A stretch of DNA of 64,000 bases from Rhizobium sp. GN54 (GTDB lineage Bacteria > Pseudomonadota > Alphaproteobacteria > Rhizobiales > Rhizobiaceae), in NCBI RefSeq assembly GCF_021026345.1, contig NZ_JAJNCZ010000007.1, positions 124,001-188,000 of the forward strand, read 5' to 3'. Position 1 is the stretch's first letter, and each line of letters opens with the position of its first letter. Shown in pieces: positions 1 to 64,000 of the stretch. The notes under the pieces were generated by a model, which ran no database searches, was not told where the DNA came from, and worked only from the letters and a program-made list of their open reading frames with translations. The position numbers were made by a program, and so were the translations under genes.

Positions 1-121
1 GGCCGGTCACACGGGGCAACGGCCATCCGTCGCCGGTGTCAGGCATCCTCGTGCGGAGACGGGATGGCACGATCGCACCTGCCGCCCGCCGCGTTTGTCC
101 GGCGAACCCGGTCTGCCGGGA

Positions 122-940
122 TCAGTTGGTGTGGTTGTCGTCGTTCTGGGCGAGCTTCTTCCAGGCATTCTGCTGGGAGAGCATGCCGCGAAGATAGGCG
201 ACGTTCGCCTGGGCCTGTTCGGCGCTGAGTTCCTGCATGGCAATCTGCTGCGCCTCGTCGAAACGGCCCTGCAGGCCGATCGCGAGCGCCAGGTTCTGCC
301 GGACGCTGGAATCGGCAGCCGGCTGCTGGGCTGCCGAGCGCAGGTAGGTCTCCGCGGTCTTCAGGTCGCGCACCAGGAGATAGGACATGCCGAGATTGGA
401 CAGGACCGACGGCTCATTCGGCTTCAGGTCGAGCGCCTCGCGGTAGCGACCGCGCGCTTCGGGGGCACGGCCGAGCTGGTCCAGGATCGCGCCTTCGGCC
501 GATTTCAGCCGCCAGTCGGGGCGGTCGGGCGTCTGCGCGCGCTGGATGGTGCCGAGCGCCTGTTCGAGCTGGCCGGCGGCCGCCTGCGACTTGCCGTAGG
601 CCGCCAGAACCTCGCGATCGGTCGGGTGGAAGATCGCCACCTGCTGCATGACGGCGAGTGCCTGGTCGTTGCGCCCGGTCATACGCAGAAGGTTCGCATA
701 GTTGAGGCCGGCCTGGCGGTCCTTGGGGTTCTTCTCATAGGCCTTGCCGACGCTCTCGGCGGCCCTTGCCAGTTCGCCGGCATTCATGTCCGTCACCGGC
801 TTGGAGTTCCGGGGTATGGAGCCGGTCGTTTCCCTGCTGGGTCCGGTGCTGCAGCCGGCAAGGGTCGCGGCCAGCAGGGCGGTCGCGGTCAGAAGAGCGA
901 ATTTTCGGCCAAACGGTTGTGCATGCGCGGAGCCAAGCAT
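122..940 (-). CDS. TadD-like tetratricopeptide-repeat lipoprotein
   Basis: A 272-residue protein with an N-terminal hydrophobic segment ending in the lipobox LAGC, so Cys30 is the likely lipidation site and the protein should sit in the envelope. The rest is helical TPR-type sequence, with repeats recognisable around NYANLLRMTGRNDQA, DQLGRAPEARGRY and NLALAIGLQGRFDEA. This matches the TadD family, lipoproteins that assist assembly of Tad/Flp pili. No other tad or cpa gene is visible in the window, so the pilus role rests on family resemblance; a general TPR lipoprotein is the alternative. It is transcribed divergently from the aminopeptidase gene. Confidence 0.8.
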   Translation of the reverse strand: MLGSAHAQPFGRKFALLTATALLAATLAGCSTGPSRETTGSIPRNSKPVTDMNAGELARAAESVGKAYEKNPKDRQAGLNYANLLRMTGRNDQALAVMQQVAIFHPTDREVLAAYGKSQAAAGQLEQALGTIQRAQTPDRPDWRLKSAEGAILDQLGRAPEARGRYREALDLKPNEPSVLSNLGMSYLLVRDLKTAETYLRSAAQQPAADSSVRQNLALAIGLQGRFDEAQQIAMQELSAEQAQANVAYLRGMLSQQNAWKKLAQNDDNHTN

Positions 941-1012
941 GTATGTTCCCCAGAACGTCTCTTGCGGCCAAATCGTCAGGAATCACGCCGCAACCCTCAC
1001 TCCAGCAATATT

Positions 1013-1028
1013 CTGTTAACCCTAACAG
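1013..1028. promoter_or_regulatory. Short inverted repeat in the TPR/aminopeptidase divergent region
   Basis: CTGTTA and TAACAG flank a 4-base spacer in the AT-richer centre of the 134-base divergent intergenic region (941-1074). The position suits an operator or promoter element, but the repeat is short and could be chance. Confidence 0.25.
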
Positions 1029-1074
1029 AGTGTTAATTCGCCGAATCCCGGACCGTACCGCAAAGGCTCTGCCC

Positions 1075-2466
1075 ATGGCCCCCTACCAGTTCATCGAACG
1101 CCCGTCCCCCTTCAACAGCCGCGGCGGCAAGACGCTTCCGATCTTCGCCATCACGCCTGCGCATATCGAGACCGGAACGATCGATCCCGTGGCGCTGGAC
1201 TGGGCGCGCAAGGCGGGTTTCAAGGCCGAGGCGGGCGCACTGCTTCTCGTGCCCACGGACGACGGCCATCTGGGCGGCGCCCTGTTCGGCCTCGGCAAGT
1301 CGCCCTCGGATACACCCTTCCTGGCCGGCAAGCTGGCGCGAACGCTGCCGGCCGGCGACTGGCACATCGAGACCGCGCCCCTGACCGCCAACCGGCTTTC
1401 CCTCGGCTACGGCCTCGGCAGCTATCGCTTCGAGCGCTACCGCCAGGCGACGAAGGATGCGCCGACGCTGATGATCCCGACGGATGCGGATGCGACGGAC
1501 ATCAAGCGCCAGCTTGCCGGCGTCTTCCTCGCACGCGACCTCATCAACACGCCGACCAACGACATGGGACCGGACGCGCTCGAAGACGTCTTCCGCGCGC
1601 TCGCCGAGCATTACAAGGCGAAGTTCACGGCGATCCGGGGCGACGATCTGCTGAAGGAGAACTTTCCGCTGATCCACACCGTGGGCCGCGCGTCCGCCGA
1701 GGCCCCGCGCCTGCTCGAACTGCGCTGGGGCAAGAAGGGGCACCGCAAGGTGACACTGGTCGGCAAGGGCGTCTGCTTCGACACCGGCGGCCTCGACATC
1801 AAGCCTGCCTCCTCCATGCTTTTGATGAAGAAGGACATGGGCGGCGCGGCGAACGTCATGGGCCTGGCGCTGATGATCATGGACGCCAAGCTGAAGATCG
1901 ACCTGCGGGTGCTCGTGCCGGTGGTCGAGAATTCGATCTCCGCCAATGCCTTCCGACCCGGCGACATCTACCGCAGCCGCAAGGGGCTGACCGTGCAGAT
2001 CGACAACACCGACGCCGAGGGCCGGCTGATCCTGGCCGACGCGCTGGCGCTGGCCGACGAGGAGGAGCCGGAGCTTTTGATCGACATGGCGACGCTGACA
2101 GGCGCGGCGCGGGTTGCGCTCGGACCCGACCTGCCGCCGTTCTTCACCGACGACGACGATCTCGCAAGCGCGCTCGACGATGCCAGCCTCTCGGTCGACG
2201 ACCCGCTCTGGCGGCTGCCGCTCTACATGGGCTACGACAAGGACATAACTGCCCGGATCGCCGACATCACGAACGCACCCGCAGGCGGCATGGCCGGTGC
2301 GATCACGGCCGCCCTGTTTCTCAAGCGCTTCGTGACGCGCACCCAAAGCTGGGTCCATTTCGACATCTACGGCTGGGCCCCGACCGAGCGGCCGCATTCG
2401 CCGGTCGGCGGCGAGGCCCAGGCGATCCGGGCGCTCTACCATCACCTGAAGTCGCTGGCGGGGTAG
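1075..2466 (+). CDS. Leucyl aminopeptidase family protein (M17)
   Basis: A 463-residue M17 metallo-aminopeptidase that removes N-terminal residues from peptides using a two-metal centre. The C-terminal catalytic domain carries the family signature NTDAEGRLILAD, and upstream KGVCFDTGGLDIKP supplies the conserved Lys and Asp metal ligands. The N-terminal domain is shorter and more divergent than in PepA (about 500 residues), so this is probably the second M17 paralogue usual in rhizobia. The start at MAPYQF is chosen because the frame upstream is antisense to the TPR gene start and shows no family similarity. The MarR and NlpC/P60 genes follow on the same strand. Confidence 0.92.
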   Translation: MAPYQFIERPSPFNSRGGKTLPIFAITPAHIETGTIDPVALDWARKAGFKAEAGALLLVPTDDGHLGGALFGLGKSPSDTPFLAGKLARTLPAGDWHIETAPLTANRLSLGYGLGSYRFERYRQATKDAPTLMIPTDADATDIKRQLAGVFLARDLINTPTNDMGPDALEDVFRALAEHYKAKFTAIRGDDLLKENFPLIHTVGRASAEAPRLLELRWGKKGHRKVTLVGKGVCFDTGGLDIKPASSMLLMKKDMGGAANVMGLALMIMDAKLKIDLRVLVPVVENSISANAFRPGDIYRSRKGLTVQIDNTDAEGRLILADALALADEEEPELLIDMATLTGAARVALGPDLPPFFTDDDDLASALDDASLSVDDPLWRLPLYMGYDKDITARIADITNAPAGGMAGAITAALFLKRFVTRTQSWVHFDIYGWAPTERPHSPVGGEAQAIRALYHHLKSLAG

Positions 2467-2499
2467 CCGCACAGCCGGGGCAAGATCAGGCCTATTCCC

Positions 2500-2907
2500 A
2501 TGACCGGAATGATACGGTACCGTAACGACGTCGTGCATATCCGACCGGAGACTGTCTTGCCCCTGGAACTCTCGGCCTCGCAGGCGCTCGGCCTCTGGCA
2601 TTCCGTATCGATGCAGCAGGTCAGGCTGGACGGGCGGGACCTCAGCCTGCGGCAACTGGCAATCCTTCTCGAGATCTACCTCGTGCCGCCGCCGCACACC
2701 GTCCGCGGCCTCGCCGCCAAGCTGGAGGTGACGAAGCCGGTCATCACCCGGGCGCTCGACACCATGGGGGCGCTCGGGCTCGTGACCCGCGAGCGCGACG
2801 AACGCGACCGGCGCAACGTCATCATCAAGCGCACCATCGACGGCGCCCTCTATCTGGAACGGCTCGGCGACCTGATCATCGGTCGCGGGCGGACCCTCTC
2901 TCAGTGA
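2500..2907 (+). CDS. MarR-family winged-helix regulator
   Basis: A 135-residue protein with a winged-helix domain. The segment VRGLAAKLEVTKPVITRALD fits the helix-turn-helix and recognition helix, and LGLVTRERDERDRRNVIIKR fits the beta-wing with the D-x-R pattern typical of MarR proteins. It starts 33 bases after the aminopeptidase stop and ends 7 bases before the NlpC/P60 start, so the three genes are probably co-transcribed. No strong ribosome-binding site decides between the ATG at 2500 and the one at 2509. The ligand and targets are unknown. Confidence 0.75.
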   Translation: MTGMIRYRNDVVHIRPETVLPLELSASQALGLWHSVSMQQVRLDGRDLSLRQLAILLEIYLVPPPHTVRGLAAKLEVTKPVITRALDTMGALGLVTRERDERDRRNVIIKRTIDGALYLERLGDLIIGRGRTLSQ

Positions 2908-2914
2908 GCCCCGC

Positions 2915-3769
2915 ATGAACACTCTGCCCGATCGCCGCCTGAACGCCTACCGGCCCGACCTCGCCGAAGAGGCGCTGCGCGGCCGCCTCGAAGCCCCGCG
3001 CTACACGGCCGGCACGCCGGCGACGGTCTCGGCCGCCGTTGCAGCGCTCCGGCCACGGCCGGACGCCGGTGCCGGGATCGACACCGAACTCCTCTACGGC
3101 GAGCGCCTGCGCGTGCTCGACCGGGCGGATGGCTGGGCCTGGGTCAAGGCGGACTTCGACGGCTACGTCGGATACCTGCCGGACGATGCCCTCCGCGAGG
3201 CCGGCCCCGACGCGACGCACGTCGTCGCGGTGCCCAGAACCTTTGCCTATGGCGGGGCGGACCTGAAGACGCCGGCAGCCTTTGCGCTCTCTCTCGGTAG
3301 CCGGCTAAACATCGTCGGCGAAGCCGAGACCCGCGGCACACGCTACCTGAAGCTCGACGGCGGGGAATTCGTGGTGGCGGCCCATTGCGCGCCTGCGGAC
3401 CGGGCGATCGGCGACGACTACGTCTCGATTGCCGTCCGCCTGCTGGAGACGCCCTATCTGTGGGGCGGACGGAGCGGCTTCGGGATCGACTGCTCGGGAC
3501 TGGTCCAGCTTGCGATGATGGTGACGGGACGCCGCGCTCCGCGCGACACCGACATGCAGGCATCCGGGCTCGGCACGCCGATCGACCGCGGCGATCTGCG
3601 GCGCGGCGACCTCGTGTTCTGGAAGGGGCACGTGGCGATCATGGAAGACGAAGAGACGGTCTTGCACGCCAACGGCAACACGATGAACGTGGCCCGCGAA
3701 GGCGTCGCCGCCGCCATCGAACGGATCGGCTGGCTCTACCAGCAGCCCACATGCTACCGCAGGCCCTGA
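2915..3769 (+). CDS. NlpC/P60 cysteine peptidase with SH3-like domain
   Basis: A 284-residue protein. The N-terminal half resembles bacterial SH3 domains (LYGERLRVLDRADGWAWVK, then GYVGYLPDDAL), which usually bind cell wall. The C-terminal half is an NlpC/P60 (C40) domain: the catalytic Cys lies in GIDCSGLVQ, the His in KGHVAIM, and a further polar residue in HANGN. Such enzymes cleave D-Glu/meso-DAP bonds of murein peptides. There is no evident signal peptide, so it may act on cytoplasmic muropeptides, which fits the nearby peptidase in the same apparent operon (my inference). Confidence 0.85.
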   Translation: MNTLPDRRLNAYRPDLAEEALRGRLEAPRYTAGTPATVSAAVAALRPRPDAGAGIDTELLYGERLRVLDRADGWAWVKADFDGYVGYLPDDALREAGPDATHVVAVPRTFAYGGADLKTPAAFALSLGSRLNIVGEAETRGTRYLKLDGGEFVVAAHCAPADRAIGDDYVSIAVRLLETPYLWGGRSGFGIDCSGLVQLAMMVTGRRAPRDTDMQASGLGTPIDRGDLRRGDLVFWKGHVAIMEDEETVLHANGNTMNVAREGVAAAIERIGWLYQQPTCYRRP

Positions 3770-3818
3770 GCGGTCCATTTCGCAGCCGTCACGCGGTCGA
3801 CATGGCCGGCCGTTGCGA

Positions 3819-4778
3819 TCAGTAGCCGGCGGCGCGGTCGACCACGTGCTCCGGCGGCTCGCCGTTCTCGATGCGGTCCATCTGGCGCTCGACATGGGCA
3901 AACAGCGCGCGGACGTCGGACGCGGCCGCCGCATGCGGCGTGACGAAGACCTTCTCATGGGTCCAGAGCGGGCTTTGAAGCGGCAGCGGCTCCGTCTCGA
4001 ACACATCGAGCGAGGCACCGGCAAGGACGCCGCCGGCGAGCGCTGCGAGAATGTCCGCCTCGACCTGGCTGCCGCCACGACCGGCATTGACGAAGACGGG
4101 GCCGCCGAGGGCGCCGTTGCGGCGAAGCCCCTTGAACAGTGAGGCGTTGAAGATGCCGGCGGTATCGGGCGTCATAGGCAGCAGGCCGACGAGGATATCC
4201 GTCCGCGCCAGAAAGGCATCGAGCCCTGCCGCATCGAAGGTCTCGACACCCTCTATCTCCTTCTTCCGGCGCGACCAGCCTATGACGTCGAAGCCCATGA
4301 CTTTCAGCTTCCTCGCCGCGTCCTGACCCAGCACGCCCATGCCCATGATGCCGACGGTCACCTCGGCCGCCTCGGGCTGGGCCAGTTCGTGCCACAGGTG
4401 CTTGCGGTTCTGCGCCTCGTAAGCCTTGAACTGGCGCAGATGCAGGAGGCACTGCATCACGATCCATTCGCTCATCCGGTTCGTCAGCGTCGGATCGACG
4501 AAGCGGACGACCGGGACATCGGGCAGGCCGGGCAAGGTCATGACGTGATCGACGCCGGCGCCGCCGGAAAAGACCACCTTGAGGTTCGTCGCCCGCGCGA
4601 ACAGATCGGCCGAGGGACGCCAGACGAGGGCATAGCCGGCGCCGGAGAGATCGAGGCTGCGATTGACGGGAAGCGCCAGGTCGATCACCTCCCGGCCGGC
4701 AAAGGCGCCCTTGAGGGCGGCCGCGATCTGCGCGCGGTCGAACTTCAGGTCGAGGACGAGGGGGCTTTTCTTTGGCAC
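3819..4778 (-). CDS. ghrA: Glyoxylate/hydroxypyruvate reductase, GhrA type
   Basis: A 319-residue D-2-hydroxyacid dehydrogenase that reduces glyoxylate or hydroxypyruvate with NAD(P)H. The Rossmann motif is GIMGMGVLG, followed by a WSRR segment suggesting NADPH preference. Catalytic residues are visible as Arg in NAGRGG, Glu in DVFETEPLP and His in VTPHAAA. The architecture matches GhrA rather than GyaR. The gene starts 13 bases after the yejF stop, so it may be read with the yej operon, although a metabolic link is not obvious. Confidence 0.88.
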   Translation of the reverse strand: MPKKSPLVLDLKFDRAQIAAALKGAFAGREVIDLALPVNRSLDLSGAGYALVWRPSADLFARATNLKVVFSGGAGVDHVMTLPGLPDVPVVRFVDPTLTNRMSEWIVMQCLLHLRQFKAYEAQNRKHLWHELAQPEAAEVTVGIMGMGVLGQDAARKLKVMGFDVIGWSRRKKEIEGVETFDAAGLDAFLARTDILVGLLPMTPDTAGIFNASLFKGLRRNGALGGPVFVNAGRGGSQVEADILAALAGGVLAGASLDVFETEPLPLQSPLWTHEKVFVTPHAAAASDVRALFAHVERQMDRIENGEPPEHVVDRAAGY

Positions 4779-4791
4779 GGTGCGCTCCCTG

Positions 4792-6447
4792 CTATTGGCG
4801 GATGACGTCGGACTTCACTGCCGCCAGGTCGAAGGCGGCAGCCATCAGCGCCTTGGTGTAAGGCATTTCCGGCGCCTCGATGATGCGCTCTGCCGGCCCC
4901 TTCTCCACCACCTTGCCGGCGCGCATGACGATGATCTCGTTTGCGAGCGCACGGACGACCTTGAGGTCGTGGCTGATGAAGAGATAGGCGAGGTTGTGCC
5001 GCGCCTGCAGGTCGCGGAGCAGGTCGACCACCTGCGCCTGCACGCTCATATCGAGCGCCGAGGTCGGCTCATCCAGCATGACGAATTCGGGCTTCAGCAC
5101 CATGGCGCGGGCGATGGCGATACGCTGGCGCTGGCCGCCGGAGAATTCATGCGGGTAGCGCCAGCGGGTGGCCGCGTCGAGGCCGGTCTCTTCGAGCGCG
5201 GCGGCGACCCGGCGGTCGCGCTCGTCGGCCGAGAGCGCCGGCTCGTGGACCGCAAGCCCTTCGCCGACGATGTCTGCGACCGACATGCGCGGCGACAGCG
5301 AGCCGTAGGGATCCTGGAACACGATCTGCATGCGGTTCCTGAGCGGCCGCATCTCCTGGAAGGAGTAGCCGGCAATGTCCTTGCCGATGAAAGCGATCCT
5401 GCCTTTTGAGGCGATCAGCCGCGTCAGCGCCAGGCCCAGCGTCGTCTTGCCCGAGCCGGATTCGCCAACGACGCCCAGCGTCTGGCCGGCGCGGAGCCTG
5501 AGGTCGATGCCGTCGACGGCCTTCACGTGGTCGACGACCTTGCGCATGAAGCCGGCCTTGATCGGAAACCAGACCCGGACGTCGTCCGCTTCCATGATCA
5601 CCGGACGGGTGTCGTCCGCCGGCAGGGGCCGCCCGCGCGGCTCGGAGGCGAGCAGGTGGCGGGTGTATTCGTGCTGCGGATCGGTGAAGATCGCCTCGAC
5701 GGGACCGCTCTCGACGATCTTGCCCTTGGTCATCACGCAGACCCGGTCGGCGAACTTGCGTACGATACCGAGGTCGTGGGTGATGAACAGCATGGACATG
5801 CCGTGCTCGTCCTTCAGCTTCTTCAGAAGCTCGAGGATCTGCGCCTGCACGGTGACGTCGAGCGCGGTCGTCGGCTCGTCGGCGATCAGGAGTTCGGGCC
5901 GGTTGGCCAGCGCCATCGCGATCATTACGCGCTGGCGCTGCCCGCCGGACAGTTCGTGCGGATAGGCGGCCAGGCGCTTCTCCGGCTCGCGGATGCCGAC
6001 CTGGTTCAAGAGTTCGAGCGTCCGCTCCCGCGCGGCCGGACCCTTGATGTTCTGATGCAGCTCGAGGATTTCGCCGATCTGCCGCTCGATCGAATGGAGC
6101 GGGTTGAGCGAGGTCATCGGCTCCTGGAAGATCATGGTGATATCGTTGCCGCGCACCTGGCGCAGTTCGGCCTCCGGGGCCTTCATCAGGTCGCGCCCGT
6201 TGAAGTGCACCGCGCCGGAGGGATGGCTTGCGGCCGGATAAGGCAGGAGCCTGAGCACGGAATTCGCCGTCACCGACTTGCCGGATCCGGATTCGCCCAC
6301 GAGCGCCACCACCTCGCCGCGGCCGATCTCGAAGGACACGTGATCGACGGCGATCGACGTCTTGCCGCCCTGGTGGAAGGCGACCGACAGGTCTTCCACC
6401 TTGAGGATCGGTCCGGCTTTCCGGTCGTTGGCCGTCTGGTCTTGCAT
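4792..6447 (-). CDS. yejF: YejF, duplicated ATPase of the peptide ABC importer
   Basis: A 551-residue protein with two complete ABC ATPase domains. Domain 1 has [16 protein letters not shown] and a Walker B ending [12 protein letters not shown]; domain 2 has [17 protein letters not shown] and [12 protein letters not shown]. This double architecture is the YejF/GsiA type and powers uptake through YejB and YejE. The ATG at 6447 is preferred; an in-frame GTG at 6459 would overlap the yejE stop by four bases and is a plausible alternative. It is the fourth gene in yejA-B-E-F order. Confidence 0.93.
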
Positions 6448-6455
6448 CACAGCGC

Positions 6456-7601
6456 TCACCGGAAGGTCTTCCTCGGGTCGAAGGCGTCGCGGGTGGCCTC
6501 GCCGACGAAGATCAGCAGGGACAGCATCAGCGACATGATGACGAAGGCGGTGATCCCGAGCCACGGCGCCTGCAGGTTCTGCTTGCCCTGGGCGATCAGT
6601 TCCCCCAGAGAGGGCGAACCGGGCGGCATGCCGAAGCCGAGGAAGTCGAGCGACGTCAGGGTCGTGATCGAGCCGGACAGGATGAAGGGCAGGAAGGTCA
6701 GCGTCGCCACCATGGCGTTGGGCAGCAGGTGGCGGACCATGATCGTGCCGTTGCCGACACCCAGCGCGCGGGCGGCCCGCACGTATTCGAAGTTGCGCGC
6801 GCGCAGGAACTCGGCGCGCACCACACCGACGAAGCCGACCCAGGAGAACAGGAGCATGATCGACAAGAGGATCCAGAAGCCCGGCGGCAGAATCGCGGAA
6901 ATGATGAGAAGAATGTAGAGCACCGGCATCGACGACCAGATCTCGATGAAACGCTGCATCAAAAGATCGGTCCAGCCGCCGAAATAGCCCTGCACGGCGC
7001 CCGCCGAGACGCCGACGATGGCGGACGCGATCGTCAGCGCCAGGCCGAACAGCACCGAGATGCGGAAGCCATAGATGACGCGGGCGAGCACGTCGCGCGC
7101 CTGGTCGTCGGTGCCGAGCCAGTTGAAATTGCCGAGGATGCAGCCGGGATCGTCCTGCCCCAGCGGATAGCCCGAGCAGCGCTCCTCCTGGCTCATCAGC
7201 CAGAACGGCTTCGTCGGCGCGGAATGGGGGATGTTCGAATTGACGGTGCGATAGGAGTAACGGATCGGCGGCCAGATCATCCAGCCGTTGGCCTCGATCT
7301 CGTCGCGGATGAAATCGGACTTGTAGTCGGTCTCGGCGAGGAAGCCGCCGAACTTCTCCTCCGGATAGTTCACCAGCACCGGAAACAGGATCTCGCCCTT
7401 GTAGGAGGCGATCACCGGGCGGTCGTTGGCGACGAACTCGGCGCAGAGACTGAGGCCGAACAGCACGAGGAAGAGCCAGAGCGACCAGTATCCGCGGCGG
7501 TTCGCCTTGAAATTCTCCCAGCGCCTTTGATTGGTCGGCGAGAGAAAGCCCTTCGGCGGAGCACCGTCGGGAAGCGCGCGGGCGTCGGGAAGAACGGTCA
7601 T
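6456..7601 (-). CDS. yejE: YejE, permease of the peptide ABC importer
   Basis: A 381-residue inner-membrane permease. After a cytoplasmic N-terminus there is one membrane segment (YWSLWLFLVLFGLSLCAEF), a long periplasmic loop, then the BPD_transp_1 core with the coupling motif around EFLRARNFEYVRAARALGVG. The long loop after the first segment is typical of YejE and DppC-like subunits. Its ATG overlaps the yejB stop (ATGA), indicating translational coupling. Confidence 0.93.
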   Translation of the reverse strand: MTVLPDARALPDGAPPKGFLSPTNQRRWENFKANRRGYWSLWLFLVLFGLSLCAEFVANDRPVIASYKGEILFPVLVNYPEEKFGGFLAETDYKSDFIRDEIEANGWMIWPPIRYSYRTVNSNIPHSAPTKPFWLMSQEERCSGYPLGQDDPGCILGNFNWLGTDDQARDVLARVIYGFRISVLFGLALTIASAIVGVSAGAVQGYFGGWTDLLMQRFIEIWSSMPVLYILLIISAILPPGFWILLSIMLLFSWVGFVGVVRAEFLRARNFEYVRAARALGVGNGTIMVRHLLPNAMVATLTFLPFILSGSITTLTSLDFLGFGMPPGSPSLGELIAQGKQNLQAPWLGITAFVIMSLMLSLLIFVGEATRDAFDPRKTFR

Positions 7602-8680
7602 CAGACGTCCCTCCGCTCGAAATCGATGCGCGGATCGACCCAGGTGTAGATCAGGTCCGAGATCAGGCTGACGACCAGGCCCATCAGCGAGAAGATGTAG
7701 AGGGTGGCGAAAACGATCGGATAGTCGCGGCGGACGATGGCGTCGTAGCCGAGCCGGCCCAGGCCATCGAGCGAGAAGATGTATTCGATCAGCAGCGAGC
7801 CGGTGAAGAAGGCCGAGATGAAGGCGCCCGGGAAGCCGGCGATGATGATCAGCATGGCGTTGCGGAACACGTGGCCGTAGAGCACCTGCCGCTCCGTCAG
7901 GCCCTTGGCGCGGGCGGTGACCACGTACTGCTTCTTGATCTCGTCGATGAAGGAGTTCTTCGTCAAAAGCGTCGTCGTGGCGAAGGCCGACAGCAGCAGC
8001 GTGATCAGCGGCAGCGTCATGTGCCAGAGATAGTCGAGCGGCTTCTGCCACCAGGGAAGCTGCCAGAAATCGTCGGAGACGATGCCGCGCAGAGGGAACC
8101 AGTCGAAGAACGAGCCGCCGGCGAAGACGACGATCAGAAGGATGCCGAACAGGAAGCTCGGCACGGCATAGCCGACGACGATGATGGCGGAGGTCCACAT
8201 GTCGAAGGGCGAGCCGTCGGAGACCGCCTTCTTGATGCCGAGCGGGATCGAGATCGCATAGGAGAGGATCAGGATCCACACGCCGAGCGATATCGACACC
8301 GGCATCTTTTCGACGATGAGGTCGACCACCGAGGTATTGCGGAAGAAGCTCTCGCCGAAATCGAAGCGGATGTAGTTGCCCATCATCGACAGGAAGCGCT
8401 CGAGCGGCGGCTTGTCGAAGCCGAACTGCTGTTCGAGCTTGGCGATGAACTCGGGATCGAGGCCGCGCGCGCCGCGATAGCCGGAGGCATCCTGGGAGAA
8501 GTCCTGCAGCATGTCGCCGCCGCCGGAAAGCCGGTCGCCGCCGCCCTGGCTGGTCAGGTCGGAGATCACCTGCTCGACCGGCCCGCCCGGGGCGAACTGG
8601 ACGACGATGAAGGAGATCGCCATGATGCCCACGATCGTCGGGATCATCAGCAGCAGGCGCCTGAGGATATAGGCACCCAT
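7601..8680 (-). CDS. yejB: YejB, permease of the peptide ABC importer
   Basis: A 359-residue permease beginning MGAYILRRLLLMIPTIVGI, the typical DppB/YejB first segment. A periplasmic insert with VEQVISDL and a Gly-rich stretch is followed by the transmembrane core and the EAA-like coupling region KQYVVTARAKGLTERQVLYG. Its length is near that of E. coli YejB (364). It is separated from yejA by 151 bases containing a strong stem-loop and overlaps yejE by four bases. Confidence 0.94.
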   Translation of the reverse strand: MGAYILRRLLLMIPTIVGIMAISFIVVQFAPGGPVEQVISDLTSQGGGDRLSGGGDMLQDFSQDASGYRGARGLDPEFIAKLEQQFGFDKPPLERFLSMMGNYIRFDFGESFFRNTSVVDLIVEKMPVSISLGVWILILSYAISIPLGIKKAVSDGSPFDMWTSAIIVVGYAVPSFLFGILLIVVFAGGSFFDWFPLRGIVSDDFWQLPWWQKPLDYLWHMTLPLITLLLSAFATTTLLTKNSFIDEIKKQYVVTARAKGLTERQVLYGHVFRNAMLIIIAGFPGAFISAFFTGSLLIEYIFSLDGLGRLGYDAIVRRDYPIVFATLYIFSLMGLVVSLISDLIYTWVDPRIDFERRDV

Positions 8681-8800
8681 CAGCCCTGCCTCCGCTCGCC
8701 TGCGGATGCCATGCCGCGCCCTATCGCCCTGTCAGCTGTCAAAACCGCCCAATCCCCGATTCTCGCCCCGCTGTCAGCGGTGATTCGTATTTCCCGTCAT

Positions 8801-8822
8801 TTGGGGCGCCGGGGCGCCCCAA
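8801..8822 (-). promoter_or_regulatory. Stem-loop between yejA and yejB
   Basis: A perfect palindrome: nine bases starting TTGGGGCGC, a 4-base loop, then GCGCCCCAA. On the minus strand it lies just downstream of the yejA stop and is not followed by a T run. Stem-loops placed after the binding-protein gene often protect that part of the mRNA or attenuate read-through so that the binding protein is made in excess. I infer the same here. Confidence 0.6.
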
Positions 8823-8831
8823 TGCAAGCGC

Positions 8832-10703
8832 TCAGTCCTGCTTGACCTCGGTCGACCACCAGGCGTCGGGGAAGCCGAGGCCATAGGTGGGCAATTCTGC
8901 CGGAGGCGTGATTCGGTTCCAATAGGCGATCGGGTCCGACATGCGGTAGTACATCGGCACGACATAGTGATGGTGGAGGAGCACACGGTCCATTGCACGG
9001 GTCGCGGCAACGAGTTCCTCACGGTCCTTGGCGAAGATGATCCGATTGATCAGGGCATCGACGGCGGGATCGGCGATCCCGGCATAGTTCTGCGACCCCA
9101 CGCGCGACACCGAGGACGAACCCCAGTAGTCGCCCTGCTCATTGCCCGGATGCAGGGACTGCCCCCAGACGTGCCACGTCATGTCATAGTCGAAATCGCG
9201 GGTGCGATTGGTGTATTGCGACGGATCGACGGTGCGCAGCCGCGCATCGATGCCGATGCGCTTGAGATTGTTGGCGTAGGGCAGGGCGACGCGTTCCAGC
9301 ATGGGGCTGGACAGCAGGATCTCGAAGGAGAGCGGCTCGCCGGTATCGGCCCGCACCATCCGGTTGCCCTTCAGAACGTAGCCGGCATCCTTCAGGAGCG
9401 CGACCGCCTTGCGCAGGTTCTCGCGCTGCTTGCCCGGATCGCCGCCGACCGGGTTTTCGAAGGGCTCGGTAAAGACGCTCGGCGGCACCTGGTCCTTCAC
9501 TTCGTTCAGAATCTCCAGTTCCTTGCCCTCGGGCAGGCCGGAAGAGGCCAGCTCGGTGCCGAAGAAGTAGCTGTTGACCCGCTGGTACTGCCCAAAGAAG
9601 ATGGTCTTGTTCAGTTCCTCGAAATCGAAGGCATAGCCCAGCGCCTCGCGCACGCGTTCGTCCTTGAACATCTCCTTGCGCATGTTCGGCACCATCGCCT
9701 GCATCACCCCGCTCGCGCGGCGGCGGTTGGGGACTTCCTCGCGCTTGATGCGGCCATCCTTGACGGCAGGGAAGTCATAGCCCGTCGCCCAGCGGCTCGC
9801 CTGGTTCTCGAACCAGTAGTCGACATTGCCGGCACGGAACGCCTCGAACTCGACGTTGCGGTCGCCATAGAAGGAATACTCGATGCGGCCGAAATTGTTC
9901 TGGCCGACATTGACGTTGAGGTCCTTGCCCCAATAGTCGTCGCGCAATTCGTAGCGGATAGACGCTCCCGGCGAGAACGAGGCGATCCGGTACGGTCCCG
10001 AGCCCATGACCGGCTCCAGCGTCGTGCGGGAAATGTCGCGCTGCTGGCCCTTGGCATCCTTTCCTTCCCACCAGTGCTTCGGCACGATCGAAAACTGGCC
10101 GAGGATCTGCGGCAGTTCGCGGTTGTTCTTCTCGTCGAAATGGAAGGTGACGTCGCGCTCGCCGGTCTTCTCCACGGAGACGACGTGCTGGTAGTAGTTG
10201 GTGAAGAGCGGATTGTGCTCGATCACTTTTTCGAAGGAGAAGATCACGTCTTCGGGGGTCACCGGCTGGCCGTCCTCCCACTTCGCCTCTGGGCGGAGGC
10301 GAAAGGTCGCAGACGAGATGTCGTCGGGATAGGAGACGCCTTCGGCGAGCAATCCGTAGGAGGTGGTGATCTCGTCCTCCGAGGACTTCATCAGCGTATC
10401 GAAGACCATGCCGACACCGACCGCCGCCTCGCCCTTGGCGAGCAGCGGATTGAAGGTGTCGAACGTGCCGGCATTGGACAGCCTGAGCGTTCCGCCCTTC
10501 GGCGCTTCCGGGTTGACGTAGTCGAAATGCGCAAAGCCGGGCCGGTACTTGAGATCGCCGACGGTGGAGATGCCGATCCGCCATTCGGGGGCCTCTTCCT
10601 GCGCGCCTGCCGGGCCGAAAAGTGATGTCGCGGCCGCTACGGCGAGGATGAGCCCAACGAATTTCCCGGATCTGCGTAGTTTCATGCCAAGCCCCTTGGT
10701 CAT
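8832..10703 (-). CDS. yejA: YejA, periplasmic peptide-binding protein
   Basis: A 623-residue SBP_bac_5 family protein with a signal peptide (FVGLILAVAAATSLFGPAGA, cleaved after about residue 34). The mature part has the family hallmarks: PGFAHFDYVNPEAPKGGTLR near the N-terminus, TPEDVIFSFEKV, and GDRNVEFEAFRAGNVDYWFEN, which is specific to the YejA branch. It should capture oligopeptides or peptide-like compounds for YejBEF. The ATG at 10703 has an AGGAACG ribosome-binding site; the ATG at 10685 is less well placed. Confidence 0.93.
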   Translation of the reverse strand: MTKGLGMKLRRSGKFVGLILAVAAATSLFGPAGAQEEAPEWRIGISTVGDLKYRPGFAHFDYVNPEAPKGGTLRLSNAGTFDTFNPLLAKGEAAVGVGMVFDTLMKSSEDEITTSYGLLAEGVSYPDDISSATFRLRPEAKWEDGQPVTPEDVIFSFEKVIEHNPLFTNYYQHVVSVEKTGERDVTFHFDEKNNRELPQILGQFSIVPKHWWEGKDAKGQQRDISRTTLEPVMGSGPYRIASFSPGASIRYELRDDYWGKDLNVNVGQNNFGRIEYSFYGDRNVEFEAFRAGNVDYWFENQASRWATGYDFPAVKDGRIKREEVPNRRRASGVMQAMVPNMRKEMFKDERVREALGYAFDFEELNKTIFFGQYQRVNSYFFGTELASSGLPEGKELEILNEVKDQVPPSVFTEPFENPVGGDPGKQRENLRKAVALLKDAGYVLKGNRMVRADTGEPLSFEILLSSPMLERVALPYANNLKRIGIDARLRTVDPSQYTNRTRDFDYDMTWHVWGQSLHPGNEQGDYWGSSSVSRVGSQNYAGIADPAVDALINRIIFAKDREELVAATRAMDRVLLHHHYVVPMYYRMSDPIAYWNRITPPAELPTYGLGFPDAWWSTEVKQD

Positions 10704-10876
10704 TGATCGTTCCTGTCGTCTGCCGGAAAGATTAGACAAATTCCGGGCAAAGGACACAAGCCGCCATGAAAGCGGCGATTTTTTGCGGCCCCCTCGCGAC
10801 TCAGAAATCCATTTCCGCGAAAGCGCGCCATGCTATTCGCAGGGACCGAAAACGCAGATCGATTCCGGACGACACG

Positions 10877-11932
10877 ATGTCTTTCAATCTCATGAAGCTC
10901 CTTTCCCGTCTCGGCACCGCGGCTGCCCTTCTCGCCGCCATGGCGTCCCCGCTGCAGGCCGAGGAACGGCCGGCCAAGGAACTTTTCGGGGCGAGGGCAC
11001 TGCCGGCGGCGATGCAGACGCAGGCCTACGGTTCCTACGCCAAGGGGTGCATTGCAGGTGCCGTCGCCATCCCGACGGACGGCCCGGCCTGGCAGGCGAT
11101 GCGGCTGTCGCGAAACCGGCGCTGGGGGCATCCGGAGATGATCGCGCTTCTGGAGCAGTTCTCGCAGGATGCGCAGAAGCTCGGCTGGCCCGGCCTTCTC
11201 CTCGGCGACATATCGCAGCCGCGCGGCGGGCCGATGCTTTCGGGTCACGCATCGCATCAGATGGGGCTCGACGCCGACATCTGGTTCACTCCGATGCCGG
11301 ACCGGCGCATGAGCGCCCAGGAAAGGGAGCAACTCCCCTTCACCTCGATGCTCGACAAGAGCAAGTTCCTGACGGTCGATTCGCGTCGCTGGACGTCCAC
11401 CCATGCACGGCTCGTCATGAAGGCCGCCAGCTATCCGCAGGTCGAACGCGTCTTCGTCAATCCGGCGATCAAGAAGAAGCTTTGCGAAACCTGGCAGGGC
11501 GACCGCTCGCTGCTCGGCAAGGTCCGCCCGATCTACGGCCATGACGAACATTTCCACATCCGCATCAAATGCCCGCCGGGTTCGGCCAACTGCAAGGGCC
11601 AGGCTGCCGTGCCGGCCGGCGACGGCTGCGACAAATCGCTCGCCTGGTGGTTCACCAAGGAGCCCTGGGCGAAGCCGGAGCCGAAGAAGAACCAGAAGCC
11701 GGTGAAGCCGCGCTACGTCAAGCTCTCCGATCTGCCGAAATCCTGCGCCGCGGTTCTGGCAGGGCCGGCGCCGGCCTCCGAGCAGGAGGTCACCTATGGC
11801 GGCGGCGCAGCGATGGCATTCGCGGCCCAGCCTGCGGCCGACGACGGGATCGCCGCGGTGATCGCGGCCGATGGCGGCGCGGAGCCGGCCAGCCTCATCC
11901 CGATCCCCCTGCCGCGACCCTCGTTGCAGTAG
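10877..11932 (+). CDS. mepA: Penicillin-insensitive murein endopeptidase MepA
   Basis: A 351-residue periplasmic zinc endopeptidase (family M74) that cleaves D-Ala-mDAP cross-links in murein. It has a signal peptide ending SPLQA. Zinc and catalytic motifs are GHASHQMGLDADIW and GHDEHFHIRIKCP. E. coli MepA has 274 residues; this protein has an extra Pro/Lys-rich and Ala-rich C-terminal extension of roughly 70-100 residues, seen in rhizobial homologues. The promoter must lie in the 173-base region shared with yejA. Confidence 0.93.
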   Translation: MSFNLMKLLSRLGTAAALLAAMASPLQAEERPAKELFGARALPAAMQTQAYGSYAKGCIAGAVAIPTDGPAWQAMRLSRNRRWGHPEMIALLEQFSQDAQKLGWPGLLLGDISQPRGGPMLSGHASHQMGLDADIWFTPMPDRRMSAQEREQLPFTSMLDKSKFLTVDSRRWTSTHARLVMKAASYPQVERVFVNPAIKKKLCETWQGDRSLLGKVRPIYGHDEHFHIRIKCPPGSANCKGQAAVPAGDGCDKSLAWWFTKEPWAKPEPKKNQKPVKPRYVKLSDLPKSCAAVLAGPAPASEQEVTYGGGAAMAFAAQPAADDGIAAVIAADGGAEPASLIPIPLPRPSLQ

Positions 11933-12034
11933 CACCTCCCGGTCAAATGCGGCTTTTCATGTGCCGCGCCCTGCTGTACATAGCGTCTAATCGATTTAAA
12001 ATTCGACGACCTTGCCGCTTGAGGGACCGCGTCC

Positions 12035-12409
12035 ATGCCGCTTCCGAAGACCATCGCGCTCATCGCCCACGACGAGAAGAAGGATGAGATGGCGGAGTTC
12101 GCCAGGCGGAACGAGGCGGCCCTGATGGCCTGCCGGATCTTCGCCACCGGCACTACCGGCGGCCGGGTGCAGGCGGCCTGTCCGGAACTCGACGTGACAC
12201 CCTTGAAGAGCGGCCCGCTCGGCGGCGACCAGCAGATCGGCGCGCTGATCGCGACCGGCGAGATCGACATGCTGATCTTCTTCGTCGACCCGCTGACGGC
12301 CATGCCGCACGATGTCGACGTCAAGGCGCTGATGCGGCTTGCGATCGTCTACGACATCCCGATGGCGCTCAATCTGGCGACCGCCGAGCGGCTGGTTGCG
12401 GGCGGCTGA
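12035..12409 (+). CDS. mgsA: Methylglyoxal synthase
   Basis: A 124-residue enzyme converting dihydroxyacetone phosphate to methylglyoxal and phosphate, a bypass that relieves sugar-phosphate stress. Conserved elements are [13 protein letters not shown] near the start, the phosphate-binding [11 protein letters not shown] and the catalytic region [15 protein letters not shown]. It is slightly shorter than E. coli MgsA (152) but complete. It precedes glk by 69 bases and probably belongs to the same transcript, which makes metabolic sense for glucose overflow. Confidence 0.95.
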
Positions 12410-12478
12410 CAACGGTGGCAAAAGCCTTCGGGCAAGTTACTCATCGCGGCGCGAAGACCGGGAGGAAAGCGAGACATC

Positions 12479-13504
12479 ATGGCAAAGTCGAACGACGGCG
12501 AGATCGTCCTGCCCTTTCCCATCCTGATCGGCGACATCGGCGGCACCAATGCCCGCTTCGCGCTCCTGCTCGACGCCTTCGCGCCTCCGAAGGAATTCCC
12601 GATCATCCAGACGGCGCAGTTCGAGACGATCGACGAGGCGCTGCAGCGCTCGATCCTCGACAAGAGCTCGGTCCAGCCGCGATCGGCGATCCTGGCGCTT
12701 GCCGGCCCGATCCAGGGCGACGAGGTGCCGCTGACGAACTGCGACTGGGTGGTGCGCCCGCGCGACATGATCGCCAATCTCGGACTGGAAGACGTCCTGC
12801 TCGTCAACGACTTCGAGGCCCAGGCCCTGGCGATCGCCGCGCTCTCCGACGGCGATCGCGAGAAGATCGGCGGCGGGGCGGAGAATTTCGCAGCCTCCCG
12901 CGCCGTGCTCGGCCCCGGCACCGGGCTGGGCGTGGCCGGGCTCGTGCACGCGATGCACACCTGGATCCCAGTTCCGGGAGAAGGCGGCCATATCGACATC
13001 GGCCCGCGCAGCGAGCGCGACTACCAGATCTGGCCGTTCCTCGAGCCGATCGAGGGACGCATGTCCGCCGAGCAGCTATTGTGCGGGCGGGGTATCATGA
13101 ACATCTACCACGCGATCTGCGCGACCGAGCGCCGCGAGGCCGCATTGGACACGCCGGCCGCGGTGACCGGCGCGGCACTTTCGAAATCCGACCCGGACGC
13201 GATCGAAACGGTCTCGCTGTTTTCGACCTACCTCGGGCGCGTCGCCGGCGACATCGCCATGATCTTCATGGCCAAGGGCGGGGTCTATCTCTCCGGCGGC
13301 ATCTCGCAGAAGATCCTTCCGGCGCTGCGTGGTCCCGAGTTCCGCGCCGGCTTCGAAGACAAGGCGCCGCACGGGGAGATGCTGCGCGAAATTCCCACCT
13401 TCGTTGTGACCCATCCGATGGCGGCCCTTGCGGGTCTTGCCGCCTTTGCCCGCATGCCCGACCGCTTCGGCGTGGCCAGCGAAGGTCGCCGCTGGCGGAG
13501 GTAG
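12479..13504 (+). CDS. glk: Glucokinase
   Basis: A 341-residue proteobacterial-type glucokinase that phosphorylates glucose to glucose-6-phosphate with ATP. The N-terminal phosphate-binding loop is [14 protein letters not shown]; the family glucose-binding residues lie in [11 protein letters not shown] and [11 protein letters not shown], and the adenosine loop is near [11 protein letters not shown]. The ATG is preceded by a strong GGAGGAAAG site. It sits between mgsA and the MsbA-like exporter, a conserved rhizobial order. Confidence 0.95.
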
Positions 13505-13621
13505 GGTGCCGGGTCACCTCAACGCCAGACTCGCCAAACGCGGCGCAAGGCACTATAGAGCGCCGCAACAGGCGCCGCAGATGCCAGGGCGCCGATCGCC
13601 GCTGCAGGAAAGATGGGTTAA

Positions 13622-15433
13622 TTGAGCGAAAAGCACCGTAGCGATCGTCACGTCAGTGCCGAAACGATCACGGGCGTTCTGAAGCGCGTCATTGCGGAGA
13701 ACGGGCGCGATCACATTCGCGGCTATGTCTTTGCGATCTTCTGCCTCGTCCTCGTCGCCGGCGCCACGGCGTTCACCGCCTGGATCATGGAGGCAGTCGT
13801 CAACGAGGCCTTCGCCAACCGGCGCGCAGACCTCGTCGCCTGGATCTGCGGCGCGATCCTGCTCGCCTTCATCCTGCGCGGATTTGCTACCTACGGCCAG
13901 GCGGTGACGCTGTCGAAGATCGGCAACAGCATCGTCGCAAACTACCAGCGCAGGCTCTATTCGCACCTGATGAGCCTGAGCGTCGGGTTTTTCAGCGAGG
14001 CCCGGTCCGCGCGGCTGGCGGCCCAGATCAACCAGAACATCAACGGCATCCGCGACGTCCTCAACATGACGGTGACGTCGATCGCGCGCGATTTCCTGAC
14101 GCTCATCGCCCTCATCGGCGTGATGATCTCGAAGGACCCGCTGCTGACGGCGATCGTCTTCCTCGTCGCCCCGCCGCTTCTGCTCGGGCTGCGCTACGTC
14201 TCCAGGAGGCTGAAGTCGGCGACGCGGGAATCGGTGCTGATCAACAGCCATGTTCTCGGGGCCATCCAGGAGACGATCCAGGGCATCAGCATCGTCAAGG
14301 CGTTCACGATGGAGGACCAGCTTCGCGCCAAGGTCGAGACGATCATCGACCAGGCGGAGAAGCGTTCCAACCGCATCGCGCGGCTTTCGGAGCGGACCGC
14401 GCCGATGACGGAGACCTTCGCAGGCGTGGCGATCGCCAGCGTGCTCGGTTACTCGGCCTACCAGGCGATCTATGGCGGGGTGCTGCCCGGCGCCTTCTTC
14501 GCCTTCATCGCAGCCCTGCTGATGGCCTACGACCCGGCCCGGCGTCTGGCGCGGCTGCAGGTGTCGATGGAGCGGGCCGTCGTCAACGCGCGGATGATCT
14601 ACGAGATCCTCGACATCGAGCCGCACCAGCGCGACCGGGCGGACGCGAAGCCGATCAGGATCGAGAAGGCGGAGATCGAATTCCGCAACGTCTCCTTCGC
14701 CTATGGTAACGGAAAAAGCATCCTCAACGGCGTCAGCTTCGTTGCCGAGGGCGGCAGGACGACGGCGCTTGTCGGCCCTTCCGGCGCGGGCAAGTCGACG
14801 GTGATCAGCCTGATCCCGCGCTTCTACGATCCGGACGCCGGGGAGATCCTGATCGACGGCCAGGACATCGCGCATGTGACCAAGCAGTCGCTGCGCAACA
14901 GCCTCGCCTATGTTTCGCAACAGCCCTATCTCTTCGAGGGCACGATCCGCGACAACATCCGCTACGGCCGGCCGGAGGCGACCGACGCCGAGGTGGAAGA
15001 GGCTGCACGGCTCGCCTATGCGCACGAATTCATCCTGGATCAGCCGCAGGGCTACGACACGCCGGTCGGCGAGAACGGCATCACGCTTTCGGGCGGCCAG
15101 CGCCAGCGGCTGTCGATCGCGCGGGCACTGGTGCGCAACGCGCCGATCCTCCTGCTCGACGAGGCGACCTCCGCGCTCGACACCGAATCCGAACAGGCGG
15201 TGCAGAAGGCGCTGGAACATGCGATGAGCGGGCGGACGGTGGTGGTGATCGCCCACAGGCTGTCCACGGTCGTGAACGCCGACAAGATCGTCGTGATGCA
15301 GAGCGGCACGGTCGCCGAGGAAGGCACGCACGATGTCCTTGCCGCGCGCACCGACGGTCTCTACGCTCGGCTGCACAATCTGCAGGGACCCGGCGGAAAT
15401 CCGCAGGAAACGGTGAAGGAATCTGAAGAATGA
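13622..15433 (+). CDS. MsbA-like ABC exporter (fused membrane and ATPase domains)
   Basis: A 603-residue half-transporter that should work as a homodimer. The first 330 residues contain six membrane helices; the ATPase domain follows with Walker [10 protein letters not shown], signature [10 protein letters not shown] and Walker [13 protein letters not shown]. MsbA-type proteins flip lipid A precursors or related amphiphiles, but exporters of this branch have diverse cargo. The start is TTG at 13622: the ATG just upstream (13614) runs into a stop after one codon. The stop overlaps the dapB start (ATGA), so the two genes are coupled. Confidence 0.9.
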
Positions 15434-16248
15434 CGGCAGGCGACATGAAGCTGGTCGTAGTCGGCGCCGGCGGTCGGATGGGCCAGACGCTGATCCGGAT
15501 GATCCATGCCGTCGACGGCGCACGGCTGTTTGCCGCCGTCGAGCGCCCCGGCTCCCCCTTCGTGGGCAAGGATGCGGGCGAACTTGCGGGGCTCGGGCCG
15601 ATCGGCGTGACGGTGACGGACCAGCCGCTCGAGGCCTTCGTGGAGGCGGAAGGGGTGCTGGACTTCACCGCGCCCGCCGCGTCGGTCGAGTTCGCCGGCC
15701 TTGCGGCGCAGGCGCGGATCGTCCATGTGATCGGCACGACGGGCTGCACGGCGGACGACGACGCGAAGATCGCAGCCGCTGCCCGCCACGCCCGGGTCGT
15801 CAAGTCGGGCAACATGAGCCTCGGCGTCAACCTGCTCGCCGTCATGGCCGAACAGGCGGCCCGCGCGCTCGACGCCTCCGACTGGGACATCGAAATCCTC
15901 GAGATGCATCATCGCCACAAGGTGGACGCGCCTTCCGGCACGGCCCTCCTGCTCGGCGAGGCAGCGGCGCGCGGGCGCGGCGTCTCACTTGCCGAGAATT
16001 CCGTGCGGGTGCGCGACGGCCATACCGGCGCGCGCGCGGCCGGCACGATCGGCTTTGCCACGCTGCGCGGCGGATCGGTCGTCGGCGAGCATTCGGTGGT
16101 GCTGGCCGGCGAGGGCGAACTGGTGACCCTGTCGCACAGCGCCGGCGACCGCGCGATCTTCGCGCGCGGCGCGGTCAAGGCAGCACTCTGGGCACGCGAC
16201 AAGAAGCCCGGCCTCTACACCATGCTCGACGTGCTCGGGCTCAACTGA
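15430..16248 (+). CDS. dapB: 4-hydroxy-tetrahydrodipicolinate reductase
   Basis: A 272-residue NAD(P)H-dependent enzyme of lysine and diaminopimelate synthesis. It shows the nucleotide-binding [13 protein letters not shown], the substrate-loop [12 protein letters not shown] and the family signature [20 protein letters not shown] with the catalytic His and Lys. The ATG overlaps the preceding stop. Its product feeds both lysine and peptidoglycan synthesis. Confidence 0.97.
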
Positions 16249-16281
16249 CCACCCCATCTCTTAGCGAGGAGCGAAGACCAC

Positions 16282-16917
16282 ATGAGCGGAACCCTTGTCC
16301 TTGTTCGCCACGGCCAGAGCGAATGGAACCTGAAGAACCTGTTCACAGGCTGGAAGGACCCGGACCTGACGCCGCTCGGCGTCGAGGAAGCCAATGCCGG
16401 CGGCAAGGCACTGGCCGACACCGGCATCAAGTTCGACATCGCCTTTACCTCCGACCTGTCGCGGGCGCAGAAGACCTGCCAGATCGTGCTGGACAATGTC
16501 GGCCAGCCTGATCTGGAGACGATCCGCAACCAGGCGCTGAACGAACGCGACTACGGCGACCTCTCCGGCCTCAACAAGGACGACGCACGGGCAAAATGGG
16601 GCGAGGAACAGGTGCACATCTGGCGCCGCTCCTACGACGTGCCGCCGCCGGGCGGCGAAAGCCTGCGCGACACCGGCGCGCGCGTCTGGCCCTACTACCT
16701 GACCGACATCCTGCCGCGCGTGCTCGCCGGCCAGACGGTGCTGGTCGCCGCTCACGGCAACTCGCTGCGCGCCCTCGTCATGGTGCTGGACCGGCTGACG
16801 AAGGAACAGGTGCTGAACCTCAACCTCGCGACCGGCGTTCCGATGGTCTACAGGCTGAACGCGGATTCGACCGTCGCCTCGAAGGAAGTCCTGGGCGACA
16901 TGTCCGGCGCGCATTGA
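16282..16917 (+). CDS. gpmA: 2,3-bisphosphoglycerate-dependent phosphoglycerate mutase
   Basis: A 211-residue glycolytic mutase interconverting 3- and 2-phosphoglycerate. The phosphohistidine motif is [10 protein letters not shown], followed by [13 protein letters not shown]; the second catalytic His is in [11 protein letters not shown]. It is shorter than E. coli GpmA (250), as usual for alphaproteobacterial forms. It has a GAGGAGCGAAG-type ribosome-binding region and ends the mgsA-to-gpmA gene run, followed by a strong terminator. Confidence 0.96.
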
Positions 16918-16942
16918 GCGCTGCCCGCATCCCACAGACATC

Positions 16943-16982
16943 ATGGCCTCCGGAAAGAAATCCTTCCGGAGGCCATTTCTTT
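16943..16982 (+). terminator. Rho-independent terminator after gpmA
   Basis: A perfect 13-base-pair stem, ATGGCCTCCGGAA pairing with TTCCGGAGGCCAT, with an 8-base loop and the tail TTTCTTT on the plus strand. It lies 26 bases after the gpmA stop. The minus strand has no matching T tail, so it serves gpmA rather than the convergent gene. Confidence 0.92.
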
Positions 16983-17014
16983 GGCTTGAGAGGACCCCAG
17001 CGCGGTGTCCTTGC

Positions 17015-17887
17015 CTACGCCTTCCCCGCTTCCCAGCCGAGCATGGCCCGCTTGCGGGTCAGGCCCCAGTGATAGCCGGTGAGCGCGCCGCTCTTGCCGA
17101 GCGCACGATGGCAGGGAACGACGAAGGATATGGGATTGCGGCCGACGGCCGCGCCGACGGCGCGCGATGCAGTCGGCTGGCCGAGCTGGCCGGCGATATC
17201 GGAATAGGTGACGGCCTTGCCGAGCGGTATGCGCAGCAGCGCCTCCCACACGCGGATCTGGAAATCCGAACCGATCAGGACGATGCGCAGCGGCTCCTCC
17301 GGATGCCAGCGCTCGGGATCGAATATGCGCGCGGCATAGGACGCGGTCGCCTCGTCGTCGCGGATGTACGTCGCGTTGGGCCAGCGGCAGGTCATGTCGT
17401 CGAGGCAGGCGTGCTCGTCGCCGTCATCGGCGAAGGCAAGGCCGGCGAGGCCGCGGTCGGTGACCATCACCAGCGCCTGGCCGAACGGCGAGACGTGGAA
17501 GCCGTAGCGGATCGTCAGGCCGGCGCCGCGCGCCTTCCATTCGCCGGGCGACATCGCCTCGTGCGTGACGAAGAGATCGTGCAGGCGGCCGGGACCGGAC
17601 AGGCCGACCTCGAAGCTGGTCTCGAGTAGCGGCATCGCTTCGTGGCGCAGAAGCCGCTTGGCGTGATCCAGCGTGACCGCTTGCAGGAACGCCTTCGGCG
17701 AGAGGCCGGCCCAGCGGGTGAAGGTCTTCTGCAACTGGGTCGGCGGCTGCCGCAGGCGGGCGGCGATATCGTCCAGCGAGGGCTGGTCGCGATAGTCCTC
17801 GGTGATCATCTCGATGACGCGGCGGACCGTCTCGTAGTCCGAGCCTGCGGGAGTGATGTCGGCATTCAGCGTGGCGGTGATGTTCAT
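17015..17887 (-). CDS. AraC-type HTH / methylated-DNA-cysteine S-methyltransferase fusion
   Basis: A 290-residue protein in two parts. Residues about 15-120 are an AraC-type double helix-turn-helix domain (SLDDIAARLRQPPTQLQKTF). The C-terminal part is an O6-alkylguanine transferase with the acceptor Cys in FVVPCHRALG and the Arg finger region TASRAVGAAVGRNP. The zinc-bound N-terminal domain of E. coli Ada, which repairs phosphotriesters and switches on transcription, is missing. It should therefore repair O6-methylguanine; how its DNA-binding activity is controlled is not evident. Confidence 0.9.
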   Translation of the reverse strand: MNITATLNADITPAGSDYETVRRVIEMITEDYRDQPSLDDIAARLRQPPTQLQKTFTRWAGLSPKAFLQAVTLDHAKRLLRHEAMPLLETSFEVGLSGPGRLHDLFVTHEAMSPGEWKARGAGLTIRYGFHVSPFGQALVMVTDRGLAGLAFADDGDEHACLDDMTCRWPNATYIRDDEATASYAARIFDPERWHPEEPLRIVLIGSDFQIRVWEALLRIPLGKAVTYSDIAGQLGQPTASRAVGAAVGRNPISFVVPCHRALGKSGALTGYHWGLTRKRAMLGWEAGKA

Positions 17888-17955
17888 GTTCGTTCTCCTG
17901 ACCTGCAGGAAACCATGCCTTAGGGCAGGCTGCCACCCGAAACTTGCAGCAGCGA

Positions 17956-18456
17956 TCAGTGGCCGCGCTTGACGCGCGCCAGCGCGCCGGAAAAGGCGGA
18001 CGCGAAACGCTCGCGGTCGTCATGGTGCAGGAAGCCGCCGATGTCGGTCCACCGCCCCTGCCCGCTCACGGACATGCCGGTGATGCCGATCTCCTCCTTG
18101 CGGGCGACGTTGAAGCGCGCCCAGAAGGGGTTGAAGTCGTGCTTCGTCTCCCGCCCGGCAGGGTCGCGCTTGCTGATCGCGATATTGGTGCGCGACAGGG
18201 CGATCCGTTCGGATGCCCGGGCCGCGCGGTTGTTCAGCCAGAAGGCTGCGAACAGGATCAGGAAGTCGGCGCCGAAGAACATCATCACCGGCCAGGCGCC
18301 GGAGAAGAGGAATACCGCCATGTGGGCGAAGGTGAGCGCGCCGGCGATGAGGAAGAAGACGAAATGGCCCCTGTGGCCGAGCGAACGGTGCGGCCGGAGT
18401 TCGGCGAGGAACACCGGCCGTTCGTTCGCGCTGATATCGTCGTTGCCATCGCTCAT
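17956..18456 (-). CDS. DUF2244 family integral membrane protein
   Basis: A 166-residue protein with two adjacent membrane segments (HFVFFLIAGALTFAHMAVFL and VMMFFGADFLILFAAFWL) after a short N-terminus. The rest is a soluble domain with the pattern RIALSRTNIAISKRDPAG. Length and layout match DUF2244, a family of unknown function common in alphaproteobacteria. It is transcribed divergently from nth with only 22 bases between the starts, so their promoters must overlap the coding starts. Confidence 0.8.
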   Translation of the reverse strand: MSDGNDDISANERPVFLAELRPHRSLGHRGHFVFFLIAGALTFAHMAVFLFSGAWPVMMFFGADFLILFAAFWLNNRAARASERIALSRTNIAISKRDPAGRETKHDFNPFWARFNVARKEEIGITGMSVSGQGRWTDIGGFLHHDDRERFASAFSGALARVKRGH

Positions 18457-18478
18457 GACCGATGACTATAGAGGCAGG

Positions 18479-19243
18479 ATGAAGAACGCGAAACCGAAAA
18501 CGAAGACCGGTACCGCCCCGGCGCCGGGACGCCGCAGCGCCAGGCCGAGAAGTGCCTATACGCCGGACGAGATCCGCGAGATCTTCCGCCGCTTCTCCAT
18601 CCAGCGGCCGGAGCCGAAGGGCGAGCTCGAGCACGTCAACCCCTTCACCCTCGTCGTTGCCGTGGCGCTTTCGGCGCAGGCGACCGACGCCGGGGTGAAC
18701 AAGGCGACCCGCGCGCTGTTTGCGGTCGCCGACACGCCGGAGAAGATGCTGGCGCTCGGCGAGGACAGGGTCCGCGACTACATCAAGACGATCGGGCTCT
18801 TCCGCAACAAGGCCAAGAACGTGATCGCGCTGAGCCGGAAACTCGTCGACGAGTTCGGCGGCGAGGTGCCGCGCAGCCGCGAGGAACTGGTGACGTTACC
18901 GGGCGTCGGCCGCAAGACGGCGAACGTGGTGCTGTCGATGGCCTTCGGTCAGGCGACGATGGCGGTCGACACCCACATCTTCCGCATTGCCAACCGGATC
19001 TGTCTGGCGCCGGGGAAGACCCCGGACGAGGTCGAGGCACAGTTGATGCGGATCGTGCCGGATGACTATCTCTACCACGCCCATCACTGGCTGATCCTGC
19101 ACGGGCGCTATGTCTGCAAGGCGCGCAAGCCGGACTGCGAACGCTGCGTGATCGCCGACATCTGCAAGTCTCCCGAGAAGAGCTGCGACATCCCCGCCCC
19201 GCTGGTGGAGCTGCCGCCGCAGGCGGTCGCCGCGGCGCAGTAG
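18479..19243 (+). CDS. nth: Endonuclease III
   Basis: A 254-residue DNA glycosylase/AP lyase removing oxidised pyrimidines. It has the helix-hairpin-helix LPGVGRKTANVVLS, the catalytic Asp in VDTHIFRIANR and the 4Fe-4S loop with spacing C-x6-C-x2-C-x5-C (CKARKPDCERCVIADIC). The N-terminus has a basic extension of about 30 residues relative to E. coli Nth (211), common in rhizobia. The start follows a GAGGCAGG site. Confidence 0.96.
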   Translation: MKNAKPKTKTGTAPAPGRRSARPRSAYTPDEIREIFRRFSIQRPEPKGELEHVNPFTLVVAVALSAQATDAGVNKATRALFAVADTPEKMLALGEDRVRDYIKTIGLFRNKAKNVIALSRKLVDEFGGEVPRSREELVTLPGVGRKTANVVLSMAFGQATMAVDTHIFRIANRICLAPGKTPDEVEAQLMRIVPDDYLYHAHHWLILHGRYVCKARKPDCERCVIADICKSPEKSCDIPAPLVELPPQAVAAAQ

Positions 19244-19252
19244 AAAGACGCC

Positions 19253-19825
19253 CTATCGCGGGCAGAGGCCGTCGATCATACAGACGATGGCTGCCTCATA
19301 GGCGGCGCGGTCGCCACCCTCGGCGATCTCGACCGCCGCCCGGTCGAAGCCTGCGGACAACAGCGCCGTCATCTGGTCCAGCAACCGGCCGGCCTCGTCC
19401 CGCAGCAGGTTCGAGAGGCCGGCGCGCAACGATGCCTCGGCGTTGCGGCGATCGAGGGCCGCCGCTCTTTCGGAACCGAGGACGGCGGGCGCATCGAGAA
19501 GCAGCAGGCGCGTCCTGCCCTTCTGCGACATCGCGTCGAAATAGCCTCTTGCCCCGAGGATCAGCGCCTTGCGGGCGTCCGTCTCAGGAGCGGCGCGCGC
19601 CTCGATTTCCGCTGCGACCGTGCTGGCTTCCCGTTCGACGACGGCGAGGAACAGCGCCCGTTTGTCCTCGAAGTGGTGATAGAGCGCGCCGCGGGTGACG
19701 CCGGCGGCGGCGACGATATCGGGCGTGGCCGTGGCCGCGTAGCCCCTGTCGACGAACAGCGCGCGCGCCGCGTCGAGAAGGGCTGTGCGCGTGGCCTCCG
19801 TCCGGTCCTTGTTGCTGCGGGTCAT
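19253..19825 (-). CDS. TetR-family regulator
   Basis: A 190-residue repressor-type protein. The N-terminal HTH is clear: ALLDAARALFVDRGYAATAT, then VTRGALYHHFEDKRALF. The C-terminal ligand domain is helical and unspecific. The ATG at 19825 is preceded by AGAGGGAAAG and is preferred over an upstream start at 19852, which would place coding sequence over the operator candidate. It is divergent from a VOC gene, and the palindrome between them suggests that it controls both. Confidence 0.9.
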   Translation of the reverse strand: MTRSNKDRTEATRTALLDAARALFVDRGYAATATPDIVAAAGVTRGALYHHFEDKRALFLAVVEREASTVAAEIEARAAPETDARKALILGARGYFDAMSQKGRTRLLLLDAPAVLGSERAAALDRRNAEASLRAGLSNLLRDEAGRLLDQMTALLSAGFDRAAVEIAEGGDRAAYEAAIVCMIDGLCPR

Positions 19826-19837
19826 CTTTCCCTCTTT

Positions 19838-19884
19838 ACATACATTCTGCACGTATTATAAATAGAAACATGCAGATTGTATGT
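19838..19884. promoter_or_regulatory. Imperfect palindrome, TetR operator candidate
   Basis: Two 16-base arms, ACATACATTCTGCACG (19838-19853) and CATGCAGATTGTATGT (19869-19884), are inverted copies with two mismatches. They flank an AT-rich core containing TATTATAAAT that could be a -10 element. The element occupies almost the whole space between the ribosome-binding sites of the divergent TetR and VOC genes. I infer autoregulation and control of the VOC gene. Confidence 0.7.
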
Positions 19885-19907
19885 TATCAATGAAAGGAAG
19901 GAAAGCC

Positions 19908-20333
19908 ATGAAGTGCACGAGCTACTATCCGGTCATCATGACCGACGACGTCGCAGGTACCGCCGCCTTCTATTGCCGGCACTTCCGCTTCCAGCCGCTC
20001 TTTTCCAGCGACTGGTACGTCCACCTGCAATCGGCCGAGGACGAGCATGTGACGCTGGCCATCCTTGACGGACAGCACGGGACGATACCGGAGGCCGGTC
20101 GCGGCAAGGTGTCGGGCCTGCTCCTGAACTTCGAGGTCGAGGATCCCGATGCGGTCTATGCCGCCTGTCGGGCCGCGGGCCTGCCGATCCTCAAGGCACT
20201 GTGCGACGAGGATTTCGGCCAGCGGCACTTCATCACCGCCGATCCCAACGGCGTGCTGATCGACGTCATCAAGCCGATCCCGCCGAGCGCCGAATTCGCC
20301 GCACAATACGAGGCCGCCGCGCTGCCGTCCTGA
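19908..20333 (+). CDS. VOC (glyoxalase/bleomycin-resistance) family protein
   Basis: A 141-residue protein with the paired beta-alpha-beta-beta-beta units of the vicinal oxygen chelate fold: [21 protein letters not shown] in the first and [21 protein letters not shown] in the second, ending in [15 protein letters not shown]. Members bind or modify small electrophiles and antibiotics; the substrate cannot be told. The ATG at 19908 has an AAGGAAGG site. The divergent TetR gene suggests induction by a small molecule. Confidence 0.85.
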
Positions 20334-20336
20334 TCC

Positions 20337-21050
20337 TCAGCCGCGAAAGCCGGGGTCGGCGCGCGACAGCAGCTTGTGCAGGTGGACCATCAGGCCCGCC
20401 GCGAAGAGCGGCGTCAGCAGGTTGACGACCGGCACGGCGAGGAAGGCGGCGACGAGGAGGCCGGCCAGGAAGACGGTGGAGGCGTGCTTGGCGCGGAACA
20501 GCCGTGCCTCCTCCGGCGACCGGAAGCGCATGGCGGCGAACTCGAAGAACTCCCGGCCGAGCAGGTAGCCGTTGACCAGGAAGAAGGCGATCAGGTTGAT
20601 GCCGGGGATCAGCAGCAGGAAAAGGGCGATGAGGTTGCCGACCAGCACGACGCCGAGGAACTTGAGCGAGCCCGCGATCGCCGGCCACAGCGGCAGCGCC
20701 TTGCCCGACGGATCGCCCGGATAGTCACGCGCCTCGACGACCTCCGCCACGTCGTCCAGGAAGAAGCCGGCGATGATCGCAGTGACCGGTGCCAGCAGCA
20801 GCGCCAGCGACAGGGCCAGGCCGATGCTTGCCATGATGCCGAAGATCACGGTGAGCCAGCCCGTCCAGTCGGGAAGCCCGGGCATGTAGCCGGAGACCCA
20901 GGGCCAGGCGAAGGCGATGAAGCTCTCGCGCAGCGCGAACCAGAGCACGATCAGGACGAGGACCGTCAGGCCCAGCACCTTCCAGAACACGCGCCGGGTT
21001 TCCGGCGCGAACAGATTGCCGAGCGCCAGGCGCGCCGCGTCGAGGACCAT
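20337..21050 (-). CDS. EI24/CysZ-family membrane protein
   Basis: A 237-residue protein with about four to six membrane segments (VFWKVLGLTVLVLIVLWF, SIGLALSLALLLAPVTAIIA, VVLVGNLIALFLLLIPGI, TVFLAGLLVAAFLAVPVV). The segment YLLGREFFEFAAMR, with NLLTPLFAAGLMVHL near the end, is characteristic of the EI24/CysZ family. CysZ is a sulfate permease in E. coli; no sulfur genes lie nearby, so the substrate is open. The ATG at 21050 is chosen because a GGGAG lies 7 bases upstream. Confidence 0.8.
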   Translation of the reverse strand: MVLDAARLALGNLFAPETRRVFWKVLGLTVLVLIVLWFALRESFIAFAWPWVSGYMPGLPDWTGWLTVIFGIMASIGLALSLALLLAPVTAIIAGFFLDDVAEVVEARDYPGDPSGKALPLWPAIAGSLKFLGVVLVGNLIALFLLLIPGINLIAFFLVNGYLLGREFFEFAAMRFRSPEEARLFRAKHASTVFLAGLLVAAFLAVPVVNLLTPLFAAGLMVHLHKLLSRADPGFRG

Positions 21051-21208
21051 GCCCATACTCCCTTTCGTTGCGCTCGATGTAGGGTGCGGAAAACCGGCCC
21101 GCAAGCCGTGGCTTTTGACGGCGCAATTTAAGCCTGCGTTAAAGGGCCGGAACTAGAGTTCACCCCACGTCAGTCGAGGTCGAAATCCACAGCCCGGGTA
21201 TTTGAACA

Positions 21209-23290
21209 ATGCGCAGCATCAAGATCAGCAGGCTCCTTCCCGCCCTCTTCGTCCTGATGGTGCTGCTCGGCGGGCTACAGGGCGCGGTCGCCTTCAGGTC
21301 GCTGTCGACGATCACCGGCCAGTTCGAGCGCATCGGGCAGGAGCGCATGCCCCAGATGAGCGAGATCCTGCAGATCAGCAACGACTTCTCCGTCCTCGGC
21401 GGCACGTTTTCCGAACATCTCCTCTCGATGAATCCGGACGAACTGACGGCGATCGAAAAGAGAATCGCCGACGACGCCGCGGTGCTGAACCAGCGGATCG
21501 ACGCCTATGCGAGCGCCGTGTCGGGCGACCCGGCCGCGGCAGGTACGGTTGCCGGCATCAAGGACAGCCTGGCGGCCTACCTGGCCGAATCCGAGAAGCT
21601 GAAGCAGTTTTCCGCCATCGCCGCCAAGGGGCCGGCGCTGGAGATCTTCCACGGCCCGATGAAGCAGCACGCCGAGACGATCGATGCCGGCCTGAAGAGC
21701 CTCGTCGCCACCAACCAGTCGCTGACGGCGCAGGCCATCGACGCCGCGCAGGCCGAGCAGGATTCCGCCTATCAGCTGACGATCGCCTCGCTCGCTCTGT
21801 CGGTAGGCCTCGCGATCGCTGCGATCTTCGTCGTCCACCGGCGCGTCGTGCGCCCGCTGGACGGTATCGCCGCCGCCATGAAGAAGGTAGCCGACGGCGA
21901 CATCCACCAGGAAATCCCGCACGCGGAGCGCCGCGACGAGATCGGCGAGATGGCGGCAGCCGTCGCCATCTTCCGCGACAATGCCGGCGAACGCCTGCGC
22001 CTGGAGCGCCAGGCGGCGTCCGACCGCGCCAGCACCGAAGCCGAACGCATGGCCCGCGAAGCCGAACGCAACCGCGAGACCGGCAAGGTGGAAGCCGCGG
22101 TCGTATCGCTCGGCGAGGCGCTCGGCCGGCTTGCCGGCGGCGACATGACCTGCGCCATCGACACGCCGTTCGACGGCGAACTCGACCGGCTGCGGCAGGA
22201 TTTCAACACCTCGGTCGCGCGCCTGCGGGAAGCGCTCTGCGAGGTCGGCGACAATGCGCGGGCGATCGATTCCGGCGCCCGCGAGATCCGCACCGCCGCC
22301 GACGCGCTCGCGCGCCGCACCGAACAGCAGGCTGCCTCGGTGGAGGAAACGGCCGCAGCCCTGGACCAGATCACCACGACCGTGCGCGATTCCACCCGCC
22401 GCGCCGAGGAGGCCGGCGAACTCGTCGGGCATACCCGTGCCGGTGCGGAAAAGTCGGGCGAGGTGGTGCGTCGCGCCATCTCCGCCATGCAGCAGATCGA
22501 GCAATCCTCCGGCGAGATCGGCAACATCATCGGCGTCATCGACGAGATCGCCTTCCAGACCAACCTCCTGGCCTTGAACGCCGGCGTCGAGGCGGCGCGC
22601 GCGGGCGAGGCGGGCAAGGGCTTCGCCGTGGTGGCGCAGGAAGTGCGCGAACTGGCGCAGCGCTCGGCCAAGGCCGCACACGAGATCAAGGCGCTGATCA
22701 CCACCTCCAGCAACCAGGTGCGCAACGGCGTGGCGCTCGTCGGCGACACCGGCAAGGCGCTGGAGACGATCGTCGTGGAGGTCGAGGAGATCAACGGGCA
22801 CGTCCAGGCGATCGTCCAGGCGGCCCGCGAACAGGCGCTCGGCCTCTCCGAGATCAATACGGCCGTCGGAAACATGGACCAGGGCACCCAGCAGAACGCC
22901 GCCATGGTCGAGGAAACGACGGCGGCCAGCCACGGGCTGGCAAGCGACGTGCAGGCGCTCAACGCGCTGATCGGCCGCTTCAACGTCGGCACGTCGCTCG
23001 GGCAGGCGTCGGGCGGGTCGCAGATGCATGCGCTGCCCGGAACCGAGCCCGCCGGCCCGGCACCTTCCGCGCCGCTGCCCGCAAGCGCGCAGACCAGCAA
23101 GTCGCGCCCGCCCGCGGGCGGCGTCGTTTCCCAGTTGCCGCGGAAATCGGCCGGCCAGTGGAACGTGAAGGCTGCGAGCAAGGTATCGCGGGCGGTCACC
23201 TCGCCGGCGCATCTGTTGAACCAGAAGCTGGCTGGAGCGCTCGGCGCAAGGCAGGCGGAAACCAAGGACGGGGACTGGGAAGAATTCTGA
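21209..23290 (+). CDS. Methyl-accepting chemotaxis protein with CheR/CheB tether
   Basis: A 693-residue receptor. A signal-anchor (residues about 8-30) and a second membrane helix (about 188-211) flank a helical periplasmic sensor domain of roughly 150 residues. A HAMP domain follows ([17 protein letters not shown]), then a second HAMP-like segment, and the MA signalling domain with the hairpin tip [20 protein letters not shown]. The last residues are DWEEF, matching the pentapeptide that tethers the methyltransferase CheR and methylesterase CheB. The ligand is unknown. Confidence 0.93.
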
Positions 23291-23350
23291 TCGCCCCCGC
23301 CTCCAGGCAAGGAGAAGACGTCTTCGCCGGGACCTGACACCGTGACCTCT

Positions 23351-24439
23351 TCAGCCTTCGGCGTTGCCTTTCGTCAGCCCTTCGTCGGCGTCGGGCGGAT
23401 AACGATGCTCGCCGCCGCGGAAATCGCGGATGCGGAAGCAGCCGTCGTCGCTTTCGCGGACGGCGTCGGACAGCACGGGAACCTTTCCGTGGCCTCCCGG
23501 GATGTCGAGGATATAGGTCGGCTGGCAGAGGCCGGAAATGCGGCCGCGCAACTGCGCCACCAGCGCCTTGCCCTCGGCGAGGCCGAGGCGGAAATGGCTG
23601 GTGCCCGGCGCGAGATCGGGGTGATGCAGATAGTAGGGCCGGATGCGGTTCTCGACAAAGGCGCGCATCAGGGCGGCCAGCACGTCGGCATCATCATTGA
23701 CGCCCCTCAGGAGCACCGTCTGGCTGATCATCGCGATCCCGGCGTCGACCAGCCGGGCGCAGGCCGCGCGCGCCTGCGGCGTCAGTTCGCGCGGATGGTT
23801 GGCGTGGAGCGCGACATAGGTCGTCTTGCCCGACGCTTTCAGGGCATCGATCAGCGCGGCATCGACGCGGTCGGGCTCGACCACCGGCACGCGGGTATGG
23901 AAGCGGACGATCTTGACGTGGCCGATGGCCGCCAGCCGTTCCATGATCTCGCGCAGGCGGCGGGCGGACAGGACCAGCGGATCGCCGCCGGTGAGGATCA
24001 CCTCCCAGATCTCCTGCCGCGCGGCGATATAGGCGATGGCCGCGTCGAGCTGTTCGGGCGTGAGCGTCCCGAGCCCCGACGGCCCGACCATCTCGCGGCG
24101 GAAGCAGAAGCGGCAATAGACCGGACAGACATGCACCGCCTTGAGCAACACCCGGTCGGGGTAGCGATGGACGATGCCCTCCACCGGGCTGTGGGCGAGG
24201 TCGCCGATCGGATCGGTCCGCTCCTCGGCGCGGACATGGAGTTCCGCGGCATCGGGGACGAACTGCAGCGCGATCGGATCGTGCGGGTCTTGCCGGTCGA
24301 TCATTGCCGCGACCGCCGGCGTCAGCGCAACCGCATAGCGTTCGCCGACCCGGGCCATGTCCGAATGTTCGGCTCCCGGCGGCAGCAGGCCGGCCTCCAC
24401 CAGTTCCGGCACCGAACGCAGCGTCCTTGGCATGCTCAT
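23351..24439 (-). CDS. epmB: EF-P beta-lysylation protein EpmB (lysine 2,3-aminomutase)
   Basis: A 362-residue radical-SAM, PLP-dependent enzyme. The iron-sulfur motif is CPVYCRFC (Cys105, Cys109, Cys112), and the PLP-binding lysine lies in the C-terminal PGGHGKVPV. EpmB converts (S)-alpha-lysine to (R)-beta-lysine, which EpmA attaches to elongation factor P. The ATG overlaps the epmA stop by four bases, giving a coupled epmA-epmB pair next to efp, so the modification pathway is clustered. Confidence 0.94.
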   Translation of the reverse strand: MSMPRTLRSVPELVEAGLLPPGAEHSDMARVGERYAVALTPAVAAMIDRQDPHDPIALQFVPDAAELHVRAEERTDPIGDLAHSPVEGIVHRYPDRVLLKAVHVCPVYCRFCFRREMVGPSGLGTLTPEQLDAAIAYIAARQEIWEVILTGGDPLVLSARRLREIMERLAAIGHVKIVRFHTRVPVVEPDRVDAALIDALKASGKTTYVALHANHPRELTPQARAACARLVDAGIAMISQTVLLRGVNDDADVLAALMRAFVENRIRPYYLHHPDLAPGTSHFRLGLAEGKALVAQLRGRISGLCQPTYILDIPGGHGKVPVLSDAVRESDDGCFRIRDFRGGEHRYPPDADEGLTKGNAEG

Positions 24440-25500
24440 GGCGCGGTCTCCGCGACCGGCGCCCAGATGACCTGGTCGATGCGCGCAGCGCCCGTCGCCA
24501 GCATCACCAGGCGATCGAAGCCGAGCGCGATGCCGCTCGCTTCGGGCATGATGCGCAGCGCTGCGAGAAAATCCTCGTCGAGCGGATAGGTCTCGCCATA
24601 GACCCGCTGCTTTTCCGCCATCTCCAGTCCGAACCGGCGACGCTGCTCGGCGGCGTCCGTGAGTTCGCCGAAGGCATTGGCGAGTTCGACGCCGCAGGCA
24701 TAGAGTTCGAAACGCTCGGCGACGCGGGGATCGTGCGGCGCCGGGCGCGCCAGCGCCGCCTCGGAGACGGGATATTCGCAAAGCACCGTCGCCCTGCCGA
24801 AACCGAGATTGGGCTCCACGCGCTCCACCAGCACGCGGCTGAACAGGTCGGCCCAGGTATCGTCGGGTGTCACGCGCATGCCGGCCCGGCCCATCGCCGT
24901 CGCCAGGACCTCGCGATCGGTCGCGCCGTCGGGACCGATGGTCGCCATAAGGTCGAGGCCGGCATGGCGCTCGAAGGCGGCCGCTACGGTCAGCCGTTCG
25001 GGCTCGGCAAAGGGATCGCAGTCACGTCCGCGCCAGGAAAGGCGCTGCGTCCCTGCCGTCCGCGCGGCAAGCGCCAGGATGGCGGCGCAATCGCGCATCA
25101 GTTCCTCGTAGCCTTCCCCCACCCGGTACCATTCGAGCATGGTGAATTCCGGATGGTGCAGGGGGCCCCGCTCGCGATTGCGGTAGACATGAGCGAAACA
25201 GGCGATCCGTTCCTCGCCGGCGGCGAGCAGCTTCTTGCAGGCGAACTCGGGCGAGGTGTGCAGGTAGAGCGGCGTCGCGGTTCCCGAATGGCCGATCGCT
25301 TCCGTGCGAAAAGCATGCAGATGCGCCTCGTTTCCGGGCGAGACCTGCAACGTCGCGGTATCGACCTCGACAAAGGCGCGCTCGGCGAAATAGCCCCTCA
25401 GCGCGGCCTGGATGCGGTTGCGCGCGATGAGGAACGGGCGACGGTCGGCATGGACGTCTGGCGTCCACCAGGGAGACGGTGCGGGCGTGCTCGCGGTCAT
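24436..25500 (-). CDS. epmA: EF-P lysine ligase EpmA (GenX/PoxA)
   Basis: A 354-residue paralogue of the class II lysyl-tRNA synthetase catalytic domain without the anticodon-binding domain. Motif 2 is seen at FAHVYRNRERGPLHHPEF and motif 3 at GIALGFDRLVML. It attaches beta-lysine to Lys34 of EF-P. It is slightly longer than E. coli EpmA (325). It is transcribed divergently from efp across a 146-base region. Confidence 0.94.
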   Translation of the reverse strand: MTASTPAPSPWWTPDVHADRRPFLIARNRIQAALRGYFAERAFVEVDTATLQVSPGNEAHLHAFRTEAIGHSGTATPLYLHTSPEFACKKLLAAGEERIACFAHVYRNRERGPLHHPEFTMLEWYRVGEGYEELMRDCAAILALAARTAGTQRLSWRGRDCDPFAEPERLTVAAAFERHAGLDLMATIGPDGATDREVLATAMGRAGMRVTPDDTWADLFSRVLVERVEPNLGFGRATVLCEYPVSEAALARPAPHDPRVAERFELYACGVELANAFGELTDAAEQRRRFGLEMAEKQRVYGETYPLDEDFLAALRIMPEASGIALGFDRLVMLATGAARIDQVIWAPVAETAP

Positions 25501-25646
25501 GGCAAGTTTCTATCAGATTCCGGCGGACACGCTGGCCTTTTTCCGGAATTTAGGGTAGTTGCGGCCCGATCCCGCTTTCCGGCGGCCCGGGGATGACACT
25601 TGCTGGGTCCTCTACGACGCGGTCGCTCCAGATACAAGGAAGACTT

Positions 25647-26216
25647 ATGGCAAAGATCATCGCTTCTTCCGTCCGCAAGGGCAACGTGCTCGACGTCGAC
25701 GGAAAACTCTACGTGGTTCTGACGGCACAGAACTTCCACCCGGGCAAGGGCACGCCGGTCACGCAGGTCGACATGCGCCGCATCTCCGACGGGGTGAAGG
25801 TCTCCGAGCGCTACCGCACCACCGAACAGGTGGAGCGCGCCCATGTCGAGGACCGCGAGCACACCTTCCTCTACGAGGACGGCGACGGCTTCCACTTCAT
25901 GAATCCGGAAAGCTACGACCAGCTGACCATGTCGGCCGACGACGTCGGCGATGCCAAGGCCTATCTCCAGGAAGGCATGGCCGTGATCCTGTCGACGCAC
26001 GAAGGCGTCGCGATCGCGCTGGACCTGCCGCGCAACGTGGTCCTCGAGATCACCGAGACCGAACCGGTCGTCAAGGGCCAGACGGCCTCCTCCTCCTACA
26101 AGCCGGCCATGCTTTCCAACGGCCTCCGCACGCTCGTGCCGCCGCACATCCAGGCCGGTACCCGCGTCGTCATCGCCACCGAAGACGGCTCCTACGTCGA
26201 GCGCGCCAAGGACTGA
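25647..26216 (+). CDS. efp: Elongation factor P
   Basis: A 189-residue, three-domain translation factor that relieves ribosome stalling at polyproline. The loop HPGKG places the modified lysine at residue 34, as in E. coli, consistent with the neighbouring epmA and epmB. The C-terminal domain contains the signature region [17 protein letters not shown]. The ATG at 25647 follows AAGGAAG. Confidence 0.97.
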
Positions 26217-26226
26217 TGCGAATTGC

Positions 26227-26252
26227 GCCGCCCGGCCGGACGATCGGGCGGC
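26227..26252 (+). terminator. GC-rich hairpin after efp
   Basis: GCCGCCCG and CGGGCGGC form an 8-base-pair stem with a 10-base loop 10 bases after the efp stop. There is no T run, so termination would be weak or factor-assisted. Confidence 0.4.
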
Positions 26253-26327
26253 ACCCCTTACAATCCGTCGAAAATCCGCTATGACCGGTACCCGGCTCTA
26301 CCCCCAACGAGACGGATCTGATACCGC

Positions 26328-27320
26328 ATGACCCAATTCGACGTGCTGACGGTCGGCAACGCCATCGTCGACATCATCGCCCGCTGCGAAGAACGCTTCC
26401 TCACCGACAATGCCATCATCAAGGGCGCGATGAACCTCATCGATGCCGAGCGCGCGGAGCTGCTCTATTCGCGGATGGGTCCGGCTGTCGAGGCCTCCGG
26501 CGGGAGCGCCGGCAACACGGCTGCCGGGATCGCCAGCTTCGGCGGACGCGCGGCCTATTTCGGCAAGGTCGCCACGGACCAGCTGGGCGAGATCTTCACC
26601 CACGACATCCACGCCCAGGGCGTCCATTTCGCAACCCGACCGCTCGACGGCTTTCCGCCGACCGCGCGCTCGATGATCTTCGTCACCGCCGACGGCGAGC
26701 GCTCGATGAACACCTATCTCGGCGCCTGCGTCGAGCTCGGCCCGGAAGACGTCGAGGAGGCCGTGGTCGCCGCCTCCAAGGTCACCTATTTCGAAGGCTA
26801 TCTCTGGGATCCGCCACGGGCGAAGGAGGCGATCCGTGCCTGCGCGCGCATCGCCCATGCGAACGGCCGCGAGGTGTCGATGACGCTGTCGGACAGCTTC
26901 TGCGTCCATCGATACCGCGACGAATTCCTCGAGCTGATGCGCTCGGGCACCGTCGACATCGTCTTTGCCAACCGGGCCGAGGCGCTGGCGCTTTACGAGA
27001 CCGAGGACTTCGAGCACGCGCTTCAGATGATCGCCGGGGACTGCCGCCTTGCCATCGTCACCATGAGCGAGGAAGGTTCTGTGATCCTGCAGGGGGGCGA
27101 GCGGACCCGGGTCCATGCCTCGCATGTCGAGCGGGTGGTGGACACCACCGGCGCCGGCGACCTCTATGCGGCCGGGTTTCTCCACGGCTATACACAGGGG
27201 CGCTCGCTGGAAGACTGCGGCAAGCTCGGCAGCCTCGCGGCCGGGATCGTCATCGAGCAGATCGGGCCGCGCCCGATGGCCTCGCTCGCCGAAGCGGCGG
27301 CGGAGGCCGAGCTCGCCTGA
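26328..27320 (+). CDS. PfkB-family carbohydrate/adenosine kinase
   Basis: A 330-residue kinase. The N-terminal motif GGSAGNTAAGIASFGGRAAY is the PfkB substrate-side signature and the C-terminal DTTGAGDLYAAGFLHG holds the catalytic Asp and anion hole. The closest family by pattern is the adenosine-kinase-like group of alphaproteobacteria; ribokinase-like sugar kinases are the alternative. It follows efp at a 111-base distance. Confidence 0.85.
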   Translation: MTQFDVLTVGNAIVDIIARCEERFLTDNAIIKGAMNLIDAERAELLYSRMGPAVEASGGSAGNTAAGIASFGGRAAYFGKVATDQLGEIFTHDIHAQGVHFATRPLDGFPPTARSMIFVTADGERSMNTYLGACVELGPEDVEEAVVAASKVTYFEGYLWDPPRAKEAIRACARIAHANGREVSMTLSDSFCVHRYRDEFLELMRSGTVDIVFANRAEALALYETEDFEHALQMIAGDCRLAIVTMSEEGSVILQGGERTRVHASHVERVVDTTGAGDLYAAGFLHGYTQGRSLEDCGKLGSLAAGIVIEQIGPRPMASLAEAAAEAELA

Positions 27321-27330
27321 ACCTCGTCGC

Positions 27331-27873
27331 CTACTTGAAGGCCTCGCCGGGATAGGCGCCCCAGATCTCGATCTGGGCCACCCAGCCCTCGGTGCCGTCC
27401 ACCTCGGCGCGGCACCAGTCCCCGTTGCATTCCCCGACCTTGACGACGACGCCGGGTTCGAGCTTGGCGACGATCGTGCTGGAGGACTGCGCCTCGCGGC
27501 GCATGTTGACGTAGATGTCAGCGCCCTTGCCGCGCATCCAGGGTGCCGTCACCGCCGTGCGCTCGCCGGACAGAAGCGCCTGGTTGACCCAGCCTTCGGT
27601 GCCGTCGGCATCGCGGACGCGCCGCCAGTTGTCGTATTCCTGGATGATCTCGACCGGCACCCCGGATTTCAGGTAGCGCCAGGCGACCGCGTAGTCGACG
27701 CTGGGGCCGACGCGCAGATTGACGCTCTTTGCCTTCAGGCTGACGAAGCGCGGCAGCGGAAGCCCGCTCGGCCCCTTCGCCGCCTGCGCGAAGGCTGCGG
27801 GAACGCCGTGGGAAGCCAGCAAGGTCAGGGCGGCAAGCGCTATGGTGCAAACGCGGATGGGTAAGCGATGCAT
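27331..27873 (-). CDS. Secreted protein with two SH3-like domains
   Basis: A 180-residue exported protein with a signal peptide ending in AAFAQA. Two bacterial SH3 units follow: SVNLRVGPSVDYAVAWRYLK with GTEGWVNQALL, and YVNMRREAQSSSTIVAKLEP with GTEGWVAQIEIWG. SH3b domains usually bind murein or other envelope components. The ATG at 27873 is preferred; an in-frame GTG at 27885 would add four residues. It is convergent with the PfkB kinase, with a 10-base gap. Confidence 0.85.
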   Translation of the reverse strand: MHRLPIRVCTIALAALTLLASHGVPAAFAQAAKGPSGLPLPRFVSLKAKSVNLRVGPSVDYAVAWRYLKSGVPVEIIQEYDNWRRVRDADGTEGWVNQALLSGERTAVTAPWMRGKGADIYVNMRREAQSSSTIVAKLEPGVVVKVGECNGDWCRAEVDGTEGWVAQIEIWGAYPGEAFK

Positions 27874-28054
27874 GACGTGTTCCACTCAAAAACTTGCGGA
27901 CATCCGGCAACCGGACCCTGTCGGACCTGGCAATTCGCAAGTCCGGCTTTCAGAGCGGATTGTCTTCGCGACGGGGTCTGGTAGAAAATGCCCTTGATGA
28001 AGCAAGTCTTGCCTATCTTGGTTAAGGACCCGTCAACAGGACGCCGATCGGACC

Positions 28055-29059
28055 ATGACGAACAAGAAAAAACCGAAGGTCTATCTGACACGCCGCCTGC
28101 CGGACGTGGTGGAAACGCGCATGCGCGAATTGTTCGACGCCGAGCTCAACATCGAGGACACGCCGCGCACGCAGCCGGAGCTCGTCGCCGCGGTCAAGAC
28201 GCATGACGTGCTGGTGCCGACCGTGACCGACCGGATCGACGCGGCCCTGATCGAACAGGCCGGGCCGCAGCTGAAGCTCATCGCCAGCTTCTCGAACGGC
28301 GTCGACCATATCGACATCGACGCTGCGGCGCGCCGCGGCATCACCGTCACCAACACCCCGAACGTCCTGACCGAGGACACGGCCGACATGACGATGGCGC
28401 TCATTCTCGCCGTGCCGCGCCGGCTTGCCGAGGGCGCCCATCTCCTGACCGACCGCAAGGGCGAATGGGCGGGCTGGTCGCCGACATGGATGCTCGGCCA
28501 CCGCATCTGGGGCAAACGGCTCGGCATCGTCGGCATGGGCCGGATCGGCACCGCGGTGGCCCGCCGCGCCAAAGCCTTCGGGCTCTCCATCCACTACCAC
28601 AACCGCCACCGCGTCAGCCCGGCGACGGAGGAAGCGCTGGAGGCGACCTACTGGGACAGCCTCGACCAGATGCTGGCGCGCGTCGACATCGTCTCGGTCA
28701 ACTGCCCCTCGACGCCGGCGACCTACCACCTGCTTTCGGCCCGGCGGCTGGCGCTGATGCAGCCGTCCAGCTACATCGTCAACACCGCGCGCGGCGGCAT
28801 CATCGACGAGGCGGCGCTGATCAAGTCCCTGCGCGAAGGCAAGATCGCAGGCGCCGGGCTCGACGTGTTCGAGCACGAGCCGGCGGTCAACCCGAAGCTC
28901 GTCAGGCTTGCGACCGAAGGCAAGGTGGTGCTCCTGCCGCACATGGGCTCTGCGACCCTGGAGGGCCGGATCGACATGGGCGAGAAGGTCGTCATCAACA
29001 TCCGCACCTTCTTCGACGGTCATCGCCCGCCGGACCGGGTGCTGCCGGGCCGGACCTGA
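28055..29059 (+). CDS. D-2-hydroxyacid dehydrogenase (glyoxylate reductase-like)
   Basis: A 334-residue NAD(P)-dependent enzyme. The Rossmann motif is GIVGMGRIGTAVA, followed by HYHNRHR, where the basic residues suggest NADPH. Catalytic Arg is in NTARGGIID, Glu in DVFEHEPAV and His in LLPHMGSAT. It belongs to the GyaR/GrhB glyoxylate reductase side of the family, unlike the GhrA-type gene at 3819-4778. The exact substrate is not determined by sequence. Confidence 0.9.
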   Translation: MTNKKKPKVYLTRRLPDVVETRMRELFDAELNIEDTPRTQPELVAAVKTHDVLVPTVTDRIDAALIEQAGPQLKLIASFSNGVDHIDIDAAARRGITVTNTPNVLTEDTADMTMALILAVPRRLAEGAHLLTDRKGEWAGWSPTWMLGHRIWGKRLGIVGMGRIGTAVARRAKAFGLSIHYHNRHRVSPATEEALEATYWDSLDQMLARVDIVSVNCPSTPATYHLLSARRLALMQPSSYIVNTARGGIIDEAALIKSLREGKIAGAGLDVFEHEPAVNPKLVRLATEGKVVLLPHMGSATLEGRIDMGEKVVINIRTFFDGHRPPDRVLPGRT

Positions 29060-29069
29060 AGCAACCTGT

Positions 29070-29837
29070 TTAACGGCTGCGGCGCCGGTAGCGCATCACC
29101 TCGAAGCGCGCCGCCAGCCCGTCATAGAGCATGAGCCGGCCGACGAGCGGTTTGCCGGCGCCGGTGACGAGCTTGATCGCTTCCATCGCAATCAACGTGC
29201 CGACGACGCCGGTCAGGGCGCCGACGATGCCGGCCTCGGCGCAGGAGGGGACGACGCCCGGTGGCGGCGGCGCGGGGAAGAGATCGCGGTAGCCGGGGTT
29301 CTGCCGCCCGTCCGCATCGGTCTCCCACGGCTTCAGCACCGTCAGCGAGCCGTCGAAGCGGCCGACCGCTCCGGTGACGAGCGGCAGGCGTGCCGCCTCC
29401 GCCGCATCGGCTGCGGCATAGCGGGTCTCGAAATTGTCGGAGCCGTCGATCAGGAGATCGAAGCCCGCGAGCAGGCCTGGGGCCGCCTCGAGGGTGAAGC
29501 GCGTGTCGAAACCCGTCACGCGGACATGCGGATTGATCGCGGCGATCGCCGAAGCCGCACTTTCGATCTTGCTGCGACCGATGGCGCCGGTGCCATGGAT
29601 CACCTGCCGCTGCAGGTTCGACAGCGACACGGTGTCGTCGTCGACGATACCGATATGCCCGACGCCGGCGGCAGCGAGATATTGCAGGACCGGCGCGCCA
29701 AGGCCGCCGGCGCCGATCACCAGAACGGCGGCATTCTTCAGCTTCTGCTGACCCGCGCCGCCGATTTCGGCCAGCACGATGTGGCGCCGGTAGCGCTCGA
29801 TCTCGTCGGGTCCCAGGGGTTGTTCTTCGGTCGTCAC
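29070..29837 (-). CDS. MoeB/ThiF-family adenylyltransferase without zinc cysteines
   Basis: A 255-residue E1-like enzyme that adenylates the C-terminus of a ubiquitin-like sulfur carrier. It shows the ATP loop IGAGGLGAPVLQYLAAAGVG, the DDDTVSLSNLQRQ segment and the DGSDNFETRY motif. Its only cysteine is in VVPSCAEAG. The two CxxC pairs that hold zinc in E. coli MoeB are absent. The start is GTG at 29837, preceded by a GGAG. No molybdopterin or thiamine gene is adjacent, so which carrier it serves is open. Confidence 0.85.
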   Translation of the reverse strand: MTTEEQPLGPDEIERYRRHIVLAEIGGAGQQKLKNAAVLVIGAGGLGAPVLQYLAAAGVGHIGIVDDDTVSLSNLQRQVIHGTGAIGRSKIESAASAIAAINPHVRVTGFDTRFTLEAAPGLLAGFDLLIDGSDNFETRYAAADAAEAARLPLVTGAVGRFDGSLTVLKPWETDADGRQNPGYRDLFPAPPPPGVVPSCAEAGIVGALTGVVGTLIAMEAIKLVTGAGKPLVGRLMLYDGLAARFEVMRYRRRSR

Positions 29838-29857
29838 GCGCGATCTCCGCCAGTTGC

Positions 29858-30982
29858 CTATCCGGCGATCGTACCGTTTTCCACCGTCAGGAAGCGGGCG
29901 CGATCGCCGAGGGCTTCGAACATGGCACGATCGGTCCCGGTCATGAAGGCCTGGCCGCCGAGCGCATCCACGCGATCGAACAGCGCCGCCCTGCGGCCTT
30001 CGTCGAGATGGGCGGAAATCTCGTCCAGCAGCAGGACGGGCGCATGTCCCGTCATGCCGGCGACGAGCCCCGCATGGGCGAGGACGATGCCGACCAGGAG
30101 CGCCTTCTGCTCTCCGGTCGAGCAGCGCGCCGCGTCCATGTCCTTCTCGCGGTGCCGGATCATGAGGTCGACCCGATGCGGGCCGTCCAGCGTCCGGCCG
30201 GCGGCTGCGTCGCGAAAACGGCCGTCGCGCAGGGTGGCGGCGTAGATCTCCTCGATCTCGTAGGCCGGCCGATCGAGCACGTCGTCGAGAAAGCCTGTGA
30301 GCGCCATCGTCGAAGTGGGGAACGGTCCCTCGTCGCGCGACGCCTCGACGAGGTCGGCGAGGAGGCCCACGAGTTCGCGCCGCGCCAGTGCCATGGCGAC
30401 GCCGAGCTCGGCCATCTGCAGCTCCAGCCCGTCCAGCCAGCGCGCATCGGGCCGCGGCTCCGAGAGCAGCCGGTTGCGGCCGCGCATGGCCTTTTCGAAG
30501 TCCGCCGCCCGCCGCCCGTGCTCGGGATCGAGCGAAAGGACGAGGCGATCGAGAAAGCGGCGACGGTCGGAGGATGCGCCGGTGAAGAGCCCGTCCATGG
30601 ACGGCGTCAGCCAGACGACGCGCAGATGGTCCAGAAGCTCGTCGACCGAACGGGCCGCGGTCCCGTTCAGCCTGAGACGGCGCGACTGGCCCTCCTCGCC
30701 CGCCTCCGTGCCGGTGCCGATCTCGACCTCGCCCTGCATGCCGTCGATCGCCGCGAAGACGCTGAAGCCCGCCGGCGCGCCCTCGCGCGCAACGTCGGCA
30801 TAGGAGGCGCGCCTGAGGCCGCGGCCGGGGGTCAGGAAGGAGACCGCCTCCATCAGGTTCGTCTTGCCGGCCCCATTCGCGCCGGTCAGCACGACATGGC
30901 GACTGTCGAGCCCGAGCGCGACGGTCGCATAGTTGCGAAAATCGTGCAGCTTCAGACTGAAAAGGGTGACCTTGTGGGGCAT
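29858..30982 (-). CDS. recF: DNA replication and repair protein RecF
   Basis: A 374-residue SMC-like ATPase that loads RecA at gapped DNA together with RecO and RecR. Walker A is TGANGAGKTN, the signature is CSTGEQKALL and Walker B is PVLLLDEISAHLD. The ATG at MPHKVTLFSLKL matches the usual RecF beginning; the longer upstream frame has no similarity. As in other Rhizobiaceae, recF is not in a dnaA-dnaN-recF-gyrB operon here. Confidence 0.95.
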   Translation of the reverse strand: MPHKVTLFSLKLHDFRNYATVALGLDSRHVVLTGANGAGKTNLMEAVSFLTPGRGLRRASYADVAREGAPAGFSVFAAIDGMQGEVEIGTGTEAGEEGQSRRLRLNGTAARSVDELLDHLRVVWLTPSMDGLFTGASSDRRRFLDRLVLSLDPEHGRRAADFEKAMRGRNRLLSEPRPDARWLDGLELQMAELGVAMALARRELVGLLADLVEASRDEGPFPTSTMALTGFLDDVLDRPAYEIEEIYAATLRDGRFRDAAAGRTLDGPHRVDLMIRHREKDMDAARCSTGEQKALLVGIVLAHAGLVAGMTGHAPVLLLDEISAHLDEGRRAALFDRVDALGGQAFMTGTDRAMFEALGDRARFLTVENGTIAG

Positions 30983-31165
30983 CGGGATCCGGATCTTTCG
31001 CCAGAGAGCTATGCCGAAGCGGGCGCCAAGGCAAGGCCCGCCCGTCGAATACGAGCCGTTCCCGGCAATCGCTCCGGTTGCGTTCACCGGGCCTTAACGC
31101 CTCATCGGGACAATGTCGCGGCCGTATCCGCCGCCTGTTGGGGCCGGTCCACCCCCAGGAACGCT

Positions 31166-32041
31166 ATGTCGCCAAACGAACCATCATTCCGTCTCTCGCT
31201 TGTGGTTGCCACGCTCGGCCGTTCGGACGAACTGGCGCGGCTTTTGGGCTCGCTCGCGGCACAGACGATCTCCGACTTCGAGGTCATCATCGTCGACCAG
31301 AACAGCGACGACCGCGTGCTGGGCCCGATCGCGCAGCATGCCGAAAGCTTGGAGATCGTCCATGTCAGGACGCCGAGGAAGGGCGTCTGCCGGGCCCGCA
31401 ACCTCGGCGCCTCCATGGCGCGCGGCGAATGGCTGATGTTTCCGGACGACGATTGCTGGTATCCGGAAGATCTGCTGGATCGCTACCGGCAGGTGACCGA
31501 AGCCACACCCGCCGACTTTCATTGCGGCCGCGCCACCAATGCGGCGGGACAGACGATCATGGGTACGTTCGAGAGCCAGCCGGTGCGGATCCGGCGCGGC
31601 AACGTCTGGACGACGCTGATCGAATGGATGCTGACGGTGCGAAAGGACGACTTCACGGCTGCGGGCGGGTTCGACGAGAAGATCGGGCCCGGTTCGGGCA
31701 CGCCATGGGGCGCCTACGAGGTGCAGGATTTCGTGCTGACGCTGCTGGAGCGCGGCCTGGCCGGCCGGTACGATCCGATGCTCGCAGGCCACCATCCCGA
31801 GGACATGACCGACCAGACCGTTCCGGCGAACATCGCCAAGATCCGCTGCTACAGCGCCGGTCTCGGCTATGTGATGCGCAAGCACGGTTTCGGTCTTTCC
31901 GGTTTCCTGCCGCGTCTCCTGCGGCCGCTCGCGGGAATGAGCATCTATGCGCTGACCGGCCGCCCGGCGATGGCGCGGCGATCACAGCAGATCCTGGTCG
32001 GCCGCTGGGACGGCTGGCGAAAGGCGGCCGGCGCGGCCTGA
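31166..32041 (+). CDS. GT2-family glycosyltransferase
   Basis: A 291-residue family 2 glycosyltransferase. It begins with LSLVVATLGRSDELARLLGS and has the nucleotide-sugar motif ARGEWLMFPDDDCWYPEDL, whose Asp cluster binds the metal. No membrane helix is predicted except possibly a weak C-terminal amphipathic segment, so it probably acts at the inner face of the membrane on a lipid-linked acceptor. It opens the polysaccharide locus and is followed 115 bases later by the tandem hydrolase. Confidence 0.88.
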   Translation: MSPNEPSFRLSLVVATLGRSDELARLLGSLAAQTISDFEVIIVDQNSDDRVLGPIAQHAESLEIVHVRTPRKGVCRARNLGASMARGEWLMFPDDDCWYPEDLLDRYRQVTEATPADFHCGRATNAAGQTIMGTFESQPVRIRRGNVWTTLIEWMLTVRKDDFTAAGGFDEKIGPGSGTPWGAYEVQDFVLTLLERGLAGRYDPMLAGHHPEDMTDQTVPANIAKIRCYSAGLGYVMRKHGFGLSGFLPRLLRPLAGMSIYALTGRPAMARRSQQILVGRWDGWRKAAGAA

Positions 32042-32156
32042 GACCGAGGTCCGGCAGGATATCTTAAGAGTTGAAAGCTAGGGTCTGCACCCTGGGGTCG
32101 TGACCGGCGGTTGCGGCTGTGACGGATAACGGCTGCCGGCCAGCGGAGCGACGACC

Positions 32157-33953
32157 ATGCTGCGAACGAACGACCTTGCGGTGGACGCCGCCGGAAGCGC
32201 CTCCTGGGCGCCCGGATCGGCCGCCCTGCCCGTCTGCTTTGCCGGGACCGTCGGCCTCTTCACGCCACCGATGGCGGGTACGACGCCGTCCGACTGTGCC
32301 GTGCTCTTCCTCAGCCCATGGGGCTTCGAGGAGATGTGCACACGCAAGCTCTGGCGGGAGCTCGCCGAAGGCTTCGCCGGCCTCGGGATCGCGAGCCTGC
32401 GCTTCGACTATCCCGGCACGGGCGATTCGCTCGATCCGATGGAATTTTCCGGCGGCCTGCCGGTCTGGCAAAAGGCGATCGGGGCCGCCGCCGCCGAACT
32501 GCGCATGCTCTCCGGCGCGAGACGGCTGATCCTTGTCGGACACGGGCTGGGAGCGACGTTCTCGATCCTTTTCGGGCGGCAGCTCGGGGCGGTCGAGGCA
32601 ACGGTGCTGATGGCACCGGTGGTCAGCGGGCGCTTCTATCTGCGCGAGCTTTCCGCCTGGTCGAAGATGGTGGACGACGGCCTCGGGCTGACCGAGGAGC
32701 AGCGCCTGACGGGGAAGACCTCGGTCGCGGGCCTCGTCATGCCGGAGGACGTGGCAGCCGCAGTGCGTGCGATCAACCTTCAGGCCACCGATGCCGCGCC
32801 GGCCGGGTCGATCCTGATGGTGCACCGGCCGACCCGGGACAATGAGGCGGCCCTCGCCGCACGGCTGGAAGAGCTGGGTGCCGCGGTCTGCCGGAAGCCT
32901 TATCTCGGCTATGACGAGCTCGTCTCCAACCCCACGCTCGCCATCCAGCCCGAAACGGTCGTGCAGCACGTCATTGAATGGGTTGTGACGCTGGCGGCCG
33001 CGGCCGGGCCTGCGTGCGGGCCGCAACTTGCGCCGTCCCCGGCCGTTCTGGAAGGCGACGGCTTTGCCGAAGAGCCGTTGCGGTTCGGGCCGGCCGGCCG
33101 ACTGTCCGGCATCCACTGCCGGCCGGCCGTTCCGCGGCGCGGCGCCGCCGTGATCCTGCTCGGCACCGCCTACGACCGGCATGCCGGGTGGGCGCGCTCG
33201 ACCGTGGACACAGCCCGGTTGCTCGCCCGGCAGGGCGTTGCGTCCCTCCGGTTCGACGCCGCCAATGTCGGCGACAGCCCGCCGGTGGACGGTGCGGCGG
33301 GGCAGGTGCTCTTTTCCGAGGGGCAGAAGGACGACGTGCGCGCCGCCCTCGATCTGATGGCCGCGCGGCAGCTGACGCCCGCCGTCCTTGCCGGACGATG
33401 TAGCGGCGCCTACCTCGCCTTCCAGAGCGCCATCGACGAGCCGCGCTGCCGGAGCGTCGTCGCCGTCAATCCCTTCACCTTCGTGTGGGACCGGGATGAA
33501 GAGGTCGATGCAGCGCTGCGGTACAATCCGCGCTCGCTCGGCGACTATCGCAAGCGGGCGTTGCGGCTGGACACCTTGCGTCGGCTGGCTTCCGGCCAGA
33601 TCGATCTCCGGCGTGCCGCAGCCAATATCGGCAAGCAACTCGGCCGTCGGGCCGCGCTGATGGCGCCGGGCCCACTGGGGCGCCTGTCGAAATACGGCCG
33701 GCTGCGGCAGGCGGTGCTTTCAGCCTTCCGCTCGCTCGCCGAACGGCGCGTGCCGGTGCGGCTGATCTATAGCGATACCGACGTGGGGCTGGAGCGCTAC
33801 CACGCCTATTTCGGGGCCGACGGATCCGGCATGAACGCGTTTAAGAATGTCACGGTCGAGATCGTCCCCGATGCCGACCACAACCTGTCGCCGCCCGCCG
33901 CCAGGGCTCTCCTGCAACAGCGGATCCTCGAGGCGGCGCTCGCCGCCGACTGA
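32157..33953 (+). CDS. Tandem alpha/beta-hydrolase with altered nucleophiles
   Basis: A 598-residue protein made of two alpha/beta-hydrolase domains. The first (about 40-280) has RFDYPGTGDS and LVGHGLGATFS, where Gly130 replaces the usual nucleophilic Ser, so it is probably inactive or binding-only. The second (about 320-598) has RFDAANVGDS and AGRCSGAYL, with Cys415 at the nucleophile position, Asp540 (YSDTD) and His575 (DADHN) completing a possible triad. A Cys nucleophile is known from dienelactone hydrolase and some thioesterase-like proteins. There is no signal peptide. It may handle a thioester or acyl group in the polysaccharide locus (inference). Confidence 0.8.
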   Translation: MLRTNDLAVDAAGSASWAPGSAALPVCFAGTVGLFTPPMAGTTPSDCAVLFLSPWGFEEMCTRKLWRELAEGFAGLGIASLRFDYPGTGDSLDPMEFSGGLPVWQKAIGAAAAELRMLSGARRLILVGHGLGATFSILFGRQLGAVEATVLMAPVVSGRFYLRELSAWSKMVDDGLGLTEEQRLTGKTSVAGLVMPEDVAAAVRAINLQATDAAPAGSILMVHRPTRDNEAALAARLEELGAAVCRKPYLGYDELVSNPTLAIQPETVVQHVIEWVVTLAAAAGPACGPQLAPSPAVLEGDGFAEEPLRFGPAGRLSGIHCRPAVPRRGAAVILLGTAYDRHAGWARSTVDTARLLARQGVASLRFDAANVGDSPPVDGAAGQVLFSEGQKDDVRAALDLMAARQLTPAVLAGRCSGAYLAFQSAIDEPRCRSVVAVNPFTFVWDRDEEVDAALRYNPRSLGDYRKRALRLDTLRRLASGQIDLRRAAANIGKQLGRRAALMAPGPLGRLSKYGRLRQAVLSAFRSLAERRVPVRLIYSDTDVGLERYHAYFGADGSGMNAFKNVTVEIVPDADHNLSPPAARALLQQRILEAALAAD

Positions 33954-33995
33954 GCGACGCGGGCGGAACGTTGCGACAGAGGCGGTCGTTCTCGG

Positions 33996-36461
33996 TCAAA
34001 AGGAAACCGGAGCAGGCAGGTTCAGGGCGGACAGCTCTCCGCCGGGGCGTTCCGCGGCGCCCGTGCGGACCAGCCGGATGACCTGTTCCCCGCCGGGAGA
34101 AAGATGGAACCAGTTGTCCGAGGGCAGGAAGCCCGGGCAATCGATGTGGACAGACTGCAGCAGCCGGTCCGCCCCGATCCGCAGTTGCCAGCCGCCCTCC
34201 GCCTCCTCCAGCGCGACGGTCGCCGTTGCCGGATGAAGGGCACGCGCACGGCCCTGCGGGAAATGGAAGGCTTCAGCGACGATCGTCGGACTGTCACCGT
34301 CCCGCAGGCTCGCAATGGTCACGTCATGGGCGGGCGGACCGAAGCGGAAGGCATAGGTCGTGTCGAAGAAGGCGCCGAAGAGATCGGTGGCGGCGAAGGT
34401 GGCGGCACCGCGCGCCGCAAGCGTCAGGGCGCGCCGCCCGGTGACGACGGGCTGACGGCCGTCGCGCAGGCAGGTGAGATCGACGGTCAGTTCGCGTCCT
34501 TGATCCGTCTCGTTGATCACGTGCACGTCGAGACCGTTGGTGCCCTCGTCGGAGAGCAGCACCTGGAGCGGGCGGAAGGCGCGCCGCAGCGCGTGCCAGG
34601 CCGGCTTCGGCAGGCCGGTGGCATCGACGACGCCCCAGCCTGCGCCCGGCATGAGGTCCTGGAGCGTCCAGACGAGCGCGCCGTTGCAGCTCGACTGCGG
34701 CCGCCGCCACTCGGCATATGTCGCCTCCATGACCTCGCCGCTGACCGCGCGGGAGATATCGAGGTAGCGCGCCGGGTCCTCGCGTCGCAGGCGCGCAGGA
34801 TCGCAATCGTAGAGCAGGCCGAGATAGTGTTCGCGCACGTCCTCGAAATCCCAGGAGGCGCCGCGGTCGCGCGGGATTCGGGATTTCCAGCGCGGGTCGT
34901 GCACGGCGGGAACGGGCAGATGCGCGTCGAGCGTCACCTGCTCCGGGACATTGGCGAAAGCCAGCGATTCGGCCGCAAAGCGCACCCCGGCCCGGCGCGC
35001 ATCCTCGAGCGGCCGGCAATAGGCGCCGACGCCGTAATAATGGGCGACGCCCGCATTGGAGGAGAACGGCAGGGCGCCGCCAAAGGGCGCGTTGGGGACA
35101 AAGGGGACGTCCGGGCGCAGCGCCCGGACGATCTCGGGCAGGACCGCATCCGTCAGCGGCCCATTCCCGGCCTCGGCCGGCAGACCGAGCATCGCCGCCT
35201 GCTGGAATACCTCGCTGCCGCCGCAGAGAACAGCCAGCGCTGGCGAAGCGGCCGTGCGCTGCAGGAACTGTTCGACCTCGGTTTTCAGCAGGGCGACGAA
35301 ATCTCCGTCTGCAGCCGGATAGTCGAAGTTCGCCAGCATGACGTCCTGCCAGACGAGAATGCCGAGCTCGTCGCACAGCTCGAAGAAGGCATTGCTCTCA
35401 TAGGCCATGGTGCCGCCGATGCGCAGCAGGTTCATGCCCGCGCCGGCGGCCAGCCTCAAGGTCGGTTCATAGGCCGCCCGCGTGCCCGGCAGGTCGACGA
35501 TGTCGGCATTCGTCCAGACCGCGCCGCGGCAGAAGACCGGGACCCCGTTCACCCGCAGGGCGAAACCGCGGCCGTCCGCACCGGTATCGATATCGATGCG
35601 GCGGAAACCGGTGCGACCGAGCGCATGGCTCTCGCCGTCGATTTCGACCTCGACCCCGTGCAGAACCGGCCGGCCATGCGTGTGCGGCCACCAGGCCGCA
35701 ACGTCGGGGATGGCGAGCTTGCCCTGCCACCGGCCATCGGCGCCGCGCTCCATGGCCGCCGTGACGCCGGCGCAGCGCAGAAGGGCGGGGCGGGCGCCGT
35801 CGCCGGCCAGGAACGATACGGCCAGATGCCCGGTGCCGTCCGGCGCGAGCGTCGCGGCCATGCGGATGTCTGCTGGCTCGGCAGGCTGCGGCCGCACGAG
35901 GCGGACGGGGCGATAGGGACCGAGCGCATGCACGGAAGGACACCATCCCGGCATCCGGCCGAGCAGCGTCGTTCGGGTGAGCCGGACGCCTTGCGGAACG
36001 ATCATCTGCGGACGCCAGCGAGCACGCGGGCCGCGTCGCTCGAGATGCGGCCCGAGCGCGCGGAAGCAGATCGCCAGACGATCCCTGCCGGTGACCTGCA
36101 CGTCGATCTCGTGGGCCACGAACATCGAGCGGGAGGAAAGCCGGAGCTCGCCGTTCCAGTAGACGTCCGCGATCGTCGCGAGGCCCTCCAGCGCAAGCAC
36201 GGCTGGACCCGGTGTCTCGCCGACGCGCTCGAGCAGGTACCACGCATCATAGCCGTCGAGCGGCATCGGATCGTCGCGGTCGAAGCGTCCTGCGCGTTCC
36301 AGCGCGCCCGCGACCGTGCCCGGCACCGGCGCATCCAGCATTTCCACATCGGGACCGATCATGGAGGGATCGGACCACGCCCCGGCTGCGACAAGGCACA
36401 GCTTCCAGCCCTTCTCCAGGTCCACGATCTGCGGGGACGCGCCTTCGGCCGCTTCGCTCAT
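33996..36461 (-). CDS. Glycoside hydrolase family 2 (beta-mannosidase-like)
   Basis: An 821-residue protein. The N-terminal jelly-roll (AIADVYWNGEL-like segment at about 90, then an Ig-like domain) precedes the TIM barrel. The likely acid/base is Glu417 in CGGSEV and the nucleophile Glu498 in RFAAESLAF, 81 residues apart as expected for GH2; NLLRIGGTMAYES and WQDVMLANF are beta-mannosidase-like. No signal peptide is seen, so it may act on internalised or cytoplasmic glycans. It is 13 bases upstream of the DUF1839 gene's stop side, on the same strand as that operon and downstream of it. Confidence 0.88.
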   Translation of the reverse strand: MSEAAEGASPQIVDLEKGWKLCLVAAGAWSDPSMIGPDVEMLDAPVPGTVAGALERAGRFDRDDPMPLDGYDAWYLLERVGETPGPAVLALEGLATIADVYWNGELRLSSRSMFVAHEIDVQVTGRDRLAICFRALGPHLERRGPRARWRPQMIVPQGVRLTRTTLLGRMPGWCPSVHALGPYRPVRLVRPQPAEPADIRMAATLAPDGTGHLAVSFLAGDGARPALLRCAGVTAAMERGADGRWQGKLAIPDVAAWWPHTHGRPVLHGVEVEIDGESHALGRTGFRRIDIDTGADGRGFALRVNGVPVFCRGAVWTNADIVDLPGTRAAYEPTLRLAAGAGMNLLRIGGTMAYESNAFFELCDELGILVWQDVMLANFDYPAADGDFVALLKTEVEQFLQRTAASPALAVLCGGSEVFQQAAMLGLPAEAGNGPLTDAVLPEIVRALRPDVPFVPNAPFGGALPFSSNAGVAHYYGVGAYCRPLEDARRAGVRFAAESLAFANVPEQVTLDAHLPVPAVHDPRWKSRIPRDRGASWDFEDVREHYLGLLYDCDPARLRREDPARYLDISRAVSGEVMEATYAEWRRPQSSCNGALVWTLQDLMPGAGWGVVDATGLPKPAWHALRRAFRPLQVLLSDEGTNGLDVHVINETDQGRELTVDLTCLRDGRQPVVTGRRALTLAARGAATFAATDLFGAFFDTTYAFRFGPPAHDVTIASLRDGDSPTIVAEAFHFPQGRARALHPATATVALEEAEGGWQLRIGADRLLQSVHIDCPGFLPSDNWFHLSPGGEQVIRLVRTGAAERPGGELSALNLPAPVSF

Positions 36462-36474
36462 GCGCCCTCCGGCC

Positions 36475-37449
36475 TCAGTCGACGCGGCGTTCGAGAACGG
36501 CGATCATCTCGTCCCAGGCCGAGACTGCCGGGTCGAGCGCGGTCGCAAGAGGCTCGAAACGCTTGCGGGTGACCGCGCGGGCGAGCTGGAACTGCACCGA
36601 CTTGGCGTTCTCGGCGATGCGACGCGCGGCCGCTGCGGCGTCGGTCAGCGTGCCGTCCGGGGCGATCCAGTCGAGATGGCTGGCGGCAAGTTCGAAATTG
36701 GCACCGAGCTGGCGCAGCGTGTTGAAGGCATATTTGTGGAAGAAGCCGAAGGGCCGCTCCGCGACAGCCTCCACCTGGCCGGGAAAGACGGCGGCGAAGG
36801 CGGCGACGGGATTGTCCGCCGGCCGGCGCTGCAGATGGAAGCGCAACAGGCGGCGGGCGGCCCTTGCCGTGTCGGTCTCGGCCGGACGCGCGGCGGGGAA
36901 CTTCGCGAATTCCGTATAGGGCAGGAACGGCAGCGCATCGGCCGGCGCATCAAGCTGGAACAGGCCGTCGAAATCCTCGCCTTCGAGCCGGAAGAAGCCG
37001 GCATTGTGGAAGTAGTCGAGCGTGCGGCTTCCAAGGTCCAGCCGGTTGATCGCCACCGTCGTCTTGCCGTGCTCCAGCCGGTAGGCGACGCCGCGCGTGT
37101 CGGGCATGTAGAAACTGTCCATCTCGACGAGGCACAGGCGACCACGGCCGATCTGTTCGGCGACGTGGCGTTCGACGCGGTCATAGATCGCAAGCTCGGT
37201 GCAGCGGATGCCGTAGAGGACTTCGAGGTCCTCGAGCGGCACCTTGAAGAAGGTGAACTGGTCGCCCTCGAAATCCTGCGTCAGCGTGAAGCCCAGCATC
37301 GCCTCCGGCGGCAGCGCCTGCGCGCCCAGAACCTCGATCCACAGGTCGACATAGCAGTTGGTTTCCGGCCACATGCGCTCGTGATCGTGCAGCGCGTGCG
37401 GCCGGTAGGTGGCGGGATCAAGCCCGGGAAAGACGGAAGCTACGCCCAA
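36475..37449 (-). CDS. DUF1839 family protein, candidate aminoacyl transferase
   Basis: A 324-residue protein recognised as DUF1839, a family found beside amino acid:carrier-protein ligases. There is no ATG; the best start is TTG at 37449, directly after the ligase stop (37452-37454). Conserved-looking polar residues are Cys32 in PETNCYVDLW, Asp111 in LVEMDSFYMPDT, His127 in LEHGKTTVAI and Asp145 in LDYFHN. The order Cys, His, Asp with these secondary-structure surroundings resembles papain-like folds, including the BtrH acyltransferase of butirosin synthesis. I infer transfer of an aminoacyl group from the carrier; this is not established. Confidence 0.72.
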   Translation of the reverse strand: MGVASVFPGLDPATYRPHALHDHERMWPETNCYVDLWIEVLGAQALPPEAMLGFTLTQDFEGDQFTFFKVPLEDLEVLYGIRCTELAIYDRVERHVAEQIGRGRLCLVEMDSFYMPDTRGVAYRLEHGKTTVAINRLDLGSRTLDYFHNAGFFRLEGEDFDGLFQLDAPADALPFLPYTEFAKFPAARPAETDTARAARRLLRFHLQRRPADNPVAAFAAVFPGQVEAVAERPFGFFHKYAFNTLRQLGANFELAASHLDWIAPDGTLTDAAAAARRIAENAKSVQFQLARAVTRKRFEPLATALDPAVSAWDEMIAVLERRVD

Positions 37450-37451
37450 GG

Positions 37452-38363
37452 TCAGCCCCAGAGGGTCTTGCGGACGCTTTCCGGCCAGTCGGCGACGTCG
37501 AGACCGTGGGTGTGGAACAGAGCGAGCGCGATGCGTTCCAGGCCGAAGCCGACGCAGGCGGTGTGCGCCACGCTGCCATCCTCCATGGTCAGGCCCCACT
37601 TCGTGCCGAACGCATCCTGATGATAGTTGAAGCTCATGCAGGCCGTGGGTCTCGCGACCGAGGTGATCGGGATCAGGAGCTCGAACTTCAGGTTCTGGTC
37701 GCGCTGGTTGTTGGCCAGCATCTTGCCGGCGCGGCCGAAGAAGGGATCGTTGGCGACATCGATCGTCACCTCGAGGCCGACCTCCTTCATCATCTGCACG
37801 CCGCGGTCCATCCAGGACTGGCGGAAATCGGTGACATGCTTCTCCGTGCCCATGCAGACATATTCGCGCATGCGGAAGAGCTGCTGGCGAGCCGGGTCCT
37901 GCGAAGGTTCGTGGCGGAAACAGTAGGACTGCAGGTCGTAGAGCGCGCCCTTTGCCGGGATCGCCCCGCGTCTGGCAACCGTCGGATAGAGCGGGTAGCA
38001 GGCGGCCGGCGTCAGGACGATATCGGTTGCCTTCTGGTCCTTCGTCCAGTCCTCCTCGCCCACTTCCATGCACTTCAGCAGGCTCATGTGGTCGAGTTCG
38101 TTGCCGCAGAAGGAATGGACGGTGCCGGCCAGCTGCGGGAAGCTCTTCATGTAGCCGCTCTTTTCGAAGAAGGCGCGGTTCATGCCCGGCGGGAAGCGCA
38201 TGGCTTCCGCGCCGTCGGCGCCGCCGACACGGTCGATCAGGCGCTCGAAGGCGAGGATGACGTCCTCGAACCGGCCGCTGCGGCCATAGAGCCCTTCAAC
38301 GCCGGTGTCGATCAGAAGGCCGGAATCGAACAGGCGTTCGAGAAACGAGGTCTGCATATCCAT
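37452..38363 (-). CDS. Amino acid--[carrier protein] ligase (class II synthetase-like)
   Basis: A 303-residue relative of atypical seryl-tRNA synthetase catalytic cores, lacking a tRNA-binding domain. Class II motif 2 is [17 protein letters not shown] and motif 3 is GFGLERIAL. The zinc ligands of this family are in place: Cys122 (AACYP), Glu167 (MREYV) and Cys270 (HTACV). Characterised homologues from Bradyrhizobium and Agrobacterium activate glycine or alanine and load it on the phosphopantetheine of a small carrier protein. The carrier gene is two genes upstream in the same operon. Which amino acid is used here is not readable. Confidence 0.9.
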
Positions 38364-38369
38364 GGTTCT

Positions 38370-39542
38370 TCACCCCAGAAGACTGGTGTCCTGCTTGTGG
38401 ACAAGCAGGAGATTGGACGTGTTGCCGAGAATGCGGTCGTTGGAGATCATCAGCTGGGCCGAATGCGCATCGCGCAGGTGCCGGCCAAGGCTGTAGGGCG
38501 TACCGTTCTTGTAGCCCATGATGCCGCAGATCAGCATGGCGTGGTTGATGATCGTCAGGATCGTCTCGGACGAGCCGATCTTCAGATTGTTCATGGCGAC
38601 GGCGAAGCCCATCGAGGACAGCCGGTCGGCATCCGCCTTCGCCACCTCGAATTCGTTCAGGCCGGCGACCACGTTCGACTTCAGCAGTTGCAGCAGGTTC
38701 GACGCCTCGGCCAGGCGCAGGGCGCCGGGCGGCGTCTGGCCCGGCGACCTGCGTGCCGCGGCGCGGACGAAGGCCTGGGCACGCGCCATCGCATTGGCGG
38801 CGATCCCGTACCAGACGGCGCTCCAGAGAAGATGCGAGGTGGCGAGCATCGACTGGGCGGCGATCTCGGCGAAGGGCTTGGGCAGGATCTGCTCGGCCGG
38901 CGCCTCGGCCTTGAACAGATAGCCGTCGGAGCAGGTGCCGCGCATGCCGAGCGTATCCCAGACATGGGTGCGCTCCAGCGTGTATTGATCCTTCGTGAAT
39001 ACGGTCATGACCTGGTCGGTGGAGGCGGCCTCGGCGTGGCTGCGCGAGGTAATCAGGATCGCATCCGCGTTGGCGCCGTAGGAAATGACGGTCGCATCCT
39101 TCTCAAGCCGGCAGCGGTCGCCCTCGACCGCGATGGCGCAGATGCTGTTGCGCAGGTTGCCGCCGATGCCGCCTTCCGTCGTGGCGGAAGCCAGAAGCAG
39201 CTGTTCGTCGGCGATGCGGCGCATGAAGGTGCGGTGCCAGGCGGCATCGGTGCCATGCGAGACGAGGCTCGACGCCTTGATCTGGTGCATGGCGAAAACC
39301 ATGGCCGCGGCAGAGCAGGACTGGCCCAGAATGGAGCAGACCTCGGCGATTTCGGCAATGCTCGCCCCTTCGCCGCCGAGCTCCGTGACGATCTGGATGG
39401 ACAGCAGGCGTTCGGCGCGCATGGCGTCCACCGCTTCCTGCGGGAAGCGCCCCTTGACGTCGACATCGTCGGCGTGCGCCTCGGCCACGGCGGCAACGCG
39501 GGCGGCTCTTTCCGCCAGACCTGCCCCGGTGGACATGTTCAT
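38370..39542 (-). CDS. Acyl-CoA dehydrogenase homologue of the aminoacyl-carrier operon
   Basis: A 390-residue flavoprotein with the acyl-CoA dehydrogenase fold: N-terminal helical domain, FAD-binding middle domain (SATTEGGIGGN, DTLGMRGTCSDG) and helical C-terminus (HAMLICGIMGYKNG). The usual catalytic Glu of the C-terminal loop (medium-chain enzyme Glu376) appears to be Ile366 in this protein, in the stretch RDAHSAQLMISND. It starts within the carrier-protein stop (ATGA) and ends 6 bases before the ligase. Context suggests a carrier-bound aminoacyl substrate rather than a fatty acyl-CoA. Confidence 0.82.
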   Translation of the reverse strand: MNMSTGAGLAERAARVAAVAEAHADDVDVKGRFPQEAVDAMRAERLLSIQIVTELGGEGASIAEIAEVCSILGQSCSAAAMVFAMHQIKASSLVSHGTDAAWHRTFMRRIADEQLLLASATTEGGIGGNLRNSICAIAVEGDRCRLEKDATVISYGANADAILITSRSHAEAASTDQVMTVFTKDQYTLERTHVWDTLGMRGTCSDGYLFKAEAPAEQILPKPFAEIAAQSMLATSHLLWSAVWYGIAANAMARAQAFVRAAARRSPGQTPPGALRLAEASNLLQLLKSNVVAGLNEFEVAKADADRLSSMGFAVAMNNLKIGSSETILTIINHAMLICGIMGYKNGTPYSLGRHLRDAHSAQLMISNDRILGNTSNLLLVHKQDTSLLG

Positions 39543-39793
39543 TCGGCAGCCTCCGCAGTGCCGGTCAGGCTTTCGACCGTGCGGGTGATGGCCGCGATGC
39601 TCTGGAACGACTTGCGGTTGAGCAGATTGTCCGGAAACTCCAGGTCGAAGGCTTCCTCGATCGCCAGCATGATCTGGACGGATGCGAAGGACGACAGGCC
39701 GGCCGCGTAGAGGTCCTGGTCGTCGGCGATCTTATCGACTGCGACCGGCAGGCCGCCATGCCTGGCGAGCAACTCACGGATTTTCTGCTTCAT
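39539..39793 (-). CDS. Acyl/aminoacyl carrier protein
   Basis: An 84-residue carrier protein. Helix II begins at AAGLSSFASVQIMLAIEE; Ser35, in the place of the AcpP DSL serine, should carry phosphopantetheine. The acidic helix III region (EEAFDLEFPDNLL) is typical. The GLSSF form differs from the DSL of fatty-acid ACP and resembles carriers paired with amino acid:carrier-protein ligases. It is the first gene of the minus-strand operon and overlaps the next gene by four bases. Confidence 0.9.
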   Translation of the reverse strand: MKQKIRELLARHGGLPVAVDKIADDQDLYAAGLSSFASVQIMLAIEEAFDLEFPDNLLNRKSFQSIAAITRTVESLTGTAEAAE

Positions 39794-39899
39794 GGCGACA
39801 TTCTCCCGCGTTCATCTTTCTGTCGGCCGGCGATGCCGCCCGTTCCGATCTTGTTCAACCAGAGGCATACATGAGGAGAGATAAGAACGCTTGAAGGGA

Positions 39900-39917
39900 C
39901 ATGGATAAGAATCCATG
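39900..39917. repeat. Perfect inverted repeat upstream of the carrier protein
   Basis: CATGGAT and ATCCATG flank the 4-base spacer AAGA, about 107 bases upstream of the carrier-protein start. It may be an operator for the minus-strand operon. Confidence 0.4.
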
Positions 39918-40045
39918 AAGGCGGCCAAGTACCCGTACCGCCCCATGCGCTGACGCTGCGCGGTCGCCCGTTCCGAAAAACATCATATTTTCAGCATGTT
40001 TAATATTTCCGTCGTCGCCCTATCCCGGCATTTCCGACGACAGGT

Positions 40046-40077
40046 TGAGAGGTTGTTAACCATAATCTGAGAGGTTG
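40046..40077 (+). repeat. Direct repeat pair upstream of the Wzc-like gene
   Basis: TGAGAGGTTG occurs exactly at 40046-40055 and 40068-40077. The 22-base period is close to two helical turns, so both copies face the same side of the DNA. It is a candidate activator or repressor site for the polysaccharide genes. Confidence 0.5.
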
Positions 40078-40192
40078 CGGGACGGTCCCCGGGAACCGCC
40101 GTGTGGTCTGACGGCAGCGAAGGCTGCGAAATTCGGCCGCGTCCCCAGGATTGCGACAGGGACCGCAACAGGGACGGGCGATCGGGCATGTG

Positions 40193-42214
40193 ATGGACAT
40201 CGACATTTTTCAGCTGCCGGGCATCGTGAGGAAGAGGATCCACTACGTGATCCTCGCCGCGGTGGTGTGCGCGCTGCTGGGCATGGGCTTCGTCCTCACC
40301 CAGAAGCCGTTCTATCGCTCGACCGCCGAGATCTTCGTCGATATCGGCGCCGGGCCCGTCGTCGGCACCGATACCGGCGGGTCGCTCAACACGCAGCAGG
40401 TGATCGGCAGCCAGATCTACCTGATCCAGTCCCGCGACGTGCTGCGCGACGTCGTGACCAGGCTGGACCTCACAAACGACCCCTATTTCAACGGCGGCGG
40501 CCTGCTGTCGAAGCTGCTGGGCCGACCGAAGACCGACGCGGCGACAGTCGACGGCGTCATCAATGCCCTGCTGGAGAACCTGAGCGTCGCGCGCAACGGC
40601 GACAGCTTCGTCTTCACCATCACCGTCAAGCACGGCAACAGCGAGATGGCCGCGAAGATCGCCAATGCCATTGCCGAAAGCTACCTCGCAGTTGCCGACA
40701 AGGCGCGCCTGGACGTCAGCCTGAAGACCACCCGCACGATCGCCGAGCAGGCCGAAGAGCTGCGCCAGCGGGTGCTCGACGCCCAGGAGGCGGTGGAGGA
40801 CTTCCGGGCCGAAAACGGCATGATCAGCGCGGGCGACCAGGGACTGATCACCGACCAGCAGCTCGCCGGCCTGAACCAGCAGTTGCTGACAGCGCGCCAG
40901 CAGGTGGAGCAGCTGAAGACGGCCTACGAACAGGCACGCCAGCTCAACGTCTCCAATGTCGAGGCCGGCGCCATTCCCGAAACGCTGAATTCCGGCGCGC
41001 TCTCCGGGCTGCGCAGCCGCTATTCGCAGGCGCTCGACCGCCAGGCGGAACTGGCAGCCAATCTCGGCAACGACCATCCGCAAATGCGGGCGATCCGCTC
41101 GCAGATCGCCAGCATCCGCAACGCCATCGAGATCGAGCTCGAGCGCATACGCCAGTTGTCGGCCAATACCTACGAGCGCAGCCGGGCCAACCTCGCCTCG
41201 CTGGAAAAGCGCTTCGACGATCAGGCGGCCTCGAGCAAGGACAACGGCAAGCTCCGCTTCCAGCTGGTCCAGCTGACCAGCGAGGCTGCGGCCATCGATG
41301 CGGTCTACAAGGCATTCCTGACCCGCGCCGAGGAACTGAGCCGCCAGCAGGATCTCGGCAACGGCAATTCCCGCGTCATCTCCGAAGCCGTGCCGTCCGA
41401 CAAGGCGGTGCAGGCGCCGAAGCTTCTGGTCCTGATCGCCGCGGTCCTGTTCGGATCTGCCGCAGGCGCCGCCCTTGCGGTGCTGCGCGAACTCCTGGGC
41501 GGCACCAAGCGCATGGAGCGGAGCCTCGTTGCCAAGACCGGTGCGCCGATGCTTGCCATCATGGCCGGCGACGCGCCACCGCCACCCGGCCGCCTGGACC
41601 GTTTCGCGCAGCGGCTGCCGTTTGCACGGCCGCCGGTCCCGGAAGCCCTGCCGCGGGAGGCGGGGATCCGCAGGCTCGGCCAGTTGCTCGAGGCGGAATT
41701 CGGCGCCAGCCACTCCGCCACCATCGCATTTTTGTCTGCCGACGGCAGCGGCCGCGACGGGGTTGCCGCGGACGTGGCGCGCGAGTTGCATGTCGCCGGC
41801 GAGATCGTGCTCTTCTGCAACGGCGAACTCCGCCACAGGGATCATTCGGCCGCGCGATCCTCCTGGAGCGTCAAGATCCGCCTCGACGCCGCCTTGCCAC
41901 GCGACCATGCGCTGGAGGACGTCCTGCACTTCGAACGCATCGGCGCCGGCGGCCTGAGACGGATCGCAGCACTCGGGTCCTCCCGCGTCAGCACCGCGCC
42001 GCGGACCGAACCCGTTGACTTCGCCGTCATCGACTGCAGCGGCACGCCGGCAGAAACGGTCATCCCCACCGTCATGAAGCATACCGACGCCGTCATCGTC
42101 GTCTCGACCATTGGTGCGACGGGTGGCGATGCCCTCGACACGCTGATGGCGGAAATCGGCCCCTGGCGCGACAAGATCCTCGGAAACGTCCTTCTGACCC
42201 ACCGGGCGCCTTAG
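40193..42214 (+). CDS. Wzc/ExoP-like polysaccharide co-polymerase without kinase motif
   Basis: A 673-residue inner-membrane protein. A first membrane helix (YVILAAVVCALLGMGFVL, about residues 19-37) and a second (LLVLIAAVLFGSAAGAAL, about 410-430) flank a Wzz/GNVR periplasmic domain rich in coiled coil. The C-terminal cytoplasmic part resembles a BY-kinase domain, but the expected Walker A position reads SADGSGRDGVAAD without the Gly-Lys-Ser/Thr, and no tyrosine cluster is seen. It likely controls chain length or export without self-phosphorylation. The ATG at 40193 (MDIDIFQLPG) is preferred over an upstream TTG. Confidence 0.87.
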   Translation: MDIDIFQLPGIVRKRIHYVILAAVVCALLGMGFVLTQKPFYRSTAEIFVDIGAGPVVGTDTGGSLNTQQVIGSQIYLIQSRDVLRDVVTRLDLTNDPYFNGGGLLSKLLGRPKTDAATVDGVINALLENLSVARNGDSFVFTITVKHGNSEMAAKIANAIAESYLAVADKARLDVSLKTTRTIAEQAEELRQRVLDAQEAVEDFRAENGMISAGDQGLITDQQLAGLNQQLLTARQQVEQLKTAYEQARQLNVSNVEAGAIPETLNSGALSGLRSRYSQALDRQAELAANLGNDHPQMRAIRSQIASIRNAIEIELERIRQLSANTYERSRANLASLEKRFDDQAASSKDNGKLRFQLVQLTSEAAAIDAVYKAFLTRAEELSRQQDLGNGNSRVISEAVPSDKAVQAPKLLVLIAAVLFGSAAGAALAVLRELLGGTKRMERSLVAKTGAPMLAIMAGDAPPPPGRLDRFAQRLPFARPPVPEALPREAGIRRLGQLLEAEFGASHSATIAFLSADGSGRDGVAADVARELHVAGEIVLFCNGELRHRDHSAARSSWSVKIRLDAALPRDHALEDVLHFERIGAGGLRRIAALGSSRVSTAPRTEPVDFAVIDCSGTPAETVIPTVMKHTDAVIVVSTIGATGGDALDTLMAEIGPWRDKILGNVLLTHRAP

Positions 42215-42225
42215 GAGACGCCGAG

Positions 42226-43530
42226 ATGGCCCGCACGGAATCGATCGGCACCGGGACGGGCTTCAGCAACCGACGAAGCCACAACATCCCGCAGGCGCAC
42301 CACGAAGCCGGCACGCCGGCCAAAATCGACCCGGTGCGCATCGCCGCGATCGTGACGGTGATCGGCGGCCTCGTGTTCAATGCGCTCCTCTGCCTGGTCA
42401 ACACCCGTTTCATGGGCATGGCCGACCGCCATGTCATCATGTCGGAACTCGTGATCGTCGGCTGCGCCTTCCTCGCGGCCATGACGCGAAAGTCGACGCT
42501 CTATGTGATCCTCGGCCTGTTCGTCAGCTACATGATGTTCCTGTTCATGCTGCGCGGGCAGGTGAATCCCAAGGCAGTCCGCGACATCCTCATCCCGCTG
42601 ACCTTCTACTTCATGGCCGTGCGCATCGCGGACGCGAGGCTCGCCGACAGGCTGGTGACGGCCAGCGGCCTGATCGTCGTCGGCTTCGGGCTGTTCGAGT
42701 ATCTCTTCCTGGAGACCTTCCTCGAATACTTCAACGTCATCGGCTACTATCTGGCGCGCGGCACCGTGACACTCGACCAGGTGTTCGGGCAGACCAAGGG
42801 CCTGTTCATTTCCGGCCAGCGCCCCGAGGCGCGGACGATCCTGCCCTTCCTCGGCCAGCACCGCGTCTCCTCCGTCTTCCTGGAGCCGGTGTCGATGGGC
42901 AATTTCGCCGTGATCATCTATTCCTGGGCGCTCTATCGCGGCCGCGCCTTCCCCGGCCGCTGGCTGGTCTTTGCGCTCGCCTTCACGGTGATCGCGCTGG
43001 CCGATGCGCGCTTCGGGCTCTACAGCTGCGTGCTGATCACGCTGCTCTATCCCGTCTATTCCTTCCTGCCGCGGCTGGTCTGGGTCGTCCTGCCGTTCTT
43101 CCTGCTCGCGGTGCTGTCGATCTACGGTATCACCTCGGTTTCCGGCGGGGGGCCGAACGACCTCGCCGGACGGTTCGCCGTGACCGCGCATATCCTGACG
43201 CAGCTCGACCTCGGCGTGGTGCTGGGCTCGGAGACGACCGACGCGTTTACCGCCGATTCCGGCATCTCCTACTCGCTGACCGCTTTCGGGATCTTCGGCT
43301 TCATCGGGTTGTGGACGATGCTCGTGCATGCGCCGCTGAAGGAAGCGCGGGCCTGGCGCTTCCACTCGATGATGATCGTCTATCTGCTGCTTCTGATGCT
43401 GATCAGCGATTCGTTCTATTCGATCAAGACGGCCGCCCTGATGTGGTTCCTGGTCGGCACCGCCGGGGCGTGCCGGCAAACGGCCGCTCCGCAACGGCCG
43501 GCTGCCGCCGCCATGCCACGCAGGGCATGA
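42226..43530 (+). CDS. Wzy-like polysaccharide polymerase / O-antigen ligase-type membrane protein
   Basis: A 434-residue protein with ten or more membrane segments (for example IAAIVTVIGGLVFNALLCLV, LYVILGLFVSYMMFLFML and WVVLPFFLLAVLSIYGI). A large loop follows GRFAVTAHILTQLDLGVVLG, in the position of the periplasmic loop of Wzy and WaaL proteins. It begins 11 bases after the Wzc-like gene and is evidently co-transcribed. Its role as polymerase is inferred from topology and neighbour; the family is too diverse for a firm call. Confidence 0.7.
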   Translation: MARTESIGTGTGFSNRRSHNIPQAHHEAGTPAKIDPVRIAAIVTVIGGLVFNALLCLVNTRFMGMADRHVIMSELVIVGCAFLAAMTRKSTLYVILGLFVSYMMFLFMLRGQVNPKAVRDILIPLTFYFMAVRIADARLADRLVTASGLIVVGFGLFEYLFLETFLEYFNVIGYYLARGTVTLDQVFGQTKGLFISGQRPEARTILPFLGQHRVSSVFLEPVSMGNFAVIIYSWALYRGRAFPGRWLVFALAFTVIALADARFGLYSCVLITLLYPVYSFLPRLVWVVLPFFLLAVLSIYGITSVSGGGPNDLAGRFAVTAHILTQLDLGVVLGSETTDAFTADSGISYSLTAFGIFGFIGLWTMLVHAPLKEARAWRFHSMMIVYLLLLMLISDSFYSIKTAALMWFLVGTAGACRQTAAPQRPAAAAMPRRA

Positions 43531-43536
43531 GTTTCC

Positions 43537-44580
43537 TTACCCGGTCTCGCCGAGCGCCGGGCAGGCCGCCTTCGGGGCCGGGATGCTGCCGCCATATTCG
43601 AGGGCGCGCAGCTGCGGCCGGTCGCCCTCGCTGGTCGGCTGGATGTTGAGCGCCTCGGTCTGCGGCCACCAGTCGCCCGCCGCCCAGTAGGTCCAGCCGG
43701 TCCATACGTCCGGGGCGCCGTCGACGACGGCGGTCATGCGCGAAAGGGCCGTCAGGCATTCGCTCGTGGCCGGTGCGCCGAACTCACCCAAGAAGCCACG
43801 CTTGCCGTTCTCGCGCAGCCAGACCGTGAAGCGTTCGAGTGCCGCCACGGCTTGCGCCGCGCCCTCGCAGGTCTCGTGCGTGCCGGAGAAGTCCTCGTCC
43901 AGGTACTGGTGGACCTCGTAGGCGTAGTTCTTCGCCGGATCCTCGATGCCCAGCATCACACTGGCGTTCGAGCCGCCGGGGCGATCGCTCTCCCAGCTGT
44001 GGGCGCCGGTCCAGATCGTTCCGGGAACGTAGACGAGATTTTCGGCCCCCGCGCTGCGGATGGCGGCGATGGCGGCGTTGGCGGCGACCAGCCATCGGTC
44101 GGCCGGAATGTCGTGCGGTTCGTTCATCAGGCCGAACTGCACCGCCGGATCGTTTGCGAACTCGGTGGCAAGCCGTCGCCAGAAGTCGGCAAAGGCCTCG
44201 ACGGGGACCTCGGTGGAGCCGATCTGGCGACCGCCGTGATAGGCATAGTTATGCGGATCGAGGACCACCGTGAAACCCGCCGCCTTCAGGCGCTTGACAG
44301 TGTCGACGAGGCGCCGGCGCTCGCCCATCGCAAACGCCCGGCCGAGCCTCGGCTGAAGCCGTTCCCAGCGGAAGGGCAACCGCGCGCCGTTGAACCCCTT
44401 GCCGGCAAAATACCGGATCGTCTCGTCGCTCGGATAGATGTAGTCCTTGCCGTAGACGCCCGGCGGATCGCCGAACTCGGCCCCGGCAAGGTTGACGCCG
44501 CGCAGGCAGGCGGCGGACGCATCCAACGGAAGGACCAGCGCCAGCGCGAGCCCGCCGATCCGCATCGCCCTGCGTCTCAT
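43537..44580 (-). CDS. Secreted glycoside hydrolase family 5 (cellulase-like)
   Basis: A 347-residue protein with a signal peptide ending LDASA. The mature part is a GH5 barrel: FNGARLPFRWERLQP, DPHNYAYHGG, acid/base Glu154 in GLMNEPH and nucleophile Glu266 in FLGEFGA. GH5 enzymes cut beta-1,4-glucans, mannans and related chains. In exopolysaccharide loci such an enzyme usually trims or releases the polymer. It is convergent with the Wzy-like gene (6-base gap). Confidence 0.92.
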   Translation of the reverse strand: MRRRAMRIGGLALALVLPLDASAACLRGVNLAGAEFGDPPGVYGKDYIYPSDETIRYFAGKGFNGARLPFRWERLQPRLGRAFAMGERRRLVDTVKRLKAAGFTVVLDPHNYAYHGGRQIGSTEVPVEAFADFWRRLATEFANDPAVQFGLMNEPHDIPADRWLVAANAAIAAIRSAGAENLVYVPGTIWTGAHSWESDRPGGSNASVMLGIEDPAKNYAYEVHQYLDEDFSGTHETCEGAAQAVAALERFTVWLRENGKRGFLGEFGAPATSECLTALSRMTAVVDGAPDVWTGWTYWAAGDWWPQTEALNIQPTSEGDRPQLRALEYGGSIPAPKAACPALGETG

Positions 44581-44613
44581 CTGCCTGCTCCCGGATTTCG
44601 CATATGCCGGCTT

Positions 44614-45870
44614 TCAGCCATTGGCTGCGACTTCATTGCCTTCACCGCCCTTTGCCGCTGCCGGGCCCCATTCGGGCGGAGCGACGCCTCCCAGAACTTC
44701 AGTATAGATCGCGGCATAGCGCCGGGCCACATGATCCCAGGAGTAGCCTTCCGCCGCGCGCATCGCCCTTGCCCGGTAGGCGGGGACGTCGCGGGCAAGT
44801 GCCAAAAACGCCGCGTGGATCGTCCCGGCTGCCGTCTCCGCGTCCTCGAAGTCGCAAAGGCGGACCTCGGGATGCTTGGCGGCGAGGTCGCGATAGGCCT
44901 GGTTCGGATGCAGCAGGGGCAGGAGGCCCGCGCTCATCGCCTCGACGGCAACGAGGCCGAAGCCCTCATATTCCGAAGCGGAGGCAAACAGCGAGCATCC
45001 GGACACCAGGTCGCGGACCTGTTCGTTCGACAGGCCGACATGCACGTCGATATGGTCTTCGAGCGCCCGCTGGCCGATCATCCGCCGCAGGGCTGCCTCG
45101 TCCAGTTCGCCCGGCACGCCCACCACCGATAGCCGCCAGTCCGGCTCGTGCACGACGAGGCGCGACAGGGCATCGAACAGACGGTCGAGCCGCTTGTTGG
45201 AGGAGAAGCGTCCGATCGTGACGATGCGGCGAAGCGGCTTCGTCGCGCCCGCGTCACGGAACTTGGCGATATCGGCGCCATTGTCGACCTCGACGACGCG
45301 GCGGCCGGCGACCTTGCGGAACAGGCGGGCATCCTGCGCGCTGCAGGCGATCAGCCGGCGGTAGGCGAGCGCCGAAAGGCGCGTCGTCACGTTGAACCAG
45401 ACGAGCTTGAGCGCCTTGTGCCGCTCGGTATGGAAGAAACCGCCATGGGTGGTGGCGACGAGCGGCTTTCCATGCAGGGCCTTGCCCCAGGCGAGCGCAT
45501 CGAAGAAGAAGTCGATCGCATGGACGTGCACGAGGTCGGCATCCTTCAGGTGCCGGAACACGCCCGGCGCGAAGGGATAGCGGGTGCTGCCCGAAAACGG
45601 GATCCGGATCACCTCGATGCCGTCGACGATCTCGCGCGCGGGCAACTTGCGGTCGGGGGCGGTAAAGAGGCGATCGAGCGTCACCACGCGGACGCGATAG
45701 CCACGCGCGCAAAGCTGGCGCGACAGGTTGGCGACGACGTCCTCCAGTCCGCCGCGGCTCGGCGGGAACTGGCGCACGACCTGCACGGCGAGCGGCGCGC
45801 GCCTGTCGGCATCGATGGAAAGACTGCCTTGCAGAAATGCGTCCATGCCGTCATCCGTGCCGCATCGCAT
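44614..45870 (-). CDS. GT4-family glycosyltransferase
   Basis: A 418-residue GT-B glycosyltransferase. The N-terminal acceptor domain opens with VVRQFPPSRGGLEDVVANL and the donor domain has IGRFSSNKRLDRLFDAL and the E-x7-E signature in SASEYEGFGLVAVEAMSAG. It likely adds a sugar to the lipid-linked polysaccharide precursor. Starts at 45870 and 45846 (MDAFLQG) are both possible. It lies 33 bases upstream of the GH5 gene on the same strand and downstream of polA. Confidence 0.9.
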   Translation of the reverse strand: MRCGTDDGMDAFLQGSLSIDADRRAPLAVQVVRQFPPSRGGLEDVVANLSRQLCARGYRVRVVTLDRLFTAPDRKLPAREIVDGIEVIRIPFSGSTRYPFAPGVFRHLKDADLVHVHAIDFFFDALAWGKALHGKPLVATTHGGFFHTERHKALKLVWFNVTTRLSALAYRRLIACSAQDARLFRKVAGRRVVEVDNGADIAKFRDAGATKPLRRIVTIGRFSSNKRLDRLFDALSRLVVHEPDWRLSVVGVPGELDEAALRRMIGQRALEDHIDVHVGLSNEQVRDLVSGCSLFASASEYEGFGLVAVEAMSAGLLPLLHPNQAYRDLAAKHPEVRLCDFEDAETAAGTIHAAFLALARDVPAYRARAMRAAEGYSWDHVARRYAAIYTEVLGGVAPPEWGPAAAKGGEGNEVAANG

Positions 45871-46050
45871 TGCGGGTCATCCGCAATTTCCGGGCGCCCA
45901 GTCGATGACACGCGCCCCCAAGCCTCCCGCAGAAGCGCAGCAAGCGATTAAGGCCGGGTTAAGGTTGCCTTTGCGGGGCCGGTATCGGCGCGAAACGTCG
46001 GCACGTGGTAAACGGTCCCGCAACGGGCGCGCGGCCGGATGCGGAACCGC

Positions 46051-49038
46051 TCAATGCGCCTCGTCCCAGTTGAGGGCGGCGCGCGCGTCCACCTTCAACG
46101 GCACCCTCATCGGCAGCGCCGGCATCGACGCGTCCTCCATCACCGCGACGATGACGGGAATGGCACGCTCGACCTCCGCATCCTCGACCTCGAAGACGAG
46201 CTCGTCGTGCACCTGCAGCAGCATGCGGGCCGACAGGCCGTTGTCTGTGAGCGCCGGCTCCATCTTGACCATGGCGCGGCGGATGATGTCGGCGGCCGAG
46301 CCCTGGATCGGCGCATTGATCGCCGCCCGTTCGTTGAAGGCGCGGACCGAGGGGTTGGACGAGCGGATCTCGGGGTAATGCGCGCGGCGGCCGAAGATGG
46401 TCTCGACATAGCCGTGCTCGCGGGCGAAGGCCTTGGTCTGGTCCATGTAGTCCTTGATACCGGGAAAGCGCTCGAAATAGCGCTTGATGTAGTCGCCGGC
46501 CTCGGAGCGCTCGATCGACAGCTGGTTGGCAAGGCCGAAGGCGGAGATGCCGTAGATGATGCCGAAGTTGATCGCCTTGGCGCGACGGCGGACCTCGGCG
46601 GGCATGCCGTCGACCGGCACGCCGAACATCTCGGACGCCGTCATCGCATGGATGTCGATGCCGTCGGCGAAGGCCTGCTTCAGCTGCGGGATCTCCGCCA
46701 CATGCGCCAGCACGCGCAGCTCGATCTGGCTGTAGTCGGCCGAGACGAGCTTGTGACCGGGCGTGGCGATGAAGGCGGTGCGGATCTTGCGGCCTTCGGC
46801 GTTGCGAACCGGAATGTTCTGCAGGTTCGGGTCGGACGAGGACAGGCGCCCGGTCGTCGTCGCGGCCAGCGCGTAGGACGTGTGCACTCGCTTCGTCTCG
46901 GGATGGACGAAGCCCGGCAGCGCATCGGTATAGGTGGACTTCAGCTTGGTCAGTTGGCGCCAATCAACGATCTTGCGCGCCAGCGGCACGCCCTGGGCGG
47001 CGAGGTCCTCCAGCACCTGCGCCGAGGTCGACCATTGCCCCGTCTTCGTCTTGGATCCACCGGCCAGGCCCATCTTGCCGAACAGGATATCGCCCAATTG
47101 CTTCGGCGAGCCGATGGTGAAGCGCTCTCCGGCGAGTTCATAGATCTCGTCCTCGAGCACGGCCGCACCCTGCGCCAGCTCTCCCGACAGGCGCGACAGG
47201 ATCTGGCGGTCGATGGTGATGCCCCGCTCCTCCATGCGCGCGAGCACCGGCACCAGCGGCCGCTCCAGGCGTTCGTAGACGGTCGTCATCTTCTCGGCGG
47301 CGAGCCGCGGCTTGAGCACGTGCCAGAGGCGCAGCGTCACGTCGGCATCTTCCGCCGCATAGGCCGTCGCCCGGTCGATGTCGACCATGTCGAAGGTCTG
47401 GGCACCCTTGCCGCTGCCGGCGACATCCTTGTAGGCGATCGGCTTGTGGCCGAGCCAGCGCTCGGAGAGCGAATCCATGCCATGCGTGCCGGCGCCGGCG
47501 TCGAGGGCATAGGACATCAGCATGGTGTCGTCGAAGCCCTGCATCGTGATGCCGTGCCGCTTCATCACCAGGTAGTCGTATTTCAGGTTCTGCGCCACCT
47601 TCAGGACCGAGGCATCCTCCAGCAGGGCCTTCAGCCGCGACAGCGCGTCGCGCATGGGGATCTGCCCCTCGACCAGTCCGCCGCCGAGCAGATCACCGAT
47701 GCCGGACTTGTGCAGCAGCGGCACATAGGCCGCGCGGATCGAGACGCCGGACGGATCCCGGGCATTGTCGGCGATCGCAAGCGAGAAACCGCAGAGCTCG
47801 GCCTGCATCGCGTCGAGCGAGGTCGTCTCGGTGTCGAAGCCGACGAGACCGGTCTCGTGCGCATCGGCGATCCAGCGGTCGAGCGTGGCGAGGTCGCGGA
47901 TCGTCACATAGGCGGAATGGTCGATCGGCTGGCCGGAGAAGCCGGCGGCGCGCGTCCGCGCCAGTTGCACAGGCTCGTGGCCGTCCACTGACGCGGTCGG
48001 AAGCAGCGTCTCGGCGGCCTCGGCAGCGCTCTCGCCGGGCGTGCCTACGGTCTCCGGGCCGGTCCCCTCGCCCTTGTCGAGATCGGGGCCGCGGGCATCG
48101 GCGCCCCATTCCACCGGGACGGTGGCCGGCTCGATTGCAGAGGCGTCGCAGTCGCAGGCCTCGGCGACCCGCCGCGTCAGCGTGGTGAACTCCATCGCCT
48201 TGAGGAAGGCGATCAGCCTGGGACCGTCCTGCGTCTCCAGCACCAGGTCCTCGAGCGGCACGTCGAGCGGGGTGTCCGTCTTCAGCGTCACGAGCTGGCG
48301 CGATAGCAGCGCCTGGGCGCGGTTTGCGATGATGTTCTCGCGGCGCTTCTGCTGCTTGATCTCCTCGGCCCGGGCGAGCAGCGTATCGAGATCGCCGTAT
48401 TCCTCCAGAAGCTGGGCGGCGGTCTTGGGGCCGATGCCCGGGATGCCCGGGACGTTGTCGGTCGAATCCCCGGTCATCGCCTGCAGGTCGATCATCTTGT
48501 CCGGGGTCACGCCCCATTTCTCGACCACCTCGGGGACCGCGATCTGCTTGTCCTTCATGCTGTCGTACATCGACACCTTCGAGGTGACGAGCTGCATCAG
48601 GTCCTTGTCGGAGGAGACGATGGTGACGTCGGCCCCGGCCGCCTCGGCAAGCCGGGCATAGGTGGCGATCAGGTCGTCGGCCTCGAAGCCTTCCTTTTCG
48701 ATGCAGGGCAGGTTGAAGGCCCGCGTCGCATGGCGGATCAGCCCGAACTGCGGGATCAGGTCCTCGGGCGGGGCCGTCCGGTTCGCCTTGTACTGATCGT
48801 AGAGCTCGTTGCGGAAGGTCTTCGAGGAATAGTCGAAGATGACGGCGAAATGGGTGGGCGTGACGCCGACGTCCGTGTTGCGCGCATCCTTCAGGAGCTT
48901 CCACAGCATGTTGCAGAAACCGGAGACGGCGTTGACCGGCAAGCCGTCCGACTTGCGGTTCAGCGGCGGGATCGCGTGAAAGGCGCGGAAGATGAAGCCC
49001 GAGCCGTCGACGAGGAAGAGATGATCACCATTTTTCAT
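46051..49038 (-). CDS. polA: DNA polymerase I
   Basis: A 995-residue enzyme with all three domains. The 5'-nuclease domain begins LVDGSGFIFRAFHA. The 3'-5' exonuclease is intact: FDTETTSLD (Exo I), NLKYDYLVM (Exo II) and YAAEDADVT (Exo III). Polymerase motifs A (ADYSQIELRVLAH), B (RRRAKAINFGIIYG) and C (QVHDELVFEV) are present. It is somewhat longer than E. coli Pol I (928) owing to an Ala/Gly/Pro-rich linker near residue 330. The ATG of MKNGDHLFLVDG is chosen. Confidence 0.97.
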   Translation of the reverse strand: MKNGDHLFLVDGSGFIFRAFHAIPPLNRKSDGLPVNAVSGFCNMLWKLLKDARNTDVGVTPTHFAVIFDYSSKTFRNELYDQYKANRTAPPEDLIPQFGLIRHATRAFNLPCIEKEGFEADDLIATYARLAEAAGADVTIVSSDKDLMQLVTSKVSMYDSMKDKQIAVPEVVEKWGVTPDKMIDLQAMTGDSTDNVPGIPGIGPKTAAQLLEEYGDLDTLLARAEEIKQQKRRENIIANRAQALLSRQLVTLKTDTPLDVPLEDLVLETQDGPRLIAFLKAMEFTTLTRRVAEACDCDASAIEPATVPVEWGADARGPDLDKGEGTGPETVGTPGESAAEAAETLLPTASVDGHEPVQLARTRAAGFSGQPIDHSAYVTIRDLATLDRWIADAHETGLVGFDTETTSLDAMQAELCGFSLAIADNARDPSGVSIRAAYVPLLHKSGIGDLLGGGLVEGQIPMRDALSRLKALLEDASVLKVAQNLKYDYLVMKRHGITMQGFDDTMLMSYALDAGAGTHGMDSLSERWLGHKPIAYKDVAGSGKGAQTFDMVDIDRATAYAAEDADVTLRLWHVLKPRLAAEKMTTVYERLERPLVPVLARMEERGITIDRQILSRLSGELAQGAAVLEDEIYELAGERFTIGSPKQLGDILFGKMGLAGGSKTKTGQWSTSAQVLEDLAAQGVPLARKIVDWRQLTKLKSTYTDALPGFVHPETKRVHTSYALAATTTGRLSSSDPNLQNIPVRNAEGRKIRTAFIATPGHKLVSADYSQIELRVLAHVAEIPQLKQAFADGIDIHAMTASEMFGVPVDGMPAEVRRRAKAINFGIIYGISAFGLANQLSIERSEAGDYIKRYFERFPGIKDYMDQTKAFAREHGYVETIFGRRAHYPEIRSSNPSVRAFNERAAINAPIQGSAADIIRRAMVKMEPALTDNGLSARMLLQVHDELVFEVEDAEVERAIPVIVAVMEDASMPALPMRVPLKVDARAALNWDEAH

Positions 49039-49264
49039 GGCGCTAGGGATAGCGTGCGCAGGTGCCCGCGTCCATCGTCCTTTGCGTTCGTGGCAACTCC
49101 GGCCAAACCGCTTTGGAGGCTCACACAAACGTTACCAATTTGTAATTTCCGGCACCGCGCATATCCCTTGAAAAGCCACATTCCGGGGCCCAAATGACAC
49201 TCATCGGCACCTGATCAAGCCGTGGTCTGGCATCCCGGCCTGTCCCCCGCCGCGCCAGACCAGA

Positions 49265-49301
49265 GGACAAAGGCCTTATCCCCCTCTCCGGGCCTTTGTC
49301 C
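49265..49301. repeat. Long hairpin 1 in the polA/MarR intergenic region
   Basis: GGACAAAGGCC and GGCCTTTGTCC form a perfect 11-base-pair stem with a 15-base loop. No T run follows on either strand, so it is not a simple terminator. The 399-base gap 49039-49437 holds no other gene I can support. Confidence 0.6.
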
Positions 49302-49310
49302 ACAATTTGC

Positions 49311-49351
49311 AAGGGCCGCTTCGAACGTACCTCCCGTCCGAAGCGGCCCTT
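49311..49351. repeat. Long hairpin 2 in the polA/MarR intergenic region
   Basis: AAGGGCCGCTTCG and CGAAGCGGCCCTT form a perfect 13-base-pair stem, again with a 15-base loop, nine bases after hairpin 1. Neither strand has a T tail. Together the two could be part of a structured leader or small RNA. Confidence 0.6.
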
Positions 49352-49437
49352 CACATGTCTGCCCCCCGATTTCCCGTACCTTCCCACGAAGACCTCAACC
49401 GATTGTCTGGAATCGAATTCCGGCCTACTGTCTGCGC

Positions 49438-49878
49438 ATGGTGTTCGATCGGAGGGAATCGGCCGCTTACCTCGCCGGCTTGCTGGCGAAAGAGGCCACG
49501 CGCGCCTTTCAGGCCCGCGCGAAGCAGTCCGGCTTTGCGCCCGGTCAGCTGCCTGTGCTGCTGGAACTGTGGTCCTGCGACGGGCTGACGCAGCGCCAGC
49601 TCCTCGATCGCCTCGATATCGAGCAGGCCACGATGGCCAACACGCTTTCGCGCATGGAACGGGACGGACTGATCACGCGCTCGCCGCATCCGACCGACAG
49701 GCGCGCCCAGCTGGTGCATCTGAGCGAACACGGGCGGGCGCTGCGCGCCGACGCCCTTGCCGCAGCCGAGCATGCCGAAGCCGAGCTGTTCAAGGGCTTC
49801 CGGCGGTTCGAGCGGGAGCTCCTGCTGGAATACATGCGCATGATGATCGCCAATGTCGCGCGCGACACGCGGGCCTGA
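49438..49878 (+). CDS. MarR-family regulator
   Basis: A 146-residue protein with the MarR winged helix: LTQRQLLDRLDIEQATMANT for the HTH and MERDGLITRSPHPTDRRAQL for the wing with the D-x-R motif. Flanking helices supply the dimer interface. The ATG at 49438 is the first of the conserved region. The M20 peptidase gene follows 112 bases downstream on the same strand. The two hairpins lie just upstream, so they could be in its 5' leader. Confidence 0.88.
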   Translation: MVFDRRESAAYLAGLLAKEATRAFQARAKQSGFAPGQLPVLLELWSCDGLTQRQLLDRLDIEQATMANTLSRMERDGLITRSPHPTDRRAQLVHLSEHGRALRADALAAAEHAEAELFKGFRRFERELLLEYMRMMIANVARDTRA

Positions 49879-49990
49879 GGCATTCTTCTTTCCGGATGAC
49901 GGGAGGCATTTCGCCACCGTTCGAACCGACAGAATTGTTTCCAAATCACGACGGCACGCTCTAAGGTCGCTCCGCAAAGAGGATTCGACA

Positions 49991-51382
49991 ATGACCAACC
50001 TGTTACCCGTACTCGACCACGCCGCCGCCAACGTGCCTGCCGCACTCGAACGCCTGTTCGACCTTGTCCGCATCAAATCGATCTCGACCGACCCGGCCTA
50101 CAAGGCCGACGTGCGGCGCGGGGCGGAATGGCTGGTCAGCGAACTGCGCACGCTCGGGTTCGACGCCACCGTGCGCGATACGTCTGGTCACCCAATGGTG
50201 GTCGCCCACCACGAAGGTGCGAGCGCCGAGGCGCCGCACGTGCTGTTCTATGGCCACTACGACGTGCAGCCGGTCGACCCGCTGGAGCTCTGGGAGAACG
50301 ATCCGTTCGAGCCGGCCGTGCGCGACATCGGCGGCGGGCGACGGATCATCACCGGCCGCGGAACCTCGGACGACAAGGGCCAGCTGATGACCTTCGTCGA
50401 GGCCTGCCGCGCCTACAAGGAGACGGTCGGGGCGCTGCCGTGCAAGGTCACGATCCTGTTCGAGGGCGAGGAGGAGTCCGGCTCGCCCTCGCTGAAGCCG
50501 TTCCTCGAGGCCAACGCAGCCGAACTCAAGGCCGACTACGCGCTCGTCTGCGACACCAACATGTGGGATGGCGAGACGCCGGCGATCTCGGCCGGGCTGC
50601 GCGGGCTGGTCGGCGAGGAGGTCGTCGTCAAGGCGGCGGACCGCGACCTGCATTCGGGCTATTTCGGCGGGGCGGCCGCAAACCCGATCCATATCCTCGC
50701 CGACATCCTCGCCGGCCTGCACGACCGGGACGGGCGCGTCACGCTCGAGGGCTTCTATGAAGGCGTCGAGGAGACGCCTGCCGACATCAAGGCCACCTGG
50801 GACAAACTCGGCCAGACGGCGGAGAAGTTCCTGGGCGAGATCGGCCTGTCCGTTCCCTCGGGCGAGAAGAACCGTTCGGTGCTGGAACTGACCTGGGCGC
50901 GACCGACCGCCGAGGTCAACGGCATCGTCGGCGGCTATACCGGCGACGGCTTCAAGACGGTGATCGCCGCCGAAGCCACCGCAAAAGTCTCGTTCCGGCT
51001 CGTCGGCAAGCAGGATCCGGGCAAGATCCGTGACGCCTTCCGCACCTATGTCCGCGCGAAGGTTCCGGCCGACTGCTCGGTGGCCTTCCACGCCCATGGC
51101 GGTTCGCCCGCGATCCAGCTTCCCTATGATTCACCGCTCCTGAACAAGGCGAAGGACGCGCTCTCGCAGGAATGGCCCAAGCCGGCCGTGATGATCGGCA
51201 TGGGGGGCTCGATCCCGATCGTCGGCGATTTCCAGAAGATGCTGGGCATGGAATCGCTGCTGGTGGGCTTCGGGCTTTCCGACGACCGGATCCACTCGCC
51301 GAACGAGAAATACGAGTTGCGTTCGTTCGAAAAAGGTATTCGTTCCTGGGTGCGCATCCTTGCCGCCCTGGCGGCCCGCTGA
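49991..51382 (+). CDS. M20-family dipeptidase
   Basis: A 463-residue metallopeptidase of the CPG2/carnosinase type. Metal and catalytic motifs are FYGHYDVQPVDP (His ligand and Asp), GRGTSDDKGQ (bridging Asp) and LFEGEEESGSP (catalytic Glu pair). A dimerisation domain is inserted from about residue 210 and the final His ligand is in the C-terminal region. It should act in the cytosol on dipeptides or related amides; the substrate is not specified. Confidence 0.93.
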   Translation: MTNLLPVLDHAAANVPAALERLFDLVRIKSISTDPAYKADVRRGAEWLVSELRTLGFDATVRDTSGHPMVVAHHEGASAEAPHVLFYGHYDVQPVDPLELWENDPFEPAVRDIGGGRRIITGRGTSDDKGQLMTFVEACRAYKETVGALPCKVTILFEGEEESGSPSLKPFLEANAAELKADYALVCDTNMWDGETPAISAGLRGLVGEEVVVKAADRDLHSGYFGGAAANPIHILADILAGLHDRDGRVTLEGFYEGVEETPADIKATWDKLGQTAEKFLGEIGLSVPSGEKNRSVLELTWARPTAEVNGIVGGYTGDGFKTVIAAEATAKVSFRLVGKQDPGKIRDAFRTYVRAKVPADCSVAFHAHGGSPAIQLPYDSPLLNKAKDALSQEWPKPAVMIGMGGSIPIVGDFQKMLGMESLLVGFGLSDDRIHSPNEKYELRSFEKGIRSWVRILAALAAR

Positions 51383-51491
51383 CGAAATGTTGACCTTGAA
51401 GGGTGCAAGAAAGTCGCCGACTTTGGCCGTCGCATCGTTGTCGGCGCTGCCCGATAATGGTTAAGTCCGAACAGATGAAATCACAGGCGCT

Positions 51492-51513
51492 TGCGGGTCC
51501 GGCGGGACCCGCA
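51492..51513 (+). promoter_or_regulatory. Hairpin in the leader of the UPF0104 gene
   Basis: TGCGGGTCC and GGACCCGCA form a perfect 9-base-pair stem with a 4-base loop. It is followed, 36 bases later, by a short leader frame with a good ribosome-binding site. It has no T tail. Confidence 0.5.
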
Positions 51514-51548
51514 GCGACAGAAGACGACCCGGAAGGGGAAGCATCGGC

Positions 51549-51632
51549 ATGAACGACAGTCCTGCATATCACCTGCGATCCGGCCCTCCGCAAGGCAGCC
51601 GTCGCCGGTGCCGGCGGACGCGGGGCGCATGA
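51549..51632 (+). CDS. Possible 27-residue leader peptide
   Basis: A 27-codon frame starting at an ATG preceded by GGAAGGGGAAGC, the best ribosome-binding site in this interval. It encodes a peptide beginning MNDSPAYHL with an Arg-rich end (SRRRCRRTRGA). Its TGA stop overlaps the ATG of the membrane-protein gene (51629), so the larger gene could depend on translation of this leader. It may also simply be a mechanism to feed ribosomes to a start without its own site. Function is inference. Confidence 0.45.
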   Translation: MNDSPAYHLRSGPPQGSRRRCRRTRGA

Positions 51633-52585
51633 AACTCGGCAAGCTCTTCTGGCCCATGGTCGGCGCGGTCGCGATCGTCTTCTCCGTCTGGATCCTCTAC
51701 CACGACCTCAAGGGGATGTCGTTTCACGAGTTCCGCGACAGCCTGCTCGCCATCCCCCTGTCGGGCTGGCTGCTTGCCGCCCTTGCGACGATCGTGGCCT
51801 ATGCAGCGCTTGCGGCCTACGACCATCTGGCGCTCGAGCACCTCGGCCACCGGATATCGCTGTGGTTCATCACGGTCGCCTCGTTCACCGCCTATGCGCT
51901 CGCCCACAACATCGGCGCATCGGTCTTCTCGGGCGCGGTGGTGCGCTATCGCGCCTATACTTCCAAGGGGCTTTCTGCCAGCGAGGTGGGGGTGCTCGTC
52001 GCCTTCTGCTCCTTCACCTTCGCGCTCGGAACGGCAGTGCTGATGGGGCTGGTGCTGATTGTCGAGCCGGAGATCATCGAGCGGGTTTCGAAGTTCCTGC
52101 CCGTGGAAGCGGCGTTTTCCACCGGCGTGCTGATCCTGGCGCTCGTCTCGCTCTACCTGATCGGCAGCCTCGTCGGGTTCCGGCCGATCCGCACCCGCTG
52201 GCTGAAACTGGAGTATCCGCGGCCGTCGGTCGCCTTCCGGCAACTGGTGATCGCGCCCGTGGAACTGCTGGCGGCGGCAGCGATCATCTACTTCGTCCTG
52301 CCGGAGGCCAACAATCCCGGCTATCTCGTCGTGCTCGGCATCTTCCTCGCCTCGTTCTCGGCAGCGCTGCTTTCGCATGCGCCGGGCGGCATCGGAGTGC
52401 TGGAACTGATCTTCATCGCCGGGCTGCCGGAGTTCGACCCCGTCGACGTGCTGGCCGCACTGGCAGTGTTCCGCATGTTCTACCTGATCATTCCGTTCGT
52501 GCTCGGCCTCGGCGCGGTGCTGGCATTCGAGCATGCGCGCTATACGCAGATGAAGCGGGAAGAGAGCAATGGAACGAAAGGGTGA
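51629..52585 (+). CDS. UPF0104 / lysylphosphatidylglycerol-synthase-type membrane protein
   Basis: A 318-residue integral membrane protein with about eight helices, matching the flippase-like membrane part of MprF (LPG_synthase_TM, UPF0104, YbhN). Characteristic stretches are NIGASVFSGAVVRYRAYTSKG and SHAPGGIGVLELIFI. The soluble aminoacyl-transferase domain of MprF is absent, so it probably moves or recognises a lipid rather than aminoacylating it. The ATG lacks its own ribosome-binding site and overlaps a leader frame. Confidence 0.85.
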   Translation: MKLGKLFWPMVGAVAIVFSVWILYHDLKGMSFHEFRDSLLAIPLSGWLLAALATIVAYAALAAYDHLALEHLGHRISLWFITVASFTAYALAHNIGASVFSGAVVRYRAYTSKGLSASEVGVLVAFCSFTFALGTAVLMGLVLIVEPEIIERVSKFLPVEAAFSTGVLILALVSLYLIGSLVGFRPIRTRWLKLEYPRPSVAFRQLVIAPVELLAAAAIIYFVLPEANNPGYLVVLGIFLASFSAALLSHAPGGIGVLELIFIAGLPEFDPVDVLAALAVFRMFYLIIPFVLGLGAVLAFEHARYTQMKREESNGTKG

Positions 52586-52666
52586 GCGGTTCATCGCCCG
52601 TTCAGCCGAATTCCTGCATCCTCCCGCACGTCATTGGAAGTTTGATGGCCCCTCGGGAGTAACAAG

Positions 52667-53140
52667 ATGAGAAAGATCGTCAGCGGCCTTTTGGCGGCCG
52701 CGCTATCGGCGGCAACGCTCGTAACCGGCCTGGTGCCGGCACAGGCGGCAGGAATGCCGCGTGCCGGCGTCACCGTCCAGACGGACGTCGAGAACGTCGA
52801 CTACTATGTCCGCCGCGGCTATCGTCCGCCACCCCCGCGCTACCACAGCGGCCCGCGCTACTACCGCAGCGGCGGCTATTATCGCGGCTACCGCGGCTAT
52901 CCCTACTATCGCGAGGGCTACCGCCGCTACGACGACGGCTACTGGTATCCGCTGGCCGCCTTCGGTGCGGGCGCGATCATCGGCGGCGCGATCGCCAGCC
53001 AGCCGCGCGTCGTCGACGGCGGCGTCAACCCGCGGCACTTCGAATGGTGCGCGGGGCGCTACCGCTCTTATCGCGCCTACGACAACAGCTTCCAGCCCTA
53101 TAACGGGCCGCGCCAGCAGTGCCTGTCGCCCTATTACTGA
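52667..53140 (+). CDS. BA14K-family secreted protein
   Basis: A 157-residue exported protein with a signal peptide ending PAQA. The middle is a Tyr/Arg/Gly/Pro-rich low-complexity stretch (repeated RYY, GGYYRGYRGY), then a hydrophobic Gly/Ala segment (LAAFGAGAIIGGAIA). The C-terminus is the BA14K module with two cysteines (HFEWCAGRYRSYRAYDN to QCLSPYY). The family is named after the immunoreactive Brucella BA14k protein; function is unclear, with lectin-like activity reported for that member. GGGAG precedes the ATG. Confidence 0.9.
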   Translation: MRKIVSGLLAAALSAATLVTGLVPAQAAGMPRAGVTVQTDVENVDYYVRRGYRPPPPRYHSGPRYYRSGGYYRGYRGYPYYREGYRRYDDGYWYPLAAFGAGAIIGGAIASQPRVVDGGVNPRHFEWCAGRYRSYRAYDNSFQPYNGPRQQCLSPYY

Positions 53141-53147
53141 AATAGCG

Positions 53148-53178
53148 AAGGGCGGCCCCGCAAGGCCGCCCTTTCCTT
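53148..53178 (+). terminator. Terminator after the BA14K gene
   Basis: AAGGGCGGCC and GGCCGCCCTT form a 10-base-pair stem with the loop CCGCAA, followed by TTCCTT. It lies 7 bases after the stop codon. Confidence 0.85.
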
Positions 53179-53198
53179 GATGACAGGCATCACCTGTT

Positions 53199-53411
53199 TC
53201 ACTCTGCCGTCTGCTCCTGCGCGGCAGGGGCGTCGTTCTTCTTCAGGAGAACGACTTCGCCCGTAGCGGGCGCCGATTTCTCCGAAATGCTGGCCGTCGT
53301 GGTCATCTTGTCAACATCGGCCTTCGCATTGGTCTGGTGGTAGGCGCAATCGGCAAATGCCATGGGAGCTGACAGGCCGAGCGCGCATGCAAATACGAGG
53401 ATGCGTTTCAT
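53199..53411 (-). CDS. Small exported protein of unknown function
   Basis: A 70-residue protein with a clear signal peptide (MKRILVFACALGLSAPMAFA), leaving about 50 mature residues starting DCAYHQ and ending in an acidic, Gln/Ala-rich tail. A strong AAGGAGA ribosome-binding site precedes the ATG. I do not recognise a family. It is the first of three short minus-strand genes for secreted proteins. Confidence 0.7.
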   Translation of the reverse strand: MKRILVFACALGLSAPMAFADCAYHQTNAKADVDKMTTTASISEKSAPATGEVVLLKKNDAPAAQEQTAE

Positions 53412-53587
53412 AGATCGTCTCCTTGCTCGTTGCGGCGTGAGAATACTGGCGCAGGCCGCAAAGCGGAAATCACGTTTCCGCGCGCATTCCGGCAGGCGTC
53501 GCGCTCGATGGCACGAGAGGCCGCAATGGCGGCCACAGTCAGGGCCCGGACTTGCCCTGCCGGACACTGCGGGATGGACCTGGCACG

Positions 53588-53866
53588 TCAATCCGCGCAG
53601 GCAGCCTCGAATTCGGCGATGACGTCAGGGTCGTTGTCATCAGGGAGCACGGCATCGGCAGCCTCGGATTCACCGGCAGCCTGGCCCATGCCCTGCGAAT
53701 AGGAAGAAATGAAAAACGCCCGTTGGCCCTTCCATACCTGGCGACCGTCCACCGGACGAGCGCACTCCAGCGCGGATTCGAAATCGGACTGAAGCTCTTC
53801 GACGGTCGGCTGCGTTGCGGCCGCAGCGAATACGGCGGCGAATAGGATCGGCGACATCAGCTTCAT
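53588..53866 (-). CDS. Small exported acidic protein of unknown function
   Basis: A 92-residue protein with a hydrophobic start (MSPILFAAVFAAAAT) followed by a helical, acidic mature part with two cysteines (ALECARP and EAACAD). The AAGGGAG site touches the ATG at 53866 and is better spaced for the in-frame ATG at 53857, so the start may be three codons later. No family recognised. Confidence 0.6.
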   Translation of the reverse strand: MKLMSPILFAAVFAAAATQPTVEELQSDFESALECARPVDGRQVWKGQRAFFISSYSQGMGQAAGESEAADAVLPDDNDPDVIAEFEAACAD

Positions 53867-54004
53867 CTCCCTTGGGCTAGAGAAGCGACATCAGCAGATT
53901 CGGCGCCCGCGGTCGATATTTCACGACGGCTATCCACGCTCGTTTAACGGGCCTCCGCCGAACCATTGCCGGCTGGCAGGTTGAGCGCCGAAAGCGCCAC
54001 GGCG

Positions 54005-54274
54005 TCAGTCCTTGCCCCCACAGGCAGACCACTGTCGGCCGCCATAATCATAGCAGAGCCCGCGACCCTTCAGCTCGTCGACAATGTCCTCCCGCCGCTG
54101 GCAAGCCAGGTCGGCCGCTTCGGCCGAGATCGTCCCGTCCGCATCTTCAAACTGTCGACAAGCCATGTCCTGCGTGTCGTAGTCGCGCATCAATTCATCG
54201 TCTGTCGCGGCAAGAGCCTCGAGCGGAAAGCCCAAGGCAGCCAGAACCAGCATCATTCTCAGCGGAGCTGCCAT
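54005..54274 (-). CDS. Small exported cysteine-containing protein
   Basis: An 89-residue protein with a signal peptide ending EALAA. The mature part has four cysteines (DMACRQF, DLACQRR, GLCYDYG and WSACGGK), suggesting two disulfides in the periplasm. GAGGTG precedes the ATG. The pattern, with a final GxQWxxC, recurs in small alphaproteobacterial exported proteins, but I cannot name a function. Confidence 0.65.
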   Translation of the reverse strand: MAAPLRMMLVLAALGFPLEALAATDDELMRDYDTQDMACRQFEDADGTISAEAADLACQRREDIVDELKGRGLCYDYGGRQWSACGGKD

Positions 54275-54619
54275 GGATCACCTCGACGTCGTTGGTGGCG
54301 AGCGGCAATACACTGTACGCGGTGGAGGGCCGCCGGTCGATCGCCAACAGGACGAACGACGCATCCGACACCGCAACGCGAAGACGACGGAACGATGGCG
54401 GCCACGCGCCGTGGCGCCGGCGCGGGAACCATTTGAGAACTCTAGCGAATTCGTTTCCAACTTCTTAACCACCCCTTAAATCGCCGCATTTAAAGTTCAA
54501 CGGACCGGGAGCACAGCCTTGGCGGGCGCTCTGCAGAAACAATGCGTTGCCGCACGCCGGTCCGCCTCGACGGGCCGGGGATCAGGCGGCACGGACACGA
54601 AAGGCATACTTCTTCCAGG
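54275..54619. promoter_or_regulatory. Intergenic region before the class A penicillin-binding protein
   Basis: A 345-base divergent gap without a supported gene. It is AT-richer around 54430-54500 and contains a small palindrome, TTAAAT-cgccgc-ATTTAA (54476-54493). The promoter of the penicillin-binding protein gene probably lies here; I see no unambiguous -35/-10 pair. Confidence 0.4.
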
Positions 54620-56857
54620 ATGGCAGGCCGGCGCAAATCACAGCGGATCGAGCCCTCGTTCCAGCGCGAGGACGAATACGACGATGACGATCTGCGCATC
54701 GACGAGGAGGATCGCGTGACCCGATCTGCGACGCGCAAGTCGAAGCCGGCAAGCCGCAAGGCGGCGACGGCCTCGCGCCGGAAAGCCCCTGCCCGCAAGC
54801 ATCGCCGCAGCGGCGGAGGCGGCCTCTTCGGTGCTGTCCGGTTCCTCACCTACTGGTGCGTCGTGCTGGGCATCTGGGGCGGCATGGCCATCGGCGCGCT
54901 GGTTCTCTACTACGGCGCCCAGATGCCGAGCGCGACGACCTGGAACATTCCGGCGCGGCCGCCGAACGTCAAGATCATCTCCACCGACGGCACGGTGATC
55001 GCCAATCGCGGCGGCACCGGCGGCGAGGCGTTGTCGCTGGAGCAGATGTCGCCCTACATCCCCCAGGCGGTGATCGCGATCGAGGACCGCCGCTTCTATT
55101 CCCATTTCGGCATCGATCCGCTCGGGCTCGCCCGTGCGATGGTGACGAACGTGACGACGGGGCGGATGGTGCAGGGCGGCTCGACGCTGACCCAGCAGCT
55201 CGCCAAGAACCTGTTCCTGTCGCCCGAGCGCACGCTGGAGCGCAAGGTGCAGGAAGTGCTGCTCGCCTTCTGGCTCGAGCACAAATACTCCAAGGACGAG
55301 ATTCTCGCGATGTATCTCAACCGGGTGTTCTTCGGCTCCAACGCCTATGGCGTGGAGGCGGCGTCGCGGCGTTACTTCAACAAGTCCGCCCGCGACGTGA
55401 ACCTCGGCGAGGCGGCGGTTCTGGCGGGCCTTCTGAAGGCGCCGTCGCGGCTTTCGCCGGCCCGCGATCCGGAAGCCGCCGAAGAACGGGCGCAGGTCGT
55501 GCTCGGCACGATGCGGGATGCCGGCTTCGTCACCGAACGCGAGATCACCACCGCCATGTCGCAGCCGCCGACGCGGGCGAAGAGCTACTGGTCCGGGGCC
55601 GAGCACTACGCGGCCGACCTGGTGATGGACCAGGTGCCGAAGCTCGTCGGCGACATCACCGAGGACCTCGTCGTCGAGACGACGGTCGACCTCGACCTGG
55701 AAAAGAAGGCGGACGAGGCAATCACCGCGATCATCGACGCCGAGGGCCCCAAGCTCAACGCCTCGCAGGCCGCTCTCGTCTCGATCGACGGCACCGGCGC
55801 CATCCGGGCGCTCGTCGGCGGGCGTGACTATGCCGAAAGCCAGTTCGACCGCGCTTCGAAGGCCAAGCGCCAGCCGGGCTCCGCTTTCAAGCCGTTCGTC
55901 TATGCCGCAGCGCTGGAGATGGGCCGCTCGCCGCAGTCCGTCCGCAACGACGCACCGGTGCGCATCGGCAAGTGGACGCCGGAGAACTACGACCAGAAAT
56001 ATCGCGGTGAAGTGACGCTTTCGTCCGCGCTCGCCAATTCGCTGAACACGATCGCCGCCCAGCTCGTGATGGAGGTGGGGCCGGACACCGTGATCAAGCT
56101 CGCCCACAGGCTCGGTATCGAATCCGAGATGCAGTCGAATGCCTCGATCGCGCTCGGCACTTCGGAAGTCTCGCTCGTCGAGCTCACCTCCGCCTATGCG
56201 CCCTTCATGAACGGCGGCTACAAGGCGACGCCGCACATCATCCGCCGCATCTCGACGGCCGAAGGCAAGGTGCTCTACGAGAACACCTACGACAACCCGC
56301 CGCGCGTGCTCCAGCCCGAGATCGTCGCCATGATGAACGGCATGATGACGCGCGTCATCACGGAAGGCACCGGCAAGAACGCGAAAATCCCCGGCTGGGA
56401 GGCGGCCGGAAAGAGCGGCACCACGCAATCCTTCCGCGACGCGCTCTTCGTCGGCTACACCAGCAACCTGACGACCGGCGTCTGGTTCGGCAACGACGAC
56501 GGCAAGTCGATGAAGAAGGTGACGGGCGGCGGCCTTCCCGCCAAGGCCTGGAGCCGTTTCATGACCGCCGCCCACGAGGGGCTCTCGCCCTCGCCGCTGT
56601 TCGGCACGGCCGGCGGCGGGATCCCGATGGCCGGTGCGGACCCCGCGGCCCCTGCCGGGCGGGAAGACGAATCGCTGGCGGAAATGGTGGCGCGGGCCTT
56701 GGGCACGAGCAGCCGTGACGGCGGCGGCGAGGCGGTGGCGATACCGGACCGGACGGGCGGCATCGAGGGCGATCTGCCGGTCCCGCCCGCCGATGTCGGG
56801 GAGCAGCCCGCAAGGCCCCGGCGCTCCAGCCTGCTGGACGTGCTGATCGGCGGGTGA
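54620..56857 (+). CDS. Class A penicillin-binding protein (PBP1A-type)
   Basis: A 745-residue bifunctional peptidoglycan synthase. A charged cytoplasmic N-terminus and one membrane helix (LTYWCVVLGIWGGMAIGALV) precede the GT51 domain with catalytic Glu155 (IEDRRFYSHFG) and GGSTLTQQLAKNLF. The transpeptidase domain has Ser421 in GSAFK, the SLN motif in ANSLNTIA and Lys598 in KSGT. The ATG at 54620 has a poor ribosome-binding site; an in-frame ATG at 54542 is an alternative but gives an Arg-rich extension without known similarity. Confidence 0.93.
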   Translation: MAGRRKSQRIEPSFQREDEYDDDDLRIDEEDRVTRSATRKSKPASRKAATASRRKAPARKHRRSGGGGLFGAVRFLTYWCVVLGIWGGMAIGALVLYYGAQMPSATTWNIPARPPNVKIISTDGTVIANRGGTGGEALSLEQMSPYIPQAVIAIEDRRFYSHFGIDPLGLARAMVTNVTTGRMVQGGSTLTQQLAKNLFLSPERTLERKVQEVLLAFWLEHKYSKDEILAMYLNRVFFGSNAYGVEAASRRYFNKSARDVNLGEAAVLAGLLKAPSRLSPARDPEAAEERAQVVLGTMRDAGFVTEREITTAMSQPPTRAKSYWSGAEHYAADLVMDQVPKLVGDITEDLVVETTVDLDLEKKADEAITAIIDAEGPKLNASQAALVSIDGTGAIRALVGGRDYAESQFDRASKAKRQPGSAFKPFVYAAALEMGRSPQSVRNDAPVRIGKWTPENYDQKYRGEVTLSSALANSLNTIAAQLVMEVGPDTVIKLAHRLGIESEMQSNASIALGTSEVSLVELTSAYAPFMNGGYKATPHIIRRISTAEGKVLYENTYDNPPRVLQPEIVAMMNGMMTRVITEGTGKNAKIPGWEAAGKSGTTQSFRDALFVGYTSNLTTGVWFGNDDGKSMKKVTGGGLPAKAWSRFMTAAHEGLSPSPLFGTAGGGIPMAGADPAAPAGREDESLAEMVARALGTSSRDGGGEAVAIPDRTGGIEGDLPVPPADVGEQPARPRRSSLLDVLIGG

Positions 56858-57021
56858 CGCGCCGGCCGATCAAATGGCCGATCCTCTGTTCGATCCGCTG
56901 GTCCTGCACGCATTGGCGGCCTTGACGGACGTGCGCGGCCCCACCACATTTCAGCCGAAGGCATCGGCCTTTTCCGACTGCCAGTGCCCGTCTGGAACGC
57001 GCGCCGGAAGCAGATTGATGC

Positions 57022-57053
57022 CTTGCAGTCACCTAGACTGATCCTTATATAGC
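57022..57053 (+). promoter_or_regulatory. Heat-shock (RpoH-type) promoter of dnaK
   Basis: CTTG at 57022-57025 and CTTATATAGC at 57044-57053, 18 bases apart, closely match the alphaproteobacterial heat-shock consensus CTTG-N17/18-CYTATNTNNG (only the last G differs). It lies about 107 bases upstream of the dnaK start, in a 302-base gap (56858-57159) with no other supported feature. Confidence 0.75.
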
Positions 57054-57159
57054 CGGAAACCGCGGCCCCGGTCGCGATTTCCTGCAATACCATCCCACTA
57101 GGGACTGCCAAACGAATGCCTGATTGGGTTCCGGCAGTTCGCTTCAAGGAGAGAATGAC

Positions 57160-59073
<1,914 letters not shown>

Positions 59074-59084
59074 TCATGACGACC

Positions 59085-59121
59085 GCTGGCCGCGCGAAAC
59101 ACGCGGCCAGCCTGTCTTTTT
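59085..59121 (+). terminator. Terminator after dnaK
   Basis: GCTGGCCGCG and CGCGGCCAGC form a perfect 10-base-pair stem with a 7-base loop, followed by CTGTCTTTTT. It lies 11 bases after the dnaK stop and should reduce read-through into dnaJ. Confidence 0.88.
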
Positions 59122-59319
59122 CCAGCAGGGGCGGAAGAAACCAAGGGGCGAGTTCCATGATGCATCCCGTTCGAGGCGGCGACGATGTCATGGTTTCCTC
59201 TGTTCCCGCAACGCCGCCGCCTTGCTTTTTCGCCGTGAAGCCGGATACATCGATCTGCGGCTGGCATTTCCACCTTCAACGAACAAAGACACCGTTCACG
59301 AGACGGGCGCGGCAGTGAT

Positions 59320-60453
59320 ATGGCTAAGACTGACTTCTACGAGACGCTGGGTGTTTCCAGAACCGCTGACGAGAAGGAGCTGAAGAGCGCCTTTCGCAAG
59401 ATGGCGATGAAATACCACCCCGACAAGAATCCCGGGGATGCGACGGCCGAGGTCCGGTTCAAGGAAGTCAACGAAGCCTACGAGATCCTGAAGGACCCGC
59501 AGAAGCGGGCCGCCTACGACCGCTACGGCCATGCGGCCTTCGAGCATGGCGGCATGGGCGGCGGCGGCATGGGCGGCGCAGGCTTCGGTGCCGGCGGCTT
59601 CTCCGACATCTTCGAGGACATCTTCGGCGAGATGATGGGCGGCGGCCGCCAGCGGCGCTCGTCGGGCGGACGCGAACGCGGCGCGGACCTGCGCTACAAC
59701 ATGGAGATCTCGCTGGAAGAGGCCTTCACCGGCAAGACGGCGCAGATCCGTGTCCCCACCTCGATCACCTGCGACGTCTGCACCGGAACCGGCGCCAAGC
59801 CGGGCACCAAGCCGCAGACCTGCTCCACCTGCCAGGGTGCGGGACGCGTGCGCGCCGCACAGGGCTTCTTCTCGATCGAACGCACCTGTCCGACGTGCCA
59901 GGGCCGCGGAACGACCATTCCCGACCCCTGCACCAAGTGCCACGGCCATGGCCGCGTCACCGAGGAGCGTTCGCTCTCGGTCAACATTCCGCAAGGGATC
60001 GAAGACGGCACCCGGATCCGTCTTGCCGGCGAAGGCGAGGCAGGCGTGCGCGGCGGGCCGGCCGGCGACCTCTACATCTTCCTGTCGGTCAAACCGCACG
60101 AGATCTTCCAGCGCGACGGCGCGGACCTGCACTGCAGCGTGCCGATCTCCATGACGACGGCTGCGCTGGGCGGCACCTTCGACGTCTCCACGCTCGACGG
60201 CACGAAATCACGCGTGACGGTGCCGGAGGGCACGCAGAACGGCCGGCAGTTCCGCCTGAAGGGCAAGGGCATGCCGGTGCTTCGCTCCAGCCAGGTCGGC
60301 GACCTTTATATCCAGATCATGATCGAGACGCCGCAGAAGCTGACCAAGCGGCAGCGCGAACTGCTCAGGGAGTTCGAGGAGATCTCCTCGAAGGACAACA
60401 ACCCGGAATCGACCGGCTTCTTCGCGCGGATGAAGGAATTCTTCGAGGGCTGA
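59320..60453 (+). CDS. dnaJ: Chaperone protein DnaJ
   Basis: A 377-residue Hsp40 co-chaperone that stimulates DnaK. The J domain has the HPD tripeptide in [11 protein letters not shown] Gly-rich linker follows, then four zinc-binding repeats: [24 protein letters not shown] and CTKCHGHG, and the C-terminal substrate-binding domains. The 246-base gap after dnaK contains a terminator, so dnaJ may be transcribed partly from its own promoter. Confidence 0.98.
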
Positions 60454-60478
60454 CGCTCTCCTCTCAGAACCTGCCTCC

Positions 60479-60503
60479 AATGCCCGGCACTGCCGGGCAT
60501 TTT
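60479..60503 (+). terminator. Terminator after dnaJ
   Basis: AATGCCCGGC and GCCGGGCATT form a perfect 10-base-pair stem with a 3-base loop, ending in a short TTTT. It is 25 bases downstream of the dnaJ stop and abuts the stop codon of the convergent gene. Confidence 0.8.
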
Positions 60504-61102
60504 CATGTCTGCGACGGCCCGAGCGGCGTTGCGAGGTGCGCAAGCACGAAACCGACACGCTGCCCGACCGAAGCCTTCGGCAGTTCCACCGGCCGGTAGC
60601 CCAGCCGGGCGAAGGTTTCCAACGAAGCCTCGTATTGCGCGACGGCCTCGTCGTAGGAATGCCTGCGCTCGTCGTCGCCGGCAAAGATTTCCGGCCAGGG
60701 CGGCGTGAGGAAGACGGTCGTATTGTACCGCAGCAGCCGCGCCGCCCTCTCCAGGTGGTCGGGAACGTCGCGGCCGAGATAATCGAAGAACGCTACCGCA
60801 TCGACGATGCCGCGGTCGAAGAAGACCGGGCCGGCGCTTTCTGCAGCCGCCTGCATCTGCTGGATGGCGCAGAAGACGCACAGTTCGGCGAAGAGGGCCT
60901 GATCTCGCCAGGGCAGCCCCGGGCCGTCGATCAGCATCTGCTCCCTGACGACCTGACGCCCCGGCTCCTCAAAGGCAGGAAACCCCCGCTCCCTCAATGC
61001 CGCAAGCAGAGTGGACTTACCGCCGCCCGAACAGCCGGAGAGGAGGACGAAATTGCCGGCGGGATCCGCCGGCTGGTGGAACTGATCGGTCTCGTCGGAC
61101 AT
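60503..61102 (-). CDS. AAA-type P-loop ATPase/kinase
   Basis: A 199-residue P-loop protein. Walker A is LLSGCSGGGKST (about residues 21-31), followed by FPAFEEPGRQVVREQM, and VFFDRGIVDAVAF fits the second acidic motif. The layout matches the AAA_28 group of predicted nucleotide-binding or small-molecule kinase proteins. The ATG at 61102 is chosen because GGAG lies 6 bases upstream. The substrate is unknown. Confidence 0.8.
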   Translation of the reverse strand: MSDETDQFHQPADPAGNFVLLSGCSGGGKSTLLAALRERGFPAFEEPGRQVVREQMLIDGPGLPWRDQALFAELCVFCAIQQMQAAAESAGPVFFDRGIVDAVAFFDYLGRDVPDHLERAARLLRYNTTVFLTPPWPEIFAGDDERRHSYDEAVAQYEASLETFARLGYRPVELPKASVGQRVGFVLAHLATPLGPSQT

Positions 61103-61240
61103 GACATTCTCCATGCTTGAGCAACTCCATGGCGCATCTCGCGCGATGGCAATTCGTAGCGAAGTCCGGGAAGGGTGGGAGCGTGCCCGACGGCAGCTTA
61201 CATTGCTTCCCATATCCGCCACGCGGGCGTCAAACGGTGT

Positions 61241-62074
61241 TCAGCGATCGAGGGCGGCCGCAGCGAGGGCGGCGATGCCGAGGTCGATGTCGGCCGGCAT
61301 GTCGTCATCGAGGTACCAGACGGCCGACAATCCCGCCCAGGCGAGGATCCATTGCAGCAGCCGGCGCCGGTCCAGCCCGGTTTCGGCGCAGACGATCTCA
61401 AGGCGGGCCTCGAAGCGCTCCGGGCGCGTCGCCACCGGGATCGAAGGATCGGCGAGGTCGGGGTTGCAGAAGATGTTGGCGAAATCGAAGCAGCGCTCGC
61501 CGTGCAGCCCCTTGGGATCGATCGCCAGCCAGCCGCGATCGCCGAAATCCAGGAAATTGTCGTGATGGACGTCGCCGTGAAGGACAACGACGTCGCGCTG
61601 GCCGGCAAGGAGATCACGCGCGGTCGCCGCGGCCCGGGTCAGGATGCCGCCGTGGGCGTTCGCGCCGGGCCCGAGCGCCTCGAACCACCGGTCGAGCGGG
61701 ATCAGTTCCGGAAGCGGCCCGGTTCGGGGAGCGTGAAGACGGCGCACCGCTCCGCACAGAATGCGCGTCGCCTCGTCGTCGCGGCCGTTCCGGGCGCAGG
61801 CGGCGAGCGAACGCGGGCCGAGGGCGCGCTCGAGCAGGATCGCCTCGCCCGCCTGCGCATAGACAGCGGCCGCGCCGTCGCCGTCCCACCAGGCCATGAG
61901 CCGGCCACCGGACGCTTCTTCCGGCACGGTTGCCACCTTCAGCATCGCCGGACGGTGGCGCCATCTTACAGGGAGCAGACGGCTCGTCGGCGTGACGATC
62001 GCATCGCCATCCGGCACCAGCGACCATGTGCGGACATAGGGATCGAGTATGGGGTCGGCCGCGTCCGTGGCCAT
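61241..62074 (-). CDS. APH(6)-like aminoglycoside/hydroxyurea kinase
   Basis: A 277-residue kinase of the APH_6_hur family (StrB, streptomycin 6-phosphotransferase and hydroxyurea kinase). The catalytic loop is LHGDVHHDNFLDFG with the Asp-x4-Asn pattern, and the metal-binding Asp is in WLAIDPKGLHGER. Chromosomal members are common in soil bacteria and do not always confer resistance. It starts 2 bases after the HAD gene stop, so both are probably one transcript. Confidence 0.88.
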   Translation of the reverse strand: MATDAADPILDPYVRTWSLVPDGDAIVTPTSRLLPVRWRHRPAMLKVATVPEEASGGRLMAWWDGDGAAAVYAQAGEAILLERALGPRSLAACARNGRDDEATRILCGAVRRLHAPRTGPLPELIPLDRWFEALGPGANAHGGILTRAAATARDLLAGQRDVVVLHGDVHHDNFLDFGDRGWLAIDPKGLHGERCFDFANIFCNPDLADPSIPVATRPERFEARLEIVCAETGLDRRRLLQWILAWAGLSAVWYLDDDMPADIDLGIAALAAAALDR

Positions 62075-62076
62075 GC

Positions 62077-62772
62077 TCAGCCGGTTGTCGCCAACGCCAG
62101 CGACAGCAGGCCGCCCGTGGCAACGTCGAGGCGCAACTGCCGGTAGCTGTCGATCGACGGATGCGCCGTCGCCAGATCATCGGCATGCGTCGCCGTGACG
62201 ACCACGACGCCGGCGCCGGCGCTCTCGCCGGCCCTCGCCCCGGCCTCGACGTCCTCGAACACGAGGCAGCGGGCGGGATCGACGCCGAGCCGCGCGGCGG
62301 CGAGCAGGTAGCCTTCCGGCGAGGGCTTGCCGACCTTGACGTCCTCGGACGTCACCATCGTCTTGGGCAGCGCGATGCCGGCAGCCTCGAGCCTTCGCCT
62401 TGCCAGCGCGACGGGAGCCGAGGTCACGATCGCCCAACGGTCCGGCGGCAAAGCGGAGAGGAACGCGATTGCGCCATCGATCGCCACCACGCCCTCCACG
62501 TCCTCGATCTCGCCGCGCTCGATCTCGCGTGCCTCGGCCAGCGGATCGACGCCCGGCAGGTCGAGAGCCGTGATCGTATCGATGCCGCGCCGGCCGTGCA
62601 TGGTCGGCAGGAACGCCTCGACGTCGAGCCCGTGCCGGCGGGCCCAGTTGCCCCAGACGCGCTCGGTCGCCGCAATCGAATTGATGAGCGTGCCGTCCAT
62701 GTCGAACAGGAAGGCATCGAAGGTCTTGCCGAAGATCGGAAAGGTCTGTGCGTCCACGTCTTGTCCATCCAT
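62077..62772 (-). CDS. HAD-superfamily phosphatase
   Basis: A 231-residue HAD subfamily IA hydrolase. Motif I is FLFDMDGTL (nucleophile Asp24, acid/base Asp26), motif II lies in AIVTSAPV, motif III is the Lys in KVGKPSPEGY and motif IV is LVFEDVEAGARAG. A helical cap lies between motifs I and II. The closest pattern is the sugar-phosphate or phosphoglycolate type (YfbT/GPP-like). It immediately precedes the APH(6)-like kinase; the two could act on the same kind of small molecule. Confidence 0.88.
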   Translation of the reverse strand: MDGQDVDAQTFPIFGKTFDAFLFDMDGTLINSIAATERVWGNWARRHGLDVEAFLPTMHGRRGIDTITALDLPGVDPLAEAREIERGEIEDVEGVVAIDGAIAFLSALPPDRWAIVTSAPVALARRRLEAAGIALPKTMVTSEDVKVGKPSPEGYLLAAARLGVDPARCLVFEDVEAGARAGESAGAGVVVVTATHADDLATAHPSIDSYRQLRLDVATGGLLSLALATTG

Positions 62773-63011
62773 CTGCCGGAAAAGGGTGCGCCGGGAGGGC
62801 GCGCGATCCCCGGATACAGCGCTCGCGCCGAAGAGGCAACGCCGGGGGCGTTCACGATCGGGAAAGCCTCTCCTTTGGTGTACAGTCCATTCAGCCCCGG
62901 GATACTGGCGCAAGCGCGCAATGACGCTTATCTTTCATCAAGAGGCGCCGGTCCCGCGGAATGCAGGAAGGGGGCGCCAAACGGCCGGGTGACCGGCCAG
63001 GGGGTGTCACG

Positions 63012-63269
63012 ATGCGCATGCGAACCATTCTCGTCCTCGCGACCGCTTGCGCGATGGCCGGCAGCGCACTGGCCACCGGCAGCGCATGGTCCGCTCCGCC
63101 GGAGCCTGCCGAAAACGCACCCTACCAGTTGCCGGTGGTGGTTCACGGCAAGACCAGCATGCGCCAGGCGATGCGGTCGGGCTCGACCTTCAGCTTCAAG
63201 ACGTTCCGGCAGGACGGCCAGGAGAAGCGCCAGCCCTACTCCTACCCCGAGCCCGACAGCAACAGGTGA
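63012..63269 (+). CDS. Small exported protein of unknown function
   Basis: An 85-residue protein with a signal peptide (ILVLATACAMAGSALATG, likely cleavage near AWSA). The mature part is short, basic and Pro-rich (NAPYQLPVVVHGKTSMRQAM, FKTFRQDGQEKRQPYSYP). I recognise no domain. It is convergent with the ABC ATPase gene and stands alone after a 239-base gap (62773-63011) in which I see nothing else. Confidence 0.65.
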   Translation: MRMRTILVLATACAMAGSALATGSAWSAPPEPAENAPYQLPVVVHGKTSMRQAMRSGSTFSFKTFRQDGQEKRQPYSYPEPDSNR

Positions 63270-63308
63270 CGTCGAACGACCGTCGCGGATCCTGTCGTCG
63301 GCCGGTCG

Positions 63309-64000
63309 TCAGACGTGGAAGGCCGCGCCGATCAGCGCCTTCGTATAGGCGTTGGCCGGCGCCTCGAATATGCGGTCGGTCTCCCCCTCCTCGACGATCC
63401 GTCCGTCCTTCATCACCACGACATAGTCTGACATCGCCCTGACGACGGAAAGATCGTGGCTGATGAAGAGGTAGGAGAGCTGGTGGGTGTCCTGCAGCCG
63501 GCGCAGAAGGTCGATCACCTGGCCCTGCACCGAGCGGTCGAGCGCCGAGGTCGGCTCGTCGAGGATGACCACCTTCGGCTTGAGGATCATCGCCCGGGCG
63601 ATGGCGATGCGCTGGCGCTGACCGCCGGAAAACTCGTGCGGATAGCGATTGCGTGCCTCGGGATCGAGCCCGACCTCCTTGAGGGCCGCGACCGCACGCC
63701 GGTCGCGCTCGGCCTTGCCGAGATCCGGCTCGTGCACCAGCAAGCCCTCGGTGATGACTTCGCCCACCGTCTGCCGCGGCGAAAGCGATCCGTAGGGATC
63801 CTGGAAGACGAGCTGCATCGCCTTGCGCAGGGGACGCATGCGCGAACGGTCGTAGCCCGAGATGTCGGTCGTACCAAAGCGGTAATAGCCGGCGCCGGGA
63901 ATCAGGCGCAGGAGCGCGCGTCCGAGCGTCGATTTGCCGGAACCGGATTCGCCGACGACGCCGATCGTCTGGCCCTCCCTCAGCCGCACCGTGACCCGAT
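63309..64000 (-). CDS. Peptide ABC transporter ATPase, C-terminal part (cut by window end)
   Basis: The C-terminal 230 residues of an ABC ATPase; the 5' part lies outside the window. Walker A is [11 protein letters not shown], the signature FSGGQRQR and Walker [13 protein letters not shown]. The sequence after it (LFISHDLSVVRAMSDYVVVM) closely parallels the second half of the YejF at 4792-6447. It is likely another double-ATPase of the YejF/GsiA type, or the DppF-type partner of an oligopeptide importer. Confidence 0.9.
   Translation of the reverse strand, partial: RVTVRLREGQTIGVVGESGSGKSTLGRALLRLIPGAGYYRFGTTDISGYDRSRMRPLRKAMQLVFQDPYGSLSPRQTVGEVITEGLLVHEPDLGKAERDRRAVAALKEVGLDPEARNRYPHEFSGGQRQRIAIARAMILKPKVVILDEPTSALDRSVQGQVIDLLRRLQDTHQLSYLFISHDLSVVRAMSDYVVVMKDGRIVEEGETDRIFEAPANAYTKALIGAAFHV

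Follow-up and report, generated by a model that had tools for sequence, protein, structure and literature searches.

What becomes of an amino acid charged onto a small carrier protein whose gene lies among those of polysaccharide synthesis? Homologous ligases load a small amino acid onto the phosphopantetheine of a carrier, as cited in a passage of PMC2922099, and a passage of a 2022 review (PMC9437257) calls the role of such carrier-charging synthetase homologues unknown. The window, the whole stretch of 64,000 nucleotides from Rhizobium sp. GN54 that was analyzed, contains four minus-strand genes at 36475-39793 coding for a carrier protein, an acyl-CoA-dehydrogenase-like flavoprotein, an amino acid:carrier-protein ligase and a DUF1839 protein, all of which the initial annotation had placed correctly by position and strand. 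We lean, with considerable reserve, towards the reading that six proteins carry out a tRNA-independent aminoacylation of a sugar on the Wzx-exported repeat unit of a Wzx/Wzy-type polysaccharide.

Constant members of the operon

The six proteins are coded for by the following genes, the first five of which form the operon:

39539..39793, minus strand: aminoacyl carrier protein, phosphopantetheine Ser35 (PF00550, E 1.6e-8; NF005480, 118.6 bits, cut-off 72)
38370..39542, minus strand: flavoprotein of acyl-CoA-dehydrogenase fold, lacking the usual catalytic Glu (PF02771, PF00441)
37452..38363, minus strand: zinc class II amino acid:carrier-protein ligase (NF005479, 514.7 bits, cut-off 357, E 7e-155)
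36475..37449, minus strand: DUF1839, predicted papain-fold carrier-protein-to-acceptor aminoacyltransferase (PF08893, 449.7 bits, cut-off 22.5, E 7e-135, model positions 2-312 of 313)
33996..36461, minus strand: GH2 beta-mannosidase-like glycosidase, fifth operon gene (PF22666, 29.6 bits, cut-off 27)
32157..33953, plus strand: two-domain protein of alpha/beta-hydrolase fold, with weak similarity to exosortase-A hydrolases 2 and 1 (TIGR03100, TIGR03101, under cut-off)

The measured spacing bears out the tight packing described earlier for the four genes (overlaps or gaps of at most 6 bases): carrier and flavoprotein genes overlap by 4 bases, a gap of 6 bases separates flavoprotein and ligase, and one of 2 bases separates ligase and DUF1839. 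The GH2-like gene follows on the same strand, 13 bases past DUF1839, and belongs to the operon as its fifth member. The strand and order of all five genes are kept in 111 of 113 ligase loci, and hence the arrangement is more than chance; the exceptions are a locus cut by a contig end ahead of the carrier gene (L080) and one with no GH2 gene adjoining the operon (L054). As GH2 is equally constant across these loci, we rejected an operon of only the four genes. The initial observation was thus right but incomplete, having counted this glycosidase, which is indeed present, merely among the flanking genes. In a second type of ligase locus, from genomes that we take to be Bradyrhizobium-like, the flavoprotein and the ligase, usually together with a carrier, occur where DUF1839 and GH2 are both missing. 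The opening reactions would hence feed a different transferase or another process as well, which we count against our reading. The operon itself occurs in a scattered fashion among soil bacteria, and distant families carry it in other contexts.

As genes for EF-P and for EpmA-like and EpmB-like proteins adjoin the operon in many Rhizobiaceae, we considered whether a lipid or protein, and not a glycan, receives the amino acid, perhaps in connection with EF-P modification. Of the 68 loci with both a carrier gene and an aminomutase-like gene, presumably EpmB going by its name, 57 do have the latter ahead of the former, 138 to 366 bases away and pointing the same way. Nevertheless, we hold this to be quite improbable, given the other contexts of the operon in distant families, the position of the EF-P set in the window past the far end of the operon, with EF-P about 8 kb from GH2, and the lack of any role that it leaves for GH2.

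Predicted chemistry of the operon products

The carrier belongs to the same family as Agrobacterium Atu2571 (2jq4), which together with 4h2w chain C is its relative in the PDB; its similarity to DltC is weak and under the cut-off. Ser35, singled out in the initial annotation, is invariant across 33 aligned carriers. The ligase is of the same family as the Bradyrhizobium japonicum ligases (Bll0957), with 3mey and 4h2w as its PDB relatives, and the previously indicated Cys122, Glu167 and Cys270, which we take to be its zinc ligands, are invariant in 17 of 17 ligases. In the D-alanylation of teichoic acids by the Dlt system, which works alike, the amino acid also reaches a surface polymer via a small carrier; the activating enzyme and transferases of that system differ from those of the present operon.

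The flavoprotein of the window lacks a Glu in its GYKNGTPYSL motif, as do 31 of 33 aligned sequences; that the remaining two carry one counts against sugar aminoacylation. No catalytic Glu is seen in the window protein at residues 343-352 (the MCAD-type place), where L052 and L063 do show a Glu, nor at 232-241 (the IVD-type place) in it or in any of the 33 aligned sequences, both places having been assigned by eye from comparison with solved relatives. The closest of these relatives are ordinary acyl-CoA dehydrogenases, with nitrososynthases further down, and this too weighs against our preferred reading.

The DUF1839 gene probably starts with the TTG at 37449, a place at which several homologues show Met. 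A Foldseek search with its predicted structure (pLDDT 93.1) recovered the AziU2/AziU3 complex, CtaG and CcbD, all carrier-protein-dependent and of papain-like fold, over the full length (E 1.8e-7 to 1.3e-3, TM 0.54 to 0.61, rmsd 5.4 to 7.3). These structural relatives, as far as they are known, belong to small-molecule pathways. The superposition is loose, and a search of profile A2 against PDB sequences up to E 10 found no homology to CcbD, CtaG, AziU2 or AziU3; we count all three points against sugar aminoacylation. Among 34 DUF1839 sequences, His125 and His146 are present in all and Cys30 (alignment A2 numbering) in 32; the two copies without Cys30 also lack Asp136 and Lys127, and both of their genomes hold a second, motif-bearing DUF1839. 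Agrobacterium Atu2574, going by its place after the carrier Atu2571, is presumably another DUF1839 protein.

CcbD joins carrier-bound proline and an amino sugar via a Cys ping-pong mechanism, and the lincosamide synthetase CcbD/LmbD, a Cys enzyme acting with the CcbZ/LmbN carrier, matches DUF1839 in fold and in length. Unlike the system in the window, the lincosamide pathway activates its amino acid by an NRPS-type adenylation enzyme (as a passage of PMC4351081 has it) and yields a soluble antibiotic, and its synthetase has no profile-level sequence similarity to DUF1839. The BtrH-type acyl-carrier:aminoglycoside acyltransferases likewise combine a papain-like fold with transfer from a carrier to an aminoglycoside, in common with the role considered here; a passage of PMC10318531 so describes them and treats DUF1839 as a family of its own, whose site is C-(T/S)-H. 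The modeled fold and the conserved residues lead us to predict that DUF1839 is a carrier-protein-to-acceptor aminoacyltransferase.

That its nearest folds are natural-product enzymes also favors a soluble amino-sugar conjugate, a small molecule of the lincosamide or mycothiol kind, with the polysaccharide genes nearby being incidental or export helpers. GH2, which compares with PDB beta-mannosidases at E 4e-41 and is beta-mannosidase-like by this similarity, shows no signal peptide in its translation by eye; it is hard to see where such a protein would act in a Wzx/Wzy pathway, a point against our reading and in favor of the soluble conjugate. Its two catalytic Glu residues, Glu417 and Glu498, placed by eye on an alignment to 5n6u, are invariant in 32 of 32 sequences. 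Their retention would also fit a catabolic or salvage operon in which GH2 and the hydrolase degrade imported glycan fragments, as would the secreted look of the neighboring GH5 enzyme and a hydrolase fold shared with ordinary hydrolases. The ATP-dependent ligase, the carrier and the carrier-type acyltransferase fold are, however, biosynthetic, and this, along with the fusion to Wzx flippases described below, makes catabolism highly improbable.

The sixth partner and the polysaccharide context

The initial annotation drew its inference from flanking glycosyltransferases, a co-polymerase, a Wzy-like protein and glycosidases. Around it the window contains:

31166..32041, plus strand: GT2 glycosyltransferase, variable context (PF00535, E 1.5e-21; start taken from the reading frame)
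40151..42214, plus strand: polysaccharide co-polymerase (Wzz/GNVR), variable context (PF02706, PF13807)
42226..43530, plus strand: candidate Wzy polymerase of no assigned family, variable context (no family match)
43537..44580, minus strand: GH5 glycosidase with a signal-peptide-like start (by eye), variable context (PF00150, E 1.3e-48)
44614..45870, minus strand: GT4-type glycosyltransferase, variable context (PF00534, PF13439)

The GT2, co-polymerase, GH5 and GT4 genes are thus present as described, but no Pfam or NCBIfam model matches the Wzy-like protein, so that its polymerase role is putative; 10 of 101 relatives have it, and DUF1839 is present in 8 of those 10. The four PF13440 matches of the same genome all lie outside the window. 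Since such genes vary between loci, we rejected a constant role for the Wzy, GH5 and GT genes; the constant partners, previously missed, are GH2 and the hydrolase-fold protein, at times fused to Wzx.

The gene for this sixth protein is present in all 33 genomes with DUF1839, as against 1 of 142 tested genomes without it (a split hit), and co-occurs even in seven genomes where it is unlinked to the operon. In part of the genomes it adjoins or is fused to a gene for a Wzx flippase, the fusion being seen in 29 of 79 open frames. Polysaccharide genes are found in 10 of 12 further stretches around it, or in 7 of 9 once three are set aside that border on or overlap the operon stretches and had been chosen with flippases already seen there. 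The best named relatives of its two domains are the exosortase-A-associated hydrolases 1 and 2, whose curated cut-offs it does not reach (98.8 of 168.45 bits for TIGR03100 and 60.8 of 202.75 for TIGR03101); unlike these, the window protein has both domains fused and the first without a nucleophile, with Gly or Arg there in 39 of 40 sequences. A literature search on the exosortase hydrolases gave nothing useful among the matches listed. The second domain has a GxCSG motif, with Cys415, Asp574 and His575 invariant in 40 sequences. We predict it to be an acyltransferase; a fold search yielded ordinary hydrolases and esterases, which weighs against our reading, so that the Cys motif is the one feature pointing to this role.

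Co-occurrence with GT, Wzc and Wzy genes, proposed initially as a check, appears as enrichment near the operon and not as constant partnership. With local profiles, 19 of the 33 stretches around DUF1839 loci showed polysaccharide genes, compared with 3 among 40 control stretches (Fisher p 3e-6). The initial profiles, which missed Wzc and Bac_transf, gave 17 of 33 and 2 of 40; they were widened with proteins of a distant locus (L059) that has a sugar-phosphate transferase, ManC and Wzc, and some loci may remain undercounted. For 18 of the 19 positive loci the distance from the core genes to a polysaccharide gene is at most 2.7 kb, and for the remaining one it is 6.3 kb. Glycan aminoacylation, as first suggested for this locus, gains from this enrichment and from the link of the hydrolase to Wzx, and loses from the 14 of 33 loci with no polysaccharide gene found in the fetched stretch. 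By our tally 10 of the 33 genomes have none near either the operon or the hydrolase gene, which counts against our reading, and 11 of 23 genera have the five genes without polysaccharide genes in all loci read, as a soluble conjugate would lead one to expect. Nevertheless, the enrichment over controls argues against a soluble conjugate, as does the constant sixth partner with its fusion to, or place next to, Wzx flippases in some genomes; we regard such a conjugate as unlikely.

The idea of glycan aminoacylation was already proposed in a note in proof by Iyer et al. 2010 (PMC2922099). A literature search for amino-acid substituents of rhizobial polysaccharides returned no match on the substituent terms among the ten entries listed. 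PssP2 of Rhizobium leguminosarum was considered as a possible counterpart of the locus, but a passage of PMC4182512 offered no link.

Proposed pathway and its meaning

For tRNA-independent sugar aminoacylation we propose the following course. The ligase would adenylate a small amino acid and load it onto the phosphopantetheine of the carrier, as reported for its homologues. The flavoprotein may act on the acceptor or on the carrier-bound amino acid, by oxygenation or some other modification; the window protein lacks the usual dehydrogenase base. Going by its fold and conserved residues, DUF1839 would accept the aminoacyl group on Cys30 and pass it, in the manner of CcbD, to the amino group (or a hydroxyl) of a cytoplasmic sugar. 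The co-occurrence and fusion of the hydrolase-fold protein suggest that, with Cys415 as nucleophile, it might perform a second acyl transfer or proofreading on the lipid-linked repeat at Wzx, while GH2 may trim a beta-linked sugar off a cytoplasmic intermediate. The decorated repeat would finally be exported within a Wzx/Wzy-type polysaccharide. Only tentatively do we entertain the fuller version, doubtful as a whole, of a new glycan decoration in which a tRNA-synthetase relative, a carrier and two cysteine acyltransferases in succession, the one of papain fold and the other a flippase-tied hydrolase-fold enzyme, attach an amino acid, which the flavoprotein may have oxygenated, to the lipid-linked repeat before export, with neither tRNA nor NRPS adenylation domains.

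With GH2 and the flippase-linked hydrolase-fold protein as constant partners, and with a transferase fold that has a characterized amino-sugar-acylating relative, this becomes a defined and testable pathway. If it holds, a tRNA-independent route would add amino acids to the surface polysaccharides of rhizobia and certain distant Pseudomonadota, and a carrier-charging enzyme of hitherto unexplained role would be given a purpose.

Composition and constancy of the operon

The four genes that the initial annotation had grouped as an aminoacyl-carrier-protein operon are all present on the minus strand of the window and are as tightly packed as it described: the carrier and flavoprotein genes overlap by 4 bases, and gaps of 6 and 2 bases precede the ligase and DUF1839 genes. 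The unit nevertheless exceeds four genes, as a GH2-like gene, which begins 13 bases past DUF1839, belongs to the operon, with a hydrolase-fold protein as a sixth partner:

39539-39793, minus strand: carrier protein
38370-39542, minus strand: acyl-CoA-dehydrogenase-fold flavoprotein
37452-38363, minus strand: amino acid:carrier-protein ligase
36475-37449, minus strand: DUF1839
33996-36461, minus strand: GH2-like gene
32157-33953, plus strand: hydrolase-fold protein with two alpha/beta-hydrolase domains

Among the matches listed, the named records nearest to the ligase are from Mycoplana and Rhizobium species. With the window's own genome counted, searches recovered DUF1839 in 19 of 101 relatives and in 5 of 385 genomes of the class, and a phylum sample yielded 16 of 398, several already met in the other sets, for a total of 33 distinct genomes. 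We read 33 stretches, each 14 to 20 kb long, covering 32 of these genomes, the window's own being left out: 32 stretches contain the ligase, flavoprotein and carrier, 31 contain GH2 and 22 the hydrolase-fold protein. One exception, locus L058, holds the second DUF1839 copy of its genome, at the end of a contig; at locus L054 the operon has no adjacent GH2, which instead adjoins the hydrolase gene on another contig of the same genome. A GTDB scan with the ligase alignment gave a similar picture for the top 80 of at least 582 relatives, which judging by record titles are mostly Rhizobiaceae and, being close kin, not independent: all 80 have DUF1839 and GH2, 79 have the carrier and 55 the hydrolase-fold protein. 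The five genes keep the same strand and order in 111 of 113 ligase loci, the window counted, the remaining two being L054 and L080, whose contig stops ahead of the carrier gene.

Elsewhere in the window, 23351-26216 codes for EF-P (with Pfam EFP domains), an EpmA-like paralogue of class II synthetases (PF00152) and a lysine-2,3-aminomutase-like radical SAM protein. Relatives of the last, read in the same direction as the carrier gene, lie 138-366 bases ahead of it in 57 of the 68 loci with both.

The hydrolase-fold partner and the polysaccharide context

The two domains of the hydrolase-fold protein weakly resemble exosortase-A-associated hydrolases 2 and 1, in that order; in a fold search, the 50 matches listed were all ordinary hydrolases or esterases. 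We searched for it in two genome sets, with cut-offs of 1e-20 and 1e-12. It occurs in exactly the 19 of 101 relatives that have DUF1839 (p 6e-21, kinship ignored) and, in a second, hand-picked set of 80 genomes, in 14/14 with DUF1839 and 1/66 without, the single positive consisting of two short separate frames. The sets share 6 genomes, and therefore 175 distinct genomes were tested, with pooled counts of 33/33 for DUF1839 genomes and 1/142 for the others. In genus g371, both proteins are present in one species and absent from seven listed congeners. This matching occurrence extends to seven genomes (G017, G023, G070, G086, G286, G571 and G647) in which the hydrolase gene and the operon lie on different contigs.

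In 29 of 79 open frames the hydrolase is fused behind a Wzx flippase domain (three confirmed with Pfam), all in Rhizobium or other loci of the same order. The GxCSG motif of the second domain is invariant, with Cys415 (40/40) accompanied by Asp574 and His575, while in the first domain Gly or Arg replaces the nucleophile in 39/40. The Cys in the GxCSG motif suggests an acyltransferase role. In a genome without DUF1839, L367:8795-10643 holds hydrolase-like domains as two open frames, with a Wzx gene in the same stretch.

The initial annotation placed the operon in a polysaccharide setting. Using local-profile or single queries for glycosyltransferases, Wzx, the polymerase Wzy, co-polymerase, Wzc, sugar-phosphate transferase and ManC, we found polysaccharide genes in 19/33 operon stretches versus 3/40 control stretches from the same contigs in 25 of the DUF1839 genomes (p 3e-6, kinship ignored). 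Of the 19 positive loci, 18 have such a gene no more than 2.7 kb from the core genes, and the last has its nearest at 6.3 kb; 12 of 23 genera have at least one positive locus. Twelve further stretches around the hydrolase gene contained polysaccharide genes in 10 and Wzx in 8; three of them (L364, L365 and L366), which border on or overlap with operon stretches, were chosen with flippases already seen there, and without these the counts are 7/9 and 5/9. With the hydrolase surroundings added, 23/33 genomes are positive, the window taken as such. In the stretches read, the same queries found no polysaccharide gene near the operon or the hydrolase gene in the other 10/33 genomes. For 15 of the 16 loci then lacking a hit, the 94 neighbour proteins showed no shared theme among the 25 families listed out of 173, the exceptions being two sugar transferases, added to the count afterwards.

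Predicted activities of the conserved enzymes

A structure model of DUF1839, built from 34 natural sequences (pLDDT 93.1), finds as its best PDB matches AziU2/AziU3 complex chains, CtaG and the lincosamide-pathway enzyme CcbD, over the whole length (E 1.8e-7 to 1.3e-3, TM 0.54 to 0.61, rmsd 5.4 to 7.3). CcbD takes carrier-bound proline onto its Cys and hands it to an amino sugar (PMC12945683). The DUF1839 sequence profile matches none of these proteins, and hence the link is one of fold. The only paper on DUF1839 that we found, a 2023 survey, had already assigned it to the papain fold, described a C-(T/S)-H site and guessed at glycan processing (PMC10318531). Cys30 is kept in 32/34 sequences; the copies without it, which also lack Asp136 and Lys127, are the operon DUF1839 of genomes G773 and G708, from a distant, perhaps Burkholderia-like family (L059:7025-7960 and L064:9456-10397), and each of these genomes holds another DUF1839 with the full motif.

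The window flavoprotein has no Glu at either acyl-CoA-dehydrogenase base position, and 2 of 33 aligned flavoproteins (L052, L063) have one in the first motif. Its nearest solved relatives are ordinary acyl-CoA dehydrogenases, with nitrososynthases further down the list; monooxygenation was the guess of Iyer et al. 2010 (PMC2922099), who in a note in proof had also put forward the idea of glycan aminoacylation. The solved proteins nearest to GH2 are beta-mannosidases, and both catalytic Glu are kept in 32/32 sequences.

Two kinds of ligase locus

Homologous ligases load Gly or Ala. A 2022 review still calls the role of the homologues unknown (PMC9437257), and our literature search on aminoacyl carrier protein together with polysaccharide found nothing. 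Within the range of our searches, the following is new: the hydrolase-fold protein follows DUF1839 in its occurrence and is in part fused to Wzx, DUF1839 matches CcbD in fold, GH2 is constant by count (a glycosidase had been noted in 2010), and ligase loci fall into two kinds.

In the phylum sample the ligase exceeded the cut-off in 28/398 genomes, including all 16 with DUF1839. We read loci from 11 of the 12 others, plus one from the relatives (G075), as L298-L309: flavoprotein and ligase are present in 12/12 and the carrier in 10/12, DUF1839 and GH2 in none of the 12 stretches, and some lie near a co-polymerase, Wzx or glycosyltransferase gene. Remote ligase homologues (L310-L317; 246-444 aa, E 8e-21 to 8e-46) have neither flavoprotein nor DUF1839 in the stretch. 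Given the two kinds of ligase locus, the biochemistry of the Bradyrhizobium ligase may belong to a different pathway.
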